Assembly (NCBI RefSeq): GCF_012641515.1
Contig: NZ_JABAHY010000007.1
Span: 1 to 64,000 of the forward strand
Source of the DNA: Nesterenkonia sedimenti
Lineage (GTDB): Bacteria; Actinomycetota; Actinomycetes; Actinomycetales; Micrococcaceae
Length of the DNA stretch: 64,000 bases
Reading direction: 5' to 3'
The notes under the pieces are model-generated. The model was not told the DNA's origin. It ran no database searches and saw only the letters and a list, made by a program, of their open reading frames with translations. The position numbers and the translations under genes were made by a program. Shown in pieces: positions 1-64,000 of this stretch (within the stretch, counting starts at the first letter, position 1; each line of letters starts with the position of its first letter).

Positions 1-606
1 ATCATCCAATAAGGGCGCGAGCCCCTTGACTCGACACACCTCCACGCTCAACCGCGAATGGCCGGATTGATATCCCAACTCCCAGGCTGCCTGCAGGACA
101 TCTCGCAGGATCCCGTGCCCATCCTGGTAACGAACCATGAACTGCTGGGTCCGGCCGTGTTTGGGGATCTTTCTGGCCACCCAGGTCACCAGAGTGACCG
201 CGAGAATATAGAAGATCACAGTCAGGGTCGCGATCAGCGGCATGCCCGCACCACATGCCATCCCCACAGCCGCAGTGACCCAGATGGAGCCGGCAGTGGT
301 GAGCCCGGAGACGATGTTCTGCCGGACGAAGATCACCCCGGCGCCGATGAAGCCGATACCCGAGACGATCTGAGCCGCGATACGAGAAGGATCCAGGACG
401 ACGTCGTCGCCGAGCAGATGGGCGAAGCCATAGGCCGAGACCAGGGTGAACAGAGCAGAGCCAAGGCCCACCAGAATATGAGTTCTGGCCCCGGCAGATT
501 TCTGCCGCAGCTCCCGCTCCAGACCGATCACCGCTGAGAGCACAAAAGCGCAGCCCAGCAGCAGGGCCTCGGTGCCCAAGGAGTCCGGAATCAGCTCAAG
601 CTCCAT
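1..606 (-). CDS. MgtC/SapB family membrane protein (partial, 3' end outside window)
   Basis: The gene runs off the left edge; 202 codons are visible from an ATG complementary to 604-606. The protein starts MELELIPDSLG and has several hydrophobic helices. It carries the family signatures GLERELRQKSAGARTH near residue 28, then GIGFIGAGVI and GLTTAGSIWVTAAVGMACG. These identify the MgtC/SapB/YhiD inner-membrane family. Family members are linked to Mg2+ limitation and, in pathogens, to control of ATP synthase; the role in this organism is unknown. After the last helix the start of the cytoplasmic C-terminal region is visible. It is divergent from ileS, and the space between them holds the ileS leader. 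The membrane identity is secure; the function is only by family. Confidence 0.85.
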   Translation of the reverse strand, partial: MELELIPDSLGTEALLLGCAFVLSAVIGLERELRQKSAGARTHILVGLGSALFTLVSAYGFAHLLGDDVVLDPSRIAAQIVSGIGFIGAGVIFVRQNIVSGLTTAGSIWVTAAVGMACGAGMPLIATLTVIFYILAVTLVTWVARKIPKHGRTQQFMVRYQDGHGILRDVLQAAWELGYQSGHSRLSVEVCRVKGLAPLLDD

Positions 607-705
607 AATCCGAGACTACGCACCCTCTGGTAGCTTCAGCTAGGTACCGGAGCCAGAAAACCCAGTTCACACGTTTTCTGTGGATTGATGAGTCTCGCGT
701 AGAAT

Positions 706-965
706 AACGCCCATCAGCGTTGAACCGGCCATCACCGGTGAGCTTCCGGAAGAACGGGAAAGGCGGCGTCAGCCGCTGTTCCTCAGTAGAACCGGACGGG
801 TAAGCCCGTTACAGCAGTCATGAAGAGGTGCCAGACCTTCGGTTACGTAGACCGAATCGCTGGCATAAGCAAGGTGGTACCGCGCTTACAAACGGAGGGT
901 TGAAATCCCTCGGTGGATGAGCGTCCTTGTGGTAAGTGACCCATAACCGGCCCGTACCATCAGGA
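706..965 (+). promoter_or_regulatory. T-box riboswitch of ileS (tRNA-Ile sensing, translational type)
   Basis: The leader holds the invariant T-box sequence TGGTACCGCG at 875-884, which pairs with the free acceptor end of uncharged tRNA. Upstream, GAACCGGCCATCACCGG around 722-737 forms a very short Stem I whose loop carries an ATC isoleucine specifier codon at 731-733. This is the ultrashort Stem I arrangement known from actinobacterial ileS leaders, where the switch exposes or hides the ribosome binding site rather than ending transcription. No U-tract terminator is seen before ileS, which fits. A stem GAGGG/CCCTC lies at 895-911 before the start codon. A possible -10 box TAGAAT is at 700-705. 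Confidence 0.9.
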
Positions 966-973
966 TTGCCTTC

Positions 974-3900
974 ATGACTGACAACACCGCTGACGTCTAC
1001 CCGCGCGCGACCTCTGCCAAAGAGCGCCAGGTCCCCACCTCCGTGCGATTCCCGGAGATCGAAGAGCGGATCCTGAAGTATTGGGAAGCCGACGGAACCT
1101 TCAAGGCCTCGGTAGACAACCGTCCCGACACCGAAGAGTTCGTCTTCTACGACGGCCCACCCTTCGCCAATGGTCTGCCCCACTACGGTCACCTGTTGAC
1201 CGGCTATGTGAAGGACCTCGTGCCCCGCTACCAGACCATGCGCGGAAAGAAGGTCGAGCGCCGCTTCGGCTGGGACACCCACGGCCTGCCCGCCGAACTC
1301 TCCGCGATGAAAGACCTCGGCATGACCGATAAGGCCGAGATCGAGTCCATGGGCATCGAGCACTTCAACGACGCTTGCCGCAATAACGTCCTGAAGTTCA
1401 CCAAGGAATGGGAGGCCTACGTCAACCGGCAGGCCCGCTGGGTGGACTTCGAAAACGACTATAAGACCCTGAACGTCGAGTTCATGGAATCGGTCATCTG
1501 GGCGTTCAAACAGCTCTACGACAAGGGTCTGACCTACCAGGGCTTCCGGGTGCTGCCCTACTGCTGGAAGGACGAGACCCCACTGTCCAACCACGAACTG
1601 CGGATGGACGACGAGGTCTACAAGGAACGCCAGGATCCCTCGGTCACCGTGACCTTCCCCATCACCGGCGGCGGACACCTCGGTGACCAGCTCGAAGGCG
1701 TGAACCTCCTGGCCTGGACCACCACCCCCTGGACCCTGCCCACCAACTTCTCGGTGGCAGTCGGCCCCGAGGTGGAATACGCCGTCGTCCAGGCCCCCGA
1801 GGATGGGCCTCTGCCCGGTAAGCACATGTTGGCTGCCGAACTGGTCGGTAACTACGCCAAGGAACTGGGCTTCGAGGACCACGACGACGTCCCCGCAGCA
1901 GAGAGCGCGCGGGCTGCCATCATCGGCCGGTACCTCGGCAAGGACCTCGCCCAGCTCGAGTACGAGCCGCTGTGGCACTACTACGCCGATGCCGAATCCT
2001 GGGGCACCCAGAACGCATGGCGGGTCCTCGTCGAGGACTATGTGACCACCACCGACGGAACCGGCCTGGTTCACCAGGCAAGCGCCTATGGTGAAGAGGA
2101 CCAGAGGTCCTCAGAGGAGGCCGGGATCCCGGTGATCCTCTCGGTCAACGCCGCCGCCGAATTCCTGCCGATGTTCGCCGAACCCACCCCCAAGGGCGAC
2201 AGCCCCCTGGCGGCAATCGCCGGCAAGCAGGTCTTCGAGGCCAACCGCGAGATCATCAACGTGCTCAAGGCAGACGGGCGCCTGGTGCGTGAACAGTCCT
2301 ATGCCCACTCTTACCCGCACTGCTGGCGCTGCCGGACACCGCTGATCTACAAGGCCGTGACCTCCTGGTACGTGGCCGTCACCGAGTTCAAAGACCGGAT
2401 GCTGGCCATCAATAACGAGATCAACTGGATCCCGGAGAACGTCAAACACGGCCAGTTCGGCAAATGGCTGGAGAACGCCCGCGACTGGTCCATCTCCCGA
2501 AACCGGTACTGGGGCAGCCCCATCCCGGTCTGGGTATCCGATAACCCCGAATACCCCCGGATGGAGGTCTACGGCTCACTGGAGGAACTCAAAGAGGCCT
2601 TCGGTGACTACCCGCGCAACGCCGCAGGAGAGCCGGATCTGCACCGGCCCTGGATCGACCAGCTGACCCGGCCCAACCCCGATGACCCCACCGGCCAGTC
2701 CACGATGCGACGGGTCGAAGACGTCCTCGATGTCTGGTTCGACTCCGGCTCCATGCCGTTTGCCCAGGTGCACTACCCCTTCGAGAACGCCGACTGGTTC
2801 GAAGGCCACAACCCGGCCGACTTCATCGTGGAGTACATCGGCCAGACCCGCGGCTGGTTCTACACCATGCACATTCTGGCCACCGCCCTGTTTGACCGGC
2901 CGGCCTTCTCCAATGTGATCAGCCACGGCATCGTGCTGGGCTCCGACGGGCAGAAGATGTCCAAATCCCTGCAGAACTATCCGGATGTCAACGAGGTCTT
3001 CGACCGCGACGGCTCCGATGCCATGCGCTGGTTCCTGATGAGCTCACCGATCCTGCGCGGGGGCAACCTCGTCGTCACCGAGGAGGGCATCCGCGAAGGT
3101 GTCCGTCAGGTGTTGCTGCCGATGTGGAATGCCTGGCACTTCTTCGCCCTCTACGCCAACACCGCCAATAAGGGTGCCGGATACCAGGCCAAGGCAGTCA
3201 ACGACGACGACGATCGCCTCACCCCCCTGGATCACTACATTCTGGCCGCCACCGGCGACCTCGTCCGCGAGGCCACTGAGGCACTGGACGAGTTTGATGT
3301 CTCCTCGGCCTGTGAGGCCCTGCGTCGCTATGCCGAAACCCTGACCAACTGGTACATCCGTCGGTCCCGTCAGCGGTTCTACGATGAGGACTTCACCGCC
3401 TATGATGTCCTCTACACCGCTCTGGAGACCTTCACCCGGGTCGCAGCTCCGCTGCTGCCCCTGGTCAGTGAAGAGATCTGGCGCGGACTCACCGGCGGGC
3501 GCAGCGTCCACCTGGCCGACTGGCCTGACCCGGAGTCCTATGTCAAGGACGAACGCGCGGTGGAACTGATGGATCTGACCCGCAGCATCACTTCCGCAGG
3601 CTCAGCCCTGCGCAAGCAGGCCAAGCGCAGGGTCCGCCAGCCGCTGGCCACACTCACTGTGGCTGTGCCCGGTGCTGAGGCCCTGCGCGGGACCTATGAG
3701 CAGATCATCGCCGATGAGCTGAATATCAAAGAAGTCGAGCTGAAGGACACTGCCGAGGTCTCCGCTGAGGAATACGGCATCGGCCAGCAGCTGGTGGTCA
3801 ACGCCCGGGTGGCCGGCCCCCGTCTGGGCAAGGACGTCCAGCAGGCCATCAAGGGTGCTAAATCCGGTGACTGGAGTGTAGGGGCCGATGGCGCCGTCGT

Positions 3901-4285
3901 CGCCGGTGGTTTGGCGCTCACAGAGGGGGAGTACACCCTGACCACCACTGTCTCCGATGAACAGGGAGATAAGGCAGTCACCGTGCTGGAGTCAGCGGGA
4001 GGCTTCCTGGTGCTGGATACCGAACTGACTGATGAATTGGTCGCTGAGGGCACCGCCCGAGACGTGATCCGCACTATCCAGGCCGCCCGAAAGGACGCTG
4101 ACCTGGAGGTCTCCGACCGGATCCGCGCCACCCTGACCGCCGCCCCCGGGGTGGTGGCCGCAGTGGAGGCCCATGCGGAACTGGTGAAGACCGAAACCCT
4201 GACCCTGGATCTGAACTTGGTGGCCGGTGAAGGCACCGAGGAGACCCGCGCAAGCGTGGAAGTGGTGGAGACCCAAAATGGCTGA
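974..4285 (+). CDS. ileS: isoleucyl-tRNA synthetase (eukaryotic-like class)
   Basis: Cytoplasmic class I aminoacyl-tRNA synthetase that charges tRNA-Ile with isoleucine; 1103 residues. The HIGH-type motif is [12 protein letters not shown] near residue 65, the editing (CP1) domain lies at about 190-420, and the KMSKS loop is [13 protein letters not shown] near 660. The tRNA anticodon-binding helical domain follows. The length and the missing C-terminal zinc finger of the E. coli type match the long, eukaryotic-like IleS class that is usually less sensitive to mupirocin; that resistance is inferred from class only. The ATG at 974 follows an AGGA. Expression should be controlled by the T-box just upstream. 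The last eight bases overlap folC, so the two are translationally coupled. Confidence 0.97.
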
Positions 4286-5663
4286 TGAATACTCTGTGGC
4301 CAGCATCTACGCTGAGCTGCTCTCCCGTGCCCCGGAGAACGATATGCGCCCGCGCATCGAACCGATGCAGCTGGCCATGGAAGTCCTGGGCCAGCCGCAG
4401 AAATCAGCCCCGGTCATCCATATCGGCGGCACCAACGGCAAGACCTCCATCGCCCGGATGGTCGAGGCCGGACTGCTGGCCCATGACCTGCGGGTGGGAC
4501 GCTACAGCTCACCGCATATGGGATCGGTCACCGAGCGGATCAGCATTGACGGTCAGCCGGTGTCAGATGAGACCTTCGTACGCATCTGGGACGAGATCCG
4601 CCCACCGATCAGCCTGGTCGACCAGCAGCTGGAGGCCCGCGGAGAACAGCCGCTGACCCTCTTTGAACTGCTGACCGTGCTGGCCTTCGCGGTCTTCGCC
4701 GATGAACCCGTGGATGTGATCGTCCTGGAGGTGGGCCTCGGCGGTTCCTGGGATGCCACCAATGTCGCCGAAGGCAGTGTCCAGGTCATCGCCCCGATCA
4801 GCCTCGATCACACCGATATGCTCGGCGAGACCGAGGAGGAGATCGCTGAGGAGAAGGCCGGGATCATCAAACCCGGAGGCTTCCTCATCTCCGCTGCCCA
4901 ACAGCGCGATGTCGCCGATGTGCTGCTCGAAGCCGCCCAGCGAGCCGGAGTGCCCTTCCGGTTCGAAGGGGTGGAATTCGGCGTGGCAGACCGACTGCCC
5001 GGCGTGGGCGGTCAGCAGCTGACCATCCAGGGCATCGCCGGACGCTACCCTGATCTGCTGCTGCCTCTGCTGGGTGCCCACCAGGCGGAGAACTTCGCGC
5101 TGGCGATCGCCGCTCTGGAAGCCTTCATCGGGGGAGGAGAGCAGGAGCTCAATATCGAGCACCTTCGCACCGCCTGCGAGCACATCACCTCCCCAGGACG
5201 GTTGGAGACCCTGCGCAGCTCACCTGCCGTCGTCGTCGACGCTGCCCATAACCCCGCAGGCATTGAGGCCAGCGCCCTGGCGCTGCGGGAGAGCTTCGGA
5301 TTCACCAAACTGGTCCTGGTGGTGGGCATCCTCGCGGAGAAGGACGCCGCGACAATGCTGAAGACACTTTTCGACCAGTACAGCGGACTGGCCAGCGAAA
5401 TCTGCTTCACCGAATCCACCTCCCCGCGGGCTATCCCGGCTGCAGATCTGGCAGAGATGGCACTGGATGCTGGCTTCCGCGAGGAGGACATCCACACCAC
5501 CGGCCGGCTGGATGAGGCCGTGGCCTGGTCAGTGGAGCGCATTGACGAGGAGGAAGCCAGTGAGACCGGTGGAATCCTGATCACCGGTTCCATCACTCTG
5601 GTAGGGGAGGCCCGCGCCCTGTTCGGCATTTCCGGCACCGGTATCCCGGAAGGAGAGGTGTGA
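4278..5663 (+). CDS. folC: folylpolyglutamate synthase / dihydrofolate synthase
   Basis: Mur-ligase-family enzyme that adds glutamate to dihydropteroate or tetrahydrofolate in an ATP-dependent reaction; 461 residues. The P-loop is [10 protein letters not shown] near residue 52, followed by [13 protein letters not shown] (folate/ATP binding), [11 protein letters not shown] and the C-terminal domain with VDAAHNPAG. The ATG at 4278 is chosen over upstream in-frame starts because a GGTGGAG Shine-Dalgarno precedes it and it overlaps the end of ileS by 8 bp. The stop overlaps the start of the next gene (TGATG). Its place between ileS and ndk is common in actinobacteria. Confidence 0.95.
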
Positions 5664-6139
5664 TGGCCAAGAAGCCACGTCAGACACGGTCTCAGCGCGA
5701 ATGGGACCCCGATCAGCCCAAGCCTCCGCGCTCGGTCAAAGCCCTCTTCGCATCCAGTGTGCTCTGTCTGGAAGGCGCACTGATGTTCTTCTTCGGACTG
5801 GCCGCATGGGGGCTGAATCAGAACGAATGGTTCGCCTGGTGGATCTTCGGCGGAGCCTGTGTGCTCGCCGTAGTCTGTGTGATGACCTGCGCGGTGCTGC
5901 ACAAGCCATGGGGCTACGCTGCCGGCTGGGCGCTGCAGGGTGTGATCATCGCCAGCTTCGTCGCAGGGGCCATGGTCACCGCCGAAGGACTTGTGATGAC
6001 TATGGCCGTCCTGCCGGGGATGGCCTTCGCCGCCTGCTGGTGGTACGCCGTGGACAAAGGCGCCCAGCTGGACGTCGAAAAGATGGAAAGATACAGACTG
6101 GAACAACGACTTAACGACAATGAGGAGACTGACTCATGA
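5663..6139 (+). CDS. DUF4233 family membrane protein
   Basis: 158-residue protein with a basic N-terminus ([13 protein letters not shown]), then about four hydrophobic segments between residues 30 and 130, ending in a charged tail. Actinobacterial DUF4233 proteins have this size, topology and position, directly after folC and before ndk. No function is established. The ATG overlaps the folC stop as TGATG; a GTG one codon earlier is also possible. The 3' end overlaps ndk by four bases (ATGA), so it is part of the ileS operon. Its role cannot be read from the sequence. Confidence 0.8.
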   Translation: MAKKPRQTRSQREWDPDQPKPPRSVKALFASSVLCLEGALMFFFGLAAWGLNQNEWFAWWIFGGACVLAVVCVMTCAVLHKPWGYAAGWALQGVIIASFVAGAMVTAEGLVMTMAVLPGMAFAACWWYAVDKGAQLDVEKMERYRLEQRLNDNEETDS

Positions 6140-6549
6140 GCGAACGCACCCTGGTGCTGATCAAACCTGACGGTGTAGCCCGTGGGCTCACCGGCGAAAT
6201 CCTGCGCCGCATCGAGGCCAAGGGATACGTGATCGCCGAGCTGAAGAAGACCACTGCCACCGCCGAGCAGCTGGCCGCCCACTACGCCGAGCATGAGGGC
6301 AAACCCTTCTACCAGCCCCTGGTGGACTTCATGCTCTCCGGGCCCATTGTGGCCGCCGTCGCCGAAGGCGAGGGTGTAATCCCCGGATTCCGTTCCCTGG
6401 CCGGACAGACCGATCCCACCACCGCAGCACCCGGCACCATCCGTGGTGACCTCGGCCGGGACTGGGGCGAGAAGGTCCAGAAGAACCTCGTCCACGGCTC
6501 GGACTCCATCGAATCCGCAGAACGCGAGATCGGCATCTGGTTCAACTGA
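6136..6549 (+). CDS. ndk: nucleoside diphosphate kinase
   Basis: Transfers the gamma phosphate of NTPs to NDPs through a phosphohistidine; 137 residues, the full family length. It begins with the typical ERTLVLIKPDGVARGLTG and has the active-site stretch NLVHGSDSIESAEREI with the phospho-accepting His at about residue 120. PGTIRGD of the nucleotide-binding head is also present. It overlaps the upstream DUF4233 gene by ATGA. The next gene begins one base after its stop, so the operon probably continues into the surface-polymer cluster. Confidence 0.97.
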   Translation: MSERTLVLIKPDGVARGLTGEILRRIEAKGYVIAELKKTTATAEQLAAHYAEHEGKPFYQPLVDFMLSGPIVAAVAEGEGVIPGFRSLAGQTDPTTAAPGTIRGDLGRDWGEKVQKNLVHGSDSIESAEREIGIWFN

Positions 6550-6550
6550 C

Positions 6551-7660
6551 GTGAACGACGCTGCACGCCCGGTCGGCCAGTTCATCACCGAACAGGTCCT
6601 TCCCCAGTGGGAGGACCTCAATGCGTACCGCTCTGTATATACGCACAATCAAGCGATGAACGTCATGCTGAACCGCCACGGCATTCGAACCCACCAGTTT
6701 GGGGGGTCACGAGTAGCTTTTCTTTACAACGGTAGCGTGGTCGGCGGCAGACAAGTTCGGCTGACGACGTTAATCAGCGACCAGGCGGCTGAGGCCACGG
6801 CCTCAAAGACATTGAGTCGCGCATATTGGTCTAGTGCTGGCCTGCCAGTGATAGAGACCCACCGTTTTGCCCAGGGTGAAGATGCTCAGGCTTCAAAGTT
6901 GATTTGCAAGGGCAGGTCCTGGGTCGTGAAGTTGGACTCAGCACGCTACGGCCGTGGTGTCAGCCTTCCTGTGGTTTCCAAAGAAGAGTTCACCCACGCG
7001 TGGCAGAAAGCTCGAGCGAACCTTCCGCAGGATGGCAGGGTTAGTCAGGAACTGCTTTTGGAGAAGTTCTATGACGGAATAAACCTTCGGTTCTTCGTGA
7101 TTGCAGGGCAGGCGTGGGCTGCACTACTCAGGACGCCTTTGTTCGTCCTCGGTGATGGTCACAAGACTGTGCATCAATTACTGGAGGAGAGTTTCGAACA
7201 CCGCCGCCGGCACGTAGCGCTGCGCCGAGCACTGCCGGAAATCAACGAGCGACTTCTTTCGCCTCGTGCGCCACGGTTGACCGATATTCCGCAGAAGGGC
7301 GATCTACATATCCTCAACGAGGTGACGAATATGCCTAGGGGAAGTTTGCCACTGGACGTGACAAGAGAAGTTAGCGAGGACCTGAAAGCTCTGGCAGAGC
7401 AGGCAGCTGCGGCGATCCCCGGGCTGGGAATGACCTGTATCGATCTCCTGACCACCAGATTGGACAGTGCCACTGATGCGGTACTGCTGGACGCAGACTG
7501 CCGCGCGAGCATGGGGCCCCATCGGTACCCGGCCTTCGGCCGTGGACGTCGACTGGCCTCGGTGGTGGCCCGGCAGACCCGCCTGCGCGCAGAGTACTGG
7601 GACAAGCCCATCCGTCCGGCCCAAGTCAGGTCTGACGACGACAACGAAGACGACGACTGA
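6551..7660 (+). CDS. ATP-grasp protein, cyanophycin-synthetase-like
   Basis: 369-residue protein starting at GTG one base after ndk. From about residue 90 it matches ATP-grasp ligases of the cyanophycin synthetase type: WVVKLDSARYGRGVSLPV (the lysine and glycine-rich loop), RFFVIAGQAWAALLR, then VLGDGHKTVHQLLEE, which corresponds to the GDG-x-TV-x-L-IEE segment of that group, and IPGLGMTCIDLLT. The usual metal-binding E-x-N is replaced by D-A-D in LLDADCRASMGPH, so catalysis may be altered. Such enzymes join a carboxylate to an amine via acyl phosphate. The tail is acidic (DDDNEDDD). It may belong with the export genes downstream, but a 117-bp gap separates them. Its substrate is unknown. Confidence 0.7.
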   Translation: MNDAARPVGQFITEQVLPQWEDLNAYRSVYTHNQAMNVMLNRHGIRTHQFGGSRVAFLYNGSVVGGRQVRLTTLISDQAAEATASKTLSRAYWSSAGLPVIETHRFAQGEDAQASKLICKGRSWVVKLDSARYGRGVSLPVVSKEEFTHAWQKARANLPQDGRVSQELLLEKFYDGINLRFFVIAGQAWAALLRTPLFVLGDGHKTVHQLLEESFEHRRRHVALRRALPEINERLLSPRAPRLTDIPQKGDLHILNEVTNMPRGSLPLDVTREVSEDLKALAEQAAAAIPGLGMTCIDLLTTRLDSATDAVLLDADCRASMGPHRYPAFGRGRRLASVVARQTRLRAEYWDKPIRPAQVRSDDDNEDDD

Positions 7661-7777
7661 TCTGCATACACCCCCGCTCGGCTTCCACGGCTGCTGAGCA
7701 GCCGCTGATAGACTTGGCCGCGCTCTGCCGCCTGGATAAACAACCGGCGCGCATTTCACCTCGGGAGGACTTGAGAC

Positions 7778-8710
7778 ATGGCAGCACCTGCCGCTGAACG
7801 GCACGATGGATTCCAACTGGGAACCCAGCGTGTAGTCCAGATGGATGGTCGCCGGCTGGTCCGAGTAGGGGCCCGGCCAACCTTCTTCCAGTACATCCGC
7901 GACCTCTGGAGATTCCGCCACTTCCTCTGGTACGACTCCCAGTCTCGGGTGTCGTCCCAGAACAACCTGGACTCCATGGGTCGCGTTTGGATGGTAGTCA
8001 ACCCACTGCTGCAGGCAGCCATCTACCTCACCCTGTTCGGCATCATCCTGGAGACTAGCCGTGGTGTGGTGAACTTCATCGGCTACCTCATCATTGGGGT
8101 ACTGACTTTCCGATTTATTACCGGAGCAGTTACCAGCGCCTCCAACTCCATTGCAGGGAATCAAAGGGTGGTCCAGTCCTTTAACTTCCCGCGTGCTGCC
8201 TTACCAATTTCTGCGGCAGTACGTGAACTATTCGCCACAGTCCCCGTCTTTGTGGTCATGGCGATCCTCGTGCTGGTTATCGGCGACTTCCACATCCCCG
8301 GAGCCATCAGCACGGACGTCAGCCTGAGCTGGCACTGGCTGCTGTTCTTCCCCGTCATCGCCCTGGCGCTGATGGTGATGACCGGACTGGGGCTAATCCT
8401 TGCCCGCATGGTCAATGCGCATAATGACGTTAAACACCTAGTCAGCATCGGCACTCGTATCTGGTTCTACACTTCGGCAGTGATCTTCTCGGTGGACCGT
8501 TTTGCTGAGGCTGGGGCAGATTGGGTTACCCCGATCATGCACCACAACCCAGCCTTCTGCGTGCTGGACATCATCCGCGATGCTTGGCTTTATGACGGCT
8601 GGGGCGAGCCCTATCGCTGGATTGTGCTGGCCGCCTGGGGCGTGGGAGCCATGCTCTTCGGCCTGTGGTTCTTCTGGCGTGGTGAAGAGACCTACGGCAG
8701 GGAGCGCTGA
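7778..8710 (+). CDS. ABC-2 type polysaccharide/teichoic-acid export permease
   Basis: 310-residue inner-membrane protein with six hydrophobic segments between about residues 70 and 300. The cytosolic N-terminus leads into WRFRHFLWYDSQSRV, a pattern seen in Wzm/TagG permeases. It would form the channel that moves a lipid-linked polymer across the membrane, with the ATPase encoded next. A GGGAGG Shine-Dalgarno precedes the ATG. It lies 9 bp before the ATPase gene, so the pair is an operon. The exported polymer cannot be told from the sequence: TagG and Wzm are close relatives. Confidence 0.85.
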   Translation: MAAPAAERHDGFQLGTQRVVQMDGRRLVRVGARPTFFQYIRDLWRFRHFLWYDSQSRVSSQNNLDSMGRVWMVVNPLLQAAIYLTLFGIILETSRGVVNFIGYLIIGVLTFRFITGAVTSASNSIAGNQRVVQSFNFPRAALPISAAVRELFATVPVFVVMAILVLVIGDFHIPGAISTDVSLSWHWLLFFPVIALALMVMTGLGLILARMVNAHNDVKHLVSIGTRIWFYTSAVIFSVDRFAEAGADWVTPIMHHNPAFCVLDIIRDAWLYDGWGEPYRWIVLAAWGVGAMLFGLWFFWRGEETYGRER

Positions 8711-8719
8711 GATCTAAAT

Positions 8720-9775
8720 ATGAGCACTCCAACTTCCAACTACACCCCACGCCGGGCTAATTGGCTGGCCACCTCGAACAGCGGTGTCGAGGAGAACCTC
8801 GATCTCGATCCTGAACTGCTTGATGAGTCTGGTTACGGTTTCGAGGAGATCGAAGAGATTCACTGGGACGACGCTCCCTTTACACACTCCGCCCCTGTGG
8901 TCGAACCCGTGGACCAGAATAAAGTGTCTGTGGTGGTGGACTATGCGTCCAAGATCTACCGCGTTCGCTCCGGTAATGAGCACTTCAAGTCTAAGAAACG
9001 CATCCGCAAACAAGTTCAGCGGGTGCTGGGCTCTGGGTGGGCAGAAATCCCAGCCCTGGAAGAAGTCAGCTTTGTGGTCAATCGTGGGGAGACGGTGGGC
9101 GTCATCGGCACCAACGGCTCCGGTAAGTCCACACTCATGAAATTGCTGACCGGTAAGGTGCGGCCTACCACCGGAGAGGTCTACGCCACTTCTACGCCGA
9201 TAATGCTGGGTGTCAACGCCGCCCTTGTCAAAGAGATCTCCGGCCGGGAGAACATCAAACTGGGCTGTCTGGCCATGGGGCTCTCACCCAAACAGGCCGC
9301 CGAGAAATACGACATGATTGTCGAACTCTCCGGTCTCGACGAGGACGCACTGAACATGCCCCTGAAAGCCTACTCCTCGGGTATGGCAGCCCGCCTGCAG
9401 TTCGCGATTGCCACCAGCGTGGACCCGGATATCCTGCTCATCGACGAAGCCCTGAATACCGGTGACGCCCAGTTCCGGGCCCGCACCAAGAAGCGCCTGG
9501 ACCAAGTCCGCAGCCAAGCAGGCTGTGTCTTCCTGGTCTCGCACTCCCTAGGCACTATCAAACAGATGTGCACCCGAGTCATCTGGATCGAACAGGGCCG
9601 AATGCTCGCCGACGGCGACCCCGAATGGGTCTGCGCCCAATATGAGGAGTACACAGATCACAAATCCAATGGCCGGATGCGTTCAGCCCAGATCGTCTAT
9701 GACCGGACGCTGCTGAAACTGGCCCCGGTCCAGGTGGAGTTCTCCGAGGGCACCCGCCCCACTCGGGCCGGCTGA
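8720..9775 (+). CDS. ABC transporter ATPase for polysaccharide/teichoic acid export
   Basis: 351-residue ATPase, partner of the permease just upstream. The Walker A motif is GTNGSGKSTLMKLL near residue 131, the signature is YSSGMAARL, and Walker B is PDILLIDEALNTGD with the H-loop in SHSLGTIKQM. The spacing and the VGVIGTNGSGKST context match Wzt/TagH. The first 70 residues are an acidic extension not typical of the family and possibly disordered. The C-terminal extension after residue 310 is too short to be a Wzt carbohydrate-binding domain, so chain-end recognition of the O-antigen kind is unlikely. It probably energises export of a wall polymer. Confidence 0.88.
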   Translation: MSTPTSNYTPRRANWLATSNSGVEENLDLDPELLDESGYGFEEIEEIHWDDAPFTHSAPVVEPVDQNKVSVVVDYASKIYRVRSGNEHFKSKKRIRKQVQRVLGSGWAEIPALEEVSFVVNRGETVGVIGTNGSGKSTLMKLLTGKVRPTTGEVYATSTPIMLGVNAALVKEISGRENIKLGCLAMGLSPKQAAEKYDMIVELSGLDEDALNMPLKAYSSGMAARLQFAIATSVDPDILLIDEALNTGDAQFRARTKKRLDQVRSQAGCVFLVSHSLGTIKQMCTRVIWIEQGRMLADGDPEWVCAQYEEYTDHKSNGRMRSAQIVYDRTLLKLAPVQVEFSEGTRPTRAG

Positions 9776-9794
9776 CAGCGATAGAGTTGCGCTG

Positions 9795-11000
9795 ATGAGC
9801 CGATTCACGGACCTCCGCCGCCGCCTGGGCCGCATCTCCCGCAGTGCCACCGAAGAGGAACTGGCCGCAGTACAGAAGACAGTGGCCGAACTCGCCGGGG
9901 AGGTCAGCATCCTCTCAGCAAAACTGGACGTTCTGGGCAGCGACCAGCCCCGTGAGGTCGATATCGCCCTGGTCTCCGACTTCCGGCTCCCCGGCGGAAC
10001 CACCGCCTCCATTGCCGAGGAAGTCCGTGCCCAGTCAGCCGCAGGGCTCACCACTGCTCTGATCCACGCCCAGAGTGAGGCCACCAAAACCTCCACCGGC
10101 TTCAGCAAGCACATCCAGGCCGTAATGGATCTCCCTGGTGTCCACGTGGTCTCGCCCCGTGCAGCACTGCACGCCGAACTCCTGGTGGTCCGGCACCCCC
10201 TGGTGGCCCAGACCGCTGCAGCAGGCTTCAAACACATCAGCGCCGAATCTGTACTCCTGGTGGCCAACCATCCCGCGGTGGATGCGGCAGGGACATGGCA
10301 CTACGACGTTGCAGCCACCACAGCCCGGCTCACCGAACTCTTCGGCACAGATCCTCTCTGGGCTCCGATCAGCCCCGTGGTCCGGGACTCCATCGCCGCC
10401 CAGGAAGTCTCCCGTATCCAACTGCGTGAGCAGGACTGGGTCAATATCTTCGGCACCGAGACGACGGCGACGCCCCGTACCGGATTCACAGCCCACCCGC
10501 CGATTATCGGCCGGCACTCCCGGCCGCAGAAGGAGAAATGGCCGGCAACGGCTGAGGAAATGTTGGCGGCATACCCCGAGAACGGACAGCACCCGGTGCG
10601 AATCCTCGGCGGGGGGGAGATCCCAGAGAAAGTTCTCGGCCGAGTCCCGCACTCCTGGGAGGTGTTGCCCTTCGGTGCTGCCAAACCTGCGGACTTCCTC
10701 CAGGGGGTGGACTTCTGGGTGTATATGCACCACCCAGAATGGAAGGAAGCCTTCGGCCGGGCCATCATCGAAGCCCTGGCTGCAGGATGTGTGGTCATCC
10801 TGCCCACTTATCTGAAGGCCGTCTTTGGAGAGGCAGCCCTCTACAGCGACCCCGCCGGGGTGAGCAAGCTGATCGACCGCATCTCAAATGACGAAGAGGC
10901 ATACCTCGCGCAGTCCCGGCTCGGCCAGGAGTTCGCCCTGAACTACGGTCCCGCACGTCACCTCGCACGTCTGGCTGACCACGGAGTGATGGCTGAATGA
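9795..11000 (+). CDS. GT-B fold glycosyltransferase
   Basis: 401-residue soluble protein. Residues 1-50 form a likely coiled coil (EEELAAVQKTVAELAGEV). The GT-B type core follows: an N-terminal half with DIALVSDFRLPGGTT near residue 55, and a C-terminal half with HHPEWKEAFGRAIIEALAAG near residue 312, which matches the donor-binding E-x7-E region of GT4-like enzymes. GCVVILPTYLKAVFGEAALY completes it. It likely adds a sugar to the polymer exported by the neighbouring transporter. It starts 19 bp after the ATPase gene and overlaps the next gene by ATGA. The sugar and acceptor are unknown. Confidence 0.75.
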   Translation: MSRFTDLRRRLGRISRSATEEELAAVQKTVAELAGEVSILSAKLDVLGSDQPREVDIALVSDFRLPGGTTASIAEEVRAQSAAGLTTALIHAQSEATKTSTGFSKHIQAVMDLPGVHVVSPRAALHAELLVVRHPLVAQTAAAGFKHISAESVLLVANHPAVDAAGTWHYDVAATTARLTELFGTDPLWAPISPVVRDSIAAQEVSRIQLREQDWVNIFGTETTATPRTGFTAHPPIIGRHSRPQKEKWPATAEEMLAAYPENGQHPVRILGGGEIPEKVLGRVPHSWEVLPFGAAKPADFLQGVDFWVYMHHPEWKEAFGRAIIEALAAGCVVILPTYLKAVFGEAALYSDPAGVSKLIDRISNDEEAYLAQSRLGQEFALNYGPARHLARLADHGVMAE

Positions 11001-12712
11001 GTACGCCAGTATGCGGAGTGCTCGGGCAGCTGACACCCGCCTCCCAGCAACAGGCTGAGGACATGGTCACCGCCGCCCAGCAGGAGGGAGTTGAGCTCCA
11101 GGCGGCAGGACACAACGAGACCGGGATCTTCTACACAGCAGCCGGAACCTCCGCGGCAGGTGTGGCGAGCGTCTTGTGGAATGCCGCCGGAGAACTCCCA
11201 GCGGCACTGGCTCCTACCAAGAACCCCGCCACAGACTGGACTGCTGCAGCCCGGGAGGCTGATGCCTGTGGCATTCATCAGCGCAGCGACGGCTCCTGGA
11301 TCCTGCACGGCAGCGTATCCGGCACCCAGGTGCTCTATGTCTACGAGGCCCCAGGCGGCGTCGTTCTCTTCTCCACCCGGCTGCGCTGGCTGACCAGGGC
11401 CGCAGAGCAGCTGAGCCCGGACTGGCAGTCCTGGACCGAGATCATCGCCTTCGGTGCGCCCCTCTCTGGACGGACCACCTTCGCAGGCATCCACCGTCTG
11501 AAGCCCATGGAGTACCTCGAGACCACAGGGGAGGGGCGAGTCAACCGAGGCGCAGCACACTGGGCCTGGGAGGACTACACCCCACAACCGGTATCAGATC
11601 TCCAGGACATCACCGAGGCAACGATCGGGCATATGTCAGCCCAGATGCGGCCCTATATCGCCGAGGCAGGCACTGCCAATCCCATGCTCTCCGGGGGGCG
11701 GGACTCCCGCATGCTCACTGCCCTGGCCCTGAATGAATCTGCCGAGACCACTGAGGTCACCGCCTGGACCACCAGCTCAGATTCCGGGACAGCCCTGGAG
11801 GAGCTCATTGCCGCACAGGTGGCCGAGACTCTGGAGGTCGACCACCGGATCATCACCGGGCGGTACAGCCAATTCGCCCAGGACTTCACGGAGTACGCCG
11901 ATGCGGTGGACTATCAGGCATCCTTCCACTTCTGGCTGATGCCGGTGGTGCGCCGGCTTAAGGAGACACCGGGGCCCATCTTCGACGGTATCGGCGGGGG
12001 AGTGCTGCTCGGGGGCGGTTTCGCAGATCCCCCGAACGCCCACCGGTTGAGCCGGCAGGATCTCGTCGCAGCCCGTATTGGGTCCCGGGCTCGCTACCTC
12101 ACCGAGGCGCAGAAGGTGCTGGCTGAGACAGCCGCTGCCGGTGTCAGCAGCCGCAGTTCGGCAGCTGCGGAGCCTGTCGCCCAGCAGTACCTCGACCATC
12201 CCAATGGACATACGCTGACCTCTTACCTCCTGCGTACCGTACCGGGTATTGCGCCAGCCCCGGCTAAGGTCCTCGGCAGGGCCCAACCCACGCTGATGCC
12301 CATGGTCAGCGATCCCGTGGCTCAGTTGGCCTTGAGTCTGCCGCACGAGGTCAAAGCCGATGGTGCCTGGTACCCGTATCTGCTCAAGGCTGCGGACCCC
12401 CGGCTGGAGGGTATGGAGACAGCAGATGACCTCATGGGCCGCCGGCACCACAAACGGCGCATCGCCAGTGTGGAGGCTGCTGCCTATCTGGGTGGGCTGA
12501 TCCAGAACGGCCCAGCCTCCGGGCTACTCGCCCCGCAGTTGCGAGAGGCTGATCTCTCTGCACCCGGGGGGCTAATGACCTGGCAGCGCATGCTCAACAG
12601 CCAGCGCCCGCAGCACCTCATCCGTGGTCTGGCGATGCTGACCCTCTGGCTGCAGGAGCACCAGGGGCAGCTGAAAGACAGCGACCCGGTCAAGGGGGTG
12701 CAGAATGCCTGA
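10997..12712 (+). CDS. asparagine-synthase-like protein
   Basis: 571 residues with the two-domain plan of AsnB. Residues 1-200 resemble the glutamine-hydrolysing Ntn domain, and from about 210 comes the ATP-pyrophosphatase domain with LSGGRDSRML (the SGG-x-DS PP-loop). In true AsnB the catalytic Cys is residue 2 after Met removal. Here the CGVLG sequence begins at residue 6 (MSTPVCGVLG), so normal processing to an N-terminal Cys is doubtful and glutaminase activity may be lost. Such proteins occur in many actinobacterial surface-polysaccharide clusters and may amidate a sugar acid or peptide. It overlaps the glycosyltransferase gene (ATGA) and the next gene (8 bp). Confidence 0.75.
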   Translation: MSTPVCGVLGQLTPASQQQAEDMVTAAQQEGVELQAAGHNETGIFYTAAGTSAAGVASVLWNAAGELPAALAPTKNPATDWTAAAREADACGIHQRSDGSWILHGSVSGTQVLYVYEAPGGVVLFSTRLRWLTRAAEQLSPDWQSWTEIIAFGAPLSGRTTFAGIHRLKPMEYLETTGEGRVNRGAAHWAWEDYTPQPVSDLQDITEATIGHMSAQMRPYIAEAGTANPMLSGGRDSRMLTALALNESAETTEVTAWTTSSDSGTALEELIAAQVAETLEVDHRIITGRYSQFAQDFTEYADAVDYQASFHFWLMPVVRRLKETPGPIFDGIGGGVLLGGGFADPPNAHRLSRQDLVAARIGSRARYLTEAQKVLAETAAAGVSSRSSAAAEPVAQQYLDHPNGHTLTSYLLRTVPGIAPAPAKVLGRAQPTLMPMVSDPVAQLALSLPHEVKADGAWYPYLLKAADPRLEGMETADDLMGRRHHKRRIASVEAAAYLGGLIQNGPASGLLAPQLREADLSAPGGLMTWQRMLNSQRPQHLIRGLAMLTLWLQEHQGQLKDSDPVKGVQNA

Positions 12713-13247
12713 TAAACCCATGGCAACCGGCTGGTTCGCGCAGAAGGCACTGCCTGTGCTGCGCCGCCAGCAACGCCGGATAAGCCGCCGATGGCGGAAC
12801 CTGCGCAGCCAGATCGCCCCACGAATTGCCGTTCTTGGAACCACCGGCCTGGCGTTACCCGGCAAGGCGATGGACCTGCAGAGCCCACAGATCAAAACCG
12901 CGCGGCTGAGAGGTCTGGATGCCATGGTGATCGGTCCCAGCACAGTCTCAGAGGAACACGGTACTGGAGCGGCGGTGGTGATTGCTCCCACCGTCCGCAA
13001 TATGCTGATCCGCGCAGAGACCCACAGCGTGCCGACAGTGCTGGTAGTCGAGGCAGCCCAGCAGTTAGAGACTCCGCTGGCAGCAGTAGTCACCCATCTG
13101 GTGACCGCTGATCACCAGCTGCTGGGGCCCCTGCGAGATTTCGCCGGTGCTGAGCGGACGATGCTGCTGGAGCAGCCGACCAACCGCACAGCGGTGACCC
13201 GTATCCTCCTGGAGTTGACCAGCGCCCACTTCCGACCCGGCGCCTAA
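12705..13247 (+). CDS. uncharacterised protein of surface-polymer cluster
   Basis: 180 residues; I do not recognise the family. The first 40 residues are strongly basic and Arg-rich (QRRISRRWRNLRSQ), then alternating short hydrophobic strands (IAVLGTTGLALPG, DAMVIGPSTV, AVVIAPTV, VPTVLVVEAAQQL, HLVTADHQLLGPL) suggest a Rossmann-like alpha/beta domain. This could be one half of a GT-B glycosyltransferase. There is no signal peptide or membrane span. Its ATG lies inside the end of the asparagine-synthase-like gene (8-bp overlap), so it is translated with the cluster. It is the last gene of this operon, ending 25 bp before a convergent gene. Confidence 0.7.
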   Translation: MPDKPMATGWFAQKALPVLRRQQRRISRRWRNLRSQIAPRIAVLGTTGLALPGKAMDLQSPQIKTARLRGLDAMVIGPSTVSEEHGTGAAVVIAPTVRNMLIRAETHSVPTVLVVEAAQQLETPLAAVVTHLVTADHQLLGPLRDFAGAERTMLLEQPTNRTAVTRILLELTSAHFRPGA

Positions 13248-13272
13248 GGGGCCGCTCAGGGGCGTAGCAGGC

Positions 13273-14490
13273 TCAGATAACCCGGCGCAGCTTGTAGTAG
13301 GCGGCGGCCCGGGGATCAGCCAGCAGCGGGCCATGGGCTTGGAGCACATTCATCCCGGAGTTGATATTGGCTTCCAGGATCACCGGACCTTTGGGGCTGA
13401 TGATGACATCCCAGCCGATGTACTCAAAGAAGGACAGCCGGCGGGCCGCATCCAGAATCAGCTCTCGAGTTTCCTCCCAGAAGGGCACCTGATGGCCTTC
13501 GATCTGGGCTCCGGAGTCCGGATGCGCACTGAACCAATGCAGGGAATCATCCTCAGGCAGCTGAGTGGCCGCCGAGAGCTTGCCGGTCTCGAGGTCCACA
13601 TTGGCGCTGAACCCACCCTTGGTCCAGTTGTCGATATGGCCGGAACGCACCGAGCCGACCCGCTGCGAGGCTCGGGCGATGAACGGCTGCCAGTCATCGG
13701 TGACATCCGGCATGGTCAGCAGACGGATGGTGTTGGTCGAATGGGGGTTCAGGCCCGCCTGCTCAGGATGCTGGGCTACAGCAGCCTCGAAAAGCAGGGG
13801 CTTGGGGAACTCCCGCACCCAGTCAGCCATCTCCTCGATGCTGGTGGGCTGACCATCCATCCGGTAACCGCCCTCCGGGGTCTTCTTCAGGGAGCGGACC
13901 CCATTGGCCTCGGCACCATGGAGAGGCTTGACGAAGATATGACCGCGCTCATCGAGGGACTGGCTCAGGAACTCAGAGATCTCCAACCGGCCGGCCTCCG
14001 GGAAGGGGTGGACGAACCCGCGGGTGTGCACACCCAGAAGATCGACGACGTCGGACTCCAGTCCCAGCGAGTTCACCAGCAGGAAGAAGGAGAACTTATT
14101 GTCCAGCACCTCCTGCAGATGGGGGCTGACCATCCGCTTGGTGCGCAGATACCGCTGAACGTCATTGATGTAGAGGGAGGGGTCGTTCTCCGGCAGCCCA
14201 TACAGAGTGACCGAACGGGACAGGAAGCCACGCCGCCACCACTCCGGCTTGCGGTTCGACCACTGAGTCTCCCAGCGGAACTCCTTACGCAGGAACAGCC
14301 GGGCAGTATTGAGCTGACGGCGCCGGTAACGAAGAGTCCGCGCAGTACGCTCCGGAACGCCCAGGGGATCCTTGACGTTTTCCACCGCCCGCTGAGCGAA
14401 CCGCTTGACGAAACCGGGTTTGACGAAACCCGGATTGGGGTCGCGGGGAGCGTTTTCGGGCACCTCTGAGGAGCGCGGAGAATCAGCCAT
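13273..14490 (-). CDS. sugar-transfer-associated ATP-grasp protein
   Basis: 405-residue cytosolic protein. It resembles the ATP-grasp family found in exopolysaccharide clusters: DNKFSFFLLVNSLGL, HIFVKPLHGAEANGVRSL (the ATP-binding Lys and loop), FEAAVAQHPEQAGLNPHSTNTIRLLT and the metal-binding end PVILEANINSGMNVLQ with E-x-N intact. The family is thought to ligate an amino acid or other amine to a sugar-linked carboxylate, but the reaction is unproven. The ATG at 14490 is chosen as the start of the conserved part; in-frame starts upstream lack a ribosome site. It is convergent with the preceding cluster and divergent from smc, 91 bp away. Confidence 0.78.
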   Translation of the reverse strand: MADSPRSSEVPENAPRDPNPGFVKPGFVKRFAQRAVENVKDPLGVPERTARTLRYRRRQLNTARLFLRKEFRWETQWSNRKPEWWRRGFLSRSVTLYGLPENDPSLYINDVQRYLRTKRMVSPHLQEVLDNKFSFFLLVNSLGLESDVVDLLGVHTRGFVHPFPEAGRLEISEFLSQSLDERGHIFVKPLHGAEANGVRSLKKTPEGGYRMDGQPTSIEEMADWVREFPKPLLFEAAVAQHPEQAGLNPHSTNTIRLLTMPDVTDDWQPFIARASQRVGSVRSGHIDNWTKGGFSANVDLETGKLSAATQLPEDDSLHWFSAHPDSGAQIEGHQVPFWEETRELILDAARRLSFFEYIGWDVIISPKGPVILEANINSGMNVLQAHGPLLADPRAAAYYKLRRVI

Positions 14491-14581
14491 GGAGGCGATG
14501 CTACCGGGCATCAGGCAGAATAGTGGGGATTGTCCTCGCAGAGCCGATATCTGATCCGTGTAAAGGAGGTGGCCCGCACCG

Positions 14582-17500
14582 GTGCATCTGAAGACCCTGA
14601 CTGTCCGCGGATTCAAATCCTTCGCCTCTGCCACCACCTTCGAATTCGAACCCGGAGTCACCGCGGTGGTCGGCCCCAACGGGTCAGGTAAATCCAATGT
14701 GGTCGACGCACTGGCCTGGGTCATGGGGGAGCAGGGGGCGAAGTCCCTGCGAGGCGGGTCCATGGAAGACGTCATCTTCGCCGGCACAGCCGAACGACAG
14801 CCCCTAGGCCGAGCCTCAGTCTCACTGACCATCGATAACTCCGACGGCGCTCTGCCCATCGACTACACCGAGGTCACCATCTCCCGGACCATGTTCCGAT
14901 CCGGGGGGTCCGAATACACCATCAACGGGACCAAATGCCGCCTGCTGGACATCCAGGAACTGCTCTCGGACTCCGGTCTCGGCCGTGAGATGCATGTCAT
15001 CGTCGGCCAGGGACAGCTGGACCAGATCCTGCACGCCACCCCGGAACAGCGCCGAGGCTTCATCGAAGAGGCCGCAGGAGTGCTCAAACACCGACGGCGC
15101 CGGGAGCGTTCAGTACGCAAGCTGGAATCCATGCAGACCAACCTCGAACGCCTCGAGGATCTCATCGGCGAGATCTCACGCCAGCTTGCCCCACTGGGCC
15201 GCCAAGCCAAGGTCGCCCGCCGGGCACAACGCATCCAATACGACCTGCGGGATGCGCTCTCCCGGATCATCGCCGATGACCTCGTAGCCGCTGCAACAGC
15301 CCTGCAGGCCTCATCTCAGGGTGAGCAGCAGGATCATGATGCCGCAGTCCGGCTCAAGGCCGCCCTGGCTGAACAGGATGCCCGGATCAATGAACTCAGT
15401 GCCGCGGCTGAGGCCCAGCGCAGCCAGGCGGAGAAACTTGCCGGTGGGCACCACAGGCTCTCCCAAGTCCAGGAGCGGCTCCGGTCAGTGGCTTCTCTGG
15501 CAGCCGAACGGGCCCGCAGCCTGCGCAGCAACAGCACAGTGGAGTTCTCCACCGGGCGCGATCCACAGCAGCTGCGCGCTCAGGCCGAGGAGATGACCCA
15601 GGAGGCGGAAACTCAGCACGCAGAGGTCCTGTCCGCCCAGCAGAACTTGGAGACGATCAGCCAAGCCAGGGCCGAGACCGAGGAACAACTCAAGGCCGAG
15701 GAGAACCTCATCACCGAACAGCTGCGGGCCGTGGCCGACCGCAAAGCAGGTCTTGCCACCCTGCGCGGCAGAGTCGAGACCGCGCAGGGCCGGGTCGATG
15801 CCGCCCAGGCTAGGAAACGCCGTGCTGAACAGCAGCAGGAGAACGAGCAGATCTCCCTGGAGAGCTCCCAGGCCGAACGCCAGGAGCTCGAACAGAAGCT
15901 GGCAGAACTGGAAACCGGTGAGAACAGCCTGGAAGAGGCCTACCGGATCGCACGGCGGCATTATGAGCAGCTCAGGGCCACCCATGACGAGCTCTCTGCC
16001 GAACAACGCCGGCTCGAGATTGCTGTCAGCGAATACCGGGCCCGCATCTCAGGGTTGGAAACTGCGCTCGCCGCCGCTGAGGAGACCGTCAAACTCAACG
16101 AACCCGGAGCAGCTTTCCCCCTGGAACTTGTCCAGGCAAGCACCGACCTCGCCGAGTCCTTGGAGAAGACCCTGGAGGGGGCCGTCGTCGTCGATGACAA
16201 GGACTTTGGGCAGCGTTTGGTCGACAACGGCCAGGCCGCAGCCGCCCTGGCCCTGGGTCAGGCAGTTATCCGCGACGGTGAATGGGTGGCAGGAGAGTCC
16301 ACAGCGGCAACCCTACGCGCCCAGAGCGAGGAATTCACCAACAGACTGCAGGAAGCCGAGCAGCAGCTGCAGGAGGTGGCCAAGAAACTGGAAGCCAGCC
16401 GCAGCGAGGTCACCGCCGCCGAGCTGAAGGCCAATGAGGCCTCTGACGCCCTGCAGGCCAGTGAGTCGGCAGTCAAGACCGCCACTGAGCAGCTGCAACG
16501 ACTGAACAAGGAAACCTCCAGGTCCCAGGAGCGGATCGAAGCAGCAGCTAAGGAAATCGCAGAAGCTGAAACTGCTGCCGCTGATGCCGCCGAACAGCTC
16601 CAGGAGGTCAGCTCACGACTGGAGGCAGCCGAGAATGACGAGCTGGTGGAGGAACCCTCCACCGCAGAACGGGACCAGCTGGCCGAAGCAGCCTCAGCCA
16701 AACGACGGGACGAGGTCGATGCCCGACTGGCCCTGCGGGCGGCAGAAGACCAGCACAAGCAGCTGCTGGAACGAGCAGCCTCCCTGCGCCGGTCCGCCCA
16801 AGCCGAGGAGCACCGGCGCGAACAGGCCAAGCGAGCCGCAGCCATACGCTCCGAGCGAGCCGATAAGGCAGAGGAGATCGGTGCAGAGGCCGAAGAAGCC
16901 GTGGGACGCATCGAGAGCCAGCTGGCTGCAGTACAGGCTGCCAAGGAAGCCGCCCAGGAGGCCCACCAGCAGCTGAAGGCCAAAGTCGCTGAGCTCACCG
17001 AGGCGCGTGCCGTCGAGTCCGGAGAGTTGGAAGAGGTCACCGCCCGGCTGCACCAGGCAGAAGTCCGGCAGACAGAGCTTCGGTTGGCCCTGGAAGCAGC
17101 TGAGAGCCGGGCTGAGGAGGAACTGAGCCTCACTCCTGAGTACCTCATTGAGCACTACGGCCCCGACCAGCTGATCCCTGACCCGGAGGCGGAAACTGAC
17201 TCCGAGGAGGAGGGAGAGGCCGGGGTGCCCTATATCCGGGCGGAGCAGGAAACCCGTCTGGAACGGGCACGCAAAGATCTCAAAGCTCTCGGCAAGGTCA
17301 ATCCGCTGGCGCTGGAAGAACATGCTGCCCTGGAGGAACGGCATACCTATCTGCAGGAGCAGCTGGCCGATCTCAAGAAATCCCGCCAGGACCTCCTGGA
17401 CATCATCGCTGAGGTCGACTCCACCGTTCATCGGGTCTTCACCGAAGCCTGGGAAGACACACGAGTGCAGTTCGAGCGGGTCTTCGGGCGTCTGTTCCCT

Positions 17501-17917
17501 GGGGGAGAGGGAAAGCTGGAGCTGACTAACCCCGAGGATATGCTCAACACAGGCATCGAAGTCCAGGCTCGGCCCCCGGGGAAGCGGATCCGCCGTCTCT
17601 CACTGCTCTCCGGCGGGGAGCGCTCGCTGACCGCGGTGGCGCTGTTGGTGGCGATCTTCAAAGCCCGGCCCTCTCCCTTCTATGTGATGGACGAGGTGGA
17701 GGCAGCCCTCGATGACACCAACCTCTCCCGCCTGTTGGTGATCTTCGAAGAGCTGCGGGAGAATTCTCAGCTGATCGTCATCACTCACCAGAAACGGACT
17801 ATGGAGATCGCAGACGCACTCTATGGCGTGTCCATGCGCCAGGACGGGTCTACTCGGGTAGTGTCCCAGCGGCTACGCGATACGCAAGAGGCCAAGCCTA
17901 CGAAGGAACCCGTATGA
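14582..17917 (+). CDS. smc: chromosome partition protein SMC (short hinge)
   Basis: 1111-residue condensin ATPase that organises and segregates the chromosome with ScpA/ScpB. Walker A is GPNGSGKSN near residue 33. A long coiled coil runs to about 505, a second one from about 580 to 920, and the C-terminal head has the LSGGERSLTAVALLVA signature and Walker B FYVMDEVEAALDD. The hinge between the coils spans only about 513-575, against roughly 120-150 residues in typical SMCs; the first half appears missing, which also explains the total length being about 80 short. GTG start after AAAGGAGG. Its stop overlaps the next gene by ATGA, so the ATP-grasp island is translated behind it. Confidence 0.93.
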   Translation: MHLKTLTVRGFKSFASATTFEFEPGVTAVVGPNGSGKSNVVDALAWVMGEQGAKSLRGGSMEDVIFAGTAERQPLGRASVSLTIDNSDGALPIDYTEVTISRTMFRSGGSEYTINGTKCRLLDIQELLSDSGLGREMHVIVGQGQLDQILHATPEQRRGFIEEAAGVLKHRRRRERSVRKLESMQTNLERLEDLIGEISRQLAPLGRQAKVARRAQRIQYDLRDALSRIIADDLVAAATALQASSQGEQQDHDAAVRLKAALAEQDARINELSAAAEAQRSQAEKLAGGHHRLSQVQERLRSVASLAAERARSLRSNSTVEFSTGRDPQQLRAQAEEMTQEAETQHAEVLSAQQNLETISQARAETEEQLKAEENLITEQLRAVADRKAGLATLRGRVETAQGRVDAAQARKRRAEQQQENEQISLESSQAERQELEQKLAELETGENSLEEAYRIARRHYEQLRATHDELSAEQRRLEIAVSEYRARISGLETALAAAEETVKLNEPGAAFPLELVQASTDLAESLEKTLEGAVVVDDKDFGQRLVDNGQAAAALALGQAVIRDGEWVAGESTAATLRAQSEEFTNRLQEAEQQLQEVAKKLEASRSEVTAAELKANEASDALQASESAVKTATEQLQRLNKETSRSQERIEAAAKEIAEAETAAADAAEQLQEVSSRLEAAENDELVEEPSTAERDQLAEAASAKRRDEVDARLALRAAEDQHKQLLERAASLRRSAQAEEHRREQAKRAAAIRSERADKAEEIGAEAEEAVGRIESQLAAVQAAKEAAQEAHQQLKAKVAELTEARAVESGELEEVTARLHQAEVRQTELRLALEAAESRAEEELSLTPEYLIEHYGPDQLIPDPEAETDSEEEGEAGVPYIRAEQETRLERARKDLKALGKVNPLALEEHAALEERHTYLQEQLADLKKSRQDLLDIIAEVDSTVHRVFTEAWEDTRVQFERVFGRLFPGGEGKLELTNPEDMLNTGIEVQARPPGKRIRRLSLLSGGERSLTAVALLVAIFKARPSPFYVMDEVEAALDDTNLSRLLVIFEELRENSQLIVITHQKRTMEIADALYGVSMRQDGSTRVVSQRLRDTQEAKPTKEPV

Positions 17918-20745
17918 GACTTTCCATCCCTATCCCAGGCAAACGCCCGGCCACTCTGGCCATCGTTGAGACAGAAGCGATTGCCTACCGCGTCCCCATG
18001 GACCTCACGGCAGAGGAATCTCAGCGGACAGTAGCTCCCTTCAACTACCTCATCACCCTCAAGGCACGTTCCTCGCAGGGAGAGGAATATGTGGGCGTGG
18101 GGGAAGCCCAGCCACGTGCTAATCAGACAGGCGACCTGCACGAACAGTCTTGGCCGTTCCTGGACCGACTGCTGGAAGAGCTGGTGGGCTTCGAGCTCAA
18201 GCTCAACGATCCACTCGAAGATATTCGGCAGTGGGTGGCCTATATGGAGGCTGAAGCCGGAACAGATGAGGAGAACGTCGTCTTCCGAAACCGGGCGACT
18301 GTTATGGGACTGGAGACAGCCCTTATGGACCTCGCTGCCAAGGCCAAGAAAGTAACCCTGGCGGATCTGCTGGGACGGCGGCGGCTGAGCTCATCGGAGA
18401 CCCCTCGTGTGCTCCGGGCCAAGGAAGACTACGATATCGAGGAGTTCTTCGCAGGACTGCCGCGAAACTACCGGGGCCCGGTACGTGTGGTCGGGGGCGA
18501 AACCGTCGACGACGACGTGGCCCATATGCGTAAGGTCACCGAGATCCGCCGCACACAGCGTCCCCGGCTGAACGATGAACCCCTGTGGGTGAACTTCCGA
18601 AGCCGGTACGACTTTGAGACGGCCCAGGACGCCATCCGCCAGATTCACTCGGAATCCGCTGCTGGGCACCTGCCCCAGACCATCATTATCCAGAACCCGA
18701 CCAGCCAGCGGCCTGATCCCGGCGCGCCAGACCTGCAACAGTTCAGTGATTCCCTCAACTCTCTGGGAGAGCAGGGACCGGATATTCACATTCTGCGGCG
18801 CAGCGCAGGTCCCAATGACACCGCGGAGCTCATCAACACTTTGGGCAATAGGCTTCGTGCAATCAACTTGCGTCCGGCCCAACTCGGCGGCATCCTGCGA
18901 ACCCTGGAGACCGCAGAGAAGATCAGCTCCACTGCGCCGGAAGCCAAGCTGCTGTTGACCCAGTCACCTGGAGCCTCTCGAGTCACTCAGATCGTCCACC
19001 GGGACCTCGCTAAGGTTCTGCCGCAACTGACCTGGGCCACCGCCTCGGCTGAGGTCGACAAGAGGTTTCACGTTTCGCGCCGGGCCTCCTCAAAACTGCG
19101 CTCACCCCTTCTGCGCAGGGGAACCGGTCTCATTCCCGACTATAAGGACCTCATCTCCCGCTCCCGGGCTCGTGTGCGGCACCCCAAACCAAATTCAACG
19201 GCCCAGTTCGGGGACACTCCGCCGAACACCTACAGCGATGTGGACTACATCGCCCCCATCGGGTCATACGCCGTCCACGGGCATATCGTGGAGCGGGAAG
19301 CGCTGGCCCGCGGGCTCAACAGTTGGCGCTTCACCAAGTCCAGCATTGTGGTCAGCGATGATCACGGCAAGAAGCTCCCGTTCCGCACCACCCGTTGGCC
19401 CAAATCGGGTGTGGTGGCCTCTTCGGTGGCACGCCATAAGGAAGCCACGCGCATCCTGTTGAAGCGAGCCGGCTGCCCAGTACCCGAGGGGCGTACCTTT
19501 CACGGCAACGACCAGAGCCTCGCCCTTCAGTACGCAGCCCGTATCGGATACCCCGTGGTCCTGAAGCCTGCCGAGGGATCCATGGGTGTCGGCGTGATGG
19601 CCAATATCCGCTCTGAAGAGGAACTGGTTCGTGCCTTGGAGCTCTTCTCCACCACAGCCCACGGCAATAACGAGTTCATCGTCGAAAAGCACATCAACGG
19701 CGGGGACTATCGCATCATGGTGATCGGCGACGAGGTTGCGGCGGCAGTTGAGCGGATTCCCGCCAATATCACCGGTGACGGTCAACAGACTGTTGCGCAG
19801 CTGATCATCGATAAGAACATGGCCAGGCGGGAGAACTCCCACCTGGGCCCGTTGAAGATCAAATGGACCCCCGCGGTGGAATACGAGCTCGAGAAGCAGG
19901 GGCTATCCATCAATAGCATTGTGCCAGAAGGAAAGCGCATTTATCTCCTGAGCACCAACAACCTCACCCAGGGCGGCGACTCCATCGAGATCTTGGATGA
20001 TCTCCACCCCAGCATCAAGGAGGCCTGCGTCAAAGCGGTTAAAGCGGTGCCCGGGATGGGGTACTGCGGTGTCGACTTCCTGCTGGAAGACCACACGAAA
20101 CCGCTGGATGAACAGGATGCAGCCATCTGCGAGCTCAACGCTATGGCAGCACTGCCGGTGGCGGAGTATCCCATGTACGGCACTCCGCGTCGGCTCTCAG
20201 AGCGCTTCATCCTTGAATGCGCTAAGGACTTTGGCCTTGAAGTATGGCCTGAGCGGGCCGAACAGCTTCACCTGAAACTTGTTATCCGCGGAGGCATTAC
20301 AGGCGTGGGCTACAGGCGATGGTTCGGACGCCGCGCCGAGCGCTCCGGACTTCGCGGCTGGATCCGCAGTACAGGGGAACGAGAGGCTGAGGCGGTCATC
20401 TCCGGATCGGTGGAAGCGGTGACGGCGATGGCCACTCTTGCAGTCCTGGGACCGCCAAAGTCTGCACCGGAATCTGTAAAGAGCACGCATCTGGGTGCTG
20501 CCCCAACAGAGGAAGGCTTCACTGTCCTGGATGAAGATCAGGACCTAGTCGGCGCTAAGGTTGGCGAACCCGGCTCCGGCAGTGATGTAGAGGACTTCGA
20601 AGAGGTCTTCGAGACGCTCAACTCCGAAGATCAGCGTCAGGAACATCTTGAGGAATATGCTCCCAACGAGGCTGAACAGGTCAGCGCTGAGGAACTTGAG
20701 GACCGAGCAGAGGAAGCAGAGCATGACGAATCCAGCAGAGCTTGA
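17914..20745 (+). CDS. enolase-like/ATP-grasp/acylphosphatase-like fusion protein
   Basis: 943 residues, three domains. Residues 1-390 look like a dipeptide-epimerase/muconate-cycloisomerase-type enolase fold (GVGEAQPRANQTGDLHEQ, later RPAQLGGIL). Expected catalytic positions are changed: the metal ligand region reads VNFRSR at 226-231, the EQP-like site QNP at 260-262, the DES-like site RRS at 295-297, and no K-x-K is seen. Residues about 440-775 are a complete cyanophycin-synthetase-type ATP-grasp with K551, GDYRIMVIGDEVAAAVER, NITGDGQQTV and E740-x-N742. Residues 785-875 resemble acylphosphatase (GVGYRRWFGRRAERSGLRGW), keeping the Arg but with Ser819 where the catalytic Asn belongs. An acidic tail follows. 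It overlaps smc by ATGA and the next gene by 23 bp. Likely an amide ligase; substrate unknown. Confidence 0.8.
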   Translation: MRLSIPIPGKRPATLAIVETEAIAYRVPMDLTAEESQRTVAPFNYLITLKARSSQGEEYVGVGEAQPRANQTGDLHEQSWPFLDRLLEELVGFELKLNDPLEDIRQWVAYMEAEAGTDEENVVFRNRATVMGLETALMDLAAKAKKVTLADLLGRRRLSSSETPRVLRAKEDYDIEEFFAGLPRNYRGPVRVVGGETVDDDVAHMRKVTEIRRTQRPRLNDEPLWVNFRSRYDFETAQDAIRQIHSESAAGHLPQTIIIQNPTSQRPDPGAPDLQQFSDSLNSLGEQGPDIHILRRSAGPNDTAELINTLGNRLRAINLRPAQLGGILRTLETAEKISSTAPEAKLLLTQSPGASRVTQIVHRDLAKVLPQLTWATASAEVDKRFHVSRRASSKLRSPLLRRGTGLIPDYKDLISRSRARVRHPKPNSTAQFGDTPPNTYSDVDYIAPIGSYAVHGHIVEREALARGLNSWRFTKSSIVVSDDHGKKLPFRTTRWPKSGVVASSVARHKEATRILLKRAGCPVPEGRTFHGNDQSLALQYAARIGYPVVLKPAEGSMGVGVMANIRSEEELVRALELFSTTAHGNNEFIVEKHINGGDYRIMVIGDEVAAAVERIPANITGDGQQTVAQLIIDKNMARRENSHLGPLKIKWTPAVEYELEKQGLSINSIVPEGKRIYLLSTNNLTQGGDSIEILDDLHPSIKEACVKAVKAVPGMGYCGVDFLLEDHTKPLDEQDAAICELNAMAALPVAEYPMYGTPRRLSERFILECAKDFGLEVWPERAEQLHLKLVIRGGITGVGYRRWFGRRAERSGLRGWIRSTGEREAEAVISGSVEAVTAMATLAVLGPPKSAPESVKSTHLGAAPTEEGFTVLDEDQDLVGAKVGEPGSGSDVEDFEEVFETLNSEDQRQEHLEEYAPNEAEQVSAEELEDRAEEAEHDESSRA

Positions 20746-21952
20746 GACCCTCGAACCGGCTCCCATTCACCCGGTTAACACCGGGTATCGGGGAGTTCTG
20801 CGGTCCTGCCCAGCAGAGTTGGCTGACGGCTGGCTGGTCCATGCCGCGGCGCTTCATAGGGGCCAGAGCACTCTACTCTTTCCTGGGCAGGCATTGATGA
20901 CATATACCGGTGACGACCCCGCGCATGGCGCCGCCTTCGCACATGGGGTGCCCAATACCACGTGGCTGTCCACTGCGACCCTGGTCCAAGACAAACGGAT
21001 GACTCGCGATCAATTGGAAGCAGCCGGAATTCGGGTTCCTCGCGGACGCAGCTTTTCCATTCGGCGCGGCGCCCCCTATGCCATGGCCTTTGCCCATGAG
21101 CTGGGATACCCCGTGACTCTGCGGCCAATGATCGGCGAGTCCACAATCGAGGTCTTCGAAAGCATCGCCGATGAGGAAGAACTCTCCCAAGCCATCCGGT
21201 ACTACGGTCGTGTGCCTACTGGGAGGCCTCATTTCACCACTTCCTCCTATGCATTCACCCAGATTCTGACTCCCAAGACCAGTACCAGCACTCGCGCCCG
21301 GGGTACCTATCGGTATCTGGTCGAGGAGAGCCCCGAGGGAGACTATGTTCGGCTGCTCACTGTAGATGGCGAACTCGTTTCAGCCGTTCACCTGCAGGAG
21401 GGCCCCTGGTCCGCGACAGCGCAGGCACGGGAAATCGTTGGGCAGGTCCACGGAGATATCGTGCGTCTCCTAGAGACTTGCCACCAGGCGATACCGGGAA
21501 TGTCAGTCGGGATGATTGATATCAAGGTGCCTGATGCTACTTCCGCCTTTGGCACGGACAACATAGCTACAGTGGTCGCAGTTTCTGAACGCCCCTGGCT
21601 ACATGTACAGCACCGGGTAAACCCCACTGCGATGGCGGAGCTTGCGGACAAGGTGCTACAGGCTGGGAGCTCGGATAGTTCATCGCAAGCTGCCTCAGAA
21701 TGGGCAGAAGTGACTGTGGACTTTGCCTTCGACGGCCTTTCCCAAGTCGACCGCGACTGCAGTGTACTGGAAACCGTCGCTGCCTCTTCAGGGCTCCATA
21801 TCGAACTAGGCACCCGGGATGCGGTGGCAGGCAAGGTCCACGGCAGTCTCACCGGTGGGGTGGGCGAAGTGGCGCTCTTTCTGGAGCTTGCCGTCTCTGG
21901 TGATCTTCTTCCCGAACCGGCCATGGCGGTGGAGGTAAGTGTTGAACATTAA
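20723..21952 (+). CDS. degenerate ATP-grasp-like partner protein
   Basis: 409 residues. The layout follows the ligase upstream: IRVPRGRSF, then LGYPVTLRPMIGESTIEVF where the ATP-binding Lys is Arg and the glycine-rich loop is gone, GDYVRLLTVDGELVSAV, IPGMSVGMIDIKV, and AVSERPWL in place of the metal-binding E-x-N. The last 80 residues have the strand-helix rhythm of the acylphosphatase-like module. I infer a catalytically dead subunit or substrate adaptor for the 17914-20745 protein. The ATG at 20723 is inside the preceding gene, with AGGAAG before it, which implies coupled synthesis and perhaps a 1:1 complex. It overlaps the next gene by 14 bp. Confidence 0.7.
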   Translation: MTNPAELETLEPAPIHPVNTGYRGVLRSCPAELADGWLVHAAALHRGQSTLLFPGQALMTYTGDDPAHGAAFAHGVPNTTWLSTATLVQDKRMTRDQLEAAGIRVPRGRSFSIRRGAPYAMAFAHELGYPVTLRPMIGESTIEVFESIADEEELSQAIRYYGRVPTGRPHFTTSSYAFTQILTPKTSTSTRARGTYRYLVEESPEGDYVRLLTVDGELVSAVHLQEGPWSATAQAREIVGQVHGDIVRLLETCHQAIPGMSVGMIDIKVPDATSAFGTDNIATVVAVSERPWLHVQHRVNPTAMAELADKVLQAGSSDSSSQAASEWAEVTVDFAFDGLSQVDRDCSVLETVAASSGLHIELGTRDAVAGKVHGSLTGGVGEVALFLELAVSGDLLPEPAMAVEVSVEH

Positions 21953-23267
21953 TACGTACCCCATCGCCAAACATTTGGAAGAGTTTGGGAAACGCCCCCT
22001 AAGTACAATTCTGCTTGCAAGGGATTCTCTCGCATATGGACTTGACCTCATGCGGACAGCGGCTGCCGATTTTGTTGCCTGGGATACGGAAGGGAGGTCA
22101 CTTGCATTCTCCCGTACGGGGTCATCCTTGACTCAGCGAGTGGCAGGGCCGATTACGAAGAATAAGCACTCGACCCGTCTCGTGCTTCAACGAGCGGGCA
22201 TTCCTGTGCCCAAGGGCAGAAGCTTCAGGTTTTCTGATCTTCTTTGGGCAGAGGAGTATGCAGAGTCTCTGGGGTATCCAGTAGTCGTGAAACCTCTGAA
22301 CGGCATGGAGGGCAAGGGCGTCGTAACTGATGTTATGTCCAAGGCTCAGCTCGAATGGGCGTTCTCCCATGTAGAGGAATCAGCCTATGGAGGCGGTGAC
22401 ATCCTCGTCGAAGAGCAAATTCGGGGGGAAGCATACCGTTTCCTGGTCATCAGGGACAGAGTCGTGTCCGTTCTCTATAAGCGCCGGGGGCGTATTGTCG
22501 GGGATGGGTCGAAGAGTGTAGGCGCACTGATTGAGGAGAAGCAGGCTTTCCGGCGGGCAAACCCACACTTGCTATCACGTCCTCTGAAAGTTACTGAGGC
22601 GACGAATCAGCTCCTCTCCCAGCAGGGCTATGGTTTGGAATCAGTACCGGCAGAAGGCGAAGAAGTTCTCATCACCTATAGTTCGAACACACATCAAGGG
22701 GGCGAACATGCCCAGGTCATCAGTCAGGTGCATAGTTCGTACCTTGAGGCAAGTGTGGAAGCAGTGAAGGCGATTCCAGGACTCAAATTCGCTGGAGTGG
22801 ATTTTCTCATCGAAGATCCGACTCAACCCATCGAGACGCAGGGCGCGGCCATCTGCGAAGTAAATTCAGTTCCGGGTGCAGATACGCATGAATATCCGCT
22901 GATTGGTGAGCCTCGGCCAGTAATCAGTGAACTTTTACTTCATTCGGCAAGTGAATCAGGGGTGCGTCTTCGCAACTCCCCCGCTACCGACGTTGACGTT
23001 GACGTTGAGATCGTGGGTCGGTTCAAAGATCAGACCTACGTGGAGTGGTTAAATGAGAAGGCTAAGTCCCTCGGAGTGACCGGAGAAGTCGCGAGAATAA
23101 CGTCCACTCGTGCTTCAGGGGCGTGGTTCGGCTCCCCGCATATGGTCAGCATCCTTGTTTCGTTCGCCCACCTCGGCCTGCGAGGCAGCCCTGTGAAGAG
23201 TGTGGGAGTGGCCCACCGCGGCGGAACTTCAACGTCGGTGACTACTACGGAGGCGGCGGAACTATGA
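21939..23267 (+). CDS. ATP-grasp ligase with acylphosphatase-like C-terminus (copy 1)
   Basis: 442 residues. An N-terminal lobe (INTYPIAKHLEEFG, LLARDSLAYGL) leads into a full ATP-grasp: GYPVVVKPLNGMEGKGVVTD with K118, ILVEEQIRGEAYRFLVIRD, GDGSKSVGALIEEK, SSNTHQGGEHAQV, and AICEVNS with E307 and N309. Residues about 350-425 resemble acylphosphatase (VGRFKDQTYVEWLNEKAKSL), but the catalytic Arg and Asn are absent. It is a close paralogue of the protein at 29376-30656. GTG start 3 bp after GGAGG; a TTG one codon later is also well placed. The DNA is visibly less G+C-rich than the core genes, a sign of transfer. It overlaps the next gene by ATGA. Probable carboxylate-amine ligase; substrate unknown. 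Confidence 0.78.
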   Translation: MLNINTYPIAKHLEEFGKRPLSTILLARDSLAYGLDLMRTAAADFVAWDTEGRSLAFSRTGSSLTQRVAGPITKNKHSTRLVLQRAGIPVPKGRSFRFSDLLWAEEYAESLGYPVVVKPLNGMEGKGVVTDVMSKAQLEWAFSHVEESAYGGGDILVEEQIRGEAYRFLVIRDRVVSVLYKRRGRIVGDGSKSVGALIEEKQAFRRANPHLLSRPLKVTEATNQLLSQQGYGLESVPAEGEEVLITYSSNTHQGGEHAQVISQVHSSYLEASVEAVKAIPGLKFAGVDFLIEDPTQPIETQGAAICEVNSVPGADTHEYPLIGEPRPVISELLLHSASESGVRLRNSPATDVDVDVEIVGRFKDQTYVEWLNEKAKSLGVTGEVARITSTRASGAWFGSPHMVSILVSFAHLGLRGSPVKSVGVAHRGGTSTSVTTTEAAEL

Positions 23268-24319
23268 GTCCTCTTGACACGCAGAACCCTGCCGCAGAGG
23301 ATGCGCCGAGCTACGATACGTGGCTCGTCGCATCCCACTTGATCAATTCTGGGTTCAACGTCAACTTTCTGCCAGGCGGCGTGGTGTACGTGGATCCCCT
23401 ACAGTCTGATCTGTCCTTTATGGGCTTGAGTGCATCGACAAGCACCTTCGGCGGAATGCTGCTTTCGAAGAAGAGGCCCGGCATTTGGTCGCTTCTAGGC
23501 TCGGAGGGGCTACCTGTTCCGGCCTGGAAGTCATTCCGTGTCACAGGTACTAAGGCCGCTTCCGCCTTCGCGGCTCGTATCGGGTACCCAGTGGAGCTTG
23601 GAAGGGAAAAGGGTGAACGCACCTGGACTGCCAGTTCGGAGACAGAGCTGTTGGAAGCGATGACCTCGCTCCGTGCTGGCCCTAAGTCACCTCACCGTCG
23701 GGCAATTGTGCGGAAGAAAAGGCCCGGAGGCACCTTCGACTTGCTGTTCCTGGGGGACAAGTTGCTGCTGGGCGGGCTCCGGGGCCGGCTGCCGCAGATC
23801 ATTATGCCTGAGACTGTGCATGAAGGGTTCGTCAGCCTTGGTGCTGCGGCACTCCGGGCAGTTCCGGGATTGGAGTTTGGTGTCGTCCGTATTGAAGCCG
23901 ATGATGTCCAGAGCACCCCAAACGGTCAAGATGCACAGGTCGTGACAGTGAGGTCTTCGCCTAAGCTGCAGGACTTCGGAGGAGCCCCCATCGAAACGCA
24001 CCTCGAGGTGGCCCGTACAGTTGTCAATCACGAGCTGAAACTAAACGGAATCGAGCCCCAGCGAGGTGGCGTCAGGCACGCTGTGGCCGTCGAATGTACC
24101 GGTCTTGTCGCAGCCGAGACTTTTTGGCGCTCATTCTCGGAGGTATTAGTACCCCCACGATATGAGGTCCTGGGGCCAGTGCAGTACCCCGCCGAGGAAG
24201 TCCTTCATATTGAGCTGCGCGCTGAGGGGGAGAATCTCGCTCTTGCTGCAATTAAAGCGATCGCCGGCGTGGGACATGAAAACCGTCGGGCACCGATGGT
24301 TTCGCTCACTCATTTATAA
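23264..24319 (+). CDS. degenerate ATP-grasp-like partner protein (copy 1)
   Basis: 351 residues. The order of elements copies the ligase before it: a short N-lobe, LPVPAWKSFRV, RIGYPVELGREKGERTW (no ATP-binding Lys or Gly loop), RRAIVRKKRPGGTFDLLFLGD, LGAAALRAVPGLEFGVVRI, and VTVRSSPKL where the ligases have E-x-N. The central GDG...IEE segment is missing. The last 75 residues again look like an acylphosphatase-like module. It is similar in plan to the protein at 30649-31701. I infer a non-catalytic partner of the 21939-23267 ligase. ATG at 23264 follows GGAGG and overlaps the upstream stop (ATGA). Lower G+C than core genes. Confidence 0.68.
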   Translation: MSPLDTQNPAAEDAPSYDTWLVASHLINSGFNVNFLPGGVVYVDPLQSDLSFMGLSASTSTFGGMLLSKKRPGIWSLLGSEGLPVPAWKSFRVTGTKAASAFAARIGYPVELGREKGERTWTASSETELLEAMTSLRAGPKSPHRRAIVRKKRPGGTFDLLFLGDKLLLGGLRGRLPQIIMPETVHEGFVSLGAAALRAVPGLEFGVVRIEADDVQSTPNGQDAQVVTVRSSPKLQDFGGAPIETHLEVARTVVNHELKLNGIEPQRGGVRHAVAVECTGLVAAETFWRSFSEVLVPPRYEVLGPVQYPAEEVLHIELRAEGENLALAAIKAIAGVGHENRRAPMVSLTHL

Positions 24320-24412
24320 GCCGGCACCATAACATTGGTTGGATTGTTCCCCAGTGCATGAGGAACTCGGGGGAGGGAACACATCAGTGGCGAAATGAGT
24401 TGACCAAATGGT

Positions 24413-25666
24413 GTGACTAGAGATGACGCTGGTGCGAAGACTCCCATCCCTTCCGAGCTGAAGGTGATGATAGTTTCGGCTTTCATCATCGCCATCGGCT
24501 TCGGCATCGTGTCACCGATCCTGCCGCAGTACGCCTCAGACTTCGGCGTCTCAGCTATGGCGGTTTCCGCGGTTGTGTCAGCATTCGGACTCTTCCGGCT
24601 AATTTTCGCACCCGCCTCTGGCAAGCTGACACACGTCCTGGGGGAGACTCCGGTCTACGTGATTGGCCTCCTGATTGTTGCTGCCTCGATGATTGCTACA
24701 GCCTATGCTCCCACCTACGAGCTTCTCCTTTTGTTCCGTGCGCTGGGCGGCATCGGGTCGACGTTCTTCACCGTCGCCGCTATGACCTTCCTCGCCCGGA
24801 AATCCCCGCCCCACATCAGGGGCCGGGTTATGGGCGCATATGCCTCAGCCTTTCTCATCGGTAACGTCGCCGGACCCGTGCTGGGCTCTGCACTGCTAAT
24901 CTTCGGCCAGCGGGTCCCGTTCCTCGTCTACGGGGCGGCGCTGGTCGCTGCAGCAGGGGTCGTGTTCTTCATACTCCGCAAGTCCCGTCTTGAGGACCGG
25001 AAAACCAAGGATAATCGCGAGCGAGCATCAGTCAAGGAAGCGTTAGGTAACGGTAGCTATAGGGCTGCCCTGGCCTCTGGCTTTGCGAACGGGTGGGCAA
25101 CCTTCGGACTACGAAACTCCGTGGTTCCACTCTTTGCTGCATCAGCCTTCGTCGGTACCAGCTGGTTCATCGACTCTGGCCAGCTTGCAGGCATTGCCCT
25201 GGCATGTTTTGCCTTGGGCAACGTTGCTATAGTGCTTACTCTCGCCAAACGCTCCGACTCATGGGGGCGGCGCCCGCCCATCATCGTTGGACTGCTTACC
25301 GCAGGAGTCGCCACAGGAGCCCTAGGGTTCTCCCCTGAGCCGTGGGTGCTGTTGCTTCTCAGCCTCATTGGCGGTGCTGGTACCGGCCTGATTGTGCCTG
25401 CCCAGCAGGCGGCCCTGGGGGACATTGTGGGGGAGGGGCGCAACGGTGGTACCGTCATTTCCACTTTTCAAATGGTGCAGGACCTAGGCGGCATCATTGG
25501 CCCGCTCCTGGCGGGGCTTCTGGTAGACCACGGCGGGTACACTTGGGCCTTTGGCCTCGCTGGGCTGATTTTGATGCTCGCAGCAGGGGCTTGGGTGGTT
25601 GCGCCGGAAACGTTGGTCAGAAAGAACCGCAACTTTGGTAATGGGAAAAACTTGGAAGAGTCTTAA
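24413..25666 (+). CDS. MFS transporter (drug/metabolite exporter type)
   Basis: 417-residue inner-membrane protein with about twelve hydrophobic segments in two halves joined by a charged loop (KSRLEDRKTKDNRER) near residue 190. The start IAIGFGIVSPILPQYASDFG and the following GLFRLIFAPASGKL match the DHA1-type drug:H+ antiporters, as does the loop motif PPHIRGRVMGAYAS. It lies 93 bp after the ATP-grasp pair, in the same orientation and with similar base use, so it may export their product or an intermediate. GTG start at 24413, without a strong ribosome site. The stop codon TAA lies in the TTAA target duplicated by the IS element that follows. Confidence 0.82.
   Translation: MTRDDAGAKTPIPSELKVMIVSAFIIAIGFGIVSPILPQYASDFGVSAMAVSAVVSAFGLFRLIFAPASGKLTHVLGETPVYVIGLLIVAASMIATAYAPTYELLLLFRALGGIGSTFFTVAAMTFLARKSPPHIRGRVMGAYASAFLIGNVAGPVLGSALLIFGQRVPFLVYGAALVAAAGVVFFILRKSRLEDRKTKDNRERASVKEALGNGSYRAALASGFANGWATFGLRNSVVPLFAASAFVGTSWFIDSGQLAGIALACFALGNVAIVLTLAKRSDSWGRRPPIIVGLLTAGVATGALGFSPEPWVLLLLSLIGGAGTGLIVPAQQAALGDIVGEGRNGGTVISTFQMVQDLGGIIGPLLAGLLVDHGGYTWAFGLAGLILMLAAGAWVVAPETLVRKNRNFGNGKNLEES
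25663..25666. repeat. IS target-site duplication, left copy (TTAA)
   Basis: TTAA directly before the left end of the IS1380-family element; the other copy is at 27340-27343. It includes the stop codon of the MFS gene (TAA at 25664-25666). Removing the element and one copy would restore a single TTAA. Confidence 0.85.
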
Positions 25667-25689
25667 CCTCCTTCTTTCATGGGACACCG
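25667..25689 (+). repeat. IS1380-family left terminal inverted repeat
   Basis: Starts CCTCCTTCTTTCATGGGACA. It pairs with the right end at 27317-27339, with mismatches at positions 4-6 and a two-base offset after CATG. Confidence 0.82.
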
Positions 25690-25828
25690 TTGAGCGGAGC
25701 TGAGGGCCGGCTGGTGAGCTGATTCAGGCCAAGAAGAAGGTCAGGGCAGGGGTGTGGCCCGAGGGTGCCGTCTCGGGTGGCCGGTTCTCCAGGTTTTCCT
25801 CAGTCGTTGGGGCAGATGGGCTGGATCG

Positions 25829-27262
25829 TCATGTGAAGGCCTCGCGGATTGCGATGTAGCCGTGGGCGACCTCGGTGGCCCATCGCCAGCCAGCATCGAC
25901 GCGTAGCCGGATCTGCCTGGCGCCGCGGGTGATCCTGGCGGCGGTGTGCAGGATCATGTACCGGAACGCAGCGATCTCTGCCCGACCGATGGCCGGGTGG
26001 TGCTGGTAGGCAATCAGTTTGGTCCAGGTGATCAGGTCGTTGGCGATCATTACTACCTGCAGCCATGCTAGGTTCTCGGCGAATCCTTCGGCGGGGAATC
26101 GGGCGAGGCCGGTGGCTTTGGCCTGCCGGATCCGGTCTTCGACCCTGGCATGCTGACGATGGCGCAGCTCCAGGCCCTGGATTTTGTGGTCCACGGTTTC
26201 TGGGTCGGTGTCGGTGATGAACGCGGTGACTCGGTGCCCGTCGGCGTCAGTGAAGGACAGCTGAGCCCCAGGATGCGGGCGCTCCTTGCGCAGGATCAGC
26301 CGGGTCCCGGCTGGCCAGCTGGTGATGTTCACGTAGTCAGTGGCATCAACCACCCACGCGCCCTCCCGGATTGAGCTGTCGGTGTTGATCGCTGCCTGCC
26401 ACAGATGGGCGGGGATCTGATCGACCACCTGTTGGACGGGCTGGGTGATGAAGTAGCCGAAAGAGAACTCGACCCCGAGATCCCGGCAGTGGTCAGCGAA
26501 CGCATGGGAAGCTCCAGCACTGTCGCTGCGCACCAGCACACCAGGACCGCCTTCAACACCAGGACGTACATGTTCTGGCAGGGCTTCGACGGCCTGATCA
26601 ATCTCAGTGATGTGATCAGCAGCAGTGTTCGCCCCGGCGTTGCCAGGCCGCAGGATCCCGGCCAGGGCCTCACCGCCGCTGATTTCTGGCCGGTCCAGAA
26701 ACGCCAACAGCGGATGGAAACCGAAGGAGCGTTTCCAGGTGGCGGCGGCGTTCTCTTTCTCTGAGTGGGCAATGCTGATGGTGGCATCAACATCGATCAC
26801 CAAAGGCCCAGGATCCTCAGCACCAAGGTCAGGCCCGGCACCAGCATCCCAGGCCCTGGCGCGCGCGTCAGTACGCGCTGTCCGGATCGCCGGCAGCCTC
26901 TGCTCAGTGACGCGGTCCAGTACTCGCCAGGTGGTGGGCATCGAGGCTACCGGTCCGAAAACATCCTGGCGATCAGTCAACGTCTGGATTCCTGAGATGT
27001 TGGTGGCCCCGTCGGCGACCGCGGCCGCCAAATCAGTGAGCACCCGACCCGGGGCGTGCACCGGCAACCCCTTATAGGAGTCCAGAAGCGACTCCGAAAG
27101 CCCGGCCACCAGGCCAGTGCGCTCGGCAAGTTCTCGCAGCATCCCGACCCCGGCATGCGACACGACTCCCTCCCCGTCGGCGGAGACTTTCATGCGGCCA
27201 GTACCCGGGATACGCTTCACTTTGAGAGTGCCCTCCGACTTGGGGTTTTGGAGCTTCGACAA
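25829..27262 (-). CDS. IS1380-family transposase
   Basis: 477-residue DDE transposase. The first acidic residue is in LVIDVDATI near 165, followed by the family hallmark TWKRSFGFHPLLAFLD. The second is in VLVRSDSAGAS near 250, and the glutamate is in VEDRIRQAKATGLARFP near 390. The reading frame is open from end to end, so the element may still be active. The frame starts at TTG (27262) with GGGAG directly before it; a GTG 14 codons in is an alternative. It is the only gene of the element. Confidence 0.93.
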   Translation of the reverse strand: MSKLQNPKSEGTLKVKRIPGTGRMKVSADGEGVVSHAGVGMLRELAERTGLVAGLSESLLDSYKGLPVHAPGRVLTDLAAAVADGATNISGIQTLTDRQDVFGPVASMPTTWRVLDRVTEQRLPAIRTARTDARARAWDAGAGPDLGAEDPGPLVIDVDATISIAHSEKENAAATWKRSFGFHPLLAFLDRPEISGGEALAGILRPGNAGANTAADHITEIDQAVEALPEHVRPGVEGGPGVLVRSDSAGASHAFADHCRDLGVEFSFGYFITQPVQQVVDQIPAHLWQAAINTDSSIREGAWVVDATDYVNITSWPAGTRLILRKERPHPGAQLSFTDADGHRVTAFITDTDPETVDHKIQGLELRHRQHARVEDRIRQAKATGLARFPAEGFAENLAWLQVVMIANDLITWTKLIAYQHHPAIGRAEIAAFRYMILHTAARITRGARQIRLRVDAGWRWATEVAHGYIAIREAFT

Positions 27263-27316
27263 CTCCCATCATCCCAGGTCAGAGCGGCACTCTCGTCTAT
27301 CTATGGCCTCTCAAAC

Positions 27317-27339
27317 CCTCGTGTCATGAAAGACCCAGG
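27317..27339 (-). repeat. IS1380-family right terminal inverted repeat
   Basis: Read inward on the reverse strand it starts CCTGGGTCTTTCATGACAC and matches the left end at 25667-25689. Confidence 0.82.
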
Positions 27340-28755
27340 TTAATCCCGGACTCCAAACCCTAAACAGATCACTCCGTCGTACGGCCCGACTAGCATGGGG
27401 GCCTCCCCCAAAGCATGCGTGACTCTTTCATGCCACTGTCGTATCGAGTCGGGATCCCCTGCGACGGTCAGTCGGGGTGGATCATCACTTGTGTGCAGTC
27501 TCCCGCTAACTCCAGTTCGCCGATAGGCTACGCGGAGTCGTTGCTGATTGAGGGGCAGCTTCGCCGTGGTAGCTGATATTGAATACTCTTGACGCAGAGG
27601 TAAGCGATTCTCAGGGAGAGGTGTTAGCTCAACAGCGCTTGAAGTTCCATTAAGCAAAGGCTGTAGAACATCTGGCCTGTGAAAGGTCAGTGTTTTGATT
27701 TTTTGGTCCTGGGGTCGCGGCGTATCCGGGAAGAAGTGATCGATAATCGCCTTAGGGAGGTCGCGACCAGTACCGCGAGTTGGGTACATGTTCACTCCAA
27801 TGTGAGCCCGTGAATTGAGCTCGATAATGACAAAGTCATTATCCTGTTCAGATTGAGGATCTCGGTTCCAAATGACGTCGACGGCGGCCGCAGGCAGGCC
27901 TGGAATCGCGGCTATGGCCCGGATAGAAGCTTCCCTGAGGTGTTCTGGCACTAGTTCAGTAACGTCTTCGACGTCTCCTCCAGCGCTGGCGTTTGCTTTT
28001 TCCCGTAGCTGAATATGGGCGCCTTCTGCTGGAATTGAGGAGAGCGTCATTTCTCGCCGATTTAGCATCGAACGGACCTCATAGTCCTTTCTGATGAGCC
28101 CCGAAGCGAGGAACGGGTTCTTTCTTCGTTCCTGGTTCTTGTCAGCAATCAGTTGGCTTACACTGCGTGTGCCGTCCCCGATTACGTGGGCTGGGATGCG
28201 GCGGACAGCTGCTACGAATTTGTCTCCCACAACGTAGATTCGGTAGTCGTCGCCAGAATGGTGGCGTTCAAGGACGACTTTCTGTACGCGCAGTTCATCT
28301 ACAAGGTGCGTATAACATTCCTCAAGTTGTGATGCGTCTTGAATATTCGCGAAGACTCCTCGGCCACGCGATCCGTGGGATGGTTTGAGGACCACAGGAT
28401 AACCCAGTTGCCCAGCGCGATCGGCTAATGCTCCGGCAGTCGTTTCCGATGTCCGGAGCTCTTGGGACTTCGGCACGGGTACCCCGGCAGCACGTAGAGA
28501 CGCGGTCGTCGCGTATTTCGATTCCACAGTGTTGTAGGCGTTGCGCGAGATTTCACTCGAAGCTCGTGAGCGGTCGAAGCGAACGGTGCGGACGCCGTCA
28601 GAAAGTTCGAGCTTCCTGCCATTGGGCGCCAGGAGCTTTACGCGCAGGCCGCGCCGCCACGCTTCAAGAGCGATTGTATGACTTGATAACACCCCTGAGC
28701 CGAAGGATGAACTGACCACGTCCGGGGTGAAATACTCCGGCCATTCGCGCTCCAT
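27340..28755 (-). CDS. ATP-grasp ligase, cyanophycin-synthetase-like (unpaired)
   Basis: 471 residues. N-lobe SSHTIALEAWRRGLRVKLLA, then ATP-grasp: LGYPVVLKPSHGSRGRGVFA, VVLERHHSGDDYRIYVVGD, HVIGDGTRSVSQLIADKNQ, GGDVEDVTELVPEHLRE, IPGLPAAAVDVIW and FVIIELNSRAHIGVNMYP with E-x-N intact. The C-terminal 110 residues differ from the paralogues; only a weak acylphosphatase-like pattern (GVSGRLHTSDDPPRLTVAG) is seen. Unlike the other ligases it is on the reverse strand and has no degenerate partner. ATG preceded by GGAGT. Its TAA stop is the complement of the right-hand TTAA of the IS. Base use is less G+C-rich than core genes. Likely amide-bond ligase; substrate unknown. Confidence 0.78.
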   Translation of the reverse strand: MEREWPEYFTPDVVSSSFGSGVLSSHTIALEAWRRGLRVKLLAPNGRKLELSDGVRTVRFDRSRASSEISRNAYNTVESKYATTASLRAAGVPVPKSQELRTSETTAGALADRAGQLGYPVVLKPSHGSRGRGVFANIQDASQLEECYTHLVDELRVQKVVLERHHSGDDYRIYVVGDKFVAAVRRIPAHVIGDGTRSVSQLIADKNQERRKNPFLASGLIRKDYEVRSMLNRREMTLSSIPAEGAHIQLREKANASAGGDVEDVTELVPEHLREASIRAIAAIPGLPAAAVDVIWNRDPQSEQDNDFVIIELNSRAHIGVNMYPTRGTGRDLPKAIIDHFFPDTPRPQDQKIKTLTFHRPDVLQPLLNGTSSAVELTPLPENRLPLRQEYSISATTAKLPLNQQRLRVAYRRTGVSGRLHTSDDPPRLTVAGDPDSIRQWHERVTHALGEAPMLVGPYDGVICLGFGVRD

Positions 28756-29375
28756 AGCGCACTCCTTTTAAAATCATTGGGTCCCTGCAGGGAAGGCCAC
28801 GACAGGCCTCGTATCTGGATGTCAGCCTATCTTTTCCCCTGTCATATTGGGCGCGCCCCGCCGGGAGTCGATGGCAGCCGGAATATGGTGTGGGTGAACT
28901 ACCGGATCTTTAGTTGTCATTCAGCAGACTGATGCACGGTGTAAGAGGCTCTTTTTTGCGTTTTCGTGACCAATGGCGACGTACCTGAAGGACTCGACTT
29001 GGCTTTGGCACATGCGGTTTTGCACCTGCGTGTCGAGTCCAGGGTTTCGGCACCTTCGAATATCTCGACAGGCCTTCATCGCCGCCTACCTCATCAGTCG
29101 CGTTTCGGCCCCACCCACTTTTCAGTCGTGCCATACGAGGGTCCCGCTCTTGGTGGCCATTGCCGTCGTCGGAATGGGTGAGCTTATCGATTCCGCGCAG
29201 CGTCCAGGTGTCTCGCCGGCTTCGGGGAGCCGCTCACTGGCGGTCCGCGGGTTGTCCGGGCTCATTCGATTAGCGCCGCCACGGGAACTCGAACTGCAGT
29301 CCCGGAGAGTCTGCTGTACAGGAACACTCTGTGAATAACTAGCCGGCGTCCAGGAACAATGTGCATCGTGTACGA
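28756..29375. other. intergenic region without a convincing gene (divergent promoters)
   Basis: About 620 bases between two divergent ATP-grasp genes. Both promoters should lie here. The part next to the reverse-strand gene is A+T-rich for this genome. Open frames exist (for example 28973-29338 on the plus strand, 121 codons), but they have Cys/Arg-rich composition, no recognisable motif, and no ribosome site. It may be decayed coding DNA or a long leader. I see no terminal repeats and no tRNA. Confidence 0.55.
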
Positions 29376-30656
29376 ATGCTGTCAGCGAATGTTTATCCCA
29401 TCGCGAAACCGCTCCGGCAGCTCGGCCAGACAGAGCTAACCAATTCCCTGCTGGAACGAGAGTGCCTGGCGTACGGGCTCACCACCCTGCGCACATCACG
29501 GCAGAGTTTCATTGCTGAAGACTCCCAGGGGCGTCGTCTGCCCTTCAACAAGAGCGGCACTGTGCTCAGCTCCCGCCCGGCTGCCCCGTTGACCATGGAT
29601 AAGCACTCCACCAGGATGCTGCTCCAGCAGGTTGGAGTTCCTGCCCCGAAAGGGCGGCTGTTCTCCCAGGAGAGGTTCGCTGAGGCTGCATCCTATGCCG
29701 AGGAGATCGGCTATCCCGTCGTCGTGAAGCCGCTGCGGGGCACCCATGGGCGAGGGGTCGTCACCGGAATCTCGGATGAGAAGGAACTGGCTTGGGCCTT
29801 CGATAGTCTCGCGAAATCTGCGCATGCACGCGACGATGTCATTCTGGAAGAACACATCGAGGGAGAGGCCTATCGGATTATCGTGCTTGGAGACGAAGTA
29901 GTCTCGGCACTGATCAGCCGACGAGGTGCCGTCACCGGCGATGGTGAGAAAACGGTTAGGGAGCTTATCGAGGAACGACAGCAACAGCGGCTGTTGAACC
30001 CCCATCTGATGGCACGACCCATTCGAAGGGGGAGCCGGCTGACCCACCTGTTGGCCAGACAAGACGTCACTCTCGATTCCGTCCTGGAGCCCGGCCGGAC
30101 CGTAGAGATCACCTATGGTTCGAATACCAGCCAGGGTGGTGAACACGCTCAGGTCCTAGACCGTATGCACCCATCGATCCTTGAGGCCAGTGTGGAGTCG
30201 GTCAAGGCCCTACCCGGACTCGGGTTCGGAGGTGTTGACTTCATCATTTCCGATATTGAGAAACCTCTCGACCAGCAGCGGGCCGCGATCTGTGAGATCA
30301 ACTCAATGCCTTCAGTGGATTCACATGAGTACCCCCTTTACGGGGAGCCCATTTCTGTGCCGCGGAAAATGGTGGAGGCCTCCGCCGAGGCTGCAGGAAT
30401 AAGCCTCCGTGAATATAACCCTCATTTGTCAGTCCACGCTGAAATAGACGCCACTGATAGGAACCCCCGCTACCGGAGGTGGCTGCGACGACAGGCAATG
30501 GATCTCGGCCTCGACTGCCGGCTTCGTCCCATCGGGAGCAGAAGAATTAAAGTCGACCTTCAGGGTGGAGCAGAACCTGTCGCAGCATGGCTGGCTTTGA
30601 GTATCCACAGCCCCTACGGTCTGGATCCCAAGAAAGTGGAAGTGATTCATGCCTGA
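29376..30656 (+). CDS. ATP-grasp ligase with acylphosphatase-like C-terminus (copy 2)
   Basis: 426 residues, a clear paralogue of the protein at 21939-23267. Both have YPIAK near the start, KHSTR before the GVPAPKGR segment, GYPVVVKPLRGTHGRGVVTG with the Lys at residue 118 in both, SNTSQGGEHAQV, and AICEINSMPSVDSHEYPL carrying E-x-N. A degenerate acylphosphatase-like domain ends it (YRRWLRRQAMDLGLD). ATG 29376 is chosen because it aligns exactly with the paralogue's start; an in-frame GTG at 29361 has an AGGA five bases upstream and could be used instead. It overlaps the next gene by 8 bp. It is more G+C-rich than copy 1. Probable carboxylate-amine ligase. Confidence 0.78.
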   Translation: MLSANVYPIAKPLRQLGQTELTNSLLERECLAYGLTTLRTSRQSFIAEDSQGRRLPFNKSGTVLSSRPAAPLTMDKHSTRMLLQQVGVPAPKGRLFSQERFAEAASYAEEIGYPVVVKPLRGTHGRGVVTGISDEKELAWAFDSLAKSAHARDDVILEEHIEGEAYRIIVLGDEVVSALISRRGAVTGDGEKTVRELIEERQQQRLLNPHLMARPIRRGSRLTHLLARQDVTLDSVLEPGRTVEITYGSNTSQGGEHAQVLDRMHPSILEASVESVKALPGLGFGGVDFIISDIEKPLDQQRAAICEINSMPSVDSHEYPLYGEPISVPRKMVEASAEAAGISLREYNPHLSVHAEIDATDRNPRYRRWLRRQAMDLGLDCRLRPIGSRRIKVDLQGGAEPVAAWLALSIHSPYGLDPKKVEVIHA

Positions 30657-31701
30657 CACGAAGAAGGCGAAATCCTTGACGAATCCTGCGTCGTTGAACA
30701 CCGGCCAGTACGATGCTTGGTGCTTGCGAACTGCGATGCTGGCAAGGGGCCTTGCAACCACGAGCATGCCCGGAGACATGGTGTTTGCCCGCGTGGGGGG
30801 AGAGGTTGCCTTGGCCTACAAACACCTCGGCTCATATGGCACCACCTACGCCGGGATGGGGCAGGCGCGGTCCCTGCCCCGGACTTGGATGACCGTGGAC
30901 GCTTCGGGACTGCCTGTCCCTCGATTCCGAACCGTTCCGAAGAATGCGGGCGGAAAAGCGGTGCTGTTCGCCCGGTTGGCCGGGCTACCAGTGCTAGTCT
31001 CTTCGCAGTCCGGAAGTCATCGACGAGTTGCGGAGAAGCCGGCAGCGGTTCGCGAAGCAGTCACTGAACTCAACTCAAAGCTTGAGGAGTCCTTACTAGT
31101 CTCCACCACACCCGGACACCAGATAGTGCGGATACTGGTGCGGGGTGGAGCCGTATTGGCGGTTGCGGGTGAGAGACGTAAGGAAGAGCTCTCCCTGAAC
31201 GATCTGGATTCGGGCCTCCAAGAGCTTGCGATTCAAGCGGTTGAAGCGATGCCGGGTCTGGATATGGCCAGTGTGACTCTGGCAGTAGCCACACTGGAGA
31301 GTGCCGAGGGCGCGATCCTTGAGAGAGTCAACCACCATCCTCATCTGCGTGAATTTTCTCGAGGGTCACGGCGGGAAGCCCAGCGGCTTGCAGAACGTTT
31401 CGTGACGGATGCAGCCGAGGAACGCGGCTTCAGCCTTCCACCTGCCCAGGAGTCTCGGGCTCTTCGAATACGGTTCACCGGGGCCGCCGCCCCTGAACGA
31501 CTGGGCCTGGGCATCAACGAGTTTGCTGACAGCTTGGGGCTAACTCGCCCGGATGGCGATGCCCGGATCATTCCAGACGGGGCAGAGCTGAACATCGAGG
31601 GGCGTCCCAGTGACATCGCCATGCTGGTCACCCGCGCCGGTATTGGGCTGGCCGATGGAGAGTCCGCCCACATGGTGGAGACCTTTGACATGGCGGAGTA
31701 G
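30649..31701 (+). CDS. degenerate ATP-grasp-like partner protein (copy 2)
   Basis: 350 residues, equivalent in position and plan to the 23264-24319 protein. It shows LPVPRFRTVP, LAGLPVLVSSQSGSHRRV where the ATP-binding Lys and Gly loop should be, QIVRILVRGGAVLAVAGERR, LAIQAVEAMPGLDMASVTL and AILERVNHHPHL in place of the E-x-N turn. A terminal acylphosphatase-like segment starts at about 275. The core GDG...IEE segment is absent, so ATP binding is unlikely. Its ATG overlaps the ligase stop by 8 bp, which suggests a heteromeric complex. It is the last gene of the island, followed by a strong terminator. Confidence 0.68.
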   Translation: MPDTKKAKSLTNPASLNTGQYDAWCLRTAMLARGLATTSMPGDMVFARVGGEVALAYKHLGSYGTTYAGMGQARSLPRTWMTVDASGLPVPRFRTVPKNAGGKAVLFARLAGLPVLVSSQSGSHRRVAEKPAAVREAVTELNSKLEESLLVSTTPGHQIVRILVRGGAVLAVAGERRKEELSLNDLDSGLQELAIQAVEAMPGLDMASVTLAVATLESAEGAILERVNHHPHLREFSRGSRREAQRLAERFVTDAAEERGFSLPPAQESRALRIRFTGAAAPERLGLGINEFADSLGLTRPDGDARIIPDGAELNIEGRPSDIAMLVTRAGIGLADGESAHMVETFDMAE

Positions 31702-31736
31702 CTCGAGCAGACCGACCCACTTGCCCCGGCATGACA

Positions 31737-31780
31737 GAAGGGGCGGGTGCCAGTCATTGAGAACTGACACCCGCCCCTTC
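31737..31780. terminator. bidirectional terminator between the island and amt
   Basis: Inverted repeat with 18-bp arms (left arm GAAGGGGCGGGTGCCAGT, right arm complementary with one C-A mismatch) and an 8-base loop. The outer AAG/CTT pairs give short U-runs in both directions. It sits between two convergent genes and can end both transcripts. Confidence 0.85.
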
Positions 31781-31811
31781 CTCAAGGTGCGGTGATGAGT
31801 CGCTGGTGGAG

Positions 31812-33062
31812 TTACTCCTTGGCAGCAGGTGCAGCCAGCTCGTAGGCGGTCTCGCCGTGAGCAGCGGAGTCGATACCCTCTTCCTCCACATCGGGCTCCA
31901 CACGGAAGCCAATCGTCTTGTGCAGGGCCAGACCGATGATGTAAGTCACCACGAAGGTGAACACCAGGGTGACCAGGCATGCGACAGCCTGAGCGATCAG
32001 GAGGTCGATGCCACCACCGGTGAGCAGGCCACCGGCGTACTCGAACTCGTCGGCAGCCAGCAGGCTCTCATCGGCGAACAGACCGATCGCGATAGTGCCC
32101 CACAGGCCAGCAACGAAGTGCAGACCCACAACATCCAGAGTGTCGTCGTACTTCAGAGTGAACTTCAGGTTCACAGCGATCTGGCAGATGACACCGGAGA
32201 CGATACCGATGACGATCGCCCAGATCGGAGTCACATAGGCACAGGCCGGAGTGATGGCGACCAGACCAGCAACGATGCCGGATGCAGCACCTGTGGCAGT
32301 GGGCTTCTGGCCACGGGCCCACTCAGTGATCAGCCAAGCCACTAGGGCAGCAGCGGGGCAGAGCATAGTGTTGATCCAGTTGATTCCCACCTGGGCGGCG
32401 TCGCCGGCCTCACCAACGTTGAAGCCGAACCAACCGAACCACAGGATCGAAGCACCCAGCAGAACCAGCGGCATATTGTGACCGCGGGTCGGGGCGAAGT
32501 CACTACGCGGGCCGATCACCAGGACCAGGGCCAGGGCAGCCAGACCGGCGCACATGTGCACCACCAGGCCACCAGCGAAGTCAACAGCCTCACCCACGGC
32601 GGAGCCGATGGGGCCGGTGGTCAGCAGGCCATCGCCCCATACCCAGTGGGCCAGGGGAGCGTAGACCAGGGTCATCCAGATCGGAACGAAGATCATCCAG
32701 GTGGAGAACTTCGCCCGGTCGGCGATAGCACCGGAGATCAGCGCAGTGGTGATAATCGCGAAGGTCGCACCGAATCCAACCTCCACCAGGGCGTACTGGT
32801 CTTCAGAGCCGACCATATCGCTCTGGGCAAAGTTATCCGCGGGGTTGCCGAACAGTGCTCCGACTGATTCGCCGAACGCCATGCTGTCGCCCCACAGGGC
32901 CCAGACCAAGGCGACCAGACCCATGGCGGCAAAGCTCATCATCATCATGTTGACCGCGGACTTCGCCTTGGAAAGGCCACCGTAGAACAGGGCCAGGCCA
33001 GGGGTCATGAACAGGACCAGGGCACCGGCCACAATGAGCCAGACCACTTCATAAACTTCCAT
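31812..33062 (-). CDS. amt: ammonium transporter
   Basis: 416-residue Amt/Rh-family channel for ammonium uptake. It begins MEVYEVVWLIVAGALVLFM without a cleaved signal and has about eleven membrane segments. Characteristic stretches include TPGLALFYGG near residue 20, WGDGLLTTGPIGSAVGEAVDFAGG, and WFGFNVGEAG, as well as GGLVVHMCAG and HFVAGLWGT with the two pore histidines. In most actinobacteria amt is followed by glnK and glnD; here neither follows, and the neighbour downstream is convergent. It is separated from ftsY by 129 bp. Confidence 0.95.
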   Translation of the reverse strand: MEVYEVVWLIVAGALVLFMTPGLALFYGGLSKAKSAVNMMMMSFAAMGLVALVWALWGDSMAFGESVGALFGNPADNFAQSDMVGSEDQYALVEVGFGATFAIITTALISGAIADRAKFSTWMIFVPIWMTLVYAPLAHWVWGDGLLTTGPIGSAVGEAVDFAGGLVVHMCAGLAALALVLVIGPRSDFAPTRGHNMPLVLLGASILWFGWFGFNVGEAGDAAQVGINWINTMLCPAAALVAWLITEWARGQKPTATGAASGIVAGLVAITPACAYVTPIWAIVIGIVSGVICQIAVNLKFTLKYDDTLDVVGLHFVAGLWGTIAIGLFADESLLAADEFEYAGGLLTGGGIDLLIAQAVACLVTLVFTFVVTYIIGLALHKTIGFRVEPDVEEEGIDSAAHGETAYELAAPAAKE

Positions 33063-33160
33063 GGTTCCCTCCAGGAAAACTGCTCACCGGTGGCTCTCAC
33101 CGGTGCGAGCTGGGGACCATGTTTCTCTTAACGTGTTTCGTGCCGAGTGCCCTGATGTTT

Positions 33161-33182
33161 CAGGAGAGTTAAATCTCTCCTG
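33161..33182 (-). terminator. hairpin downstream of ftsY
   Basis: Perfect 8-bp inverted repeat CAGGAGAG/CTCTCCTG with the loop TTAAAT, 10 bases after the ftsY stop on the reverse strand. There is no long U-run, so it may end transcription only partly and let the transcript continue into amt. Confidence 0.6.
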
Positions 33183-33191
33183 GGGAATGGG

Positions 33192-34376
33192 TTATTCCTC
33201 CAGGAGAGCATCTACGAATGATTCGGTCTCAAACGGGGCGAGGTCATCAGGTCCCTCGCCGAGACCGATGAGCTTGACCGGAACACCCAGCTGCTTCTGG
33301 ATAGCGACGACGATACCGCCGCGTGCGGTGCCGTCCAGTTTGGTCAGCACGATGCCAGTGACATCGACAACCTCGGAGAAGACCTTGGCCTGGTTCAGGC
33401 CGTTCTGCCCGGTGGTGGCATCCAGCACCAGCAGGACTTCATCCACCTCGGACTTCTTCTCAATGACTCGCTTGACCTTGCCCAGCTCGTCCATGAGGTT
33501 GGCCTTGTTCTGCAGTCGCCCTGCAGTATCGACCATCACCACGTCGTATTCGTCCTCGACAGCCTTATCCACGGCTTCAAAGGCCACCGATGCAGGATCA
33601 GCGCCCTCCACATCGGAGGAGATGGTCGGAACGCCCACCCGGGAGCCCCAGGTGGTCAGCTGCTCAGCAGCAGCGGCACGGAAAGTATCGGCTGCACCGA
33701 GGATCACATCCTTGTCCTCGGCGACCATGACACGGGCCAGCTTGCCCACAGTGGTGGTCTTACCGACACCATTGACGCCGACGACCAGCACCACCGAAGG
33801 GCGGCCGGGGGTATCGACATTAAGCTTGCGGTCGAACTCGGGGTCGACCAGCTTGATGAGCTCCTCGCGCAGCAGTGCCTTGACCCGCTCGGGGTCCTTG
33901 GAGCCTTCAACCTTGACCCGCTCACGCAGAGTTTCGACCAGCTCGAAGGTGGAATCAGCACCCAGATCGGCAGTCAGCAGGGTCTCTTCGATCTCATCCC
34001 AGACGTCGTCGTCGATCTTGTCCTGACTCAGCAGGGCCAGCAGGGATTTGCCAAAGATGTTGTTGGACTTCACCAGCCGGGCGCGCAGCCGCGCCAGACG
34101 GGTCCCCACCGGCTCCGGGGTCTCCAGTTCAGGCTCAGCGGTCTCCGGCTCGGCTACCGCATCCTCAGCCTCAACCTCGGGTCGGTCCGCAACCAGGGTG
34201 TCTGAACCCTCAGCCTCCGAATCCTCAGCGGCACCAGGCGGAACCTCCTCACCAGTCGGAGCTGCAGTGGGCAAGTCCTGACCGGCGGCGGGCCGCCCCT
34301 TGACCAGGAACAGGCCCAGCAGGGACAGCAGAACGACACCAAGGACAATGAACGTAATTAAGACACTGGTTTCCAC
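33192..34376 (-). CDS. ftsY: signal recognition particle receptor
   Basis: 394-residue SRP-type GTPase that docks ribosome-nascent-chain complexes at the membrane with Ffh. An N-terminal hydrophobic anchor (SVLITFIVLGVVLLSLLGLF) comes first, then an acidic linker of about 75 residues (typical FtsY A region), then the NG domain. G1 is GVNGVGKTTTVGKL, followed by GAADTFRAAAAEQL, DTAGRLQNK, TKLDGTARGG and GLGEGPDDLAPF. It lies downstream of two small reverse-strand genes and upstream of amt. In most actinobacteria it directly follows smc; here the ATP-grasp island separates them. Confidence 0.97.
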   Translation of the reverse strand: METSVLITFIVLGVVLLSLLGLFLVKGRPAAGQDLPTAAPTGEEVPPGAAEDSEAEGSDTLVADRPEVEAEDAVAEPETAEPELETPEPVGTRLARLRARLVKSNNIFGKSLLALLSQDKIDDDVWDEIEETLLTADLGADSTFELVETLRERVKVEGSKDPERVKALLREELIKLVDPEFDRKLNVDTPGRPSVVLVVGVNGVGKTTTVGKLARVMVAEDKDVILGAADTFRAAAAEQLTTWGSRVGVPTISSDVEGADPASVAFEAVDKAVEDEYDVVMVDTAGRLQNKANLMDELGKVKRVIEKKSEVDEVLLVLDATTGQNGLNQAKVFSEVVDVTGIVLTKLDGTARGGIVVAIQKQLGVPVKLIGLGEGPDDLAPFETESFVDALLEE

Positions 34377-34413
34377 GCTTCTCAGTCTCCCACACAGTCG
34401 TAGTTCGCCAAGG

Positions 34414-35352
34414 TCACCGCTTGAAGCGGCGGCGAATATTGTTCAGAGCGTTCTTCGCCTGCTGCGCGGCAGGGGAGACCCGGTCCTGAACCCGGTGGAT
34501 GACACTGGATCCGGTCTCCTGGGCGAGGGCCTCTAAGCGCTCATGGGCGGAGTCGGCGCTCTCAGCGGCAGCCGTGATCGCTGACTCCAACTCCTCGATC
34601 CGCGCGTTCTGAGCAGAGATCCGGGCATCGCGCTCAGCCAGCTGGGCGGCCCGCTGCTCAGTGGCCTCCTTCAGCTGGGCCTCCAGCTCAGCCTGTTTGG
34701 TCTCCTGATCCTTCAGAGACCCGGAGATCTCCTCCAGAAGATTGACCAGCTGCTCCAGCTCAGCGGTGGTCGGGGTGGCATCCACCGTGGACTCCGCAGC
34801 GGTGACCCGCTCCTGCAGGGCCGCGTAGTCGACCTCGCGGACCTCCTCCAGCCGGTTGTACACACTGCGCAGCTCCGCGACCAGATCCTGCTGATGTCCC
34901 AGCAGCGCGGTGACCACCTGCTGGGCATTGGTCCCGATATCGGTGGGGACCACGATCTCCTCGGGCTCCTCATCTTCGACGACGACGTCGTCGTCCTCGG
35001 ACTCGTCCAGATCCTCCTCGGCGGGCAGAGCGGCCTCGGCAGCTGCCGGCTCCTCGGCCTCAGCTGGCTCTACTGGTTCCACTGGCTCCGGTGACTGCGG
35101 CTCAGATTCATCTGCCGGCTGGTCAGCTCCGGTGCTGGCAGTCTCTGCCGCGGGGGAGGGTACAGGCGCGGTGGCATCCTCGCTGGAGGACGGGTTTTGG
35201 GCCGCTGAAGCTTCTGGGATGGTGTCTTCGGGAACAGTGTCGAAGAGATCCTCATCCGAAAAATCAGCGGGCAGGCTGAAATCCTCCGGTGCTGGTGGGC
35301 GGCCCCCAGCAGGGCCCTGGTCCTCATCGCGGTGGTGAGTGTTCTCTGTCAT
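34414..35352 (-). CDS. acidic coiled-coil protein of unknown function
   Basis: 312 residues, not recognised. Residues 1-130 are highly acidic, rich in Pro, Ala and Glu, and likely disordered. From about 140 to 280 a long coiled coil is predicted from heptad-like repeats (LEQLVNLLEEISGSLKDQ, LEAQLKEATEQRAAQL). The last 20 residues are basic (NALNNIRRRFKR). There is no signal peptide or membrane helix. Basic end plus coiled coil could bind nucleic acid or membrane, but this is a guess. It ends 37 bp before ftsY and may be co-transcribed with it. Confidence 0.7.
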   Translation of the reverse strand: MTENTHHRDEDQGPAGGRPPAPEDFSLPADFSDEDLFDTVPEDTIPEASAAQNPSSSEDATAPVPSPAAETASTGADQPADESEPQSPEPVEPVEPAEAEEPAAAEAALPAEEDLDESEDDDVVVEDEEPEEIVVPTDIGTNAQQVVTALLGHQQDLVAELRSVYNRLEEVREVDYAALQERVTAAESTVDATPTTAELEQLVNLLEEISGSLKDQETKQAELEAQLKEATEQRAAQLAERDARISAQNARIEELESAITAAAESADSAHERLEALAQETGSSVIHRVQDRVSPAAQQAKNALNNIRRRFKR

Positions 35353-35387
35353 GCCTTCAGTGTCCCCTATGGCGATCTGATGATGTA

Positions 35388-35927
35388 CTACCTGCGGCCG
35401 AACAGGATGTCGCTGAAACTGCGCTTATGCCAAGGCGTCTTGGGCTTCGGCGCCCCCGGATGCTGACCGGTCTGCGGCGGGGCATCCTGTCCAGCACCCT
35501 GATCCTCACCGACCCGTGCCCGGTCGGCGGCCGGCCTGGCCGCCGGACGGGCAGCAGCAGCCCGAGCCTGGTTCTCCCGCTCAGCAATCCGAGCCGCCAC
35601 CTCAGGCGGCACCGCGGCTTCACCGATATGGGCCGGAACCTGCAGGCTGCGCATGTCATGGGCAGAAAGAGTCATCAGCCCAGCAACCGGAAAGGTGTTC
35701 AGCTGCTCCACGAATTCGGCGCGCTGTCCATAGGAGGCACACCGAGCCCGGTGGGCGGCCGAAAGCGTGATCGGATTCTGTCCACCAGCCGAAACAGACA
35801 GGTCGGGATGCCCGCTGAGCGCCCGTCCAGCAGAGCGATGAGCACTCTCAGCGGTTCGCAGATACGCCAGGTGAGTCTGCAGGGCAGAGTGGATCACCGC
35901 GGCGTCGGCAGAGGCAGTTTGGCTCAC
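35388..35927 (-). CDS. small protein of unknown function
   Basis: 179 residues, not recognised. The first 110 residues are probably helical with conserved-looking positions (HLAYLRTAESAHRSAGRAL), followed by a Pro/Ala/Arg-rich disordered stretch. It ends in the basic, aromatic patch KTPWHKRSFSDILFGRR. No signal peptide or membrane helix. GTG start without a clear ribosome site, so translation could be leaderless from the promoter region shared with ffh. It precedes the coiled-coil gene by 35 bp. Confidence 0.62.
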   Translation of the reverse strand: MSQTASADAAVIHSALQTHLAYLRTAESAHRSAGRALSGHPDLSVSAGGQNPITLSAAHRARCASYGQRAEFVEQLNTFPVAGLMTLSAHDMRSLQVPAHIGEAAVPPEVAARIAERENQARAAAARPAARPAADRARVGEDQGAGQDAPPQTGQHPGAPKPKTPWHKRSFSDILFGRR

Positions 35928-36045
35928 ATTGTTACTCTAGAGCTTTGGCAGTTAACCGTCTGGTGTCAGCTTCAAGCTGGGGCTGAACACCGGCGGTGCG
36001 AAGAAGACTTCAAACTAGACGAGTCACTAAGGAAGCACACCAGAC

Positions 36046-37647
36046 GTGTTTAATTCCCTCTCCGACCGCCTCACAGCGACGTTTAAGAACCTCCGCGGCA
36101 AGGGTCGCCTCACTGAGGCAGATATCGACGGCACCGCCCGCGAGATCCGCCGGGCGCTGCTCGATGCCGATGTTGCCGTGCCCGTGGTCCGCGAGTTCAT
36201 CGCCCGGATCAAAGCACGCGCGCTGGGCGCCGAGGTTTCCGGGGCGCTGAACCCCGGCCAGCAGGTGGTCAAGATCGTCAACGAGGAGCTGGTGGGCATC
36301 CTCGGCGGCCAGACCCGCGAACTGCAGCTGGCCAAGCAGCCGCCGACCATCATCATGCTCGCTGGTCTTCAGGGTGCCGGTAAGACCACCCTGGCCGGCA
36401 AGCTGGCCAACCACCTCAAGAGCAAGGGCCACGCCCCACTGCTGGTGGCCTGTGACCTCCAGCGCCCCAATGCGGTCAAACAGCTCCAGGTCGGCGGTGA
36501 GCGCGCCGGAGTTCCGGTCTACGCCCCGCATCCTGGCGTCAGCTCCGAGGCCGAGGTGCCCACCGGTGATCCAGTTGCCGTGGCCCGCGACGGTGTCGGC
36601 ACCGCCCGGGAGAAGCTCCACGATGTGGTCATCATCGATACCGCAGGCCGCCTGGGTGTCGACCAAGAGCTGATGGCCCAGGCTGCCAATATCAAGGCCG
36701 CCGTCGGCGCTCACGAGACCCTGTTCGTCATCGACGCGATGATCGGCCAGGACGCGGTCAACACCGCCCAGGCCTTCAACGAAGGTGTGGACTTCACCGG
36801 CGTGGTGCTCACCAAGCTCGACGGCGACGCCCGCGGTGGTGCTGCCCTCTCAGTCGCGCAGGTGACCGGCAAACCGGTGATGTATGCCTCCACCGGTGAG
36901 GGCCTGAAGGACTTCGAAGTCTTCCACCCCGACCGGATGGCCAAGCGGATCCTGGATATGGGCGACATCCTCAGCCTCATCGAGCAGGCCGAGGCCAACT
37001 GGGATAAGGCCGAAGCGGCCAAAATGGCCAAGAAGTTCGCCGACCAGGAGGACTTCACCCTCGAAGACTTCCGCGCCCAGATGCAGCAGATCAAGAAGAT
37101 GGGCTCGATGAAGAAGCTGCTGGGCATGATGCCCGGAGCTGCCGGTATGCGCCAGCAGCTCGAGCAGTTCGACGACTCCCAGCTGGACCGGGTCGAGGCG
37201 ATCATCAACTCGATGACCCCGCATGAGCGCAATGCTCCGAAGATCATCAACGGCTCACGCCGTGCCCGTATCGCTAAGGGCTCCGGTGTCCACGTCTCCG
37301 AGGTCAACCAGCTGCTGGAGCGCTTCGGGCAGGCCGCGAAGATGATGAAGAAGATGGCCGGTGGCGGCGGCATGCCAGGTGGTATGCCGGGAATGCCCGG
37401 TGGCGGAATGCCCGGCATGCCCCCAGGGATGGGCGGTGCCGGTGGCGGCAAGAAGAAAAAGGGCGGCAAACCCAAGAAGCAGAAGGGCAAGTCCGGCAAC
37501 CCCGCTAAGGCGGCCCAGCAGGCTCGCGAGGCTGAGCAGCGCAGGGCGCAGAAGCAGATGGACGGAGCCAGCTTCGGCGCCGGAGCCAAGGACTTCGACC
37601 CGGAGAAGCTCGACCTGCCCAGCGGCTTCGAGAAGTACCTCAAGTAG
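36046..37647 (+). CDS. ffh: signal recognition particle protein
   Basis: 533-residue SRP54 GTPase that binds signal peptides and the SRP RNA. The NG domain has GLQGAGKTTLAGKL near residue 107, CDLQRPNAVKQL, DTAGRLGVD, TKLDGDARGGAAL and STGEGLKDFEVFHPDR. The M domain begins at about 330 and contains the signal-peptide-binding Met-rich helices (MKKLLGMMPGAAGMRQ) and the RNA-binding SRRARIAKGSG motif. The C-terminal extension is rich in Gly/Met/Lys (GGGMPGMPPGMGGAGGGKKK), longer than in E. coli. GTG start after AGGAAG. Large nested palindrome just after its stop. Confidence 0.97.
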   Translation: MFNSLSDRLTATFKNLRGKGRLTEADIDGTAREIRRALLDADVAVPVVREFIARIKARALGAEVSGALNPGQQVVKIVNEELVGILGGQTRELQLAKQPPTIIMLAGLQGAGKTTLAGKLANHLKSKGHAPLLVACDLQRPNAVKQLQVGGERAGVPVYAPHPGVSSEAEVPTGDPVAVARDGVGTAREKLHDVVIIDTAGRLGVDQELMAQAANIKAAVGAHETLFVIDAMIGQDAVNTAQAFNEGVDFTGVVLTKLDGDARGGAALSVAQVTGKPVMYASTGEGLKDFEVFHPDRMAKRILDMGDILSLIEQAEANWDKAEAAKMAKKFADQEDFTLEDFRAQMQQIKKMGSMKKLLGMMPGAAGMRQQLEQFDDSQLDRVEAIINSMTPHERNAPKIINGSRRARIAKGSGVHVSEVNQLLERFGQAAKMMKKMAGGGGMPGGMPGMPGGGMPGMPPGMGGAGGGKKKKGGKPKKQKGKSGNPAKAAQQAREAEQRRAQKQMDGASFGAGAKDFDPEKLDLPSGFEKYLK

Positions 37648-37652
37648 ACGTC

Positions 37653-37764
37653 TGCGGTGGGTCGCAGCCCCGACACCGGAGGATCCCTTGTGAGGAGCCG
37701 ACTCCGCCGAAGGCGGATCGGCGAGTGAAGGAGGAGGTGTCGGGCCGGAGGGGCACCCACCGCA
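37653..37764. other. large nested inverted repeat (structured RNA or terminator)
   Basis: Three concentric stems start 5 bases after the ffh stop. The outer stem TGCGGTGGGT (37653-37662) pairs perfectly with 37755-37764. The middle stem CCCGACACC (37669-37677) pairs with 37736-37744. The inner stem is 37697-37708 with 37712-37722, having one bulged C and the loop GAA. On the reverse strand the inner loop reads C(TTCG)G, a very stable tetraloop, so the functional RNA could come from either strand. It lacks the GGAAG/AGCA consensus of SRP RNA. No U-run follows. Confidence 0.6.
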
Positions 37765-37939
37765 ACATGCGATACTTCCGTTTATCTGGCAGAATAGGCA
37801 GGTACTTTGCTCAGGTTCGGCGGGCACCCTCTACTCTCGCTGATCTGACCAACGTTCAGCGCACCTGCACCAGCTGTTTGCATACCCCCACGCAGCGGAT
37901 GAGTGCGCACCCCAAGACATAACAGGAGAAACCACACAA

Positions 37940-38374
37940 GTGGCAGTCAAGATTCGTCTGAAGCGTATGGGCAAGAAGTTTGCCCCCCAGTACCGCGTTG
38001 TTGTTGCCGACTCCCGCGCCAAGCGCGACGGTAAGAACATCGAGGAGATCGGCAAGTACCACCCCACCGAGGAGCCCTCGTTCATCGAGATCAACTCCGA
38101 GCGGGCACAGTACTGGCTCTCCGTGGGCGCTCAGCCCACCGAGCAGGTCAAGGCACTGCTTAACGTCACCGGTGACTGGCAGAAGTTCAAGGGCATCGAC
38201 GGCGCCGAGGGCACTCTGAAGACTAAGGCCCCCAAGGAGGAGTTCACCGCTCCCTCCAAGGGATCGGTCATCGTTGAGAAGTCCGAGGAGCCCGCCAAGG
38301 AAGAGGCTCCCGCTGAGGAAGCAGCCGCCGAGGCTCCGGCCGAGGAAGCTGCTGAGGAGAACACCGAGGCATGA
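37940..38374 (+). CDS. rpsP: 30S ribosomal protein S16
   Basis: 144 residues. Residues 1-85 are the conserved S16 ([20 protein letters not shown], ... [17 protein letters not shown]). The rest is an acidic Ala/Glu-rich tail ([20 protein letters not shown]) commonly seen in actinobacterial S16. GTG start with AGGAGA eight bases before. The 292-bp space after ffh holds the nested palindrome and probably the promoter. The stop overlaps khpA (ATGA). Confidence 0.96.
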
Positions 38375-38628
38375 GCACCGACGCTGCGCTCACTGACGCA
38401 CTAGAGCACCTGGTCCGCGGGATCGTCGACTCCCCGGAGGAGGTCGATGTCCGCCGCAAGAACGGCCGACGCTACGACACCCTCCAGGTTCGGGTCGACC
38501 CCGAGGACCTCGGCCGGGTCATCGGCCGGGCCGGCCGGACCGCCAAGGCTCTGCGTACTGTGGTCGCAGCACTGCCCGGCGGCCATGACGTCCGGGTAGA
38601 CGTGGTCGACACCGACCGTCGTCGCTGA
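38371..38628 (+). CDS. khpA: KH-domain RNA-binding protein
   Basis: 85-residue single KH domain (KhpA/YlqC) with the GxxG RNA-binding loop in [15 protein letters not shown] near residue 50. The family acts in RNA binding and, with KhpB, in cell-wall and ribosome-related control in Gram-positive bacteria. It overlaps rpsP by ATGA and precedes rimM by 7 bp, the usual position. Confidence 0.93.
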
Positions 38629-38635
38629 AAAACCA

Positions 38636-39157
38636 ATGGAAGCCCTGCGCGTAGCGCGCATCGGCAAACCCCACGGCATCCGTGGGGAGGTCACCGTCCA
38701 GCTCTACACCGATGAGCCGGAGGCGCGCCTCTCCCCGGGTGCCGTTGTGGTTCGTGAGCCCGGAACTGAGACCCAGGACCAGGCCACCACCCCGCTGACC
38801 ATCACCTCCCAGCGGTGGAATAAAAAGATCTGCCTCCTCGGATTCGAGGAGATTCCCGACCGGAACGCGGCCGAGGCTCTGCGTGGAACCACCCTCTTTG
38901 TGGAGACTCCAGAGACCGCTGAGGGTGAGGATGAGTGGTACTCCCACGAGCTGGAGGGTCTGAGCTGTGTGGACGAGACCGGTGAGCAGCTCGGCGTCGT
39001 CGTCGAACTTGTCACCGGCCCCGCCCAGGACCTCCTGGTAGTCCGTACCCCCGCCGGCGAGGAAGTCATGGTTCCCTTTGTGGAGGAACTGGTGCCCGGC
39101 ATCGACCCCGAGGCCGGACAGATCACCCTGCGCCCACCCGAGGGGCTCTTCCCATGA
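38636..39157 (+). CDS. rimM: 16S rRNA processing protein RimM
   Basis: 173-residue 30S-maturation factor. N-terminal RimM barrel (LRVARIGKPHGIRGEVTVQL) and C-terminal PRC-barrel (WYSHELEGLSCVDETGEQLG ... VPFVEELVPGID) are both complete. ATG at 38636, with no strong ribosome site and only 7 bp after khpA, so it probably relies on coupled translation. A leader with two alternative stems follows before trmD. Confidence 0.95.
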   Translation: MEALRVARIGKPHGIRGEVTVQLYTDEPEARLSPGAVVVREPGTETQDQATTPLTITSQRWNKKICLLGFEEIPDRNAAEALRGTTLFVETPETAEGEDEWYSHELEGLSCVDETGEQLGVVVELVTGPAQDLLVVRTPAGEEVMVPFVEELVPGIDPEAGQITLRPPEGLFP

Positions 39158-39172
39158 TCCGCTTCCCGATTA

Positions 39173-39223
39173 TGCATAGACCTGTTGACTCTGCAGAGTG
39201 GTATAGCTCTATGCAGAGTCAAC
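39173..39223 (+). promoter_or_regulatory. trmD leader with two competing stems
   Basis: Between rimM and trmD. GTTGACTCTGC (39184-39194) pairs perfectly with GCAGAGTCAAC (39213-39223), helped by AGAG/CTCT inside. Alternatively TGCATAG (39173-39179) can pair with CTATGCA (39209-39215), which overlaps the first stem's right arm, so both cannot form. A TTGACT resembling a -35 box lies in the left arm (39185-39190). It could be a promoter/operator or an RNA switch; it has no U-run. Confidence 0.5.
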
Positions 39224-39253
39224 AACTCTCTGAAGATCAGTGAGGAGTGGGAT

Positions 39254-39982
39254 ATGCGGATTGACCTGATCTCCATCTTTCCGGAGTTCTTCGAGGTCCT
39301 TGACCTCTCCCTGATCGGCCGGGCCCAGCAGGACCAACTGCTGCAGATCAACCGGCATAACCTGCGGGACTTCACCAACGATAAGCACCGCACCGTGGAC
39401 TCACCTCCAGCCGGAGGCGGAGCCGGCATGGTCATGAAGCCCGAACCGTGGGCGAAGGCCCTGGAATCGGTGCTCGAAGGCGCCGAGGCCGCAGAGAGCA
39501 AGCCCACCCTGATTATCCCCACCCCCTCCGGTGACGTCTTCACCCAGGCCCATGCCGAGGAACTGGCCACCCACCAGCACCTTGTCTTCGCGCCCGGGCG
39601 GTTCGAAGGCATCGATGAGCGGGTCACCGACTGGGCTGCAGAACACTTCAACCTGCGCCGGCTGAGCATCGGCGACTACGTCCTCAACGGGGGAGAGGTC
39701 GCCACAGTAGTCATGGTCGAGGCGATCACCCGGCTGATCCCCGGCGTCATCGGCAACGATGCCTCCCTCCAAGAGGAATCCCATACCGACGGGCTGCTGG
39801 AATACCCCGTCTACACCAAACCGGCTGAATGGCGCGGCCACCAGATCCCCGAGGTCCTGCTCTCAGGAAACCACGCAAAAATCGACCAGTGGCGTCAGGA
39901 ACAGGCAGAGTCGCGGACCAAACGCATCCGCCCCGACCTCTGGGCCCGCCGTCTGGTGGCAAAGCGGACCCAGAGCGAGTAA
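39254..39982 (+). CDS. trmD: tRNA (guanine37-N1)-methyltransferase
   Basis: 242-residue SPOUT methyltransferase that makes m1G37 in tRNAs from S-adenosylmethionine and prevents frameshifting. The trefoil-knot region reads [20 protein letters not shown], followed by [17 protein letters not shown]. The N-terminus [16 protein letters not shown] is typical. The ATG at 39254 follows GAGGAG; longer in-frame starts lie in the structured leader and are rejected. Downstream is the rplS leader. Confidence 0.96.
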
Positions 39983-40067
39983 GATATACAGCTGTGCCTG
40001 CTGGGCGCCGACTCTGCCATAGGGGATAGGTGCCGTACAGACAGGCCCCGGATACCGCGGCCCACCG

Positions 40068-40133
40068 CCCGGACCGGATACAAGCCTTAAGACCAGCACC
40101 GCCAACGCCCACCGGCGCATCAGGCGGTCCGGG
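40068..40133 (+). promoter_or_regulatory. rplS leader stem
   Basis: In the 200-base untranslated stretch before rplS, CCCGGACCG (40068-40076) pairs perfectly with CGGTCCGGG (40125-40133). It spans 48 bases of intervening sequence. It may be an autoregulatory leader, as in other ribosomal protein operons, but no L19-binding motif is established for this group. Confidence 0.45.
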
Positions 40134-40182
40134 TCCCTGACATCGAGGTGTTGACCTGTGGCAGCGCCTGCGAAGGAGAACA

Positions 40183-40581
40183 ATGCAGAAGCTCGATTTC
40201 GTCGACGCAGCAAACCTGCGCAATGACGTCCCCGATTTCGCCCCCGGTGACACCGTGAACGTTCACGTGAACATCGTTGAGGGTAAGACCACCCGTGTCC
40301 AGGTGTTCAAGGGCTATGTGCTCGGCCGCCAGGGCGGCGGTGTCCGCGAGACCTTCACCGTGCGCAAGGTGTCCTTCGGTGTCGGCGTGGAGCGTACCTT
40401 CCCGGTGCACTCCCCGGTGATCGAGAAGATCGAGGTCGTCGCCCGCGGTGACGTCCGCCGCGCCAAGCTGTACTACATGCGCGACCGCCACGGTAAGGCA
40501 GCCCGCATCAAGGAGAAGCGTGAGTCCCAGGTGGCTCGCGCCCTGGGTAAGGATGTTGAGGAAACCGTCGAGGCTTCCTAA
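40183..40581 (+). CDS. rplS: 50S ribosomal protein L19
   Basis: 132 residues, full length. It has [17 protein letters not shown] near residue 19, [40 protein letters not shown] and [20 protein letters not shown], all conserved in L19. ATG eight bases after AAGGAG. The signal peptidase gene starts 24 bp after its stop, an arrangement often found in actinobacteria. Confidence 0.97.
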
Positions 40582-40605
40582 CCTCCTCGCATACCCACAT
40601 ACGCT

Positions 40606-41250
40606 GTGACACGACGCCGACGCTGGATTATCAGTGTCGGCGTCGTTGTCGTATTAGCTCTGGTGATCAGCACACTGGTGCGGGTCTACGCGGTGGATAT
40701 CTACACCGTGAACCAGGAATCCATGGAACCCACCCTCGGGGACGGGGAACGAGTCCTGGTCGCCAAGTCCTACCCCGAGGAGGATGAACCCGCCCGTGGG
40801 GACATCGTCATCTTCGATGGCGAAGGGTCCTTCACCCCCTACCGCGGCGGCCCCAGTCTTGAACGGGCCCTGGAGAGGGCCGGGCACTGGATCGGCATCG
40901 GCTCACCCCCAGATGTCTACGTCAAACGGGTCATCGGTATCGGCGGCGACCGGGTCGTCTGCTGTGATGACCAGGGACAGATGAGCGTCAACGGTGAACC
41001 CCTGGACGAGGATTACCTTGCCGAAAGCCCCAGCCCGGACACACCAGCATCTGAGCTCAGTTTTGAGGCTGAGGTCCCGGAGGGCAGAATCTGGGTGATG
41101 GGCGATAATCGGGAGGACTCCGTAGACTCCCGTGCGCTGCTGGGCGCCCCCGGCGGCGGTATGATCAGCCAGGAGCGCATCATCGGGGAAGTGACCCAAG
41201 TGGTCTGGCCCTGGGGTGATCGGCGCGATATCGAAGGAGGCAGGCAGTGA
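40606..41250 (+). CDS. lepB: signal peptidase I (first copy)
   Basis: 214-residue membrane-bound Ser/Lys protease that removes signal peptides outside the membrane. One N-terminal membrane helix (IISVGVVVVLALVISTLV) leads to the catalytic Ser39 in NQESMEPTL and the general-base Lys107 in VKRVIGIGGDRV. GRIWVMGDNREDSVDSR is the conserved box near the end. GTG start. It overlaps the second copy by GTGA. Two copies in tandem may differ in substrate preference. Confidence 0.93.
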   Translation: MTRRRRWIISVGVVVVLALVISTLVRVYAVDIYTVNQESMEPTLGDGERVLVAKSYPEEDEPARGDIVIFDGEGSFTPYRGGPSLERALERAGHWIGIGSPPDVYVKRVIGIGGDRVVCCDDQGQMSVNGEPLDEDYLAESPSPDTPASELSFEAEVPEGRIWVMGDNREDSVDSRALLGAPGGGMISQERIIGEVTQVVWPWGDRRDIEGGRQ

Positions 41251-41981
41251 CCGCTGCAGACAACGACGCCGCCATCCCACCCGAAGAGCCCCAGGCCAGC
41301 GGGAAGCGGGGCAAGAAGAAACGGCACTGGGCCGTCTCCTTCCTCATCGAACTCGGCGTCATCGTCGGTCTGGCCGTGGTGATCTCCTTCATCATCAAGA
41401 CCTTCTTCCTCAGGGCGTTCTACATCCCCTCAGAATCCATGCAGCCCACCCTCGAGGTCGATGACCGGATCGTGGTCAACCTCCTAGCCCCAGGGGTGAT
41501 GGACATCCACCGCGGTGACGTTGTGGTCTTCGAAGACACCCGCAACTGGTGGGGCGAACCGGCACCGGAGACCAATCCCATCCAGGACGCGATGATCTTC
41601 ATCGGCCTGGCACCGGATACCTCCTCGCACTACGTGGTCAAGCGCGTGGTGGGACTCGAAGGCGACCAGGTGCAGTGCTGTGACGACCAGGGACGCATCC
41701 TGGTCAACGGTGAACCCATCGAGGAGCCCTATGTCTTCCCGGGCAATGACCCCAGCTCGGTGGAATTCGATGTGACCGTGCCTGAGGATCATGTCTGGCT
41801 GCTGGGTGACCACCGGGCAGCCTCCGCCGATTCCCGCTCCCACGCCCATGAGCCCGACCAGGGCGCGGTGCCTGAGGAAGATGTGATCGGCCGGACCCTG
41901 AGCATCGTCTGGCCAGTGGACCGTTGGGGCGGTGGCGGTTCCGACCGTGAGCCCTTCGAGCACGTTCCAGATCCGCAGTGA
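41247..41981 (+). CDS. lepB: signal peptidase I (second copy)
   Basis: 244 residues. A Lys-rich cytosolic N-terminus precedes one membrane helix (LGVIVGLAVVISFIIKTFF). Catalytic Ser64 is in IPSESMQPTL and Lys132 in VVKRVVGLEGDQV; HVWLLGDHRAASADSRSH is the C-terminal box. It is more distant from the first copy than a recent duplicate would be: the inserts between boxes differ in length and sequence. It overlaps the first copy (GTGA) and rnhB (GTGA). Confidence 0.93.
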   Translation: MTAADNDAAIPPEEPQASGKRGKKKRHWAVSFLIELGVIVGLAVVISFIIKTFFLRAFYIPSESMQPTLEVDDRIVVNLLAPGVMDIHRGDVVVFEDTRNWWGEPAPETNPIQDAMIFIGLAPDTSSHYVVKRVVGLEGDQVQCCDDQGRILVNGEPIEEPYVFPGNDPSSVEFDVTVPEDHVWLLGDHRAASADSRSHAHEPDQGAVPEEDVIGRTLSIVWPVDRWGGGGSDREPFEHVPDPQ

Positions 41982-42646
41982 GCCCGGCAGCAACACCGGC
42001 AACCCTGCTTCCTGAACTGGCACTGGCCCGGGAGACCGGCGCGCGACTGATCGCTGGGGTCGACGAGGTGGGTCGAGGTGCTCTGGCCGGACCGGTGAGT
42101 ATCGGGGTCGTCGTCGTCGATCTCGATGCGCTGCCCGAAGAGGTCAAACCTGCCGGAGTGTGGACGAAGCTCGACGGCGTCCGGGACTCCAAACTTCTCA
42201 CTCCCGCTGCCCGCACCCGGTGGCACCCCCAGATCTGCGAACACGCCTCAGCCTTCAGTGTTCAGCACAGCGGCCCCGAGACCATTGATGCCGAGGGCCT
42301 GACCCGGGCGATGAGTGCGGCCGGCCGGGCCGGACTCACCGAGGTGGAACGGCAGCTGGGCCGGGAATTGGACATGGTGATCCTCGATGGGATCCACGAC
42401 TGGATCACCGGGGGAGCCAGCCCGCGGGTGCGCACCATGGCCAAGGCAGATACCCGGGCGCTCTCGGTGGCCTGCGCCTCGGTGCTGGCCAAAGTTGAAC
42501 GCGATGAGCTGATGACCGAACTCGACAGCGAATACCCGCAGTTCGGCTGGGCCTCCAATAAGGGCTACGGTTCCGCCGCCCACCGGGAGGCCATCCGCCT
42601 AGGCGGCCCCAGCGTGCACCATCGGCGAAGCTGGAACTTGGGCTAA
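41978..42646 (+). CDS. rnhB: ribonuclease HII
   Basis: 222-residue enzyme that cleaves RNA in RNA-DNA hybrids, including single misincorporated ribonucleotides. Active-site acidic residues are in AGVDEVGRGALAGPV (D and E) and in MVILDGIHD; DSKLLTPAAR carries the conserved Asp-Ser-Lys. C-terminal SNKGYGSAAHREAIRLGG is typical. GTG start inside the lepB stop (GTGA). Confidence 0.95.
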   Translation: MSPAATPATLLPELALARETGARLIAGVDEVGRGALAGPVSIGVVVVDLDALPEEVKPAGVWTKLDGVRDSKLLTPAARTRWHPQICEHASAFSVQHSGPETIDAEGLTRAMSAAGRAGLTEVERQLGRELDMVILDGIHDWITGGASPRVRTMAKADTRALSVACASVLAKVERDELMTELDSEYPQFGWASNKGYGSAAHREAIRLGGPSVHHRRSWNLG

Positions 42647-42773
42647 CCAGTTTTCCCCAGATGAGGGCTGGGGGTTGAGGGCGCGCCGGTGTCTCCACAG
42701 CTCGGAGAATTTCTCACCTCCTCAGTAAGGCGGCCCAGCATGCTGGAGGTCTTCCGAAGGCGAGAGGACACCC

Positions 42774-43151
42774 ATGCGAGCCAAAGACCACACCGGCCTC
42801 ATCGGTGAGGAGAAAGCCGCCGACTTCCTCCAGGAAGCCGGCCACCGGATCCTGGACCGAAGATGGCGGTGTAAAACCGGTGAACTGGACCTGGTCACCC
42901 TCCACGACGGCGAGCTGGTCGCCGTAGAAGTCAAAACCCGCCGCGGACTCGGCTACGGCCACCCCCTGGAAGCCGTCACCGCCCAGAAACTCCAACGACT
43001 CCAGCGGCTGATCACCGAATACGCCTCAGCCCATAACATGTGGGCGCTGCCTCGCCGGGTCGATGCTGTCTCCGTGCTGCTGGGCAGTCCTCAGCACAGC
43101 GGGGACGAGGAGGTCCTTGAACTGGACTATCTCAAGGACCTACGGGGATGA
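42774..43151 (+). CDS. yraN: YraN/UPF0102 family endonuclease-like protein
   Basis: 125 residues with the endonuclease-fold core of the UPF0102 group: GLIGEEKAADFLQEAGHRIL, then CKTGELDLVTLHDGELVAVEVKTR, holding the E...D...E-x-K catalytic pattern of restriction-like nucleases. The cellular role is not settled. ATG after GAGAGGA. It overlaps comM by ATGA; yraN-comM-dprA is the usual order. Confidence 0.92.
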   Translation: MRAKDHTGLIGEEKAADFLQEAGHRILDRRWRCKTGELDLVTLHDGELVAVEVKTRRGLGYGHPLEAVTAQKLQRLQRLITEYASAHNMWALPRRVDAVSVLLGSPQHSGDEEVLELDYLKDLRG

Positions 43152-44743
43152 GCACCACGACAGCCCCAACTGAGGACGCAACGTCCACGATGGGCAGAGC
43201 CCGTTCGGTGGTCCTGGTCGGGATGACGGGATATGTCATCGAGGTCGAGGCAGATATCGGACAGACGCTGCCGGCATTCGTTCTGCTCGGACTGCCCGAT
43301 GCCGCGCTGCGAGAAAGCCAGGACCGGATCCGCTCGGCAGCCAAGAACACGGGGCTTGACCTTCCCCGGCGCCGGTTGACCGTTAACCTCTTCCCGGCCT
43401 CACTGCCGAAGTCCGGCTCCGGACTGGATTTGGCCATCCTGGTCAGCGCATGGGCCGCTGATGGCCACCTCAGGGGCACCTCCGATGTGGTCTTCCTGGC
43501 CGAACTGGGCCTCGACGGAAGACTCAGACCGGTCAAGGGCGTGCTGCCGGCCCTTGCAGCAGCTGCCGAGGCTGGCATCAACACCGCGGTGGTCTGCCCT
43601 GAAAACGCCGCTGAGGCCGCCCTGGTCCCAGGAATGGAGATCCTGGCCGCCGCTCACGCCGCCGAAGTGGCAGCCCACTTCTACTCCCCGGAGGCCGAGG
43701 AACCAGCGCCTGCCAGCGACCAACCCATCCAACGAATCCTCGGTGGGGACACCAGCCAAGCCCCGCCTCCGGCACCGGCTCAGCAGAAGGATCTGGCCGA
43801 AGTCCGTGGACAGGCTGAGGCGCGGTTCGCCCTGGAGCTGGCAGCGGCCGGCGGACACCATATGATGCTCCTCGGAGCCCCAGGAGCAGGCAAGACCATG
43901 CTGGCCGAACGCCTGCCCAGTATCCTGCCGCCGCTGGACGAAACAGAGGCCATGGAGGCAACCGCAATAGCCTCCATCAGCCAGGGTGCTCAACCGGTGA
44001 CCCATCTGCTGCGCAACCGGCCCTTCGAAGCCCCTCACCACAGTGCCTCCACACCAGCGATCGTTGGCGGGGGAACCAGAATCCCCGCACCGGGAGCGGT
44101 CACCAGGGCACATCTGGGCGTACTGTTCTTAGACGAAGCCCCCGAATTCCAACGGCGAGCCCTGGACTCCCTGCGCCAACCCCTGGAGACCGGCATCATC
44201 ACCCTGGACCGCGCAGCCGGCCAGGTCACCTACCCCGCCCAGTTCCAACTGGTCCTGGCCGCCAACCCCTGCCCCTGCGGCATGAACATCGGTCCAGGGA
44301 CCCACTGCAGCTGTTCAGTGGCCCAGCGCCGCAACTACCTCAGCCGGATCTCCGGGCCCCTGCTGGACCGGATCGATATCCAGATCCAGGTACACAGGCC
44401 CCAGTCAGCAGCCCTAGCCCTGGAAACAGCAGCAGAATCCTCTGCCGAGGTGGCAGCCCGAGTCATCCAGGCTCGCCACCAGCAGGCAGAACGTCTCGGA
44501 CCCCATGGGCTCAGGCTCAACAGCCAAGCGCCCCTGAAACTGCTCTCCTCCAACCTGCGGCTGGCGGGCAGAACCCTGCGAGCCCTCGACCACGCCCTGG
44601 ACCGGGCCCAGATATCCCTGCGCGGCTACGTCCGGGTCCTACGGATCGCCTGGACCCTGGCAGATATCAGCGGCAAACCTCAGCCGGAGGCCGATGACAT
44701 CGATGCCGCCATGCACCTGCGGCCATCCGGGGACCGCCCCTAG
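43148..44743 (+). CDS. comM: YifB/ComM-type AAA+ ATPase (Mg-chelatase-like)
   Basis: 531-residue AAA+ protein. The N-terminal Lon-like S5 domain (about 1-190) leads to the Mg-chelatase ATPase domain with Walker A GAPGAGKTMLAERLPS near residue 242, Walker B GVLFLDEAPEFQR, and the Cys box NPCPCGMNIGPGTHCSCS. In transformable bacteria ComM is a hexameric helicase for branch migration during recombination. Its place between yraN and dprA supports that role. Confidence 0.93.
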   Translation: MSTTTAPTEDATSTMGRARSVVLVGMTGYVIEVEADIGQTLPAFVLLGLPDAALRESQDRIRSAAKNTGLDLPRRRLTVNLFPASLPKSGSGLDLAILVSAWAADGHLRGTSDVVFLAELGLDGRLRPVKGVLPALAAAAEAGINTAVVCPENAAEAALVPGMEILAAAHAAEVAAHFYSPEAEEPAPASDQPIQRILGGDTSQAPPPAPAQQKDLAEVRGQAEARFALELAAAGGHHMMLLGAPGAGKTMLAERLPSILPPLDETEAMEATAIASISQGAQPVTHLLRNRPFEAPHHSASTPAIVGGGTRIPAPGAVTRAHLGVLFLDEAPEFQRRALDSLRQPLETGIITLDRAAGQVTYPAQFQLVLAANPCPCGMNIGPGTHCSCSVAQRRNYLSRISGPLLDRIDIQIQVHRPQSAALALETAAESSAEVAARVIQARHQQAERLGPHGLRLNSQAPLKLLSSNLRLAGRTLRALDHALDRAQISLRGYVRVLRIAWTLADISGKPQPEADDIDAAMHLRPSGDRP

Positions 44744-44753
44744 AGGAAAGACC

Positions 44754-45980
44754 ATGACACACTCCACAGAACTTCAGCAGCTACGCCTCATCCGTGCTGA
44801 CCTCAGCCGCCTGATCGAACCAGGAGACCTCCTCGGGGCCACCGCAGTACAGGCCCTAGGTCCAGGGGAGCTGCATCGCCTGATCACCGGTGGGACAAAC
44901 CCCACAGCCCAACAACAGCAGAAAGTAGGGGAGACCGCCGAAGCCTCCGGGCTCGGTCCTCGGCAGCGAAGCCTGGAGCAGGGTCTTGCCAGATGGCGCA
45001 CCCGACTGGGTCAGCTCAATGCTGCTGAGCAGCTGCGTGCCATCGGCAGACTCAGCGGCGGGCTACTCATCCCCGAAGACGAGGCCTGGCCCCAGCAGCT
45101 GGAAGACCTCCACCCCGGCCAGCCCCTGGCACTCTGGTACCGCGGGGAGCCCAGCCTGAGGTGTCTGCCACAGCCAGGGCGGAGCATCGCCTTGGTCGGG
45201 GCCCGGGAGATGACCGACTACGGCGGCCGGATCGCCTGGGAAATCGCCGCCGAGCTGGCCGGCCATGGACTCACCGTCCTCTCCGGCGGTGCCTATGGGA
45301 TCGACGCCGCCGCCCACCGCGGAGCCCTCAACCGAGCCCAAGAATGCCCACGATCGCCAACATTGGCGGTCCTGGCCGGGGGAGTGGACCGCCTCTATCC
45401 AGCAGGCAACGAAAAACTGCTGCGCCAGATCCAGGAGCACGGACTGCTGCTCAGCGAGATGGCACCGGGATCAGCCCCGACCAAATCCCGCTTCCTCCAC
45501 CGCAACCGGCTCATCGCAGCACTTGCCGCAGCAACAGTTGTCGTCCAAGCCCGCTGGCGCTCCGGAGCGCTTTCTACCGCTAACCACGCACTGAATATCG
45601 GAAGAGCAGTCGGTGCCGTCCCAGGCAGCATCCTCGAACCCGCCTCCGCAGGCTGCCACCGCCTGCTCCAAGAGACCCCAGCCCGACTGATCACCGATGC
45701 AGCAGATGCCGCCCAGCTGATCAGCGGGCACCTCGAACCTACCCACGCCCAGAACGGGGAGCCGGCCCCCACAGAGGAAGAGAAGGAGCCGGCCCAAGAC
45801 CAGCTCACCGAGGTTCAGGACAGAATCTTCGACGCCCTGCCGGTGCGCAAATACACTGCCCCCGGCAAATTGGCCGAGGTAGCGGGACTGCCCATTCCGA
45901 CTGTGCTGACCACCTTGACCAAACTGCAGAGACTCAACCTCGCCGAGGCAGCTAATGGGCATTGGCGCAAAGGCCGCTAA
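44754..45980 (+). CDS. dprA: DNA-processing protein DprA
   Basis: 408-residue protein that loads RecA on single-stranded DNA during transformation and may act in general recombination. N-terminal SAM-like region, then the Rossmann core: IALVGAREMTDYGGRIAWEI near residue 145, TVLSGGAYGIDAAAHRGAL, TLAVLAGGVDRLYPAGN, and FLHRNRLIAALAAATVVVQA. A C-terminal winged helix follows (LPVRKYTAPGKLAEVAGLPI). ATG at 44754 after AGAGGAAAG; the earlier in-frame start lies in comM. It ends close to the xerC start. Confidence 0.95.
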   Translation: MTHSTELQQLRLIRADLSRLIEPGDLLGATAVQALGPGELHRLITGGTNPTAQQQQKVGETAEASGLGPRQRSLEQGLARWRTRLGQLNAAEQLRAIGRLSGGLLIPEDEAWPQQLEDLHPGQPLALWYRGEPSLRCLPQPGRSIALVGAREMTDYGGRIAWEIAAELAGHGLTVLSGGAYGIDAAAHRGALNRAQECPRSPTLAVLAGGVDRLYPAGNEKLLRQIQEHGLLLSEMAPGSAPTKSRFLHRNRLIAALAAATVVVQARWRSGALSTANHALNIGRAVGAVPGSILEPASAGCHRLLQETPARLITDAADAAQLISGHLEPTHAQNGEPAPTEEEKEPAQDQLTEVQDRIFDALPVRKYTAPGKLAEVAGLPIPTVLTTLTKLQRLNLAEAANGHWRKGR

Positions 45981-45990
45981 GGTGATGCAC

Positions 45991-46932
45991 ATGGAGCAGG
46001 CCCCAGGGCAACAGGACACCGACCCGCTGGTCGAGGAATTCGCCGCACATCTTTCCGACCAGCGACGGCTCTCTGCCCATACCGTCCGCGGCTACATCTC
46101 GGATCTGACCCAGCTGAGCGAGCATACCGGGGGACTGGCCCGACTCAGCCTCGCCGGTCTGCGCACCTGGCTGGCCGATCTGCACGCTGCCGGACTCAGC
46201 CGCAGCACCCTGAACCGCAAAACAGCCTCAGCCAGAGCCTTCAGCACATGGGCCCACCAACGGGGTTACCTCAGCGAAGACCCCGCCGTCCGGCTGAAAT
46301 CTGCACCCCGAGGAAGCCATCTGCCCGATGTCCTGCAATCCGGACACGTCGAGGACCTCACCAACGGGGCCCAACAGATGCGCATGGCCTACGAGAAGAT
46401 CAAAGACGAAGATCTCCCCGGCTGGGCAGTGGCCGTCCGGGATGAGGCCATGATCGAACTGCTCTATGCCACCGGCATCCGCGTCTCCGAACTGGCAGGG
46501 TTGGACCGGGAAGCACTGGATCCCGCCCAGCGGATGGTGCGGGTGCTGGGCAAAGGGCGTAAAGAACGCATGGTGCCCTACGGTGCTCCAGCCCAAGAAG
46601 CCCTCAACCGCTGGATCACCGAAGCCCGACCCGTGCTGGAACAGCCCCACTCCGGTGAGGCACTGTTCATCGGACAACGCGGAGCCCGCATTAACGTCAG
46701 GGTGGTGCGCAAAGTCATCGACGAGGCGCTCGCCGGACTCGGCACCACCTCGGCTCGCGGCCCCCATGCTCTACGCCATACAGCAGCCACCCACCTCCTG
46801 GACGGCGGCGCTGATCTCAGAACTGTCCAAGAAATGCTGGGCCATGCCTCCCTGGCCACGACCCAGATCTACACCCACGTCTCCGTGGACCGGCTGACCA
46901 AGGCCTACGCACAAGCGCACCCACGCGCCTGA
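45991..46932 (+). CDS. xerC: tyrosine recombinase XerC
   Basis: Integrase-family recombinase that resolves chromosome dimers at dif with XerD; 313 residues from this start. N-terminal SAM-like domain (VEEFAAHLSDQRRLSAHTVR), then the catalytic domain with Arg in YATGIRVSEL, Lys in VLGKGRKERMV, HxxR in HALRHTAATHL, and GHASLATTQIYTHVS containing the second His and the nucleophilic Tyr. Start choice: ATG 45991 sits six bases after AGGTG; ATGs at 45985 and 45955 are also in frame, the last within dprA. Confidence 0.93.
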   Translation: MEQAPGQQDTDPLVEEFAAHLSDQRRLSAHTVRGYISDLTQLSEHTGGLARLSLAGLRTWLADLHAAGLSRSTLNRKTASARAFSTWAHQRGYLSEDPAVRLKSAPRGSHLPDVLQSGHVEDLTNGAQQMRMAYEKIKDEDLPGWAVAVRDEAMIELLYATGIRVSELAGLDREALDPAQRMVRVLGKGRKERMVPYGAPAQEALNRWITEARPVLEQPHSGEALFIGQRGARINVRVVRKVIDEALAGLGTTSARGPHALRHTAATHLLDGGADLRTVQEMLGHASLATTQIYTHVSVDRLTKAYAQAHPRA

Positions 46933-47083
46933 GCCACGGCGGCAACCGCGCCTGGCCGCCCCAGATTTCCGGTCCCATCAGCCCTGAATGGGGTCGATGC
47001 TAAGATTGAACCGCATTCACCACACGGAATCGTGATCGGTCGTAGGGGAAGACGTACCGAGACGCGAACAGTGGAGGATGGAT

Positions 47084-47590
47084 ATGTCTGAATACGCAGC
47101 CAGGGGTGTCCTGCACATCCACTCGGCACCCAGCGCCCTCTGCCCACATGTCGAATGGGCAGTGGCCTCAGCTGTTGATGCCCGAGTGGACTTTGCTTGG
47201 ACCCTTCAACCTGCTGCGCCCGGAACCCACCGGGCCGAACTGCAGTGGACCGGAACACCGGGCCTGGGAGCCAAACTGGCCTCCACCCTGCGCACCCTGG
47301 GCCACCTGCGTTTCGAGATCACCGAGGACCCCACCCCAGGGATCGACGGCTCCCGGTGGTCGCATACCCCCGAGCTGGGTATCTTCCACGCCACTGTCGA
47401 CAACGCCGGCAACATCATGGTCTCCGAGGACCGCATCCGCTACGCCTATGAACTTGGCGCAGGCGATCCCAACATCATGTACCAGGAGCTGTCTCTGGCC
47501 CTAGGGGAAGCATGGGATGAAGAACTCGAACCCTTCCGGCACGCCGCCGAAGGAGCCCCCGTACGCTGGCTCAGCAGCGCTGCAGTCTAG
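47084..47590 (+). CDS. DUF3145 family protein
   Basis: 168-residue soluble protein matching the actinobacterial DUF3145 group: RGVLHIHSAPSALCPHVEWA near the start, LRFEITEDPTPG and ELGIFHATVDNAGNIMVSED. The family is near-universal in actinobacteria, with unknown function. The ATG at 47084 is chosen because GGAGG lies six bases before it; ATG 47078 is too close. The strong terminator directly downstream ends this unit. Confidence 0.85.
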   Translation: MSEYAARGVLHIHSAPSALCPHVEWAVASAVDARVDFAWTLQPAAPGTHRAELQWTGTPGLGAKLASTLRTLGHLRFEITEDPTPGIDGSRWSHTPELGIFHATVDNAGNIMVSEDRIRYAYELGAGDPNIMYQELSLALGEAWDEELEPFRHAAEGAPVRWLSSAAV

Positions 47591-47604
47591 CCCCGCGGTC
47601 AAAG

Positions 47605-47661
47605 AAAAGAACCTGTAGAAACTGCGGGCCCTGAGGGGCTCGGGTTTCTACAGGTTCTTTT
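47605..47661. terminator. strong bidirectional intrinsic terminator
   Basis: Perfect 18-bp arms: AAAAGAACCTGTAGAAAC (47605-47622) and its complement 47644-47661, with a 21-base loop. The ends give a U-run in both directions. It follows the DUF3145 gene and faces fabF, so it can serve both. Confidence 0.92.
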
Positions 47662-47730
47662 CGTCTTTGTGCCGTCTGGCGTCAGTGCCCATGAGCTGCA
47701 AGCCATGCGAGCAGCGACTTCAGGTGTGAA

Positions 47731-47836
47731 GTTCCGCGTGAGCGGAACGAGAGGCGGCGCGACAGGAACCGTGACGTCAGGGCCCCGTGCAGATGCTGAG
47801 CATCTGTGCGGGCCACGTCACGGCGCGCGCGCCGCC
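47731..47836. other. hairpin plus large nested inverted repeat downstream of fabF
   Basis: First a perfect hairpin GTTCCGC-GTGA-GCGGAAC (47731-47748) with a GNRA-type tetraloop. Then a nested palindrome: GGCGGCGCG (47753-47761) with 47828-47836, GTGACGT (47771-47777) with 47815-47821, GGCCC with GGGCC (47810-47814, G-rich end), and AGATGC (47791-47796) with GCATCT (47800-47805) around a TGA loop. It lies 4 bases past the fabF stop. Function unknown; possible 3' stabiliser of the fab mRNA. Confidence 0.55.
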
Positions 47837-47840
47837 GGGA

Positions 47841-49085
47841 CTAAACAGTGCGGAATGCGACCACGGCGTTGTGGCCGCCGAAGCCGAAGCTGGAGCAGAT
47901 ACCCACCTGCTCCTCGGCCCCCAGTTCGCGCGCGGTGCCGCTGACTACATCCAGGGGAATCTCCGGATCCTGGTTATCCAGGTTGATCGTCACCGGGGCC
48001 TTCCGGTCAGCCAGAGTCTTGACTGTCAGCACCGACTCCACCGCACCGGCGGCACCGAGGAGGTGCCCGGTCTGGGACTTCGTCGCTGAGACGCAGACAT
48101 TGTCCAGGTGATCGCCGAATGCGGCCTTCATCGCAATGTACTCGGGAACATCGCCCAGGGGAGTGGAGGTTGCATGGGCGTTGACGTGGCTGACATCGGC
48201 AGCAGATGCACCTGCGGACTCCAGAGCCCGACGCAGTGCACGGGTAGCACCCAGGCCCTCAGGATCCGGGGCGGTGATGTGGTGAGCATCAGAGGTCACC
48301 GCACCGCCGGCCAGTTCTGCATAGATCGTCGCGCCACGAGCCTTAGCGTGCTCCTCGGTCTCAATGACCAGAGCACCAGCACCCTCACCCATGACGAAAC
48401 CGTCGCGGTCGACGTCGTAGGGCCGAGATGCTGCAGCAGGATCATCATTGCGGCGGGAGAGGGCCTGCATATTCGCGAACGCGGCCAAGGGCAGCGGGTG
48501 CACAGCAGCCTCAGTGCCACCAGCAAGCACTACATCAGCCTGACCGGTCTCCAGAAGCTCCTGGGCCATGATCAGCGCCTCAACACCGGAGGCACAGGCC
48601 GAGACAGCTGTGCGGGCGCCGGCCTTGGCGCCGAACTCGAGGCTGATCGCCCCGGATGCGCCATTGGGCATCAGCATCGGCACTGTCATCGGCAGCACCC
48701 GGCGGGGGCCCTTCTCCCGGAGAGTGTCCCAGGAGTTCAGCAGGGTCCAGACCCCACCGATACCGGTGGCAAAGCTGACCCCGACGCGTTCGCCGTCGAG
48801 CTCCACATCTTTCAGCCCGGCATCAGCCCAGGCCTCCCGCGCAGCAACCATGCCCAGCTGAGTGGATCGATCCATCCGCTTGGTCTCCGGGCGCGAGAGC
48901 ACCTCGGAGGGCTCGACAGCGACCTCAGCGGCGAAGGTGACCGGCAGTTCGTACTGCGCCACCCACTCGTGCTCGAGGGTCTTCGCCCCGGGGGTCCCAG
49001 CAAGCGCAGCGTCCCAGGTTTCGGGGACTGTGCCCCCGAGCGGGGTGGTTGCTCCGAGTCCGGTGATGACTAGACGTTGCGACAT
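47841..49085 (-). CDS. fabF: 3-oxoacyl-ACP synthase II
   Basis: 414-residue condensing enzyme of fatty-acid elongation, extending acyl-ACP with malonyl-ACP. Active-site Cys is in TAVSACASGVEAL near residue 162, and the two catalytic His are in VNAHATSTPLGD and SKTQTGHLLGAAG. ATG start 49085. It is the last gene of the fabD-fabH-acpP-fabF set; the space before it contains a hairpin, so its level may differ from acpP. Confidence 0.96.
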   Translation of the reverse strand: MSQRLVITGLGATTPLGGTVPETWDAALAGTPGAKTLEHEWVAQYELPVTFAAEVAVEPSEVLSRPETKRMDRSTQLGMVAAREAWADAGLKDVELDGERVGVSFATGIGGVWTLLNSWDTLREKGPRRVLPMTVPMLMPNGASGAISLEFGAKAGARTAVSACASGVEALIMAQELLETGQADVVLAGGTEAAVHPLPLAAFANMQALSRRNDDPAAASRPYDVDRDGFVMGEGAGALVIETEEHAKARGATIYAELAGGAVTSDAHHITAPDPEGLGATRALRRALESAGASAADVSHVNAHATSTPLGDVPEYIAMKAAFGDHLDNVCVSATKSQTGHLLGAAGAVESVLTVKTLADRKAPVTINLDNQDPEIPLDVVSGTARELGAEEQVGICSSFGFGGHNAVVAFRTV

Positions 49086-49120
49086 GGATTTTCCTTGCTA
49101 CTGATGTTGAGCGAATGGTG

Positions 49121-49144
49121 GTGTGGGGGCCGGAGCCCCCACAC
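49121..49144 (-). terminator. hairpin between acpP and fabF
   Basis: Perfect 10-bp stem GTGTGGGGGC/GCCCCCACAC with the loop CGGA, 32 bases after the acpP stop on the reverse strand. There is no U-run, so it is more likely an mRNA processing or stability element giving acpP excess than a full terminator. The 11-mer GATGTTGAGCG occurs on both sides of it (49103-49113 and 49154-49164). Confidence 0.6.
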
Positions 49145-49175
49145 GACTCACAGATGTTGAGCGGTTAGGCCGAAA

Positions 49176-49421
49176 TCAGCCAGCTGCGTTAGCGATGTAG
49201 TCGACGGCGTCGCCCACGGTGGTCAGGTTCTTGACCTCCTCGTCGGGGATCTTCACGTCGAACTTCTCCTCGGCGTTGACCACGATGGTCATCATCGAGA
49301 TGGAGTCGATGTCCAGGTCCTCGGTGAAGGACTTCTCCAGCTGGATCTCCTCGGTCTCCAGGCCGGTCTCCTCTTCGACGATCTCTGCCAGTCCAGCCAG
49401 GATTGCGTTCTTGTCAGCCAC
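49176..49421 (-). CDS. acpP: acyl carrier protein
   Basis: 81-residue acidic carrier of growing acyl chains. The phosphopantetheine Ser is in EDLDIDSISMMTIV (DSI instead of the common DSL). KIPDEEVKNLTTVGDAVDYI is the conserved helix III-IV region. Start is GTG at 49421 with AGGAG six bases before; an upstream in-frame ATG has no support. It lies between fabH and fabF. Confidence 0.95.
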   Translation of the reverse strand: MADKNAILAGLAEIVEEETGLETEEIQLEKSFTEDLDIDSISMMTIVVNAEEKFDVKIPDEEVKNLTTVGDAVDYIANAAG

Positions 49422-49482
49422 TTGGGCTCCTCTCATGTGTTGCGGTTTATTGGGGTAGTGCGAAATCTTTGCGTGATCTAAC

Positions 49483-50541
49483 CTACGGGATAAGGACCAC
49501 TTGTGCCCCGTAGACGAGGCCGGCGCCGAAGCCGATCTGCAGGGCCAGACCGCCAGAGATCTCCGGGTTCTCCTCGCGCAGTCGGTGCAGGGCCAGCGGA
49601 ATCGAGGCAGCCGAGGTGTTGCCGGCATCGGCGATATCGCGGCCGACCAGCACATGCTCGGGCAGTTTCAGCTGCTTGGAGAGCTCATCGATGATGCGCA
49701 TATTGGCCTGATGAGGCACGAAGGCCGAGAGGTCCTCGGGGTTGATGCCGGCCTTCTCCAGGGCGAGCTTCGCGGTCTTGGCCATCTCCCAGACCGCCCA
49801 GCGGAAGACGGTCTGGCCGTCCTGGCGCAGGGTCGGCCAGAGGTGCTCCTCACGGTCGAGCAGGCGGCTGGCGTCACCGGTCTCCTGGGCCTCGGCCAGG
49901 GCATCGCGCAGCCGCAGCAGGGAGCTGTCCATCCCCACCGACTCCCAATTCTCACCCTTGGAGCCCCAGACACTGGCGGAGATTCCCGGTGTCTCGGAGG
50001 GCCCGATCACCACAGCACCGGCGCCGTCGCCGAGCAGGAAGGAGATGGAGCGCTCGTGGTTGTCGATGATGTCGGAGAGCTTCTCCACACCGACCACCAG
50101 GGCGTATTTGGTCTGACCGGAGCGGACCAGCGAGTCAGCCTGGGCCACGCCGTAGCAGTAGCCCGCGCAGGCAGCCGAGACATCGAAGGCCGGTGCCGGG
50201 GTTGCACCCAGGCGGGCAGCCAGGGCTGCGGCAGCCGAGGGGGTCTTATAGGGGTGGGTGACCGTGGAGACGATGATCGCACCCAGCTGGGAGGCCTCAA
50301 TGCCGGCGTCCTTGAGCGCATCCAGGGCGGCCGCCTCGGCCATATCCACCACGGAGACATCGGCCGGTGCACGGTGCCGGGTCACGATGCCGGTGCGCTG
50401 CCGGATCCACTCATCGGAGGAGTCGATCCACCGGCAGATCTGCTCATTGTCCACCACCACATTGGGCCGATGAACGCCGAGGCCGAGCACAGCAGTGCCG
50501 TCGATGGGCTGGGTGGGAGTCAGTGCGGGGTGCTGGGTCAC
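49483..50541 (-). CDS. fabH: 3-oxoacyl-ACP synthase III
   Basis: 352 residues. FabH starts each fatty acid by condensing an acyl-CoA primer with malonyl-ACP. Catalytic Cys is in SAACAGYCYGVAQADS near residue 125, His in VPHQANMRII, and Asn in DAGNTSAASIP. The complete triad indicates activity. In branched-chain-rich actinobacteria it uses branched primers. GTG start, 34 bp after fabD. Confidence 0.96.
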   Translation of the reverse strand: MTQHPALTPTQPIDGTAVLGLGVHRPNVVVDNEQICRWIDSSDEWIRQRTGIVTRHRAPADVSVVDMAEAAALDALKDAGIEASQLGAIIVSTVTHPYKTPSAAAALAARLGATPAPAFDVSAACAGYCYGVAQADSLVRSGQTKYALVVGVEKLSDIIDNHERSISFLLGDGAGAVVIGPSETPGISASVWGSKGENWESVGMDSSLLRLRDALAEAQETGDASRLLDREEHLWPTLRQDGQTVFRWAVWEMAKTAKLALEKAGINPEDLSAFVPHQANMRIIDELSKQLKLPEHVLVGRDIADAGNTSAASIPLALHRLREENPEISGGLALQIGFGAGLVYGAQVVLIP

Positions 50542-50575
50542 GATCTCTATCTCTCGGGTCGGTATGCCAGGGTTT

Positions 50576-51511
50576 TCAGGCGGTGTGCTCTTCGATGAAC
50601 TCAGCCGCGGCCGAAAGGTCTTCTGGGGATTTCACTGCGAAGGTCTTGGTGCCCTTCAGGCTGCGCTTGATCAGCCCGGAGAGCGTTCCGCCGGGCAGCA
50701 GCTCCAGAACACCGGTGACCCCGGCCTCGCCCATGGACTGCATGCAGGCATCCCAACGCACCGGGCGGGTGACCTGCTGAACGATCCGGCTCAGGGCCTC
50801 ATCACCGGTGCTGACTGCCGCGCCGTCGCGGTTGGAGACCAGACGGACCACCGGGGCAGCGGTCTCGGCGCGCTGGGCTGCCTGGGCCAGGGTGCCCTCA
50901 GCCGGTGCCATATAGCTGGTGTGGAATGCTCCTGCGACCTTCAGCGGGATGACCCGGGCCTTTGCCGGCGGGTTCTCGCTGAGCGTGGTGATCCCTTCGG
51001 TGGAACCAGCGGCGACGATCTGGCCGGCTCCGTTGACGTTGGCGGGGGAGAGCCCGGCGTTCTCAATGGCGGTGAGCACATCATCCTCGGTGCCCCCGAG
51101 AACTGCAGCCATGCCGGTGGGCTCGGCGGCTGCGGCCTCTGCCATGGCGCGGCCACGGATGCCGATCAGCTCCATGGCAGTGGTATCGCTGATCACTCCG
51201 GCCAAAGCGGCAGCGGGGATCTCACCGACCGAGTGTCCGGCCAGGAGGACGGAGTCACCGTAGGCGGGCAGCTTATCCGGGGTCAGGCCCAGCGCACCGG
51301 CGGATATCAGGGCACCGGCTGCCAGCAGCGGCTGGGCAACAGCGGTATCCCGAATCGTCTCCTCATCCGAGGTGGTGCCATGGGTCTGCAGATCAGCCCC
51401 TGAGGCCTCGGTGTACCGAGCCAGATGCTCGGCGGCCTCATCGAATTCCAGCCATGGCTGGAGCATTGCGGGGGTCTGTGAACCTTGTCCTGGGCATACG
51501 ATCGCTAGCAC
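50576..51511 (-). CDS. fabD: malonyl-CoA:ACP transacylase
   Basis: 311 residues. It moves malonyl from CoA to ACP. It has the N-terminal PGQGSQTPAML, the nucleophile elbow LAGHSVGEIPAA with Ser, and the catalytic His in GAFHTSYMAPA. GTG start at 51511. It is the first gene of the fab operon and is probably controlled by FasR from the gene just upstream; a palindrome (51580-51596) lies 69 bases before its start. Confidence 0.95.
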   Translation of the reverse strand: MLAIVCPGQGSQTPAMLQPWLEFDEAAEHLARYTEASGADLQTHGTTSDEETIRDTAVAQPLLAAGALISAGALGLTPDKLPAYGDSVLLAGHSVGEIPAAALAGVISDTTAMELIGIRGRAMAEAAAAEPTGMAAVLGGTEDDVLTAIENAGLSPANVNGAGQIVAAGSTEGITTLSENPPAKARVIPLKVAGAFHTSYMAPAEGTLAQAAQRAETAAPVVRLVSNRDGAAVSTGDEALSRIVQQVTRPVRWDACMQSMGEAGVTGVLELLPGGTLSGLIKRSLKGTKTFAVKSPEDLSAAAEFIEEHTA

Positions 51512-51579
51512 AGTCTCAACCTTCCCATCTGAGTCCGCTGTTCTGACCGGTTCAGGCTGACCACGTCGAGCCCGCCTCG

Positions 51580-51596
51580 TTGTAGAAACCCTACAA
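51580..51596. promoter_or_regulatory. palindrome upstream of fabD (candidate FasR operator)
   Basis: TTGTAG-AAACC-CTACAA, perfect 6-bp arms with a 5-base spacer, 69-85 bases before the fabD start. An almost identical site lies upstream of fasR at 52796-52812. FasR of Streptomyces is known to bind the fabD promoter region; assigning this motif to it is inference. Confidence 0.55.
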
Positions 51597-51603
51597 GCTC
51601 AGC

Positions 51604-52782
51604 TCAGAGCCGTCCCAGTGCCAGGGCCGTCTGCAGAACATAGGCATCGCGCGGTTCCATGGGATCCCATCCGGTGACCTCAGTGACGCGTTTGAGCCGG
51701 TACCGGACGGTATTGGTGTGCACATACAGCTCCCTGGCGGTGGCCTCCAGAGAATGCCCGGTAGTCACATAGGCCTCCACGGTCTCCAGCAATCCGTGTC
51801 CGGCTTCCTTCAGCACCGTATGGATGCCCTCCACCAGGGCCTCTTTGGCCAGCGGATCACCGGAGAGCGCCCGTTCTGGCAGGAGGTCCCCGGCAGCTGC
51901 CGGCCGCGGTGCCTGCGGCCAGGCCCCGGCAGCGGTGAACCCGGCAAAAGCCGACTGGGCGCAGCGTGAGGCCTGGGCGACAGTGCCCTCGTACTGGGCA
52001 TAGACCACAGGGCCCTCCCCGAAATGCGGCAGCACGCGTTCGAGTCCCTCACTGAGTGAGCTCACCCCACCCAGCAGCAGGATCAGCCGATCACCCTGGA
52101 CACCGACCACCGCATCGGCGGCGAAACGCACACATTGCCGGCGCAGATGGGAGAGGAAGACCGCATCGGCCTGATCAGGGGCGGAACCGACAACGACGAC
52201 GACGCCGGCCCCGGACTGCCAGCCAACTGCTGCGGCCCGGGAGGCGATCTGCTCGGTAGGTTCGGCACGCAGTACGGCGTCGACCAACAGTGCCTCAAGC
52301 CGTGAGTCCCAGGCGCCGCGGGATTCGGCGGCCCGGGCGTAGACATCGGCGATGGCGAAGGCCACTTCACGCGAGTAGCGCAGCACAGCCTCCAGAATCG
52401 CGGGCTGATCTGCTGCCGGCATCAGGCCCGGTAAGCGGGCCTCAACGGCTTCGACGATCGTGCGGATCAGCTGCAGGGCACGCTGCAGGGAGATCGTGCG
52501 CATGAGATCTGTCGGGGCAGGTCCCAACAGTTCGTTGACCAGGGGCAGTGAGCGTGCCCCGGGGTCTCGCAGCCAATTGCCCAGCCCGGCGATACCGCGC
52601 TGGGCAATCAGCCGCAGAGATGCACGTTCCTCAGTGGTCAGCTGCTGGTACCACGGCAGCTTCTCCTCCAGGTGCTGGCCGACCTCAGTGGTCAGCAGTC
52701 CCGAATTGCTGCGCAGCGCCTGCAGCGCTTCCTGACTGACCCGCACTGCGGGGGGCAGTTTCCCGGTATCCACACTCATCAT
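51604..52782 (-). CDS. fasR: PucR-family transcriptional regulator of fatty-acid synthesis
   Basis: 392 residues. C-terminal PucR-type helix-turn-helix (RELYVHTNTVRYRLKRVTEV) near residue 355, preceded by a GGDEF-like fold region (AVVGVQGDRLILLLGG). The position directly upstream of fabD-fabH-acpP-fabF is that of FasR, the activator of this operon in Streptomyces; by that synteny it should sense and activate fatty-acid synthesis here. Two ATG starts (52782, 52779) are adjacent. The palindrome just upstream of the start may allow self-control. Confidence 0.85.
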   Translation of the reverse strand: MMSVDTGKLPPAVRVSQEALQALRSNSGLLTTEVGQHLEEKLPWYQQLTTEERASLRLIAQRGIAGLGNWLRDPGARSLPLVNELLGPAPTDLMRTISLQRALQLIRTIVEAVEARLPGLMPAADQPAILEAVLRYSREVAFAIADVYARAAESRGAWDSRLEALLVDAVLRAEPTEQIASRAAAVGWQSGAGVVVVVGSAPDQADAVFLSHLRRQCVRFAADAVVGVQGDRLILLLGGVSSLSEGLERVLPHFGEGPVVYAQYEGTVAQASRCAQSAFAGFTAAGAWPQAPRPAAAGDLLPERALSGDPLAKEALVEGIHTVLKEAGHGLLETVEAYVTTGHSLEATARELYVHTNTVRYRLKRVTEVTGWDPMEPRDAYVLQTALALGRL

Positions 52783-52795
52783 CAGTGAGCCTACA

Positions 52796-52812
52796 TTGTG
52801 GGCTCCCTACAA
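52796..52812. promoter_or_regulatory. palindrome upstream of fasR (second candidate FasR operator)
   Basis: TTGTGG-GCTCC-CTACAA: the same arms (one mismatch) and 5-base spacer as the site before fabD. It lies 14-30 bases before the fasR start, where bound protein would block its promoter, suggesting autoregulation. Confidence 0.5.
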
Positions 52813-52835
52813 ACGAGTGCGGTGGGATTACTGAG

Positions 52836-55562
52836 TTAGGCGTCGCCCCCGGAGGTGCCGGAGGTTCCGGCCTGCGGGTTGCCCAGATCGTATTTCTCCA
52901 TGGCCAGAGCGGCTTTCTTCTTCTTACCCAGCATCTGCAGGGCGCGCACCACCATGGAGTGGGAGTCGATCTTGAAGTGCCGGCGGGCGGCAGCCCGGGT
53001 ATCGGAGAACCCGTAGCTGTCAGCGCCCAGGGTGGCGAACTCATTGGGCACGAACTGCCGGATCTGGTCCGGCAGGGCGGTGGTGTAGTCGGTGGAGGCG
53101 ATGATCGGACCCTCTGCACCTTCCAGCTGCTGGGTCACGAAGGGCACCTCAGGCTCCCGCTCGGGATCCAGCATGGCGGCCTGTTCGACCTCCAGGGCCT
53201 GGCGGCGCAGCTGGTTCCAGCTGGTCACACTCCACACATCGGCGCTGACGCCCCACTCCTCGGCGAGGATCTCCTGGGCCTCCAGGGCCCAGGGCACCGA
53301 GACACCGGATGCCAGCAGCTGGACCTTCTCGCCCTCAGCCTCGCTGGCCTTGAGCTTGTAGATACCGCGCTTGACGCCCTCGATGTCCAGATTCTCCGGT
53401 TCGGGCAGCTGGGAGATCGGCTCGTTGTAGACGGTGAGGTAGTACATGACGTTGTGGTCGCCATCGTGCTTGCCGTACATCTCGTGGAGCCCGTTTTCGA
53501 TGATGTGGGCGATCTCGTAGCCGTAGGCGGGGTCAAAGTGCTTCACCGCGGGGTTGGTGGAGGCCAGGATGGGGGAGTGCCCATCGGCATGCTGCAGGCC
53601 CTCACCGGTCAGCGTGGTCCGACCTGCGGTGGCGCCGATGATGAACCCGCGGGCCATCTGATCGGCTGCTGCCCAGAAGGAGTCACCGGTGCGCTGGAAG
53701 CCGAACATCGAGTAGAAGATGTAGAAGGGCACCATCGGCTCACCATGGGTGGAGTAGCTGGTGCCTGCGGCGGTGAAGGCTGCCACTGCGCCGGCCTCGT
53801 TGATACCGGGGTGCAGCAGCTGGCCCTGCGGGGACTCCTTATAGGCGAGCATCAGCTCACGGTCCACCGAGATGTAGTTCTGACCCTTGGGGTTGTAGAT
53901 CTTGGCGGTGGGGAAGAAAGAGTCCATACCGAAGGTGCGGGCCTCATCGGGGACGATGGGCACAATCCGGTTGCCGAAGCCCTTCTCCCGCATGAGGTCC
54001 TTGAGCAGACGCACAAAGGCCATCGTGGTGGCCGCCTGCTGCTTACCGGAGCCCTTCTTGGCACCGGCATAGGCCTTCTCGCCGGGCAGTTCCAGGGTGT
54101 TGGCCGGGACCCGACGCTCCGGCAGGGGCCCGCCGAGCTCCTTGCGGCGCTCACGCATATAGGCGATCTCCTCGGCGTCCTCACCGGGGTGGTAGTAGGG
54201 CACCTGGTAGGGATCGGCCTCGATCTGCTCATCGCTGATCGGGATGCGCAGGGTGTCGCGGAAGCGCTTGAGGTCATCGACGGTAAGCTTCTTCATCTGG
54301 TGGGTCGCATTGCGTCCCTCGAAGCTGGGGCCCAGGCCGTAGCCCTTGATGGTCTGCGCCAGGATGACAGTGGGCTTCTCGCGGGTCTCCACCGCCGACT
54401 TATAGGCCGCATAGACCTTCTGGTAGTCGTGGCCGCCGCGCTTGAGACCCCAGATCTGGTCATCGGTGAGATCAGCGACCATCTCCTTGGTCTTAGCCGA
54501 GCGGCCGAAGAAGTGCTCACGGACGAACTCGCCGGACTCAGCCTTATAGGTCTGGTAGTCGCCGTCGAGGGTCTCGTTCATCACTCGGACCAGCTCGCCG
54601 TCGTCGTCCTTAGCCAGCAGCTGATCCCATTCACGGCCCCAGAGGACCTTGATGACGTTCCAGCCGGCACCGCGGAAGAAGGCCTCCAGCTCCTGGACGA
54701 TCTTGCCGTTGCCGCGCACCGGCCCGTCGAGGCGCTGCAGGTTGCAGTTGATCACGAAGTGCAGGTTGTCCAGCTTCTCGTTGGCCGCCAGATGCAGCAG
54801 ACCACGGGATTCGGGCTCGTCCATCTCGCCGTCGCCCAGGAATGCCCAGACGTTCTGATCCGAGGTGTCCTTGATTCCGCGGTTGTGCAGGTACCGGTTG
54901 AACTGCGCCTGGTAGATCGCGTTCATCGGGCCGATACCCATCGAAACGGTGGGGAACTGCCAGAACTCGGGCATCAGCCGCGGATGCGGGTAGGAGCTCA
55001 GTCCGTGCGGGGCAGCCGAGATCTCCTGGCGGAAACCGTCGAGGTGCTCCTCCGAGAGCCGGCCCTCCAGGAAGGCGCGGGCGTAGTTGCCGGGGGAGGA
55101 GTGCCCCTGGAAGAAGATCTGGTCACCGCCGCCGGGGTGGTCCTGACCGCGGAAGAAGTGGTTATGCCCGACTTCGTAGAGCGTGGCCACACCGGCGTAG
55201 GAGGAGATATGACCGCCGACGGCGATGCCCTCACGCTGTGCCCGGTGGACCATGATTGCGGCGTTCCAGCGCAGCAGGCGACGGTAGCGGCGCTCCATCT
55301 CCTCATCACCGGGGAACTCCGGCTCCTGATCGGCCGGGATGGTGTTGACGTAGTCGGTGGTGGTGACCATCGGCACGCCGATGGACTTCGCACCGGCACG
55401 CTGCAGCAGGGTCCGGATGATGTATTCGGCCCGGCCGGTGCCATGAGTTTCGACCAGCTGGTCAAAGGCCTCTAGCCACTCGCTAGTCTCTTCAGGATCC
55501 TTATCCGGCAGCTGGTCGATCAGGCTGCTGCGGATGTGGGAAGTCTCTTCGCCAGCGCTCAC
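52836..55562 (-). CDS. aceE: pyruvate dehydrogenase E1 component (homodimeric)
   Basis: About 908 residues. The thiamine-diphosphate enzyme decarboxylates pyruvate and passes the acetyl group to the E2 lipoyl domain. It has [20 protein letters not shown] near residue 137, the TPP/Mg2+ site [16 protein letters not shown] with the Asn in [15 protein letters not shown], and [10 protein letters not shown]. The size and single-chain plan are of the AceE type. Start: GTG 55562 lies seven bases after AAAGG; GTG 55571 is in frame but too near the ribosome site. It faces the DUF3052 gene. Supplying acetyl-CoA next to the fatty-acid operon is sensible, but they are separate transcripts. Confidence 0.95.
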
Positions 55563-55768
55563 TGTGGGCACCTTTCTGACGTTGTCTTGCCTATGCTCCG
55601 CTTCTGGCGGGGCGTTGTCGAGGTCTTTGAGGCCGCTCCAGACAGCCGGGGCAACCTCCCGGTGGTCCGCATGGGTGGCGGCCGCCGTGGGTCTTTTGTG
55701 GCAACTCTACCGGTTTCACGTTGTGTCGCACTTCCCGCTGAGGCCGGAATCCGCGTAACGTTGGCTCT

Positions 55769-56206
55769 GTGGGACAGAACTACGATGCCGCCACGAATGT
55801 TGTTGACAACCAAAACCTCCTTGAGGAGCTTGGGCTGAGCACCGATTCGTTGGTGCAAGAGATCGGCGTTGACGACGACGTCGACGATGCGCTGCGCGAT
55901 GCCCTCGATGAGCAGTTGGCTGAGCCGCTGCTCGATGAGGATGAGCAGGAGGTGGTTGATGCGGTGCTGCTGTGGTTCCGCGAAGGTGAGGATGATCTCA
56001 CCGAGGCGCTGATGGATGCGCTGACCACTCTCGAGGAGGACGGTGTGGTCTGGCTGATGACTCCACGGCCGGGCCGTGATGGTGCCGTGGCCCCGGTGGA
56101 GATCCAGGATGCCGCCACCGATGCCGGACTCCATGTGACATCCTCAGCCGGAGTCAGCGCCGACTGGTCGGCCACTCGGCTGGTGCACCGCAAATCGTGG
56201 TCCTGA
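55769..56206 (+). CDS. DUF3052 family protein
   Basis: 145 residues, strongly acidic (LDEQLAEPLLDEDEQEVVD). It resembles the small DUF3052 actinobacterial proteins, with LLEELGLSTDSLVQEIG and VVWLMTPRPGRDG. Function is unknown; a compact alpha/beta fold is likely. GTG start. Divergent from aceE and overlapping the peroxiredoxin gene by 10 bp, so the two are co-translated. The same pair is common in related genomes. Confidence 0.85.
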   Translation: MGQNYDAATNVVDNQNLLEELGLSTDSLVQEIGVDDDVDDALRDALDEQLAEPLLDEDEQEVVDAVLLWFREGEDDLTEALMDALTTLEEDGVVWLMTPRPGRDGAVAPVEIQDAATDAGLHVTSSAGVSADWSATRLVHRKSWS

Positions 56207-56685
56207 CCCCGGGGCAGCAGGCGGCAGAGTTCAGCCTGCGCAACCAGCACGGTGAGACTGTAGCGCTCTCCGCGCGGTCGGGGCGCCCAGTTGCGGTGAT
56301 GTTCTACCCCTTCGCCTTCAGCCGCGTCTGCGGCTCCGAGCTGGCCCAGATCCACCAGCGCTGGGCGGAGTTCGCCGATATCGATGCCGCACTGCTGGCC
56401 ATCAGCTGTGAACCGGTGCATACCCTGCGGGCCTACGCCGAAGCACTCAGTGCTGAACCCTCCGAGGATCATGCGCAGGGGCTGGGCTTCGAACTGCTCA
56501 GCGATTTCTGGCCCCATGGCGAGGTCGCTCAGGCCTATGACAGCTTCGACGCCGAAAAGGGCTGCCCAGTGCGCAATACCTTCATCCTGGACCCCGGTCA
56601 GCGGATCACCCAGGTGATCTCCAGCCCCATGGGCCAGCCGCGGGATCTCGACGAGGTACTGGCGGCGCTGGCGCGGGCCCGCTGA
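56197..56685 (+). CDS. AhpE-type peroxiredoxin
   Basis: 162-residue thiol peroxidase that reduces H2O2 and organic peroxides. The peroxidatic Cys is in MFYPFAFSRVCGSELAQ near residue 47, matching the FxPxAFT-x-x-C pattern of the AhpE group. Two further Cys (in AISCEP and KGCPVRN) could act as resolving partners. GTG start inside the end of the DUF3052 gene. A short tandem duplication follows at its stop codon. Confidence 0.88.
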   Translation: MVLTPGQQAAEFSLRNQHGETVALSARSGRPVAVMFYPFAFSRVCGSELAQIHQRWAEFADIDAALLAISCEPVHTLRAYAEALSAEPSEDHAQGLGFELLSDFWPHGEVAQAYDSFDAEKGCPVRNTFILDPGQRITQVISSPMGQPRDLDEVLAALARAR

Positions 56686-56712
56686 GTAGACTGCGCCGCT
56701 GAGTAGACTGAA
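56679..56712. repeat. 17-bp tandem duplication
   Basis: CCGCTGAGTAGACTG occurs at 56679-56693 and again at 56696-56710, a 17-bp period. The first copy contains the peroxiredoxin stop codon, the second sits in the spacer before holA. It looks like a slippage duplication. Confidence 0.8.
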
Positions 56713-56716
56713 GACC

Positions 56717-57721
56717 ATGCCGCCACGCTCAGGCAGCCGGGCCAAATCCACCGGCACAGACTTCCGGGCCGTGGAGCCTGCCCCGCTGATCCTGCTCAAA
56801 GGCTCCGAGGACTATGTGGCCACCCGCGCCCTGGACCGGGTCAAAGCTGAGCTGAAGTCCCGGCACCCCGAACTGGAGTACACCCGCCTGGATGTCTCCG
56901 CTGCCACCCCCGGGGAACTGAGCACCCTGGCCTCACCCTCCCTCTTCGGGGAACCCCGGCTGATCTTGGCCGAGGATCTGGCCCAGATGAACGACACCTT
57001 CCTCGGCGAGGCCCTGCAATTTCTGGAGGAGCCCGCCGATGCCGATGTCACCCTGATCTTCCGGCACTCCGGGGGCAACCGAGGCAAGAAGCTGCTGGAT
57101 GCACTGGGTGCCAAGGCCGTCGTCGTCGACTGTGCCCCGGTGAAATCCGATAACGACAAACTCGACTTCCTGCGCCAGGAGTTCCGGGCCGCTGCCCGGA
57201 CTATCCACCCCGATGCCGCCCGGGCCCTGGTGGCCGCCGCCGGTTCCACACTCTCGGATCTCGGCAGTGCTGCCCAGCAGCTGATGCGCGATATCACCGG
57301 TGACATCACCGCCGAAGAGGTGGATAAATACTTCGGCGGCCGCGTTGAGGCCAGTGCCTTCAAAGTCGCCGATGCCGCCTTTGAAGGGCGAACTGAGGCC
57401 GCTACCCGGCTCTACCGCCATGCGGTGGCAACCGGTGTCTCCCCGGTTGCGATCACCGCCGCCCTGGCCAGAAAGGGCCGGCAGATCGCGGCCCTGGTCG
57501 ATCACCGGGGTCCGCAGAACCAGCTGGCATCGGCTCTGGGCCTGCCGCCCTGGCAGCTGCGCCAGGCCGCTGAGACCGCCCGGCGGTGGAGCCCGCGGGC
57601 CGCCGCAGATGCCGTAGAAGCCGTCGCCCAGGCCGATGCCGAGGTCAAAGGTCTCTCACGTGCGCCGGAATACGCCGTGGAAAAGGCGATCGGCCGGGTT
57701 TCTGCTAGTATTAATGGCTAG
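56717..57721 (+). CDS. holA: DNA polymerase III delta subunit
   Basis: 334 residues of the sliding-clamp loader. The N-terminal AAA+-like region shows PLILLKGSEDYVATRAL near 25 and FGEPRLILAEDLAQM near 80; the C-terminal collar has ALARKGRQIAALVDHRGPQN. The delta subunit opens the beta clamp and carries no ATPase motif, in line with the sequence. ATG at 56717. It precedes rpsT in most actinobacteria. Confidence 0.93.
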   Translation: MPPRSGSRAKSTGTDFRAVEPAPLILLKGSEDYVATRALDRVKAELKSRHPELEYTRLDVSAATPGELSTLASPSLFGEPRLILAEDLAQMNDTFLGEALQFLEEPADADVTLIFRHSGGNRGKKLLDALGAKAVVVDCAPVKSDNDKLDFLRQEFRAAARTIHPDAARALVAAAGSTLSDLGSAAQQLMRDITGDITAEEVDKYFGGRVEASAFKVADAAFEGRTEAATRLYRHAVATGVSPVAITAALARKGRQIAALVDHRGPQNQLASALGLPPWQLRQAAETARRWSPRAAADAVEAVAQADAEVKGLSRAPEYAVEKAIGRVSASING

Positions 57722-57916
57722 TGTCTAGGTCCGTAAAAGGACCATGCACTGCCCGACGACGGCAATAGCGCGCTGTAAGCTCATGGGCCCCTCTACCTGA
57801 AGAGCTCAGCGTGAATCGCCAAGGTGCCCCACACCACTGAAGTCTTCCGCCGTCGTCGTGCCCCACGGGTAACTGGCAGTGCTGCCCCTGAACCGCACGA
57901 CAAAAGGAAAACACCT

Positions 57917-58177
57917 GTGGCAAACATTAAGTCCCAGAAGAAGCGCATCCTCACCAATGAGAAGCGCCGCCAGCGCAACCAGGGTGTGCGTACCGAGCTG
58001 AAGACCGCCGTGAAGAAGGTCCGCAACGCTGTGGCAGCCGGCGATAAGGACGCCGCTGCAGCCGCTCAGCGCGAGGCCGGCCGCAAACTGGACAAGGCAG
58101 CCTCCAAGGGCGTCATCCACAAGAACCAGGCAGCCAACCGCAAGTCCGGTCTGGCCAAGCTGGTCGCTAAGCTCTAA
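57917..58177 (+). CDS. rpsT: 30S ribosomal protein S20
   Basis: 86 residues, full length: [20 protein letters not shown] at the N-terminus, then Lys/Ala-rich helices ([20 protein letters not shown]). GTG start with AAAGGAAA nine bases before; the longer open frame is not supported. The 195-base upstream space is probably its promoter and leader. A terminator follows. Confidence 0.95.
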
Positions 58178-58195
58178 TCTGACTTTCTTTCGCCG

Positions 58196-58232
58196 GAGGC
58201 CTCGCGCGTCGTTTGCAGACGCGCGGGGCCTT
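58196..58232 (+). terminator. intrinsic terminator downstream of rpsT
   Basis: GGCCTCGCGCGTC pairs with GACGCGCGGGGCC (one mismatch) around the loop GTTTGCA, followed by TTCT. It separates rpsT from lepA. Confidence 0.8.
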
Positions 58233-58286
58233 CTGCGTATCCACGTATGATGGATTGAGCCCCGATGTGAAGGATGGATAACCCAC

Positions 58287-60146
58287 GTGAGTCCCAAGGC
58301 CCGCACCCCGCAGGTGCCTGCCAGTACCAGCCCCGATGTGATTCGCAATTTCTGCATCATCGCCCATATCGACCACGGCAAATCGACCCTGGCCGATCGG
58401 ATGCTGCAGCTGACCGGGGTGGTCCAGCCGCGGGATATGAAAGCCCAGTACCTCGACCGGATGGATATCGAGCGTGAACGCGGGATCACCATCAAATCCC
58501 AGGCGGTACGCATGCCCTGGGAGTTGGATGACACCACCTATGCCTTCCATATGATCGACACCCCGGGACACGTGGACTTCAGTTACGAGGTCTCCCGCTC
58601 CCTGGCCGCCTGTGAGGGCGCACTGCTGCTGGTCGACGCCGCCCAGGGCATCGAGGCCCAGACACTGGCCAATCTCTACCTCGCCATGGAACACGATCTG
58701 GCGATCATCCCGGTGCTGAACAAAATCGACCTCCCGGCGGCCATGCCGGATAAATACGCCGAGGAGCTGGCGCATCTGATCGGCTGCGAGCCCGAGGATG
58801 TGCTGCGAGTCTCCGGTAAGACCGGTGAGGGCGTAGAGGCCCTGCTGGACCGGATCGTGCAGGAGATCCCGCCGCCAGAGGGCGATGCCGATGCCCCTGC
58901 CCGGGCGATGATCTTCGACTCCGTCTACGACACCTACCGCGGTGTGGTGACCTTCGTCCGCGTGGTGGACGGCTCCCTGGGCCACCGCGAGAAGATCCAG
59001 ATGATGTCTACCGGAGCCACCCACGAGCTGCTGGAGATCGGTGTCTCCCAGCCCGAACCCGAGGCCACCAAGGGCCTGGGTGTCGGCGAGGTCGGCTATC
59101 TCATCACTGGTGTGAAGGACGTCCGCCAGTCCAGGGTCGGTGACACCGTCACCAGCCAGAACCGCCCGGCCGATGAGATCATCGGCGGCTATGAGGACCC
59201 CCGGCCGATGGTCTTCTCCGGGCTGTTCCCCATCGACGGCTCCGATTTCCCGGTGCTGCGTGAGGCCCTGGAGAAACTCCAGCTCAACGACGCCGCCCTG
59301 AACTTCGAACCCGAGACCTCCACTGCCCTGGGCTTCGGGTTCCGTGTGGGCTTCCTGGGCCTGCTGCACCTGGAGATCACCCGGGAGCGCCTGGAGCAGG
59401 AGTACAACCTGGAGCTGATCTCCACCGCGCCCAATGTGGTTTACCAGGTCACCGATGAGGCAGGGGAGACGCACGAGGTCACCAACCCCTCGGAGTTCCC
59501 CGAGGGCAAGATCGCCGAGATCCGCGAACCGGTAGTGGATGCCACCGTGATCGTGCCAGCCGAGTTCATCGGCGCAGTTATGGAGCTCTGCCAGTCCCGC
59601 CGCGGCCAGATGGAAGGTATGGACTACCTCTCTGAGGAACGGGTGGAGATCCGCTATAAGATGCCGCTGGCCGAGATCGTCTTCGACTTCTTCGACCAGC
59701 TGAAGTCCAAGACCAAGGGCTATGCCTCCCTGAACTGGCAGGGCACCGGGGAGCAGGAGGCCGATCTGGTCAAGGTCGATATCCTGCTGCAGGGCGATAA
59801 GGTCGATGCCTTCTCCGCCATCACCCACCGGGACCATGCCTACTCCTACGGGGTCAAAATGGCTTCCAAGCTCAAGGACCTCATCCCGCGCCAGCAGTTC
59901 GAGGTCCCCATCCAGGCGGCCATCGGCTCGCGGATCATCGCCCGCGAGAATATCCGGGCCATCCGCAAGGACGTCCTCTCTAAGTGCTACGGCGGTGACA
60001 TCAGCCGTAAGCGCAAACTGCTGGAGAAGCAGAAGGAAGGCAAGAAGCGGATGAAGATGGTCGGCACTGTGGAGGTCCCGCAGGAGGCCTTCATCGCCGC
60101 CCTGAGCTCCGATGAGGGCAACGCGAAAGAAAAAGCCAAGAAGTGA
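58287..60146 (+). CDS. lepA: elongation factor 4
   Basis: 619-residue ribosomal GTPase. It has the G-domain motifs [16 protein letters not shown] near residue 29, [25 protein letters not shown] and NKIDLPAA. Domain II, the EF-G-like domain III, and the C-terminal EF4-specific domain ([20 protein letters not shown]) are complete. It is thought to help ribosome assembly or remobilise stalled ribosomes. GTG start. Ends 9 bp before hemW. Confidence 0.96.
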
Positions 60147-60155
60147 CCGGACTAC

Positions 60156-61424
60156 ATGCCATCCACACTTCCGCTGGGTGACCCCGTTCCGGCCGACGGC
60201 AGTTTCCCGCCAGCGGTACTGCAGGCCCTGCCGCAGCGTTCGGATAAGCCCCTGGGGCTCTATGTCCATATCCCGTTCTGCTCGGTACGCTGCGGCTACT
60301 GCGACTTCAACACTTATACCGCCGAGGATCTCGGTCCCGGGGCCTCCCGGCAGTCTTATCCCGAGACTCTGATCTCCGAGCTGGAACTCGCCGCCGCCCT
60401 GCTGGAGTCCTCCGGGGCCCCACAGCGGCAGCTGTCCACGGTGTTCTTCGGCGGAGGCACACCCACCCTGCTGCCGGCCGAGGACCTCGCCCGGATCCTG
60501 ACCCGGGCCCGGGAACTCTTCGGCTTCGCCCCCGGGGCTGAGATCACCACCGAGGCCAATCCGGATACAGTCACCGAGGCCTCAGCACAACTGCTGGCCG
60601 ATGCCGGATTCACCCGGCTCAGCCTGGGCATGCAGTCAGCAGTCCCAGAGGTGCTGAAGACCCTGGACCGCACCCATAACCCGGAGAACGTCCCCACAGC
60701 CCACGACGCCGCCCGTGCAGCCGGTCTGGAGACCTCACTGGATCTCATCTACGGAACACCGGGGGAGTCCCTTCAGGACTGGCAGCGAAGCCTTGAGACA
60801 GCCATCGCCCTGGCCCCGGATCACATCTCGGCCTATTCACTGATCATCGAAGAGGGCACCGCCATGGCAGCCCAGGTCAAACGAGGCCAGCTGCCGGATA
60901 TCGACCAGGACGATCACGCCGAGAAATACCTGGTGACCGACCGGCTGCTCTCAGCCGCCGGCTACCAGTGGTACGAGGTCTCGAACTTCTCCCGCAGTGA
61001 GGCCACCCGGTCGCAGCATAATCTCAACTACTGGCTGGACTCCGACTGGTGGGGTGCAGGCCCCGGGGCGCACTCCCATCTGGCGGGGATGCGCTGGTGG
61101 AATGTGAAGCATCCGGCTGCCTATGCCCAGCGGCTGCACCAGGGAACCTCCCCGGGGCACGGCCGCGAACTGCTCGACGATGAGGCCAGAGTCCTGGAGT
61201 ACCTCATGCTGCGCCTGCGCATCCGGGAAGGCCTGGATATCGCTGAGTACAACCAACTGCCCGGTGCCGAGCCCATCACACCAGCGGTGCTGGCTGAGCT
61301 GGTCGCAGAAGGTCTCATCGAAGCAGAGCAGTCCCAGTCGAGTTCAGCCTCCCAGGGCAGGGTTGTGCTGACCCTGCAGGGTCGGCTGCTGGCCGATGCG
61401 GTCACCCGCCGGCTGCTGGGCTGA
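60156..61424 (+). CDS. hemW: radical SAM protein HemW
   Basis: 422 residues. The [4Fe-4S] radical-SAM motif C42-x3-C46-x2-C49 is in VHIPFCSVRCGYCDFNTY, followed by FFGGGTPTLLP and DLIYGTPGESLQDWQ. The HemN-like fold, with no extra Cys after CDF, marks HemW, a heme-binding chaperone that delivers heme to respiratory enzymes, rather than coproporphyrinogen oxidase. ATG 9 bp after lepA. Confidence 0.93.
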   Translation: MPSTLPLGDPVPADGSFPPAVLQALPQRSDKPLGLYVHIPFCSVRCGYCDFNTYTAEDLGPGASRQSYPETLISELELAAALLESSGAPQRQLSTVFFGGGTPTLLPAEDLARILTRARELFGFAPGAEITTEANPDTVTEASAQLLADAGFTRLSLGMQSAVPEVLKTLDRTHNPENVPTAHDAARAAGLETSLDLIYGTPGESLQDWQRSLETAIALAPDHISAYSLIIEEGTAMAAQVKRGQLPDIDQDDHAEKYLVTDRLLSAAGYQWYEVSNFSRSEATRSQHNLNYWLDSDWWGAGPGAHSHLAGMRWWNVKHPAAYAQRLHQGTSPGHGRELLDDEARVLEYLMLRLRIREGLDIAEYNQLPGAEPITPAVLAELVAEGLIEAEQSQSSSASQGRVVLTLQGRLLADAVTRRLLG

Positions 61425-61428
61425 CCAC

Positions 61429-61446
61429 CTGCTGAGCAGTCAGCAG
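61429..61446. terminator. small hairpin between hemW and the DUF4870 gene
   Basis: CTGCTGA-GCAG-TCAGCAG, a 7-bp perfect stem in the 24-bp space between convergent genes. No U-run; weak candidate terminator for both sides. Confidence 0.45.
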
Positions 61447-61448
61447 AA

Positions 61449-61844
61449 TCAGCGGATCAGTCGGAGATTCAGCGGGTAGCGGTAGGGGCGTCCCTTATTG
61501 CATTCGGAGCCGCCGATGAGCCCCGAGATCGCCATATAAGCCCAGATCAGCACACCACCGAGACCGGCGAAGGCCGCAATTGCGGGCACAAAGGCCAGGC
61601 CGTAGCAGATCAGCATGACCACGGTCAGCGGCAGGGTGAAGTTCAGTGCCTCTTTGGATTCCTGGGCGGTGAAGGGGCCGCGGTCGCGGAAGATCAAGTA
61701 AATGATCAGCGCGGGAATGCAGCCGGCCACCGCCCCGAAGTGGGACAGCATGGCCCACCGGGTGTCTTCCTCGCGGGTCAGCATCGGGGCTGCCTGCGCA
61801 GGGGCTGGACGTCGCTGCTGCGATTGGGTCACTGAAATGGTCAT
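61449..61844 (-). CDS. DUF4870 family membrane protein
   Basis: 131 residues. A soluble N-terminus (about 30 residues with TREEDTRWAMLSHFG) is followed by three hydrophobic helices: VAGCIPALIIYLIF, LPLTVVMLICYGLAFVPAI and GGVLIWAYMAISGLIGG. The DRGPFTAQESKEALNF segment is typical of DUF4870. Function unknown, likely a small inner-membrane protein. Convergent with hemW. Confidence 0.85.
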   Translation of the reverse strand: MTISVTQSQQRRPAPAQAAPMLTREEDTRWAMLSHFGAVAGCIPALIIYLIFRDRGPFTAQESKEALNFTLPLTVVMLICYGLAFVPAIAAFAGLGGVLIWAYMAISGLIGGSECNKGRPYRYPLNLRLIR

Positions 61845-61946
61845 CCTTTCGGAGGGGGAAGGTAAGGGGATGAGAAATATGTGCTTTCTGTGTATTTTAG
61901 AGCCCGAATCTGGGAGAACACTCCACAGCCAGGGGCGTGTTGATCC

Positions 61947-62825
61947 CTAGGATTCTGCCGGTTCTGTGCTGACGAAATCGATCAGTTCCTCAACCCGGCC
62001 CAGCAGGCTCGGCTCCAGATCGGTATAGCTGCGCACTGTGCCTAGGATGCGCTTCCAGCCCTGGGCGATATCCCGCTGGTTCGAATGCGGCCAGCCCAAG
62101 GCCTTCAGTGTCCCGATCTTGATATCGGTGCCTCGGGGGATCTGTGGCCATTCGCGCAGTCCCACCCGCTGGGGCTTCACCGCCTGCCAGACATCCACAT
62201 AGGGGTGCCCCAGCACCAGAACATTGCCCCGAGCCCCGGGGGAGGCCATCGCCTCCTGGGCGATCCGAGACTCCTTGGAACCGGGCACCAGGTGATCCAA
62301 GAGCACACCAACCCGCCGCTGTGGGCCGGGCTGGAAATCGGCCAGGGCCGCCACGAGGTCATCGGCGCCGTGGAGTGGTTCCACAGCAACCCCCTCACCG
62401 CGCAGATCCTCGCCCCAGACCTTCTCCACCAGTTCGGCGTCGTGCGTTCCCTCCACCCAGATCCGTGAGGCCCGAGCGGTCCGGGCCGGCTGGGGTGTGG
62501 CACTGACAAAGGAGCCTGAGGCCGTCCGCTGCGGGCCGGTGGGCTTCTGAGTGCGCACCGGGGCGGTGAGCTCCACCGCCTCACCATCGATCAGGAATCC
62601 GAAACCCAGCGGAAAGGCCCGCTCGGCCCCGCCATAGTCACGCAGGCGGACGAGTTTGATGCCACCGGAGGCCTCCACACCGACGACGACGCCGACCCAG
62701 CCCGAGGCGCGTTCCTCCACCTCAGTGCCCGGATTAGCGGGCACCTGAGGCAGCTGCCGCTGCTGGGCCCGCCGCCGCTGCGTAAGATCCTGGGCGCCCC
62801 AGGAGTTCCAGTTGGTGAAGGACAT
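61947..62825 (-). CDS. DUF3097 family protein
   Basis: 292 residues. It matches the actinobacterial DUF3097 group: GWVGVVVGVEASGGIKLVRL, FPLGFGFLIDGEAVEL, RIWVEGTHDAELVEKVWG, GVLLDHLVPGSKESRI and VLVLGHPYVDVWQAV. WVEGTHDAELVEKV and the DHLVPGSKE stretch resemble a Toprim-like nuclease fold. The role is unknown. ATG at 62825 is the start of the conserved part; the frame is open further upstream without support. It is divergent from hrcA. Confidence 0.87.
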   Translation of the reverse strand: MSFTNWNSWGAQDLTQRRRAQQRQLPQVPANPGTEVEERASGWVGVVVGVEASGGIKLVRLRDYGGAERAFPLGFGFLIDGEAVELTAPVRTQKPTGPQRTASGSFVSATPQPARTARASRIWVEGTHDAELVEKVWGEDLRGEGVAVEPLHGADDLVAALADFQPGPQRRVGVLLDHLVPGSKESRIAQEAMASPGARGNVLVLGHPYVDVWQAVKPQRVGLREWPQIPRGTDIKIGTLKALGWPHSNQRDIAQGWKRILGTVRSYTDLEPSLLGRVEELIDFVSTEPAES

Positions 62826-62945
62826 AAGCTGGCACTTTAGCTTCCCGCGGCTGATTTCAGGTGGCGGACGCGCGCAGGGCTGGGCAGCCCAATCCCGGGG
62901 ATCGGCGCTGTGGCAGCTCGTCTCCGGGGGCAAAGAGTCGTAGAA

Positions 62946-62972
62946 TTAGCAGTCGAACTTATCGAGTGCTAA
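62946..62972. promoter_or_regulatory. CIRCE operator of hrcA
   Basis: TTAGCAGTC-N9-GAGTGCTAA at 62946-62972, one mismatch from the canonical TTAGCACTC-N9-GAGTGCTAA. It lies 16 bases before the hrcA start and follows a TAGAAT -10-like box (62941-62946), so HrcA would repress its own promoter and be released by heat shock. Confidence 0.93.
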
Positions 62973-62988
62973 CCAGTGGGGAGGAGTT

Positions 62989-64000
62989 ATGTCCGATACC
63001 CGGCGGCTCCAGGTGCTGCGCGCCATCGTGGAGGACTACGTCCACACCCGGGAACCCGTAGGCTCCAAAGCCCTAGCGGAACGGCATAACCTCGAAGTCT
63101 CCCCGGCCACGATCCGCAACGATATGGCCCACCTCGAGGAGGAGGGGCTCATCGCAGCCCCACATACCTCCGCCGGAAGGATCCCCACTGATCAGGGATA
63201 CCGGCTGTTCGTGGATAAGATCACCGAGGTCCGGCGACTGTCGAAGGCCGAACGCCGGGCCATGGACATCCTGGCCGAGACCGCCGATGACTACGACTCC
63301 ATGCTGGAGCAGACCGTCCGGCTGCTGGCCATGCTGACCAACCAGGTCGCGGTCATCCAGCACCCCCAACATGTCACCGCCCGCATCCGGCATGTCGACA
63401 TCGTGCAGATGACACCCCAGAAGGCCCTGGTCATCGTGATCCTCTCCTCCGGGAAGGTCGAACAGCGGATGGTCACCCTGGCCGAGGCGGTCAGCGAGGA
63501 GTCCCTGCACCACCTGGGGCAACGGCTCAGCGAACAGCTATTCAACCGGTCGTCCTCCGCATTGCCGATCCCGGTGGACACTTTGATCACCGCAGTGGAA
63601 CCGGACCTGCAGCCGGCCATGGCGGTGGTGGCCAATGCCGTGCAGACCATCCTGGAATCCGGACGCGTGGATCGCATCGTGATGGCCGGGACTGCTAACC
63701 TCGCCAGGTCGGGAGGTGACCTCGGGCCAGCCATAGGGCCCATACTGGAGGCCCTGGAAGAACAGGTTGTGCTGCTGCGGCTGCTGCACGAGATGCAGCA
63801 GGACCAGCGCGGGCTGAGCATCCGGATCGGTCAGGAGACCTCCCACGAATCGCTGCAGGAGACTGCCGTGGTCGCCGCCGAGTACACACCGGTGGAGAAC
63901 CACGGAACCGGCGCCAAACTCGGCGTGGTCGGACCGACCCGCATGGACTACGGCTCCACTATGTCGACTGTGCGCGCCATGGCACGCTATTTGTCCCGCA
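62989..64000 (+). CDS. hrcA: heat-inducible transcription repressor HrcA (partial)
   Basis: About 337 residues are visible; the gene runs off the right edge. The N-terminal winged helix begins MSDTRRLQVLRAIVEDYVHT, with EPVGSKALAERHNLEVSPAT as the recognition region and HTSAGRIPTDQGYRLFVDK next. The C-terminal part includes the HrcA-specific FNRSSSALPIPVD and PTRMDYGSTMSTVRAMARY. GGAGGAGTT before the ATG. HrcA binds CIRCE and represses heat-shock operons such as groEL/dnaK; the operator just upstream supports autoregulation. dnaJ normally follows but lies outside. Confidence 0.95.
   Translation, partial: MSDTRRLQVLRAIVEDYVHTREPVGSKALAERHNLEVSPATIRNDMAHLEEEGLIAAPHTSAGRIPTDQGYRLFVDKITEVRRLSKAERRAMDILAETADDYDSMLEQTVRLLAMLTNQVAVIQHPQHVTARIRHVDIVQMTPQKALVIVILSSGKVEQRMVTLAEAVSEESLHHLGQRLSEQLFNRSSSALPIPVDTLITAVEPDLQPAMAVVANAVQTILESGRVDRIVMAGTANLARSGGDLGPAIGPILEALEEQVVLLRLLHEMQQDQRGLSIRIGQETSHESLQETAVVAAEYTPVENHGTGAKLGVVGPTRMDYGSTMSTVRAMARYLSR

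Follow-up and report, generated by a model that had tools for sequence, protein, structure and literature searches.

A candidate amide-ligation module of active and degenerate ATP-grasp proteins at a putative surface-glycopolymer locus of Nesterenkonia sedimenti

The window analyzed here is a 64,000-nucleotide stretch of Nesterenkonia sedimenti DNA (contig NZ_JABAHY010000007.1, positions 1 to 64,000). Between smc, which ends at position 17917, and amt (31812-33062, reverse strand), and flanked by these two genes, lies a group of seven genes encoding ATP-grasp-type proteins, named A to G below, together with genes for an MFS transporter and an IS1380-family transposase. Gene A (17914-20745, forward strand) encodes an enolase-superfamily domain, a CphA-type ATP-grasp domain and an acylphosphatase domain. 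It is followed on the same strand by gene B (20723-21952), encoding a degenerate ATP-grasp partner of A, gene C (21939-23267), encoding an active-type ATP-grasp protein with a degenerate acylphosphatase-like C-terminus, and gene D (23264-24319), encoding the degenerate ATP-grasp partner of C. Next to these are located the MFS gene (24413-25666, forward strand), the transposase gene (25829-27262, reverse strand; NF033539, 305 bits) and gene E (27340-28755, reverse strand), which encodes an active-type ATP-grasp protein and has no neighboring degenerate partner in frame order. Gene F (29361-30656, forward strand), again of the active type, and gene G (30649-31701, forward strand), encoding the degenerate partner of F, complete the group. 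The overlap of reading frames, which formed part of the original prediction for this region, was confirmed: C and D share an ATGA overlap, F and G overlap by 8 bp, and an ATGA overlap also joins smc to gene A.

The IS1380 element, a later insertion, has an imperfect 19-nt inverted repeat (25663-25681 and 27325-27343) that overlaps the end of the MFS gene and the 3′ end of gene E; the window genome contains one further IS1380-family place, on another contig. The GC content of genes A to D and E to G is 58-59%, versus 63-65% for smc and the flanks. We set this aside as a sign of foreign origin, on which it decides nothing, because the MFS gene, a likely backbone gene, also has a GC content of 60%, and the upstream genes at 9795-14511 have one of 64%. 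Additional same-group CphA-like ATP-grasp genes are present elsewhere in the window genome (G000), at C23 (L027 10858-12896) and at C62:90382-91503 (L026 12383-13504), and one of these two adjoins a short partner-like gene.

Upstream of smc lies a cluster of polymer-type genes. The forward-strand gene at 6551-7660 encodes a divergent ATP-grasp-type protein that has DxD instead of ExN and clusters with the ATP-grasp family. A Pfam search with this protein gave no match; in each of the two Ruania loci, a related segment follows an active ATP-grasp on its C-terminal side. The following forward-strand genes encode an ABC-2 type membrane transporter, which is the probable polymer exporter (7778-8710; PF01061, 50 bits), and an ABC transporter ATPase (8720-9775; PF00005, 75 bits). 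These are followed, also on the forward strand, by genes for a probable glycosyltransferase (9795-11000), with weak, sub-cut-off matches to Glyco_trans_1_4 and Glycos_transf_1, for an asparagine-synthase-like ligase with an SGGxDS loop (10997-12712; PF00733, 30 bits), and for a small protein (12705-13247) whose family is found near gene B in 15 of the 34 locus rows described below. A Pfam glutaminase domain was looked for in the asparagine-synthase-like protein and none was found; the SGGxDS motif is kept in all six checked members of its family. A longer relative of the small protein (L038:12046-13245) has a glycosyltransferase-2 match that is below threshold. The gene at 13273-14511, on the reverse strand, encodes a sugar-transfer-associated ATP-grasp protein (AGST; PF14397, 116 bits).

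The view that A to G belong to one branch of CphA-like ATP-grasp amide ligases is supported. The ATP-grasp (G) domain of the cyanophycin synthetases CphA1 and CphA2 has its fold, its ATP and Mg residues and Arg309 in common with the module ligases. Proteins A, C, E and F retain cyanophycin-synthetase-type catalytic residues: Lys220, Lys261, Arg309, Asp431 and Glu450 of CphA1 are kept in these four proteins and in all 18 A-type rows of a residue comparison of the A family, which comprised 21 rows including three paralogs. The seven predicted ATP-grasp genes are real, but they do not encode seven equivalent enzymes: B, D and G are missing both ExN and the central lobe. Each of these three genes comes after an active one, with overlapping frames. 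Gene B was found to encode the ATP-grasp fold, followed by a C-terminal domain that looks acylphosphatase-like; in its family the central segment is missing and the N452 position is occupied by Ser or Ala in 20 of 20 cases.

As had also been predicted, the group does not encode a cyanophycin synthetase. CphA models gave scores of 191-235 bits versus cut-offs of 850-877, no match to the C-terminal Mur-ligase (M) domain, which is arginine-adding in CphA1, was found in A to G, and Arg458, which contacts the aspartate alpha-carboxylate in CphA, is kept in none of the 18 A-type rows and corresponds to Asp, Gly and Asp in C, E and F, respectively. The module differs from CphA as well in the degenerate partner that adjoins the ligase, in its sugar-polymer surroundings, and in the N-terminal enolase-type and C-terminal acylphosphatase domains that gene A adds. 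Asn394, the contact of the aspartate beta-carboxylate, is kept in 7 of the 18 A-type rows, and Arg323 is replaced by Lys in C and by Ser in F. Given this incomplete retention of Arg458, Asn394 and Arg323, the active ATP-grasps may use a substrate other than aspartate.

The three domains of protein A span residues ∼14-425 (enolase superfamily), ∼450-775 (CphA-type ATP-grasp) and ∼784-870 (acylphosphatase). The first of these is dipeptide-epimerase-like and, judged by its residues, catalytically degenerate. Thus, the base positions (Lys189 and Lys315 in L112 numbering) are occupied in the window protein by Val and Arg, the metal-ligand positions by Asn, Gln and Arg, and the sixth-strand Lys is replaced by Arg in all 18 A-type rows. 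An active epimerase in A was rejected on the residues at the bases and metal ligands. Paralogous enolase-type domains of relatives, in contrast, are nearest to dipeptide epimerases, and 8 of 9 distinct rows have the metal ligands and the bases intact; unlike these, the A domain is degenerate and is part of a ligase fusion. In Halomonas, Vreelandella and Sulfitobacter a separate adjoining gene mostly encodes the enolase-type domain, which is degenerate there as well in the four rows checked (4/4). A Ruania protein (L053:16994-19909) consists of an intact enolase-superfamily domain fused to a Mur-type ligase. As for the acylphosphatase domain, one residue of its catalytic Arg and Asn pair is present in the window protein (Arg801) and the other is replaced (Asn to Ser819); both are present in 11 of 21 A3 rows and in 30 of 58 domain rows, in which window A is counted twice.

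Gene B was found in 13 of 30 Nesterenkonia genomes, at 15 loci of which one is broken, and at every one of them its neighbor encodes an active ATP-grasp of the A kind, whether or not the enolase-type part is included. In genomes G005, G026 and G028 the A-like protein lacks the enolase-type part and is placed after B. Nineteen loci with B were found beyond Nesterenkonia: four in Ruania and Propionibacteriaceae, six in Halomonas, Vreelandella and Sulfitobacter, and nine in the actinobacterial family f38. The expectation that the genes recur as a set in other genomes was borne out; B stands beside A or an A-like ligase at all 34 examined loci, of which L057 and L060 are near-identical; in ten named non-Nesterenkonia genomes the adjacency is not an independent test because these genomes were found through A. 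Duplicate loci (L046, L047, L048, L050, L051, L056 and L063) were left out of the counts. Genes in the loci of relatives were called by a script, which missed at least gene B of N. salmonea (recovered by tblastn) and gene A of L058, and the domain labels of proteins that were not Pfam-checked derive from iterative searches. Among 159 same-group ATP-grasp proteins, 17 proteins from 13 loci carry an active ATP-grasp label with a degenerate one after it in a single protein, "degenerate" being in these fusions the label of an iterative search and not a per-protein residue check. At L118 (G016:C1:1885000-1904999) the module and smc appear broken into short frames, by sequencing error or decay, in an assembly that is 62% complete.

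The genes surrounding B were counted in 34 rows that are without N. salmonea and in which the broken gene of G016 is counted twice. In 28 of 29 genomes, B and an AGST gene share a contig and are no more than 15 kb apart; the AGST label is Pfam-based in Nesterenkonia and based on iterative searches elsewhere. The exception is N. sphaerica, in which AGST is on another contig than A and B. In Halomonas, L057:5529-6689 was labeled AGST without a Pfam match; its neighbors carry the label too. Strong PF14397 matches (E ≤ 1e-30) were obtained in 14 of the 30 Nesterenkonia genomes, 13 of which carry B, the fourteenth (G025) being a fragmented assembly with a partial match only, and B was found in none of the 16 genomes without a strong PF14397 match. 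The chance of this co-occurrence would be ∼1e-7 if the genomes were independent, which they are not. The asparagine-synthase-like family is present within 15 kb of B in 17 of the 34 rows, an ABC-2 transporter in 7 (in stretches of limited length), and a UDP-sugar dehydrogenase near B in 6, the sole copy of the window genome being located on another contig. The families of the asparagine-synthase-like gene, the small gene and the glycosyltransferase were found in 0 of 6 proteobacterial rows, again in stretches of limited length. At L052 the whole set runs in one direction, together with an ABC-2 transporter and a UDP-sugar dehydrogenase. Four related large proteins (901-974 aa) are encoded between two module copies in genome G002 (L037 6250-19334), and the two of them that were scanned have two kinds of glycosyltransferase domain each.

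The genes at 9795-14511 recur with A and B away from smc, for instance twice in G002. The original prediction had treated the seven-gene island as separate from the polymer cluster; this was not supported, since genes of both recur together in relatives. We estimate at roughly 0.5 the probability that the genes between smc and amt and the upstream polymer cluster constitute one surface-glycopolymer locus with an amide-ligation module.

The clusters of relatives contain additional genes. An Asp/Glu racemase homolog is located between AGST and A in 6 of 6 f38 loci (one checked by Pfam); N. haasae has such a homolog near B, and both Ruania loci contain one as well. PGA_cap, the domain that characterizes the poly-gamma-glutamate capsule protein, occurs either in fusion with these ATP-grasps or next to B, as found in f38, in Halomonas and in four Nesterenkonia genomes. 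Because the PGA_MUR label covers Mur-ligase as well as PGA_cap matches, the cases given here are limited to those checked by Pfam. Mur ligases are present in the clusters of Halomonas, Sulfitobacter and Ruania (in the latter as the fusion to an intact enolase-type domain), so that the predicted absence of Mur-ligase domains is true of the window island but not of some relatives. TupA-like ATP-grasps were found in clusters of Halomonas, f38 and N. haasae (L041, L057 and L113). Racemase, PGA_cap, Mur ligase and TupA-like proteins are the kinds of enzymes that would be expected for chains of D/L-glutamate or aspartate on a sugar polymer. Among the proteins of the window island and polymer cluster that were scanned, there was no match to PGA_cap (CapA), racemase, TupA-like or CapB-type Mur-ligase proteins; of these, the last three were encountered solely in the clusters of relatives. 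The window genome has PGA_cap genes on two other contigs, and no module gene was found in the surroundings of one of these.

The best reading of these data is that the module would equip an exported surface glycopolymer with acidic amino acids or peptides that are in part D-configured, in a manner analogous to teichuronopeptide synthesis. Likeness to the teichuronopeptide of Bacillus halodurans C-125, which is composed of poly-gamma-L-glutamate and polyglucuronate and is linked to TupA, lies in the idea of a peptide-glycan surface polymer and in the TupA-like ATP-grasps and UDP-sugar dehydrogenases of some relatives' clusters. In contrast, there is no TupA-like protein among the scanned window proteins, and the hosts are actinobacteria and proteobacteria. 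Judging from protein families and gene order, the glycosyltransferases would build the sugar polymer and the ABC-2 transporter would export it. A, C, E and F would use their retained catalytic residues to convert a carboxylate into an acyl phosphate, which would then be coupled to an amine; amino acids, most likely acidic ones, would in this way be attached to the polymer or to a precursor of it, or be linked there into short peptides. Gene order and fusions indicate that a degenerate ATP-grasp accompanies each of A, C and F (B, D and G, respectively); this partner would replace one half of a CphA-type dimer and may hold the growing chain. Such a ligase/pseudo-ligase dimer is proposed for A and B because, according to the available text of PMC9427784, the G domains of CphA dimerize and Glu215 of one protomer contacts the chain that the second protomer binds. 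The enolase-superfamily domain of A, having lost its catalytic residues, probably binds substrate or organizes the complex, and the intact copies in relatives would epimerize residues of the nascent peptide. The acylphosphatase domain could, more speculatively, remove misactivated acyl phosphates and so act in editing, the catalytic Asn being Ser in window A.

A more specific form of this model can be put forward only tentatively. The module would then be an ATP-grasp synthase that builds acidic D/L peptide chains onto a surface glycopolymer, in which an asymmetric dimer of A and the pseudo-ligase replaces the CphA dimer and the epimerase-derived and acylphosphatase domains control stereochemistry and fidelity; this would be the kind of synthetase suggested for alkaliphiles without pgs and cap. 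In the available text of a 2013 review (PMC3815933), B. halodurans is described as making a short-chain L-poly-glutamate wall polymer without pgs or cap operons, for which an ATP-grasp synthetase, its identity left open, was suggested. The module offers candidates for such poly-glutamate-type synthetases in genera with cultured strains, and these come as gene pairs open to deletion or expression. In addition, the attachment of an acylphosphatase domain to an enzyme class that forms acyl phosphates makes an editing function testable.

It is rather unlikely that the ATP-grasps form the polymer backbone itself, that is a poly-amino-acid capsule for which the sugar genes would provide no more than an anchor. 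CphA does act as a backbone polymerase, and in some relatives PGA_cap and Mur-ligase domains, like those of the poly-gamma-glutamate synthase CapBCA/PgsBCA, adjoin these ATP-grasps or are part of the same proteins. The module ligases differ from this synthase in being ATP-grasps, to which PGA_cap is fused. The window island, however, is without PGA_cap, and no gene is linked more constantly than that of the sugar-transfer ATP-grasp (28 of 29 genomes).

The combination of the ATP-grasp genes with an MFS exporter gene inside the island had led to the prediction that a small product is built and exported. Small peptides are often made by ATP-grasp ligases, and the set could in principle make a diffusible peptide or amino-acid-decorated metabolite. 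The order smc-MFS-amt was found, however, in all eight examined Nesterenkonia genomes without full-length B (17 such genomes in all), and an MFS gene is near B in only 7 of the 34 rows. Based on this synteny the MFS gene is probably an ancestral backbone gene outside the module, its role as product exporter was judged unlikely, and a small metabolite, with which the constant linkage to the sugar-transfer ATP-grasp also fits poorly, is an improbable product. Scans of proteins encoded upstream of smc in three of the eight genomes revealed, among others, an acyltransferase-SGNH protein, a UDP-GlcNAc 2-epimerase, and transferases of the pyruvyl and rhamnosyl type. Because genomes without A and B carry other genes here, and 6 of the 8 have one like that at 6551, the smc surroundings in Nesterenkonia look like a variable surface-polymer locus.

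An intracellular compatible solute, such as an amidated dipeptide, is very unlikely to be the product. N-acetylglutaminylglutamine amide is made by an asparagine-synthase-like protein and a CphA-like ATP-grasp (asnO, ngg), a combination resembling the one found near B in half of the rows (17/34), several hosts belong to salt-tolerant groups, and A, C, E and F match the TIGR03103 model. Yet these matches reach only 111-152 bits versus a cut-off of 569, the GNAT family is missing among the matches listed for A to G, and sugar-polymer genes, PGA_cap and racemase would be unexpected neighbors in such a pathway. Modification of proteins or ribosomal peptides in the manner of RimK or graspetide enzymes, for which ATP-grasps offer general precedent, is more improbable still, as the constant partners are sugar-polymer genes and no precursor-peptide gene was recognized in the annotated loci, in which genes under ∼50-70 residues were uncalled.

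That linked ATP-grasp ligases serve surface polymers is a general idea already in circulation, as the available text of PMC4431377 shows for the synthesis of teichuronopeptide and O-antigen. Among the titles and abstract openings of the literature matches listed, which do not include the 2009 amidoligase survey of Iyer and colleagues, we saw no description of a fusion of enolase-type, ATP-grasp and acylphosphatase domains or of a comparable pairing of ligase and pseudo-ligase. The available text of the graspetide paper PMC8939145 makes no mention of cyanophycin, acylphosphatase, enolase, mandelate, Nesterenkonia or Halomonas. A plasmid collection searched with gene B at E 1e-8 gave no match. 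Ligase/pseudo-ligase pairs are conserved between actinobacteria and proteobacteria, and the module is rare: with four candidates scored per genome, B-type proteins were detected in 8 of 394 genomes of a class sample and in 3 of 396 genomes of a phylum sample.
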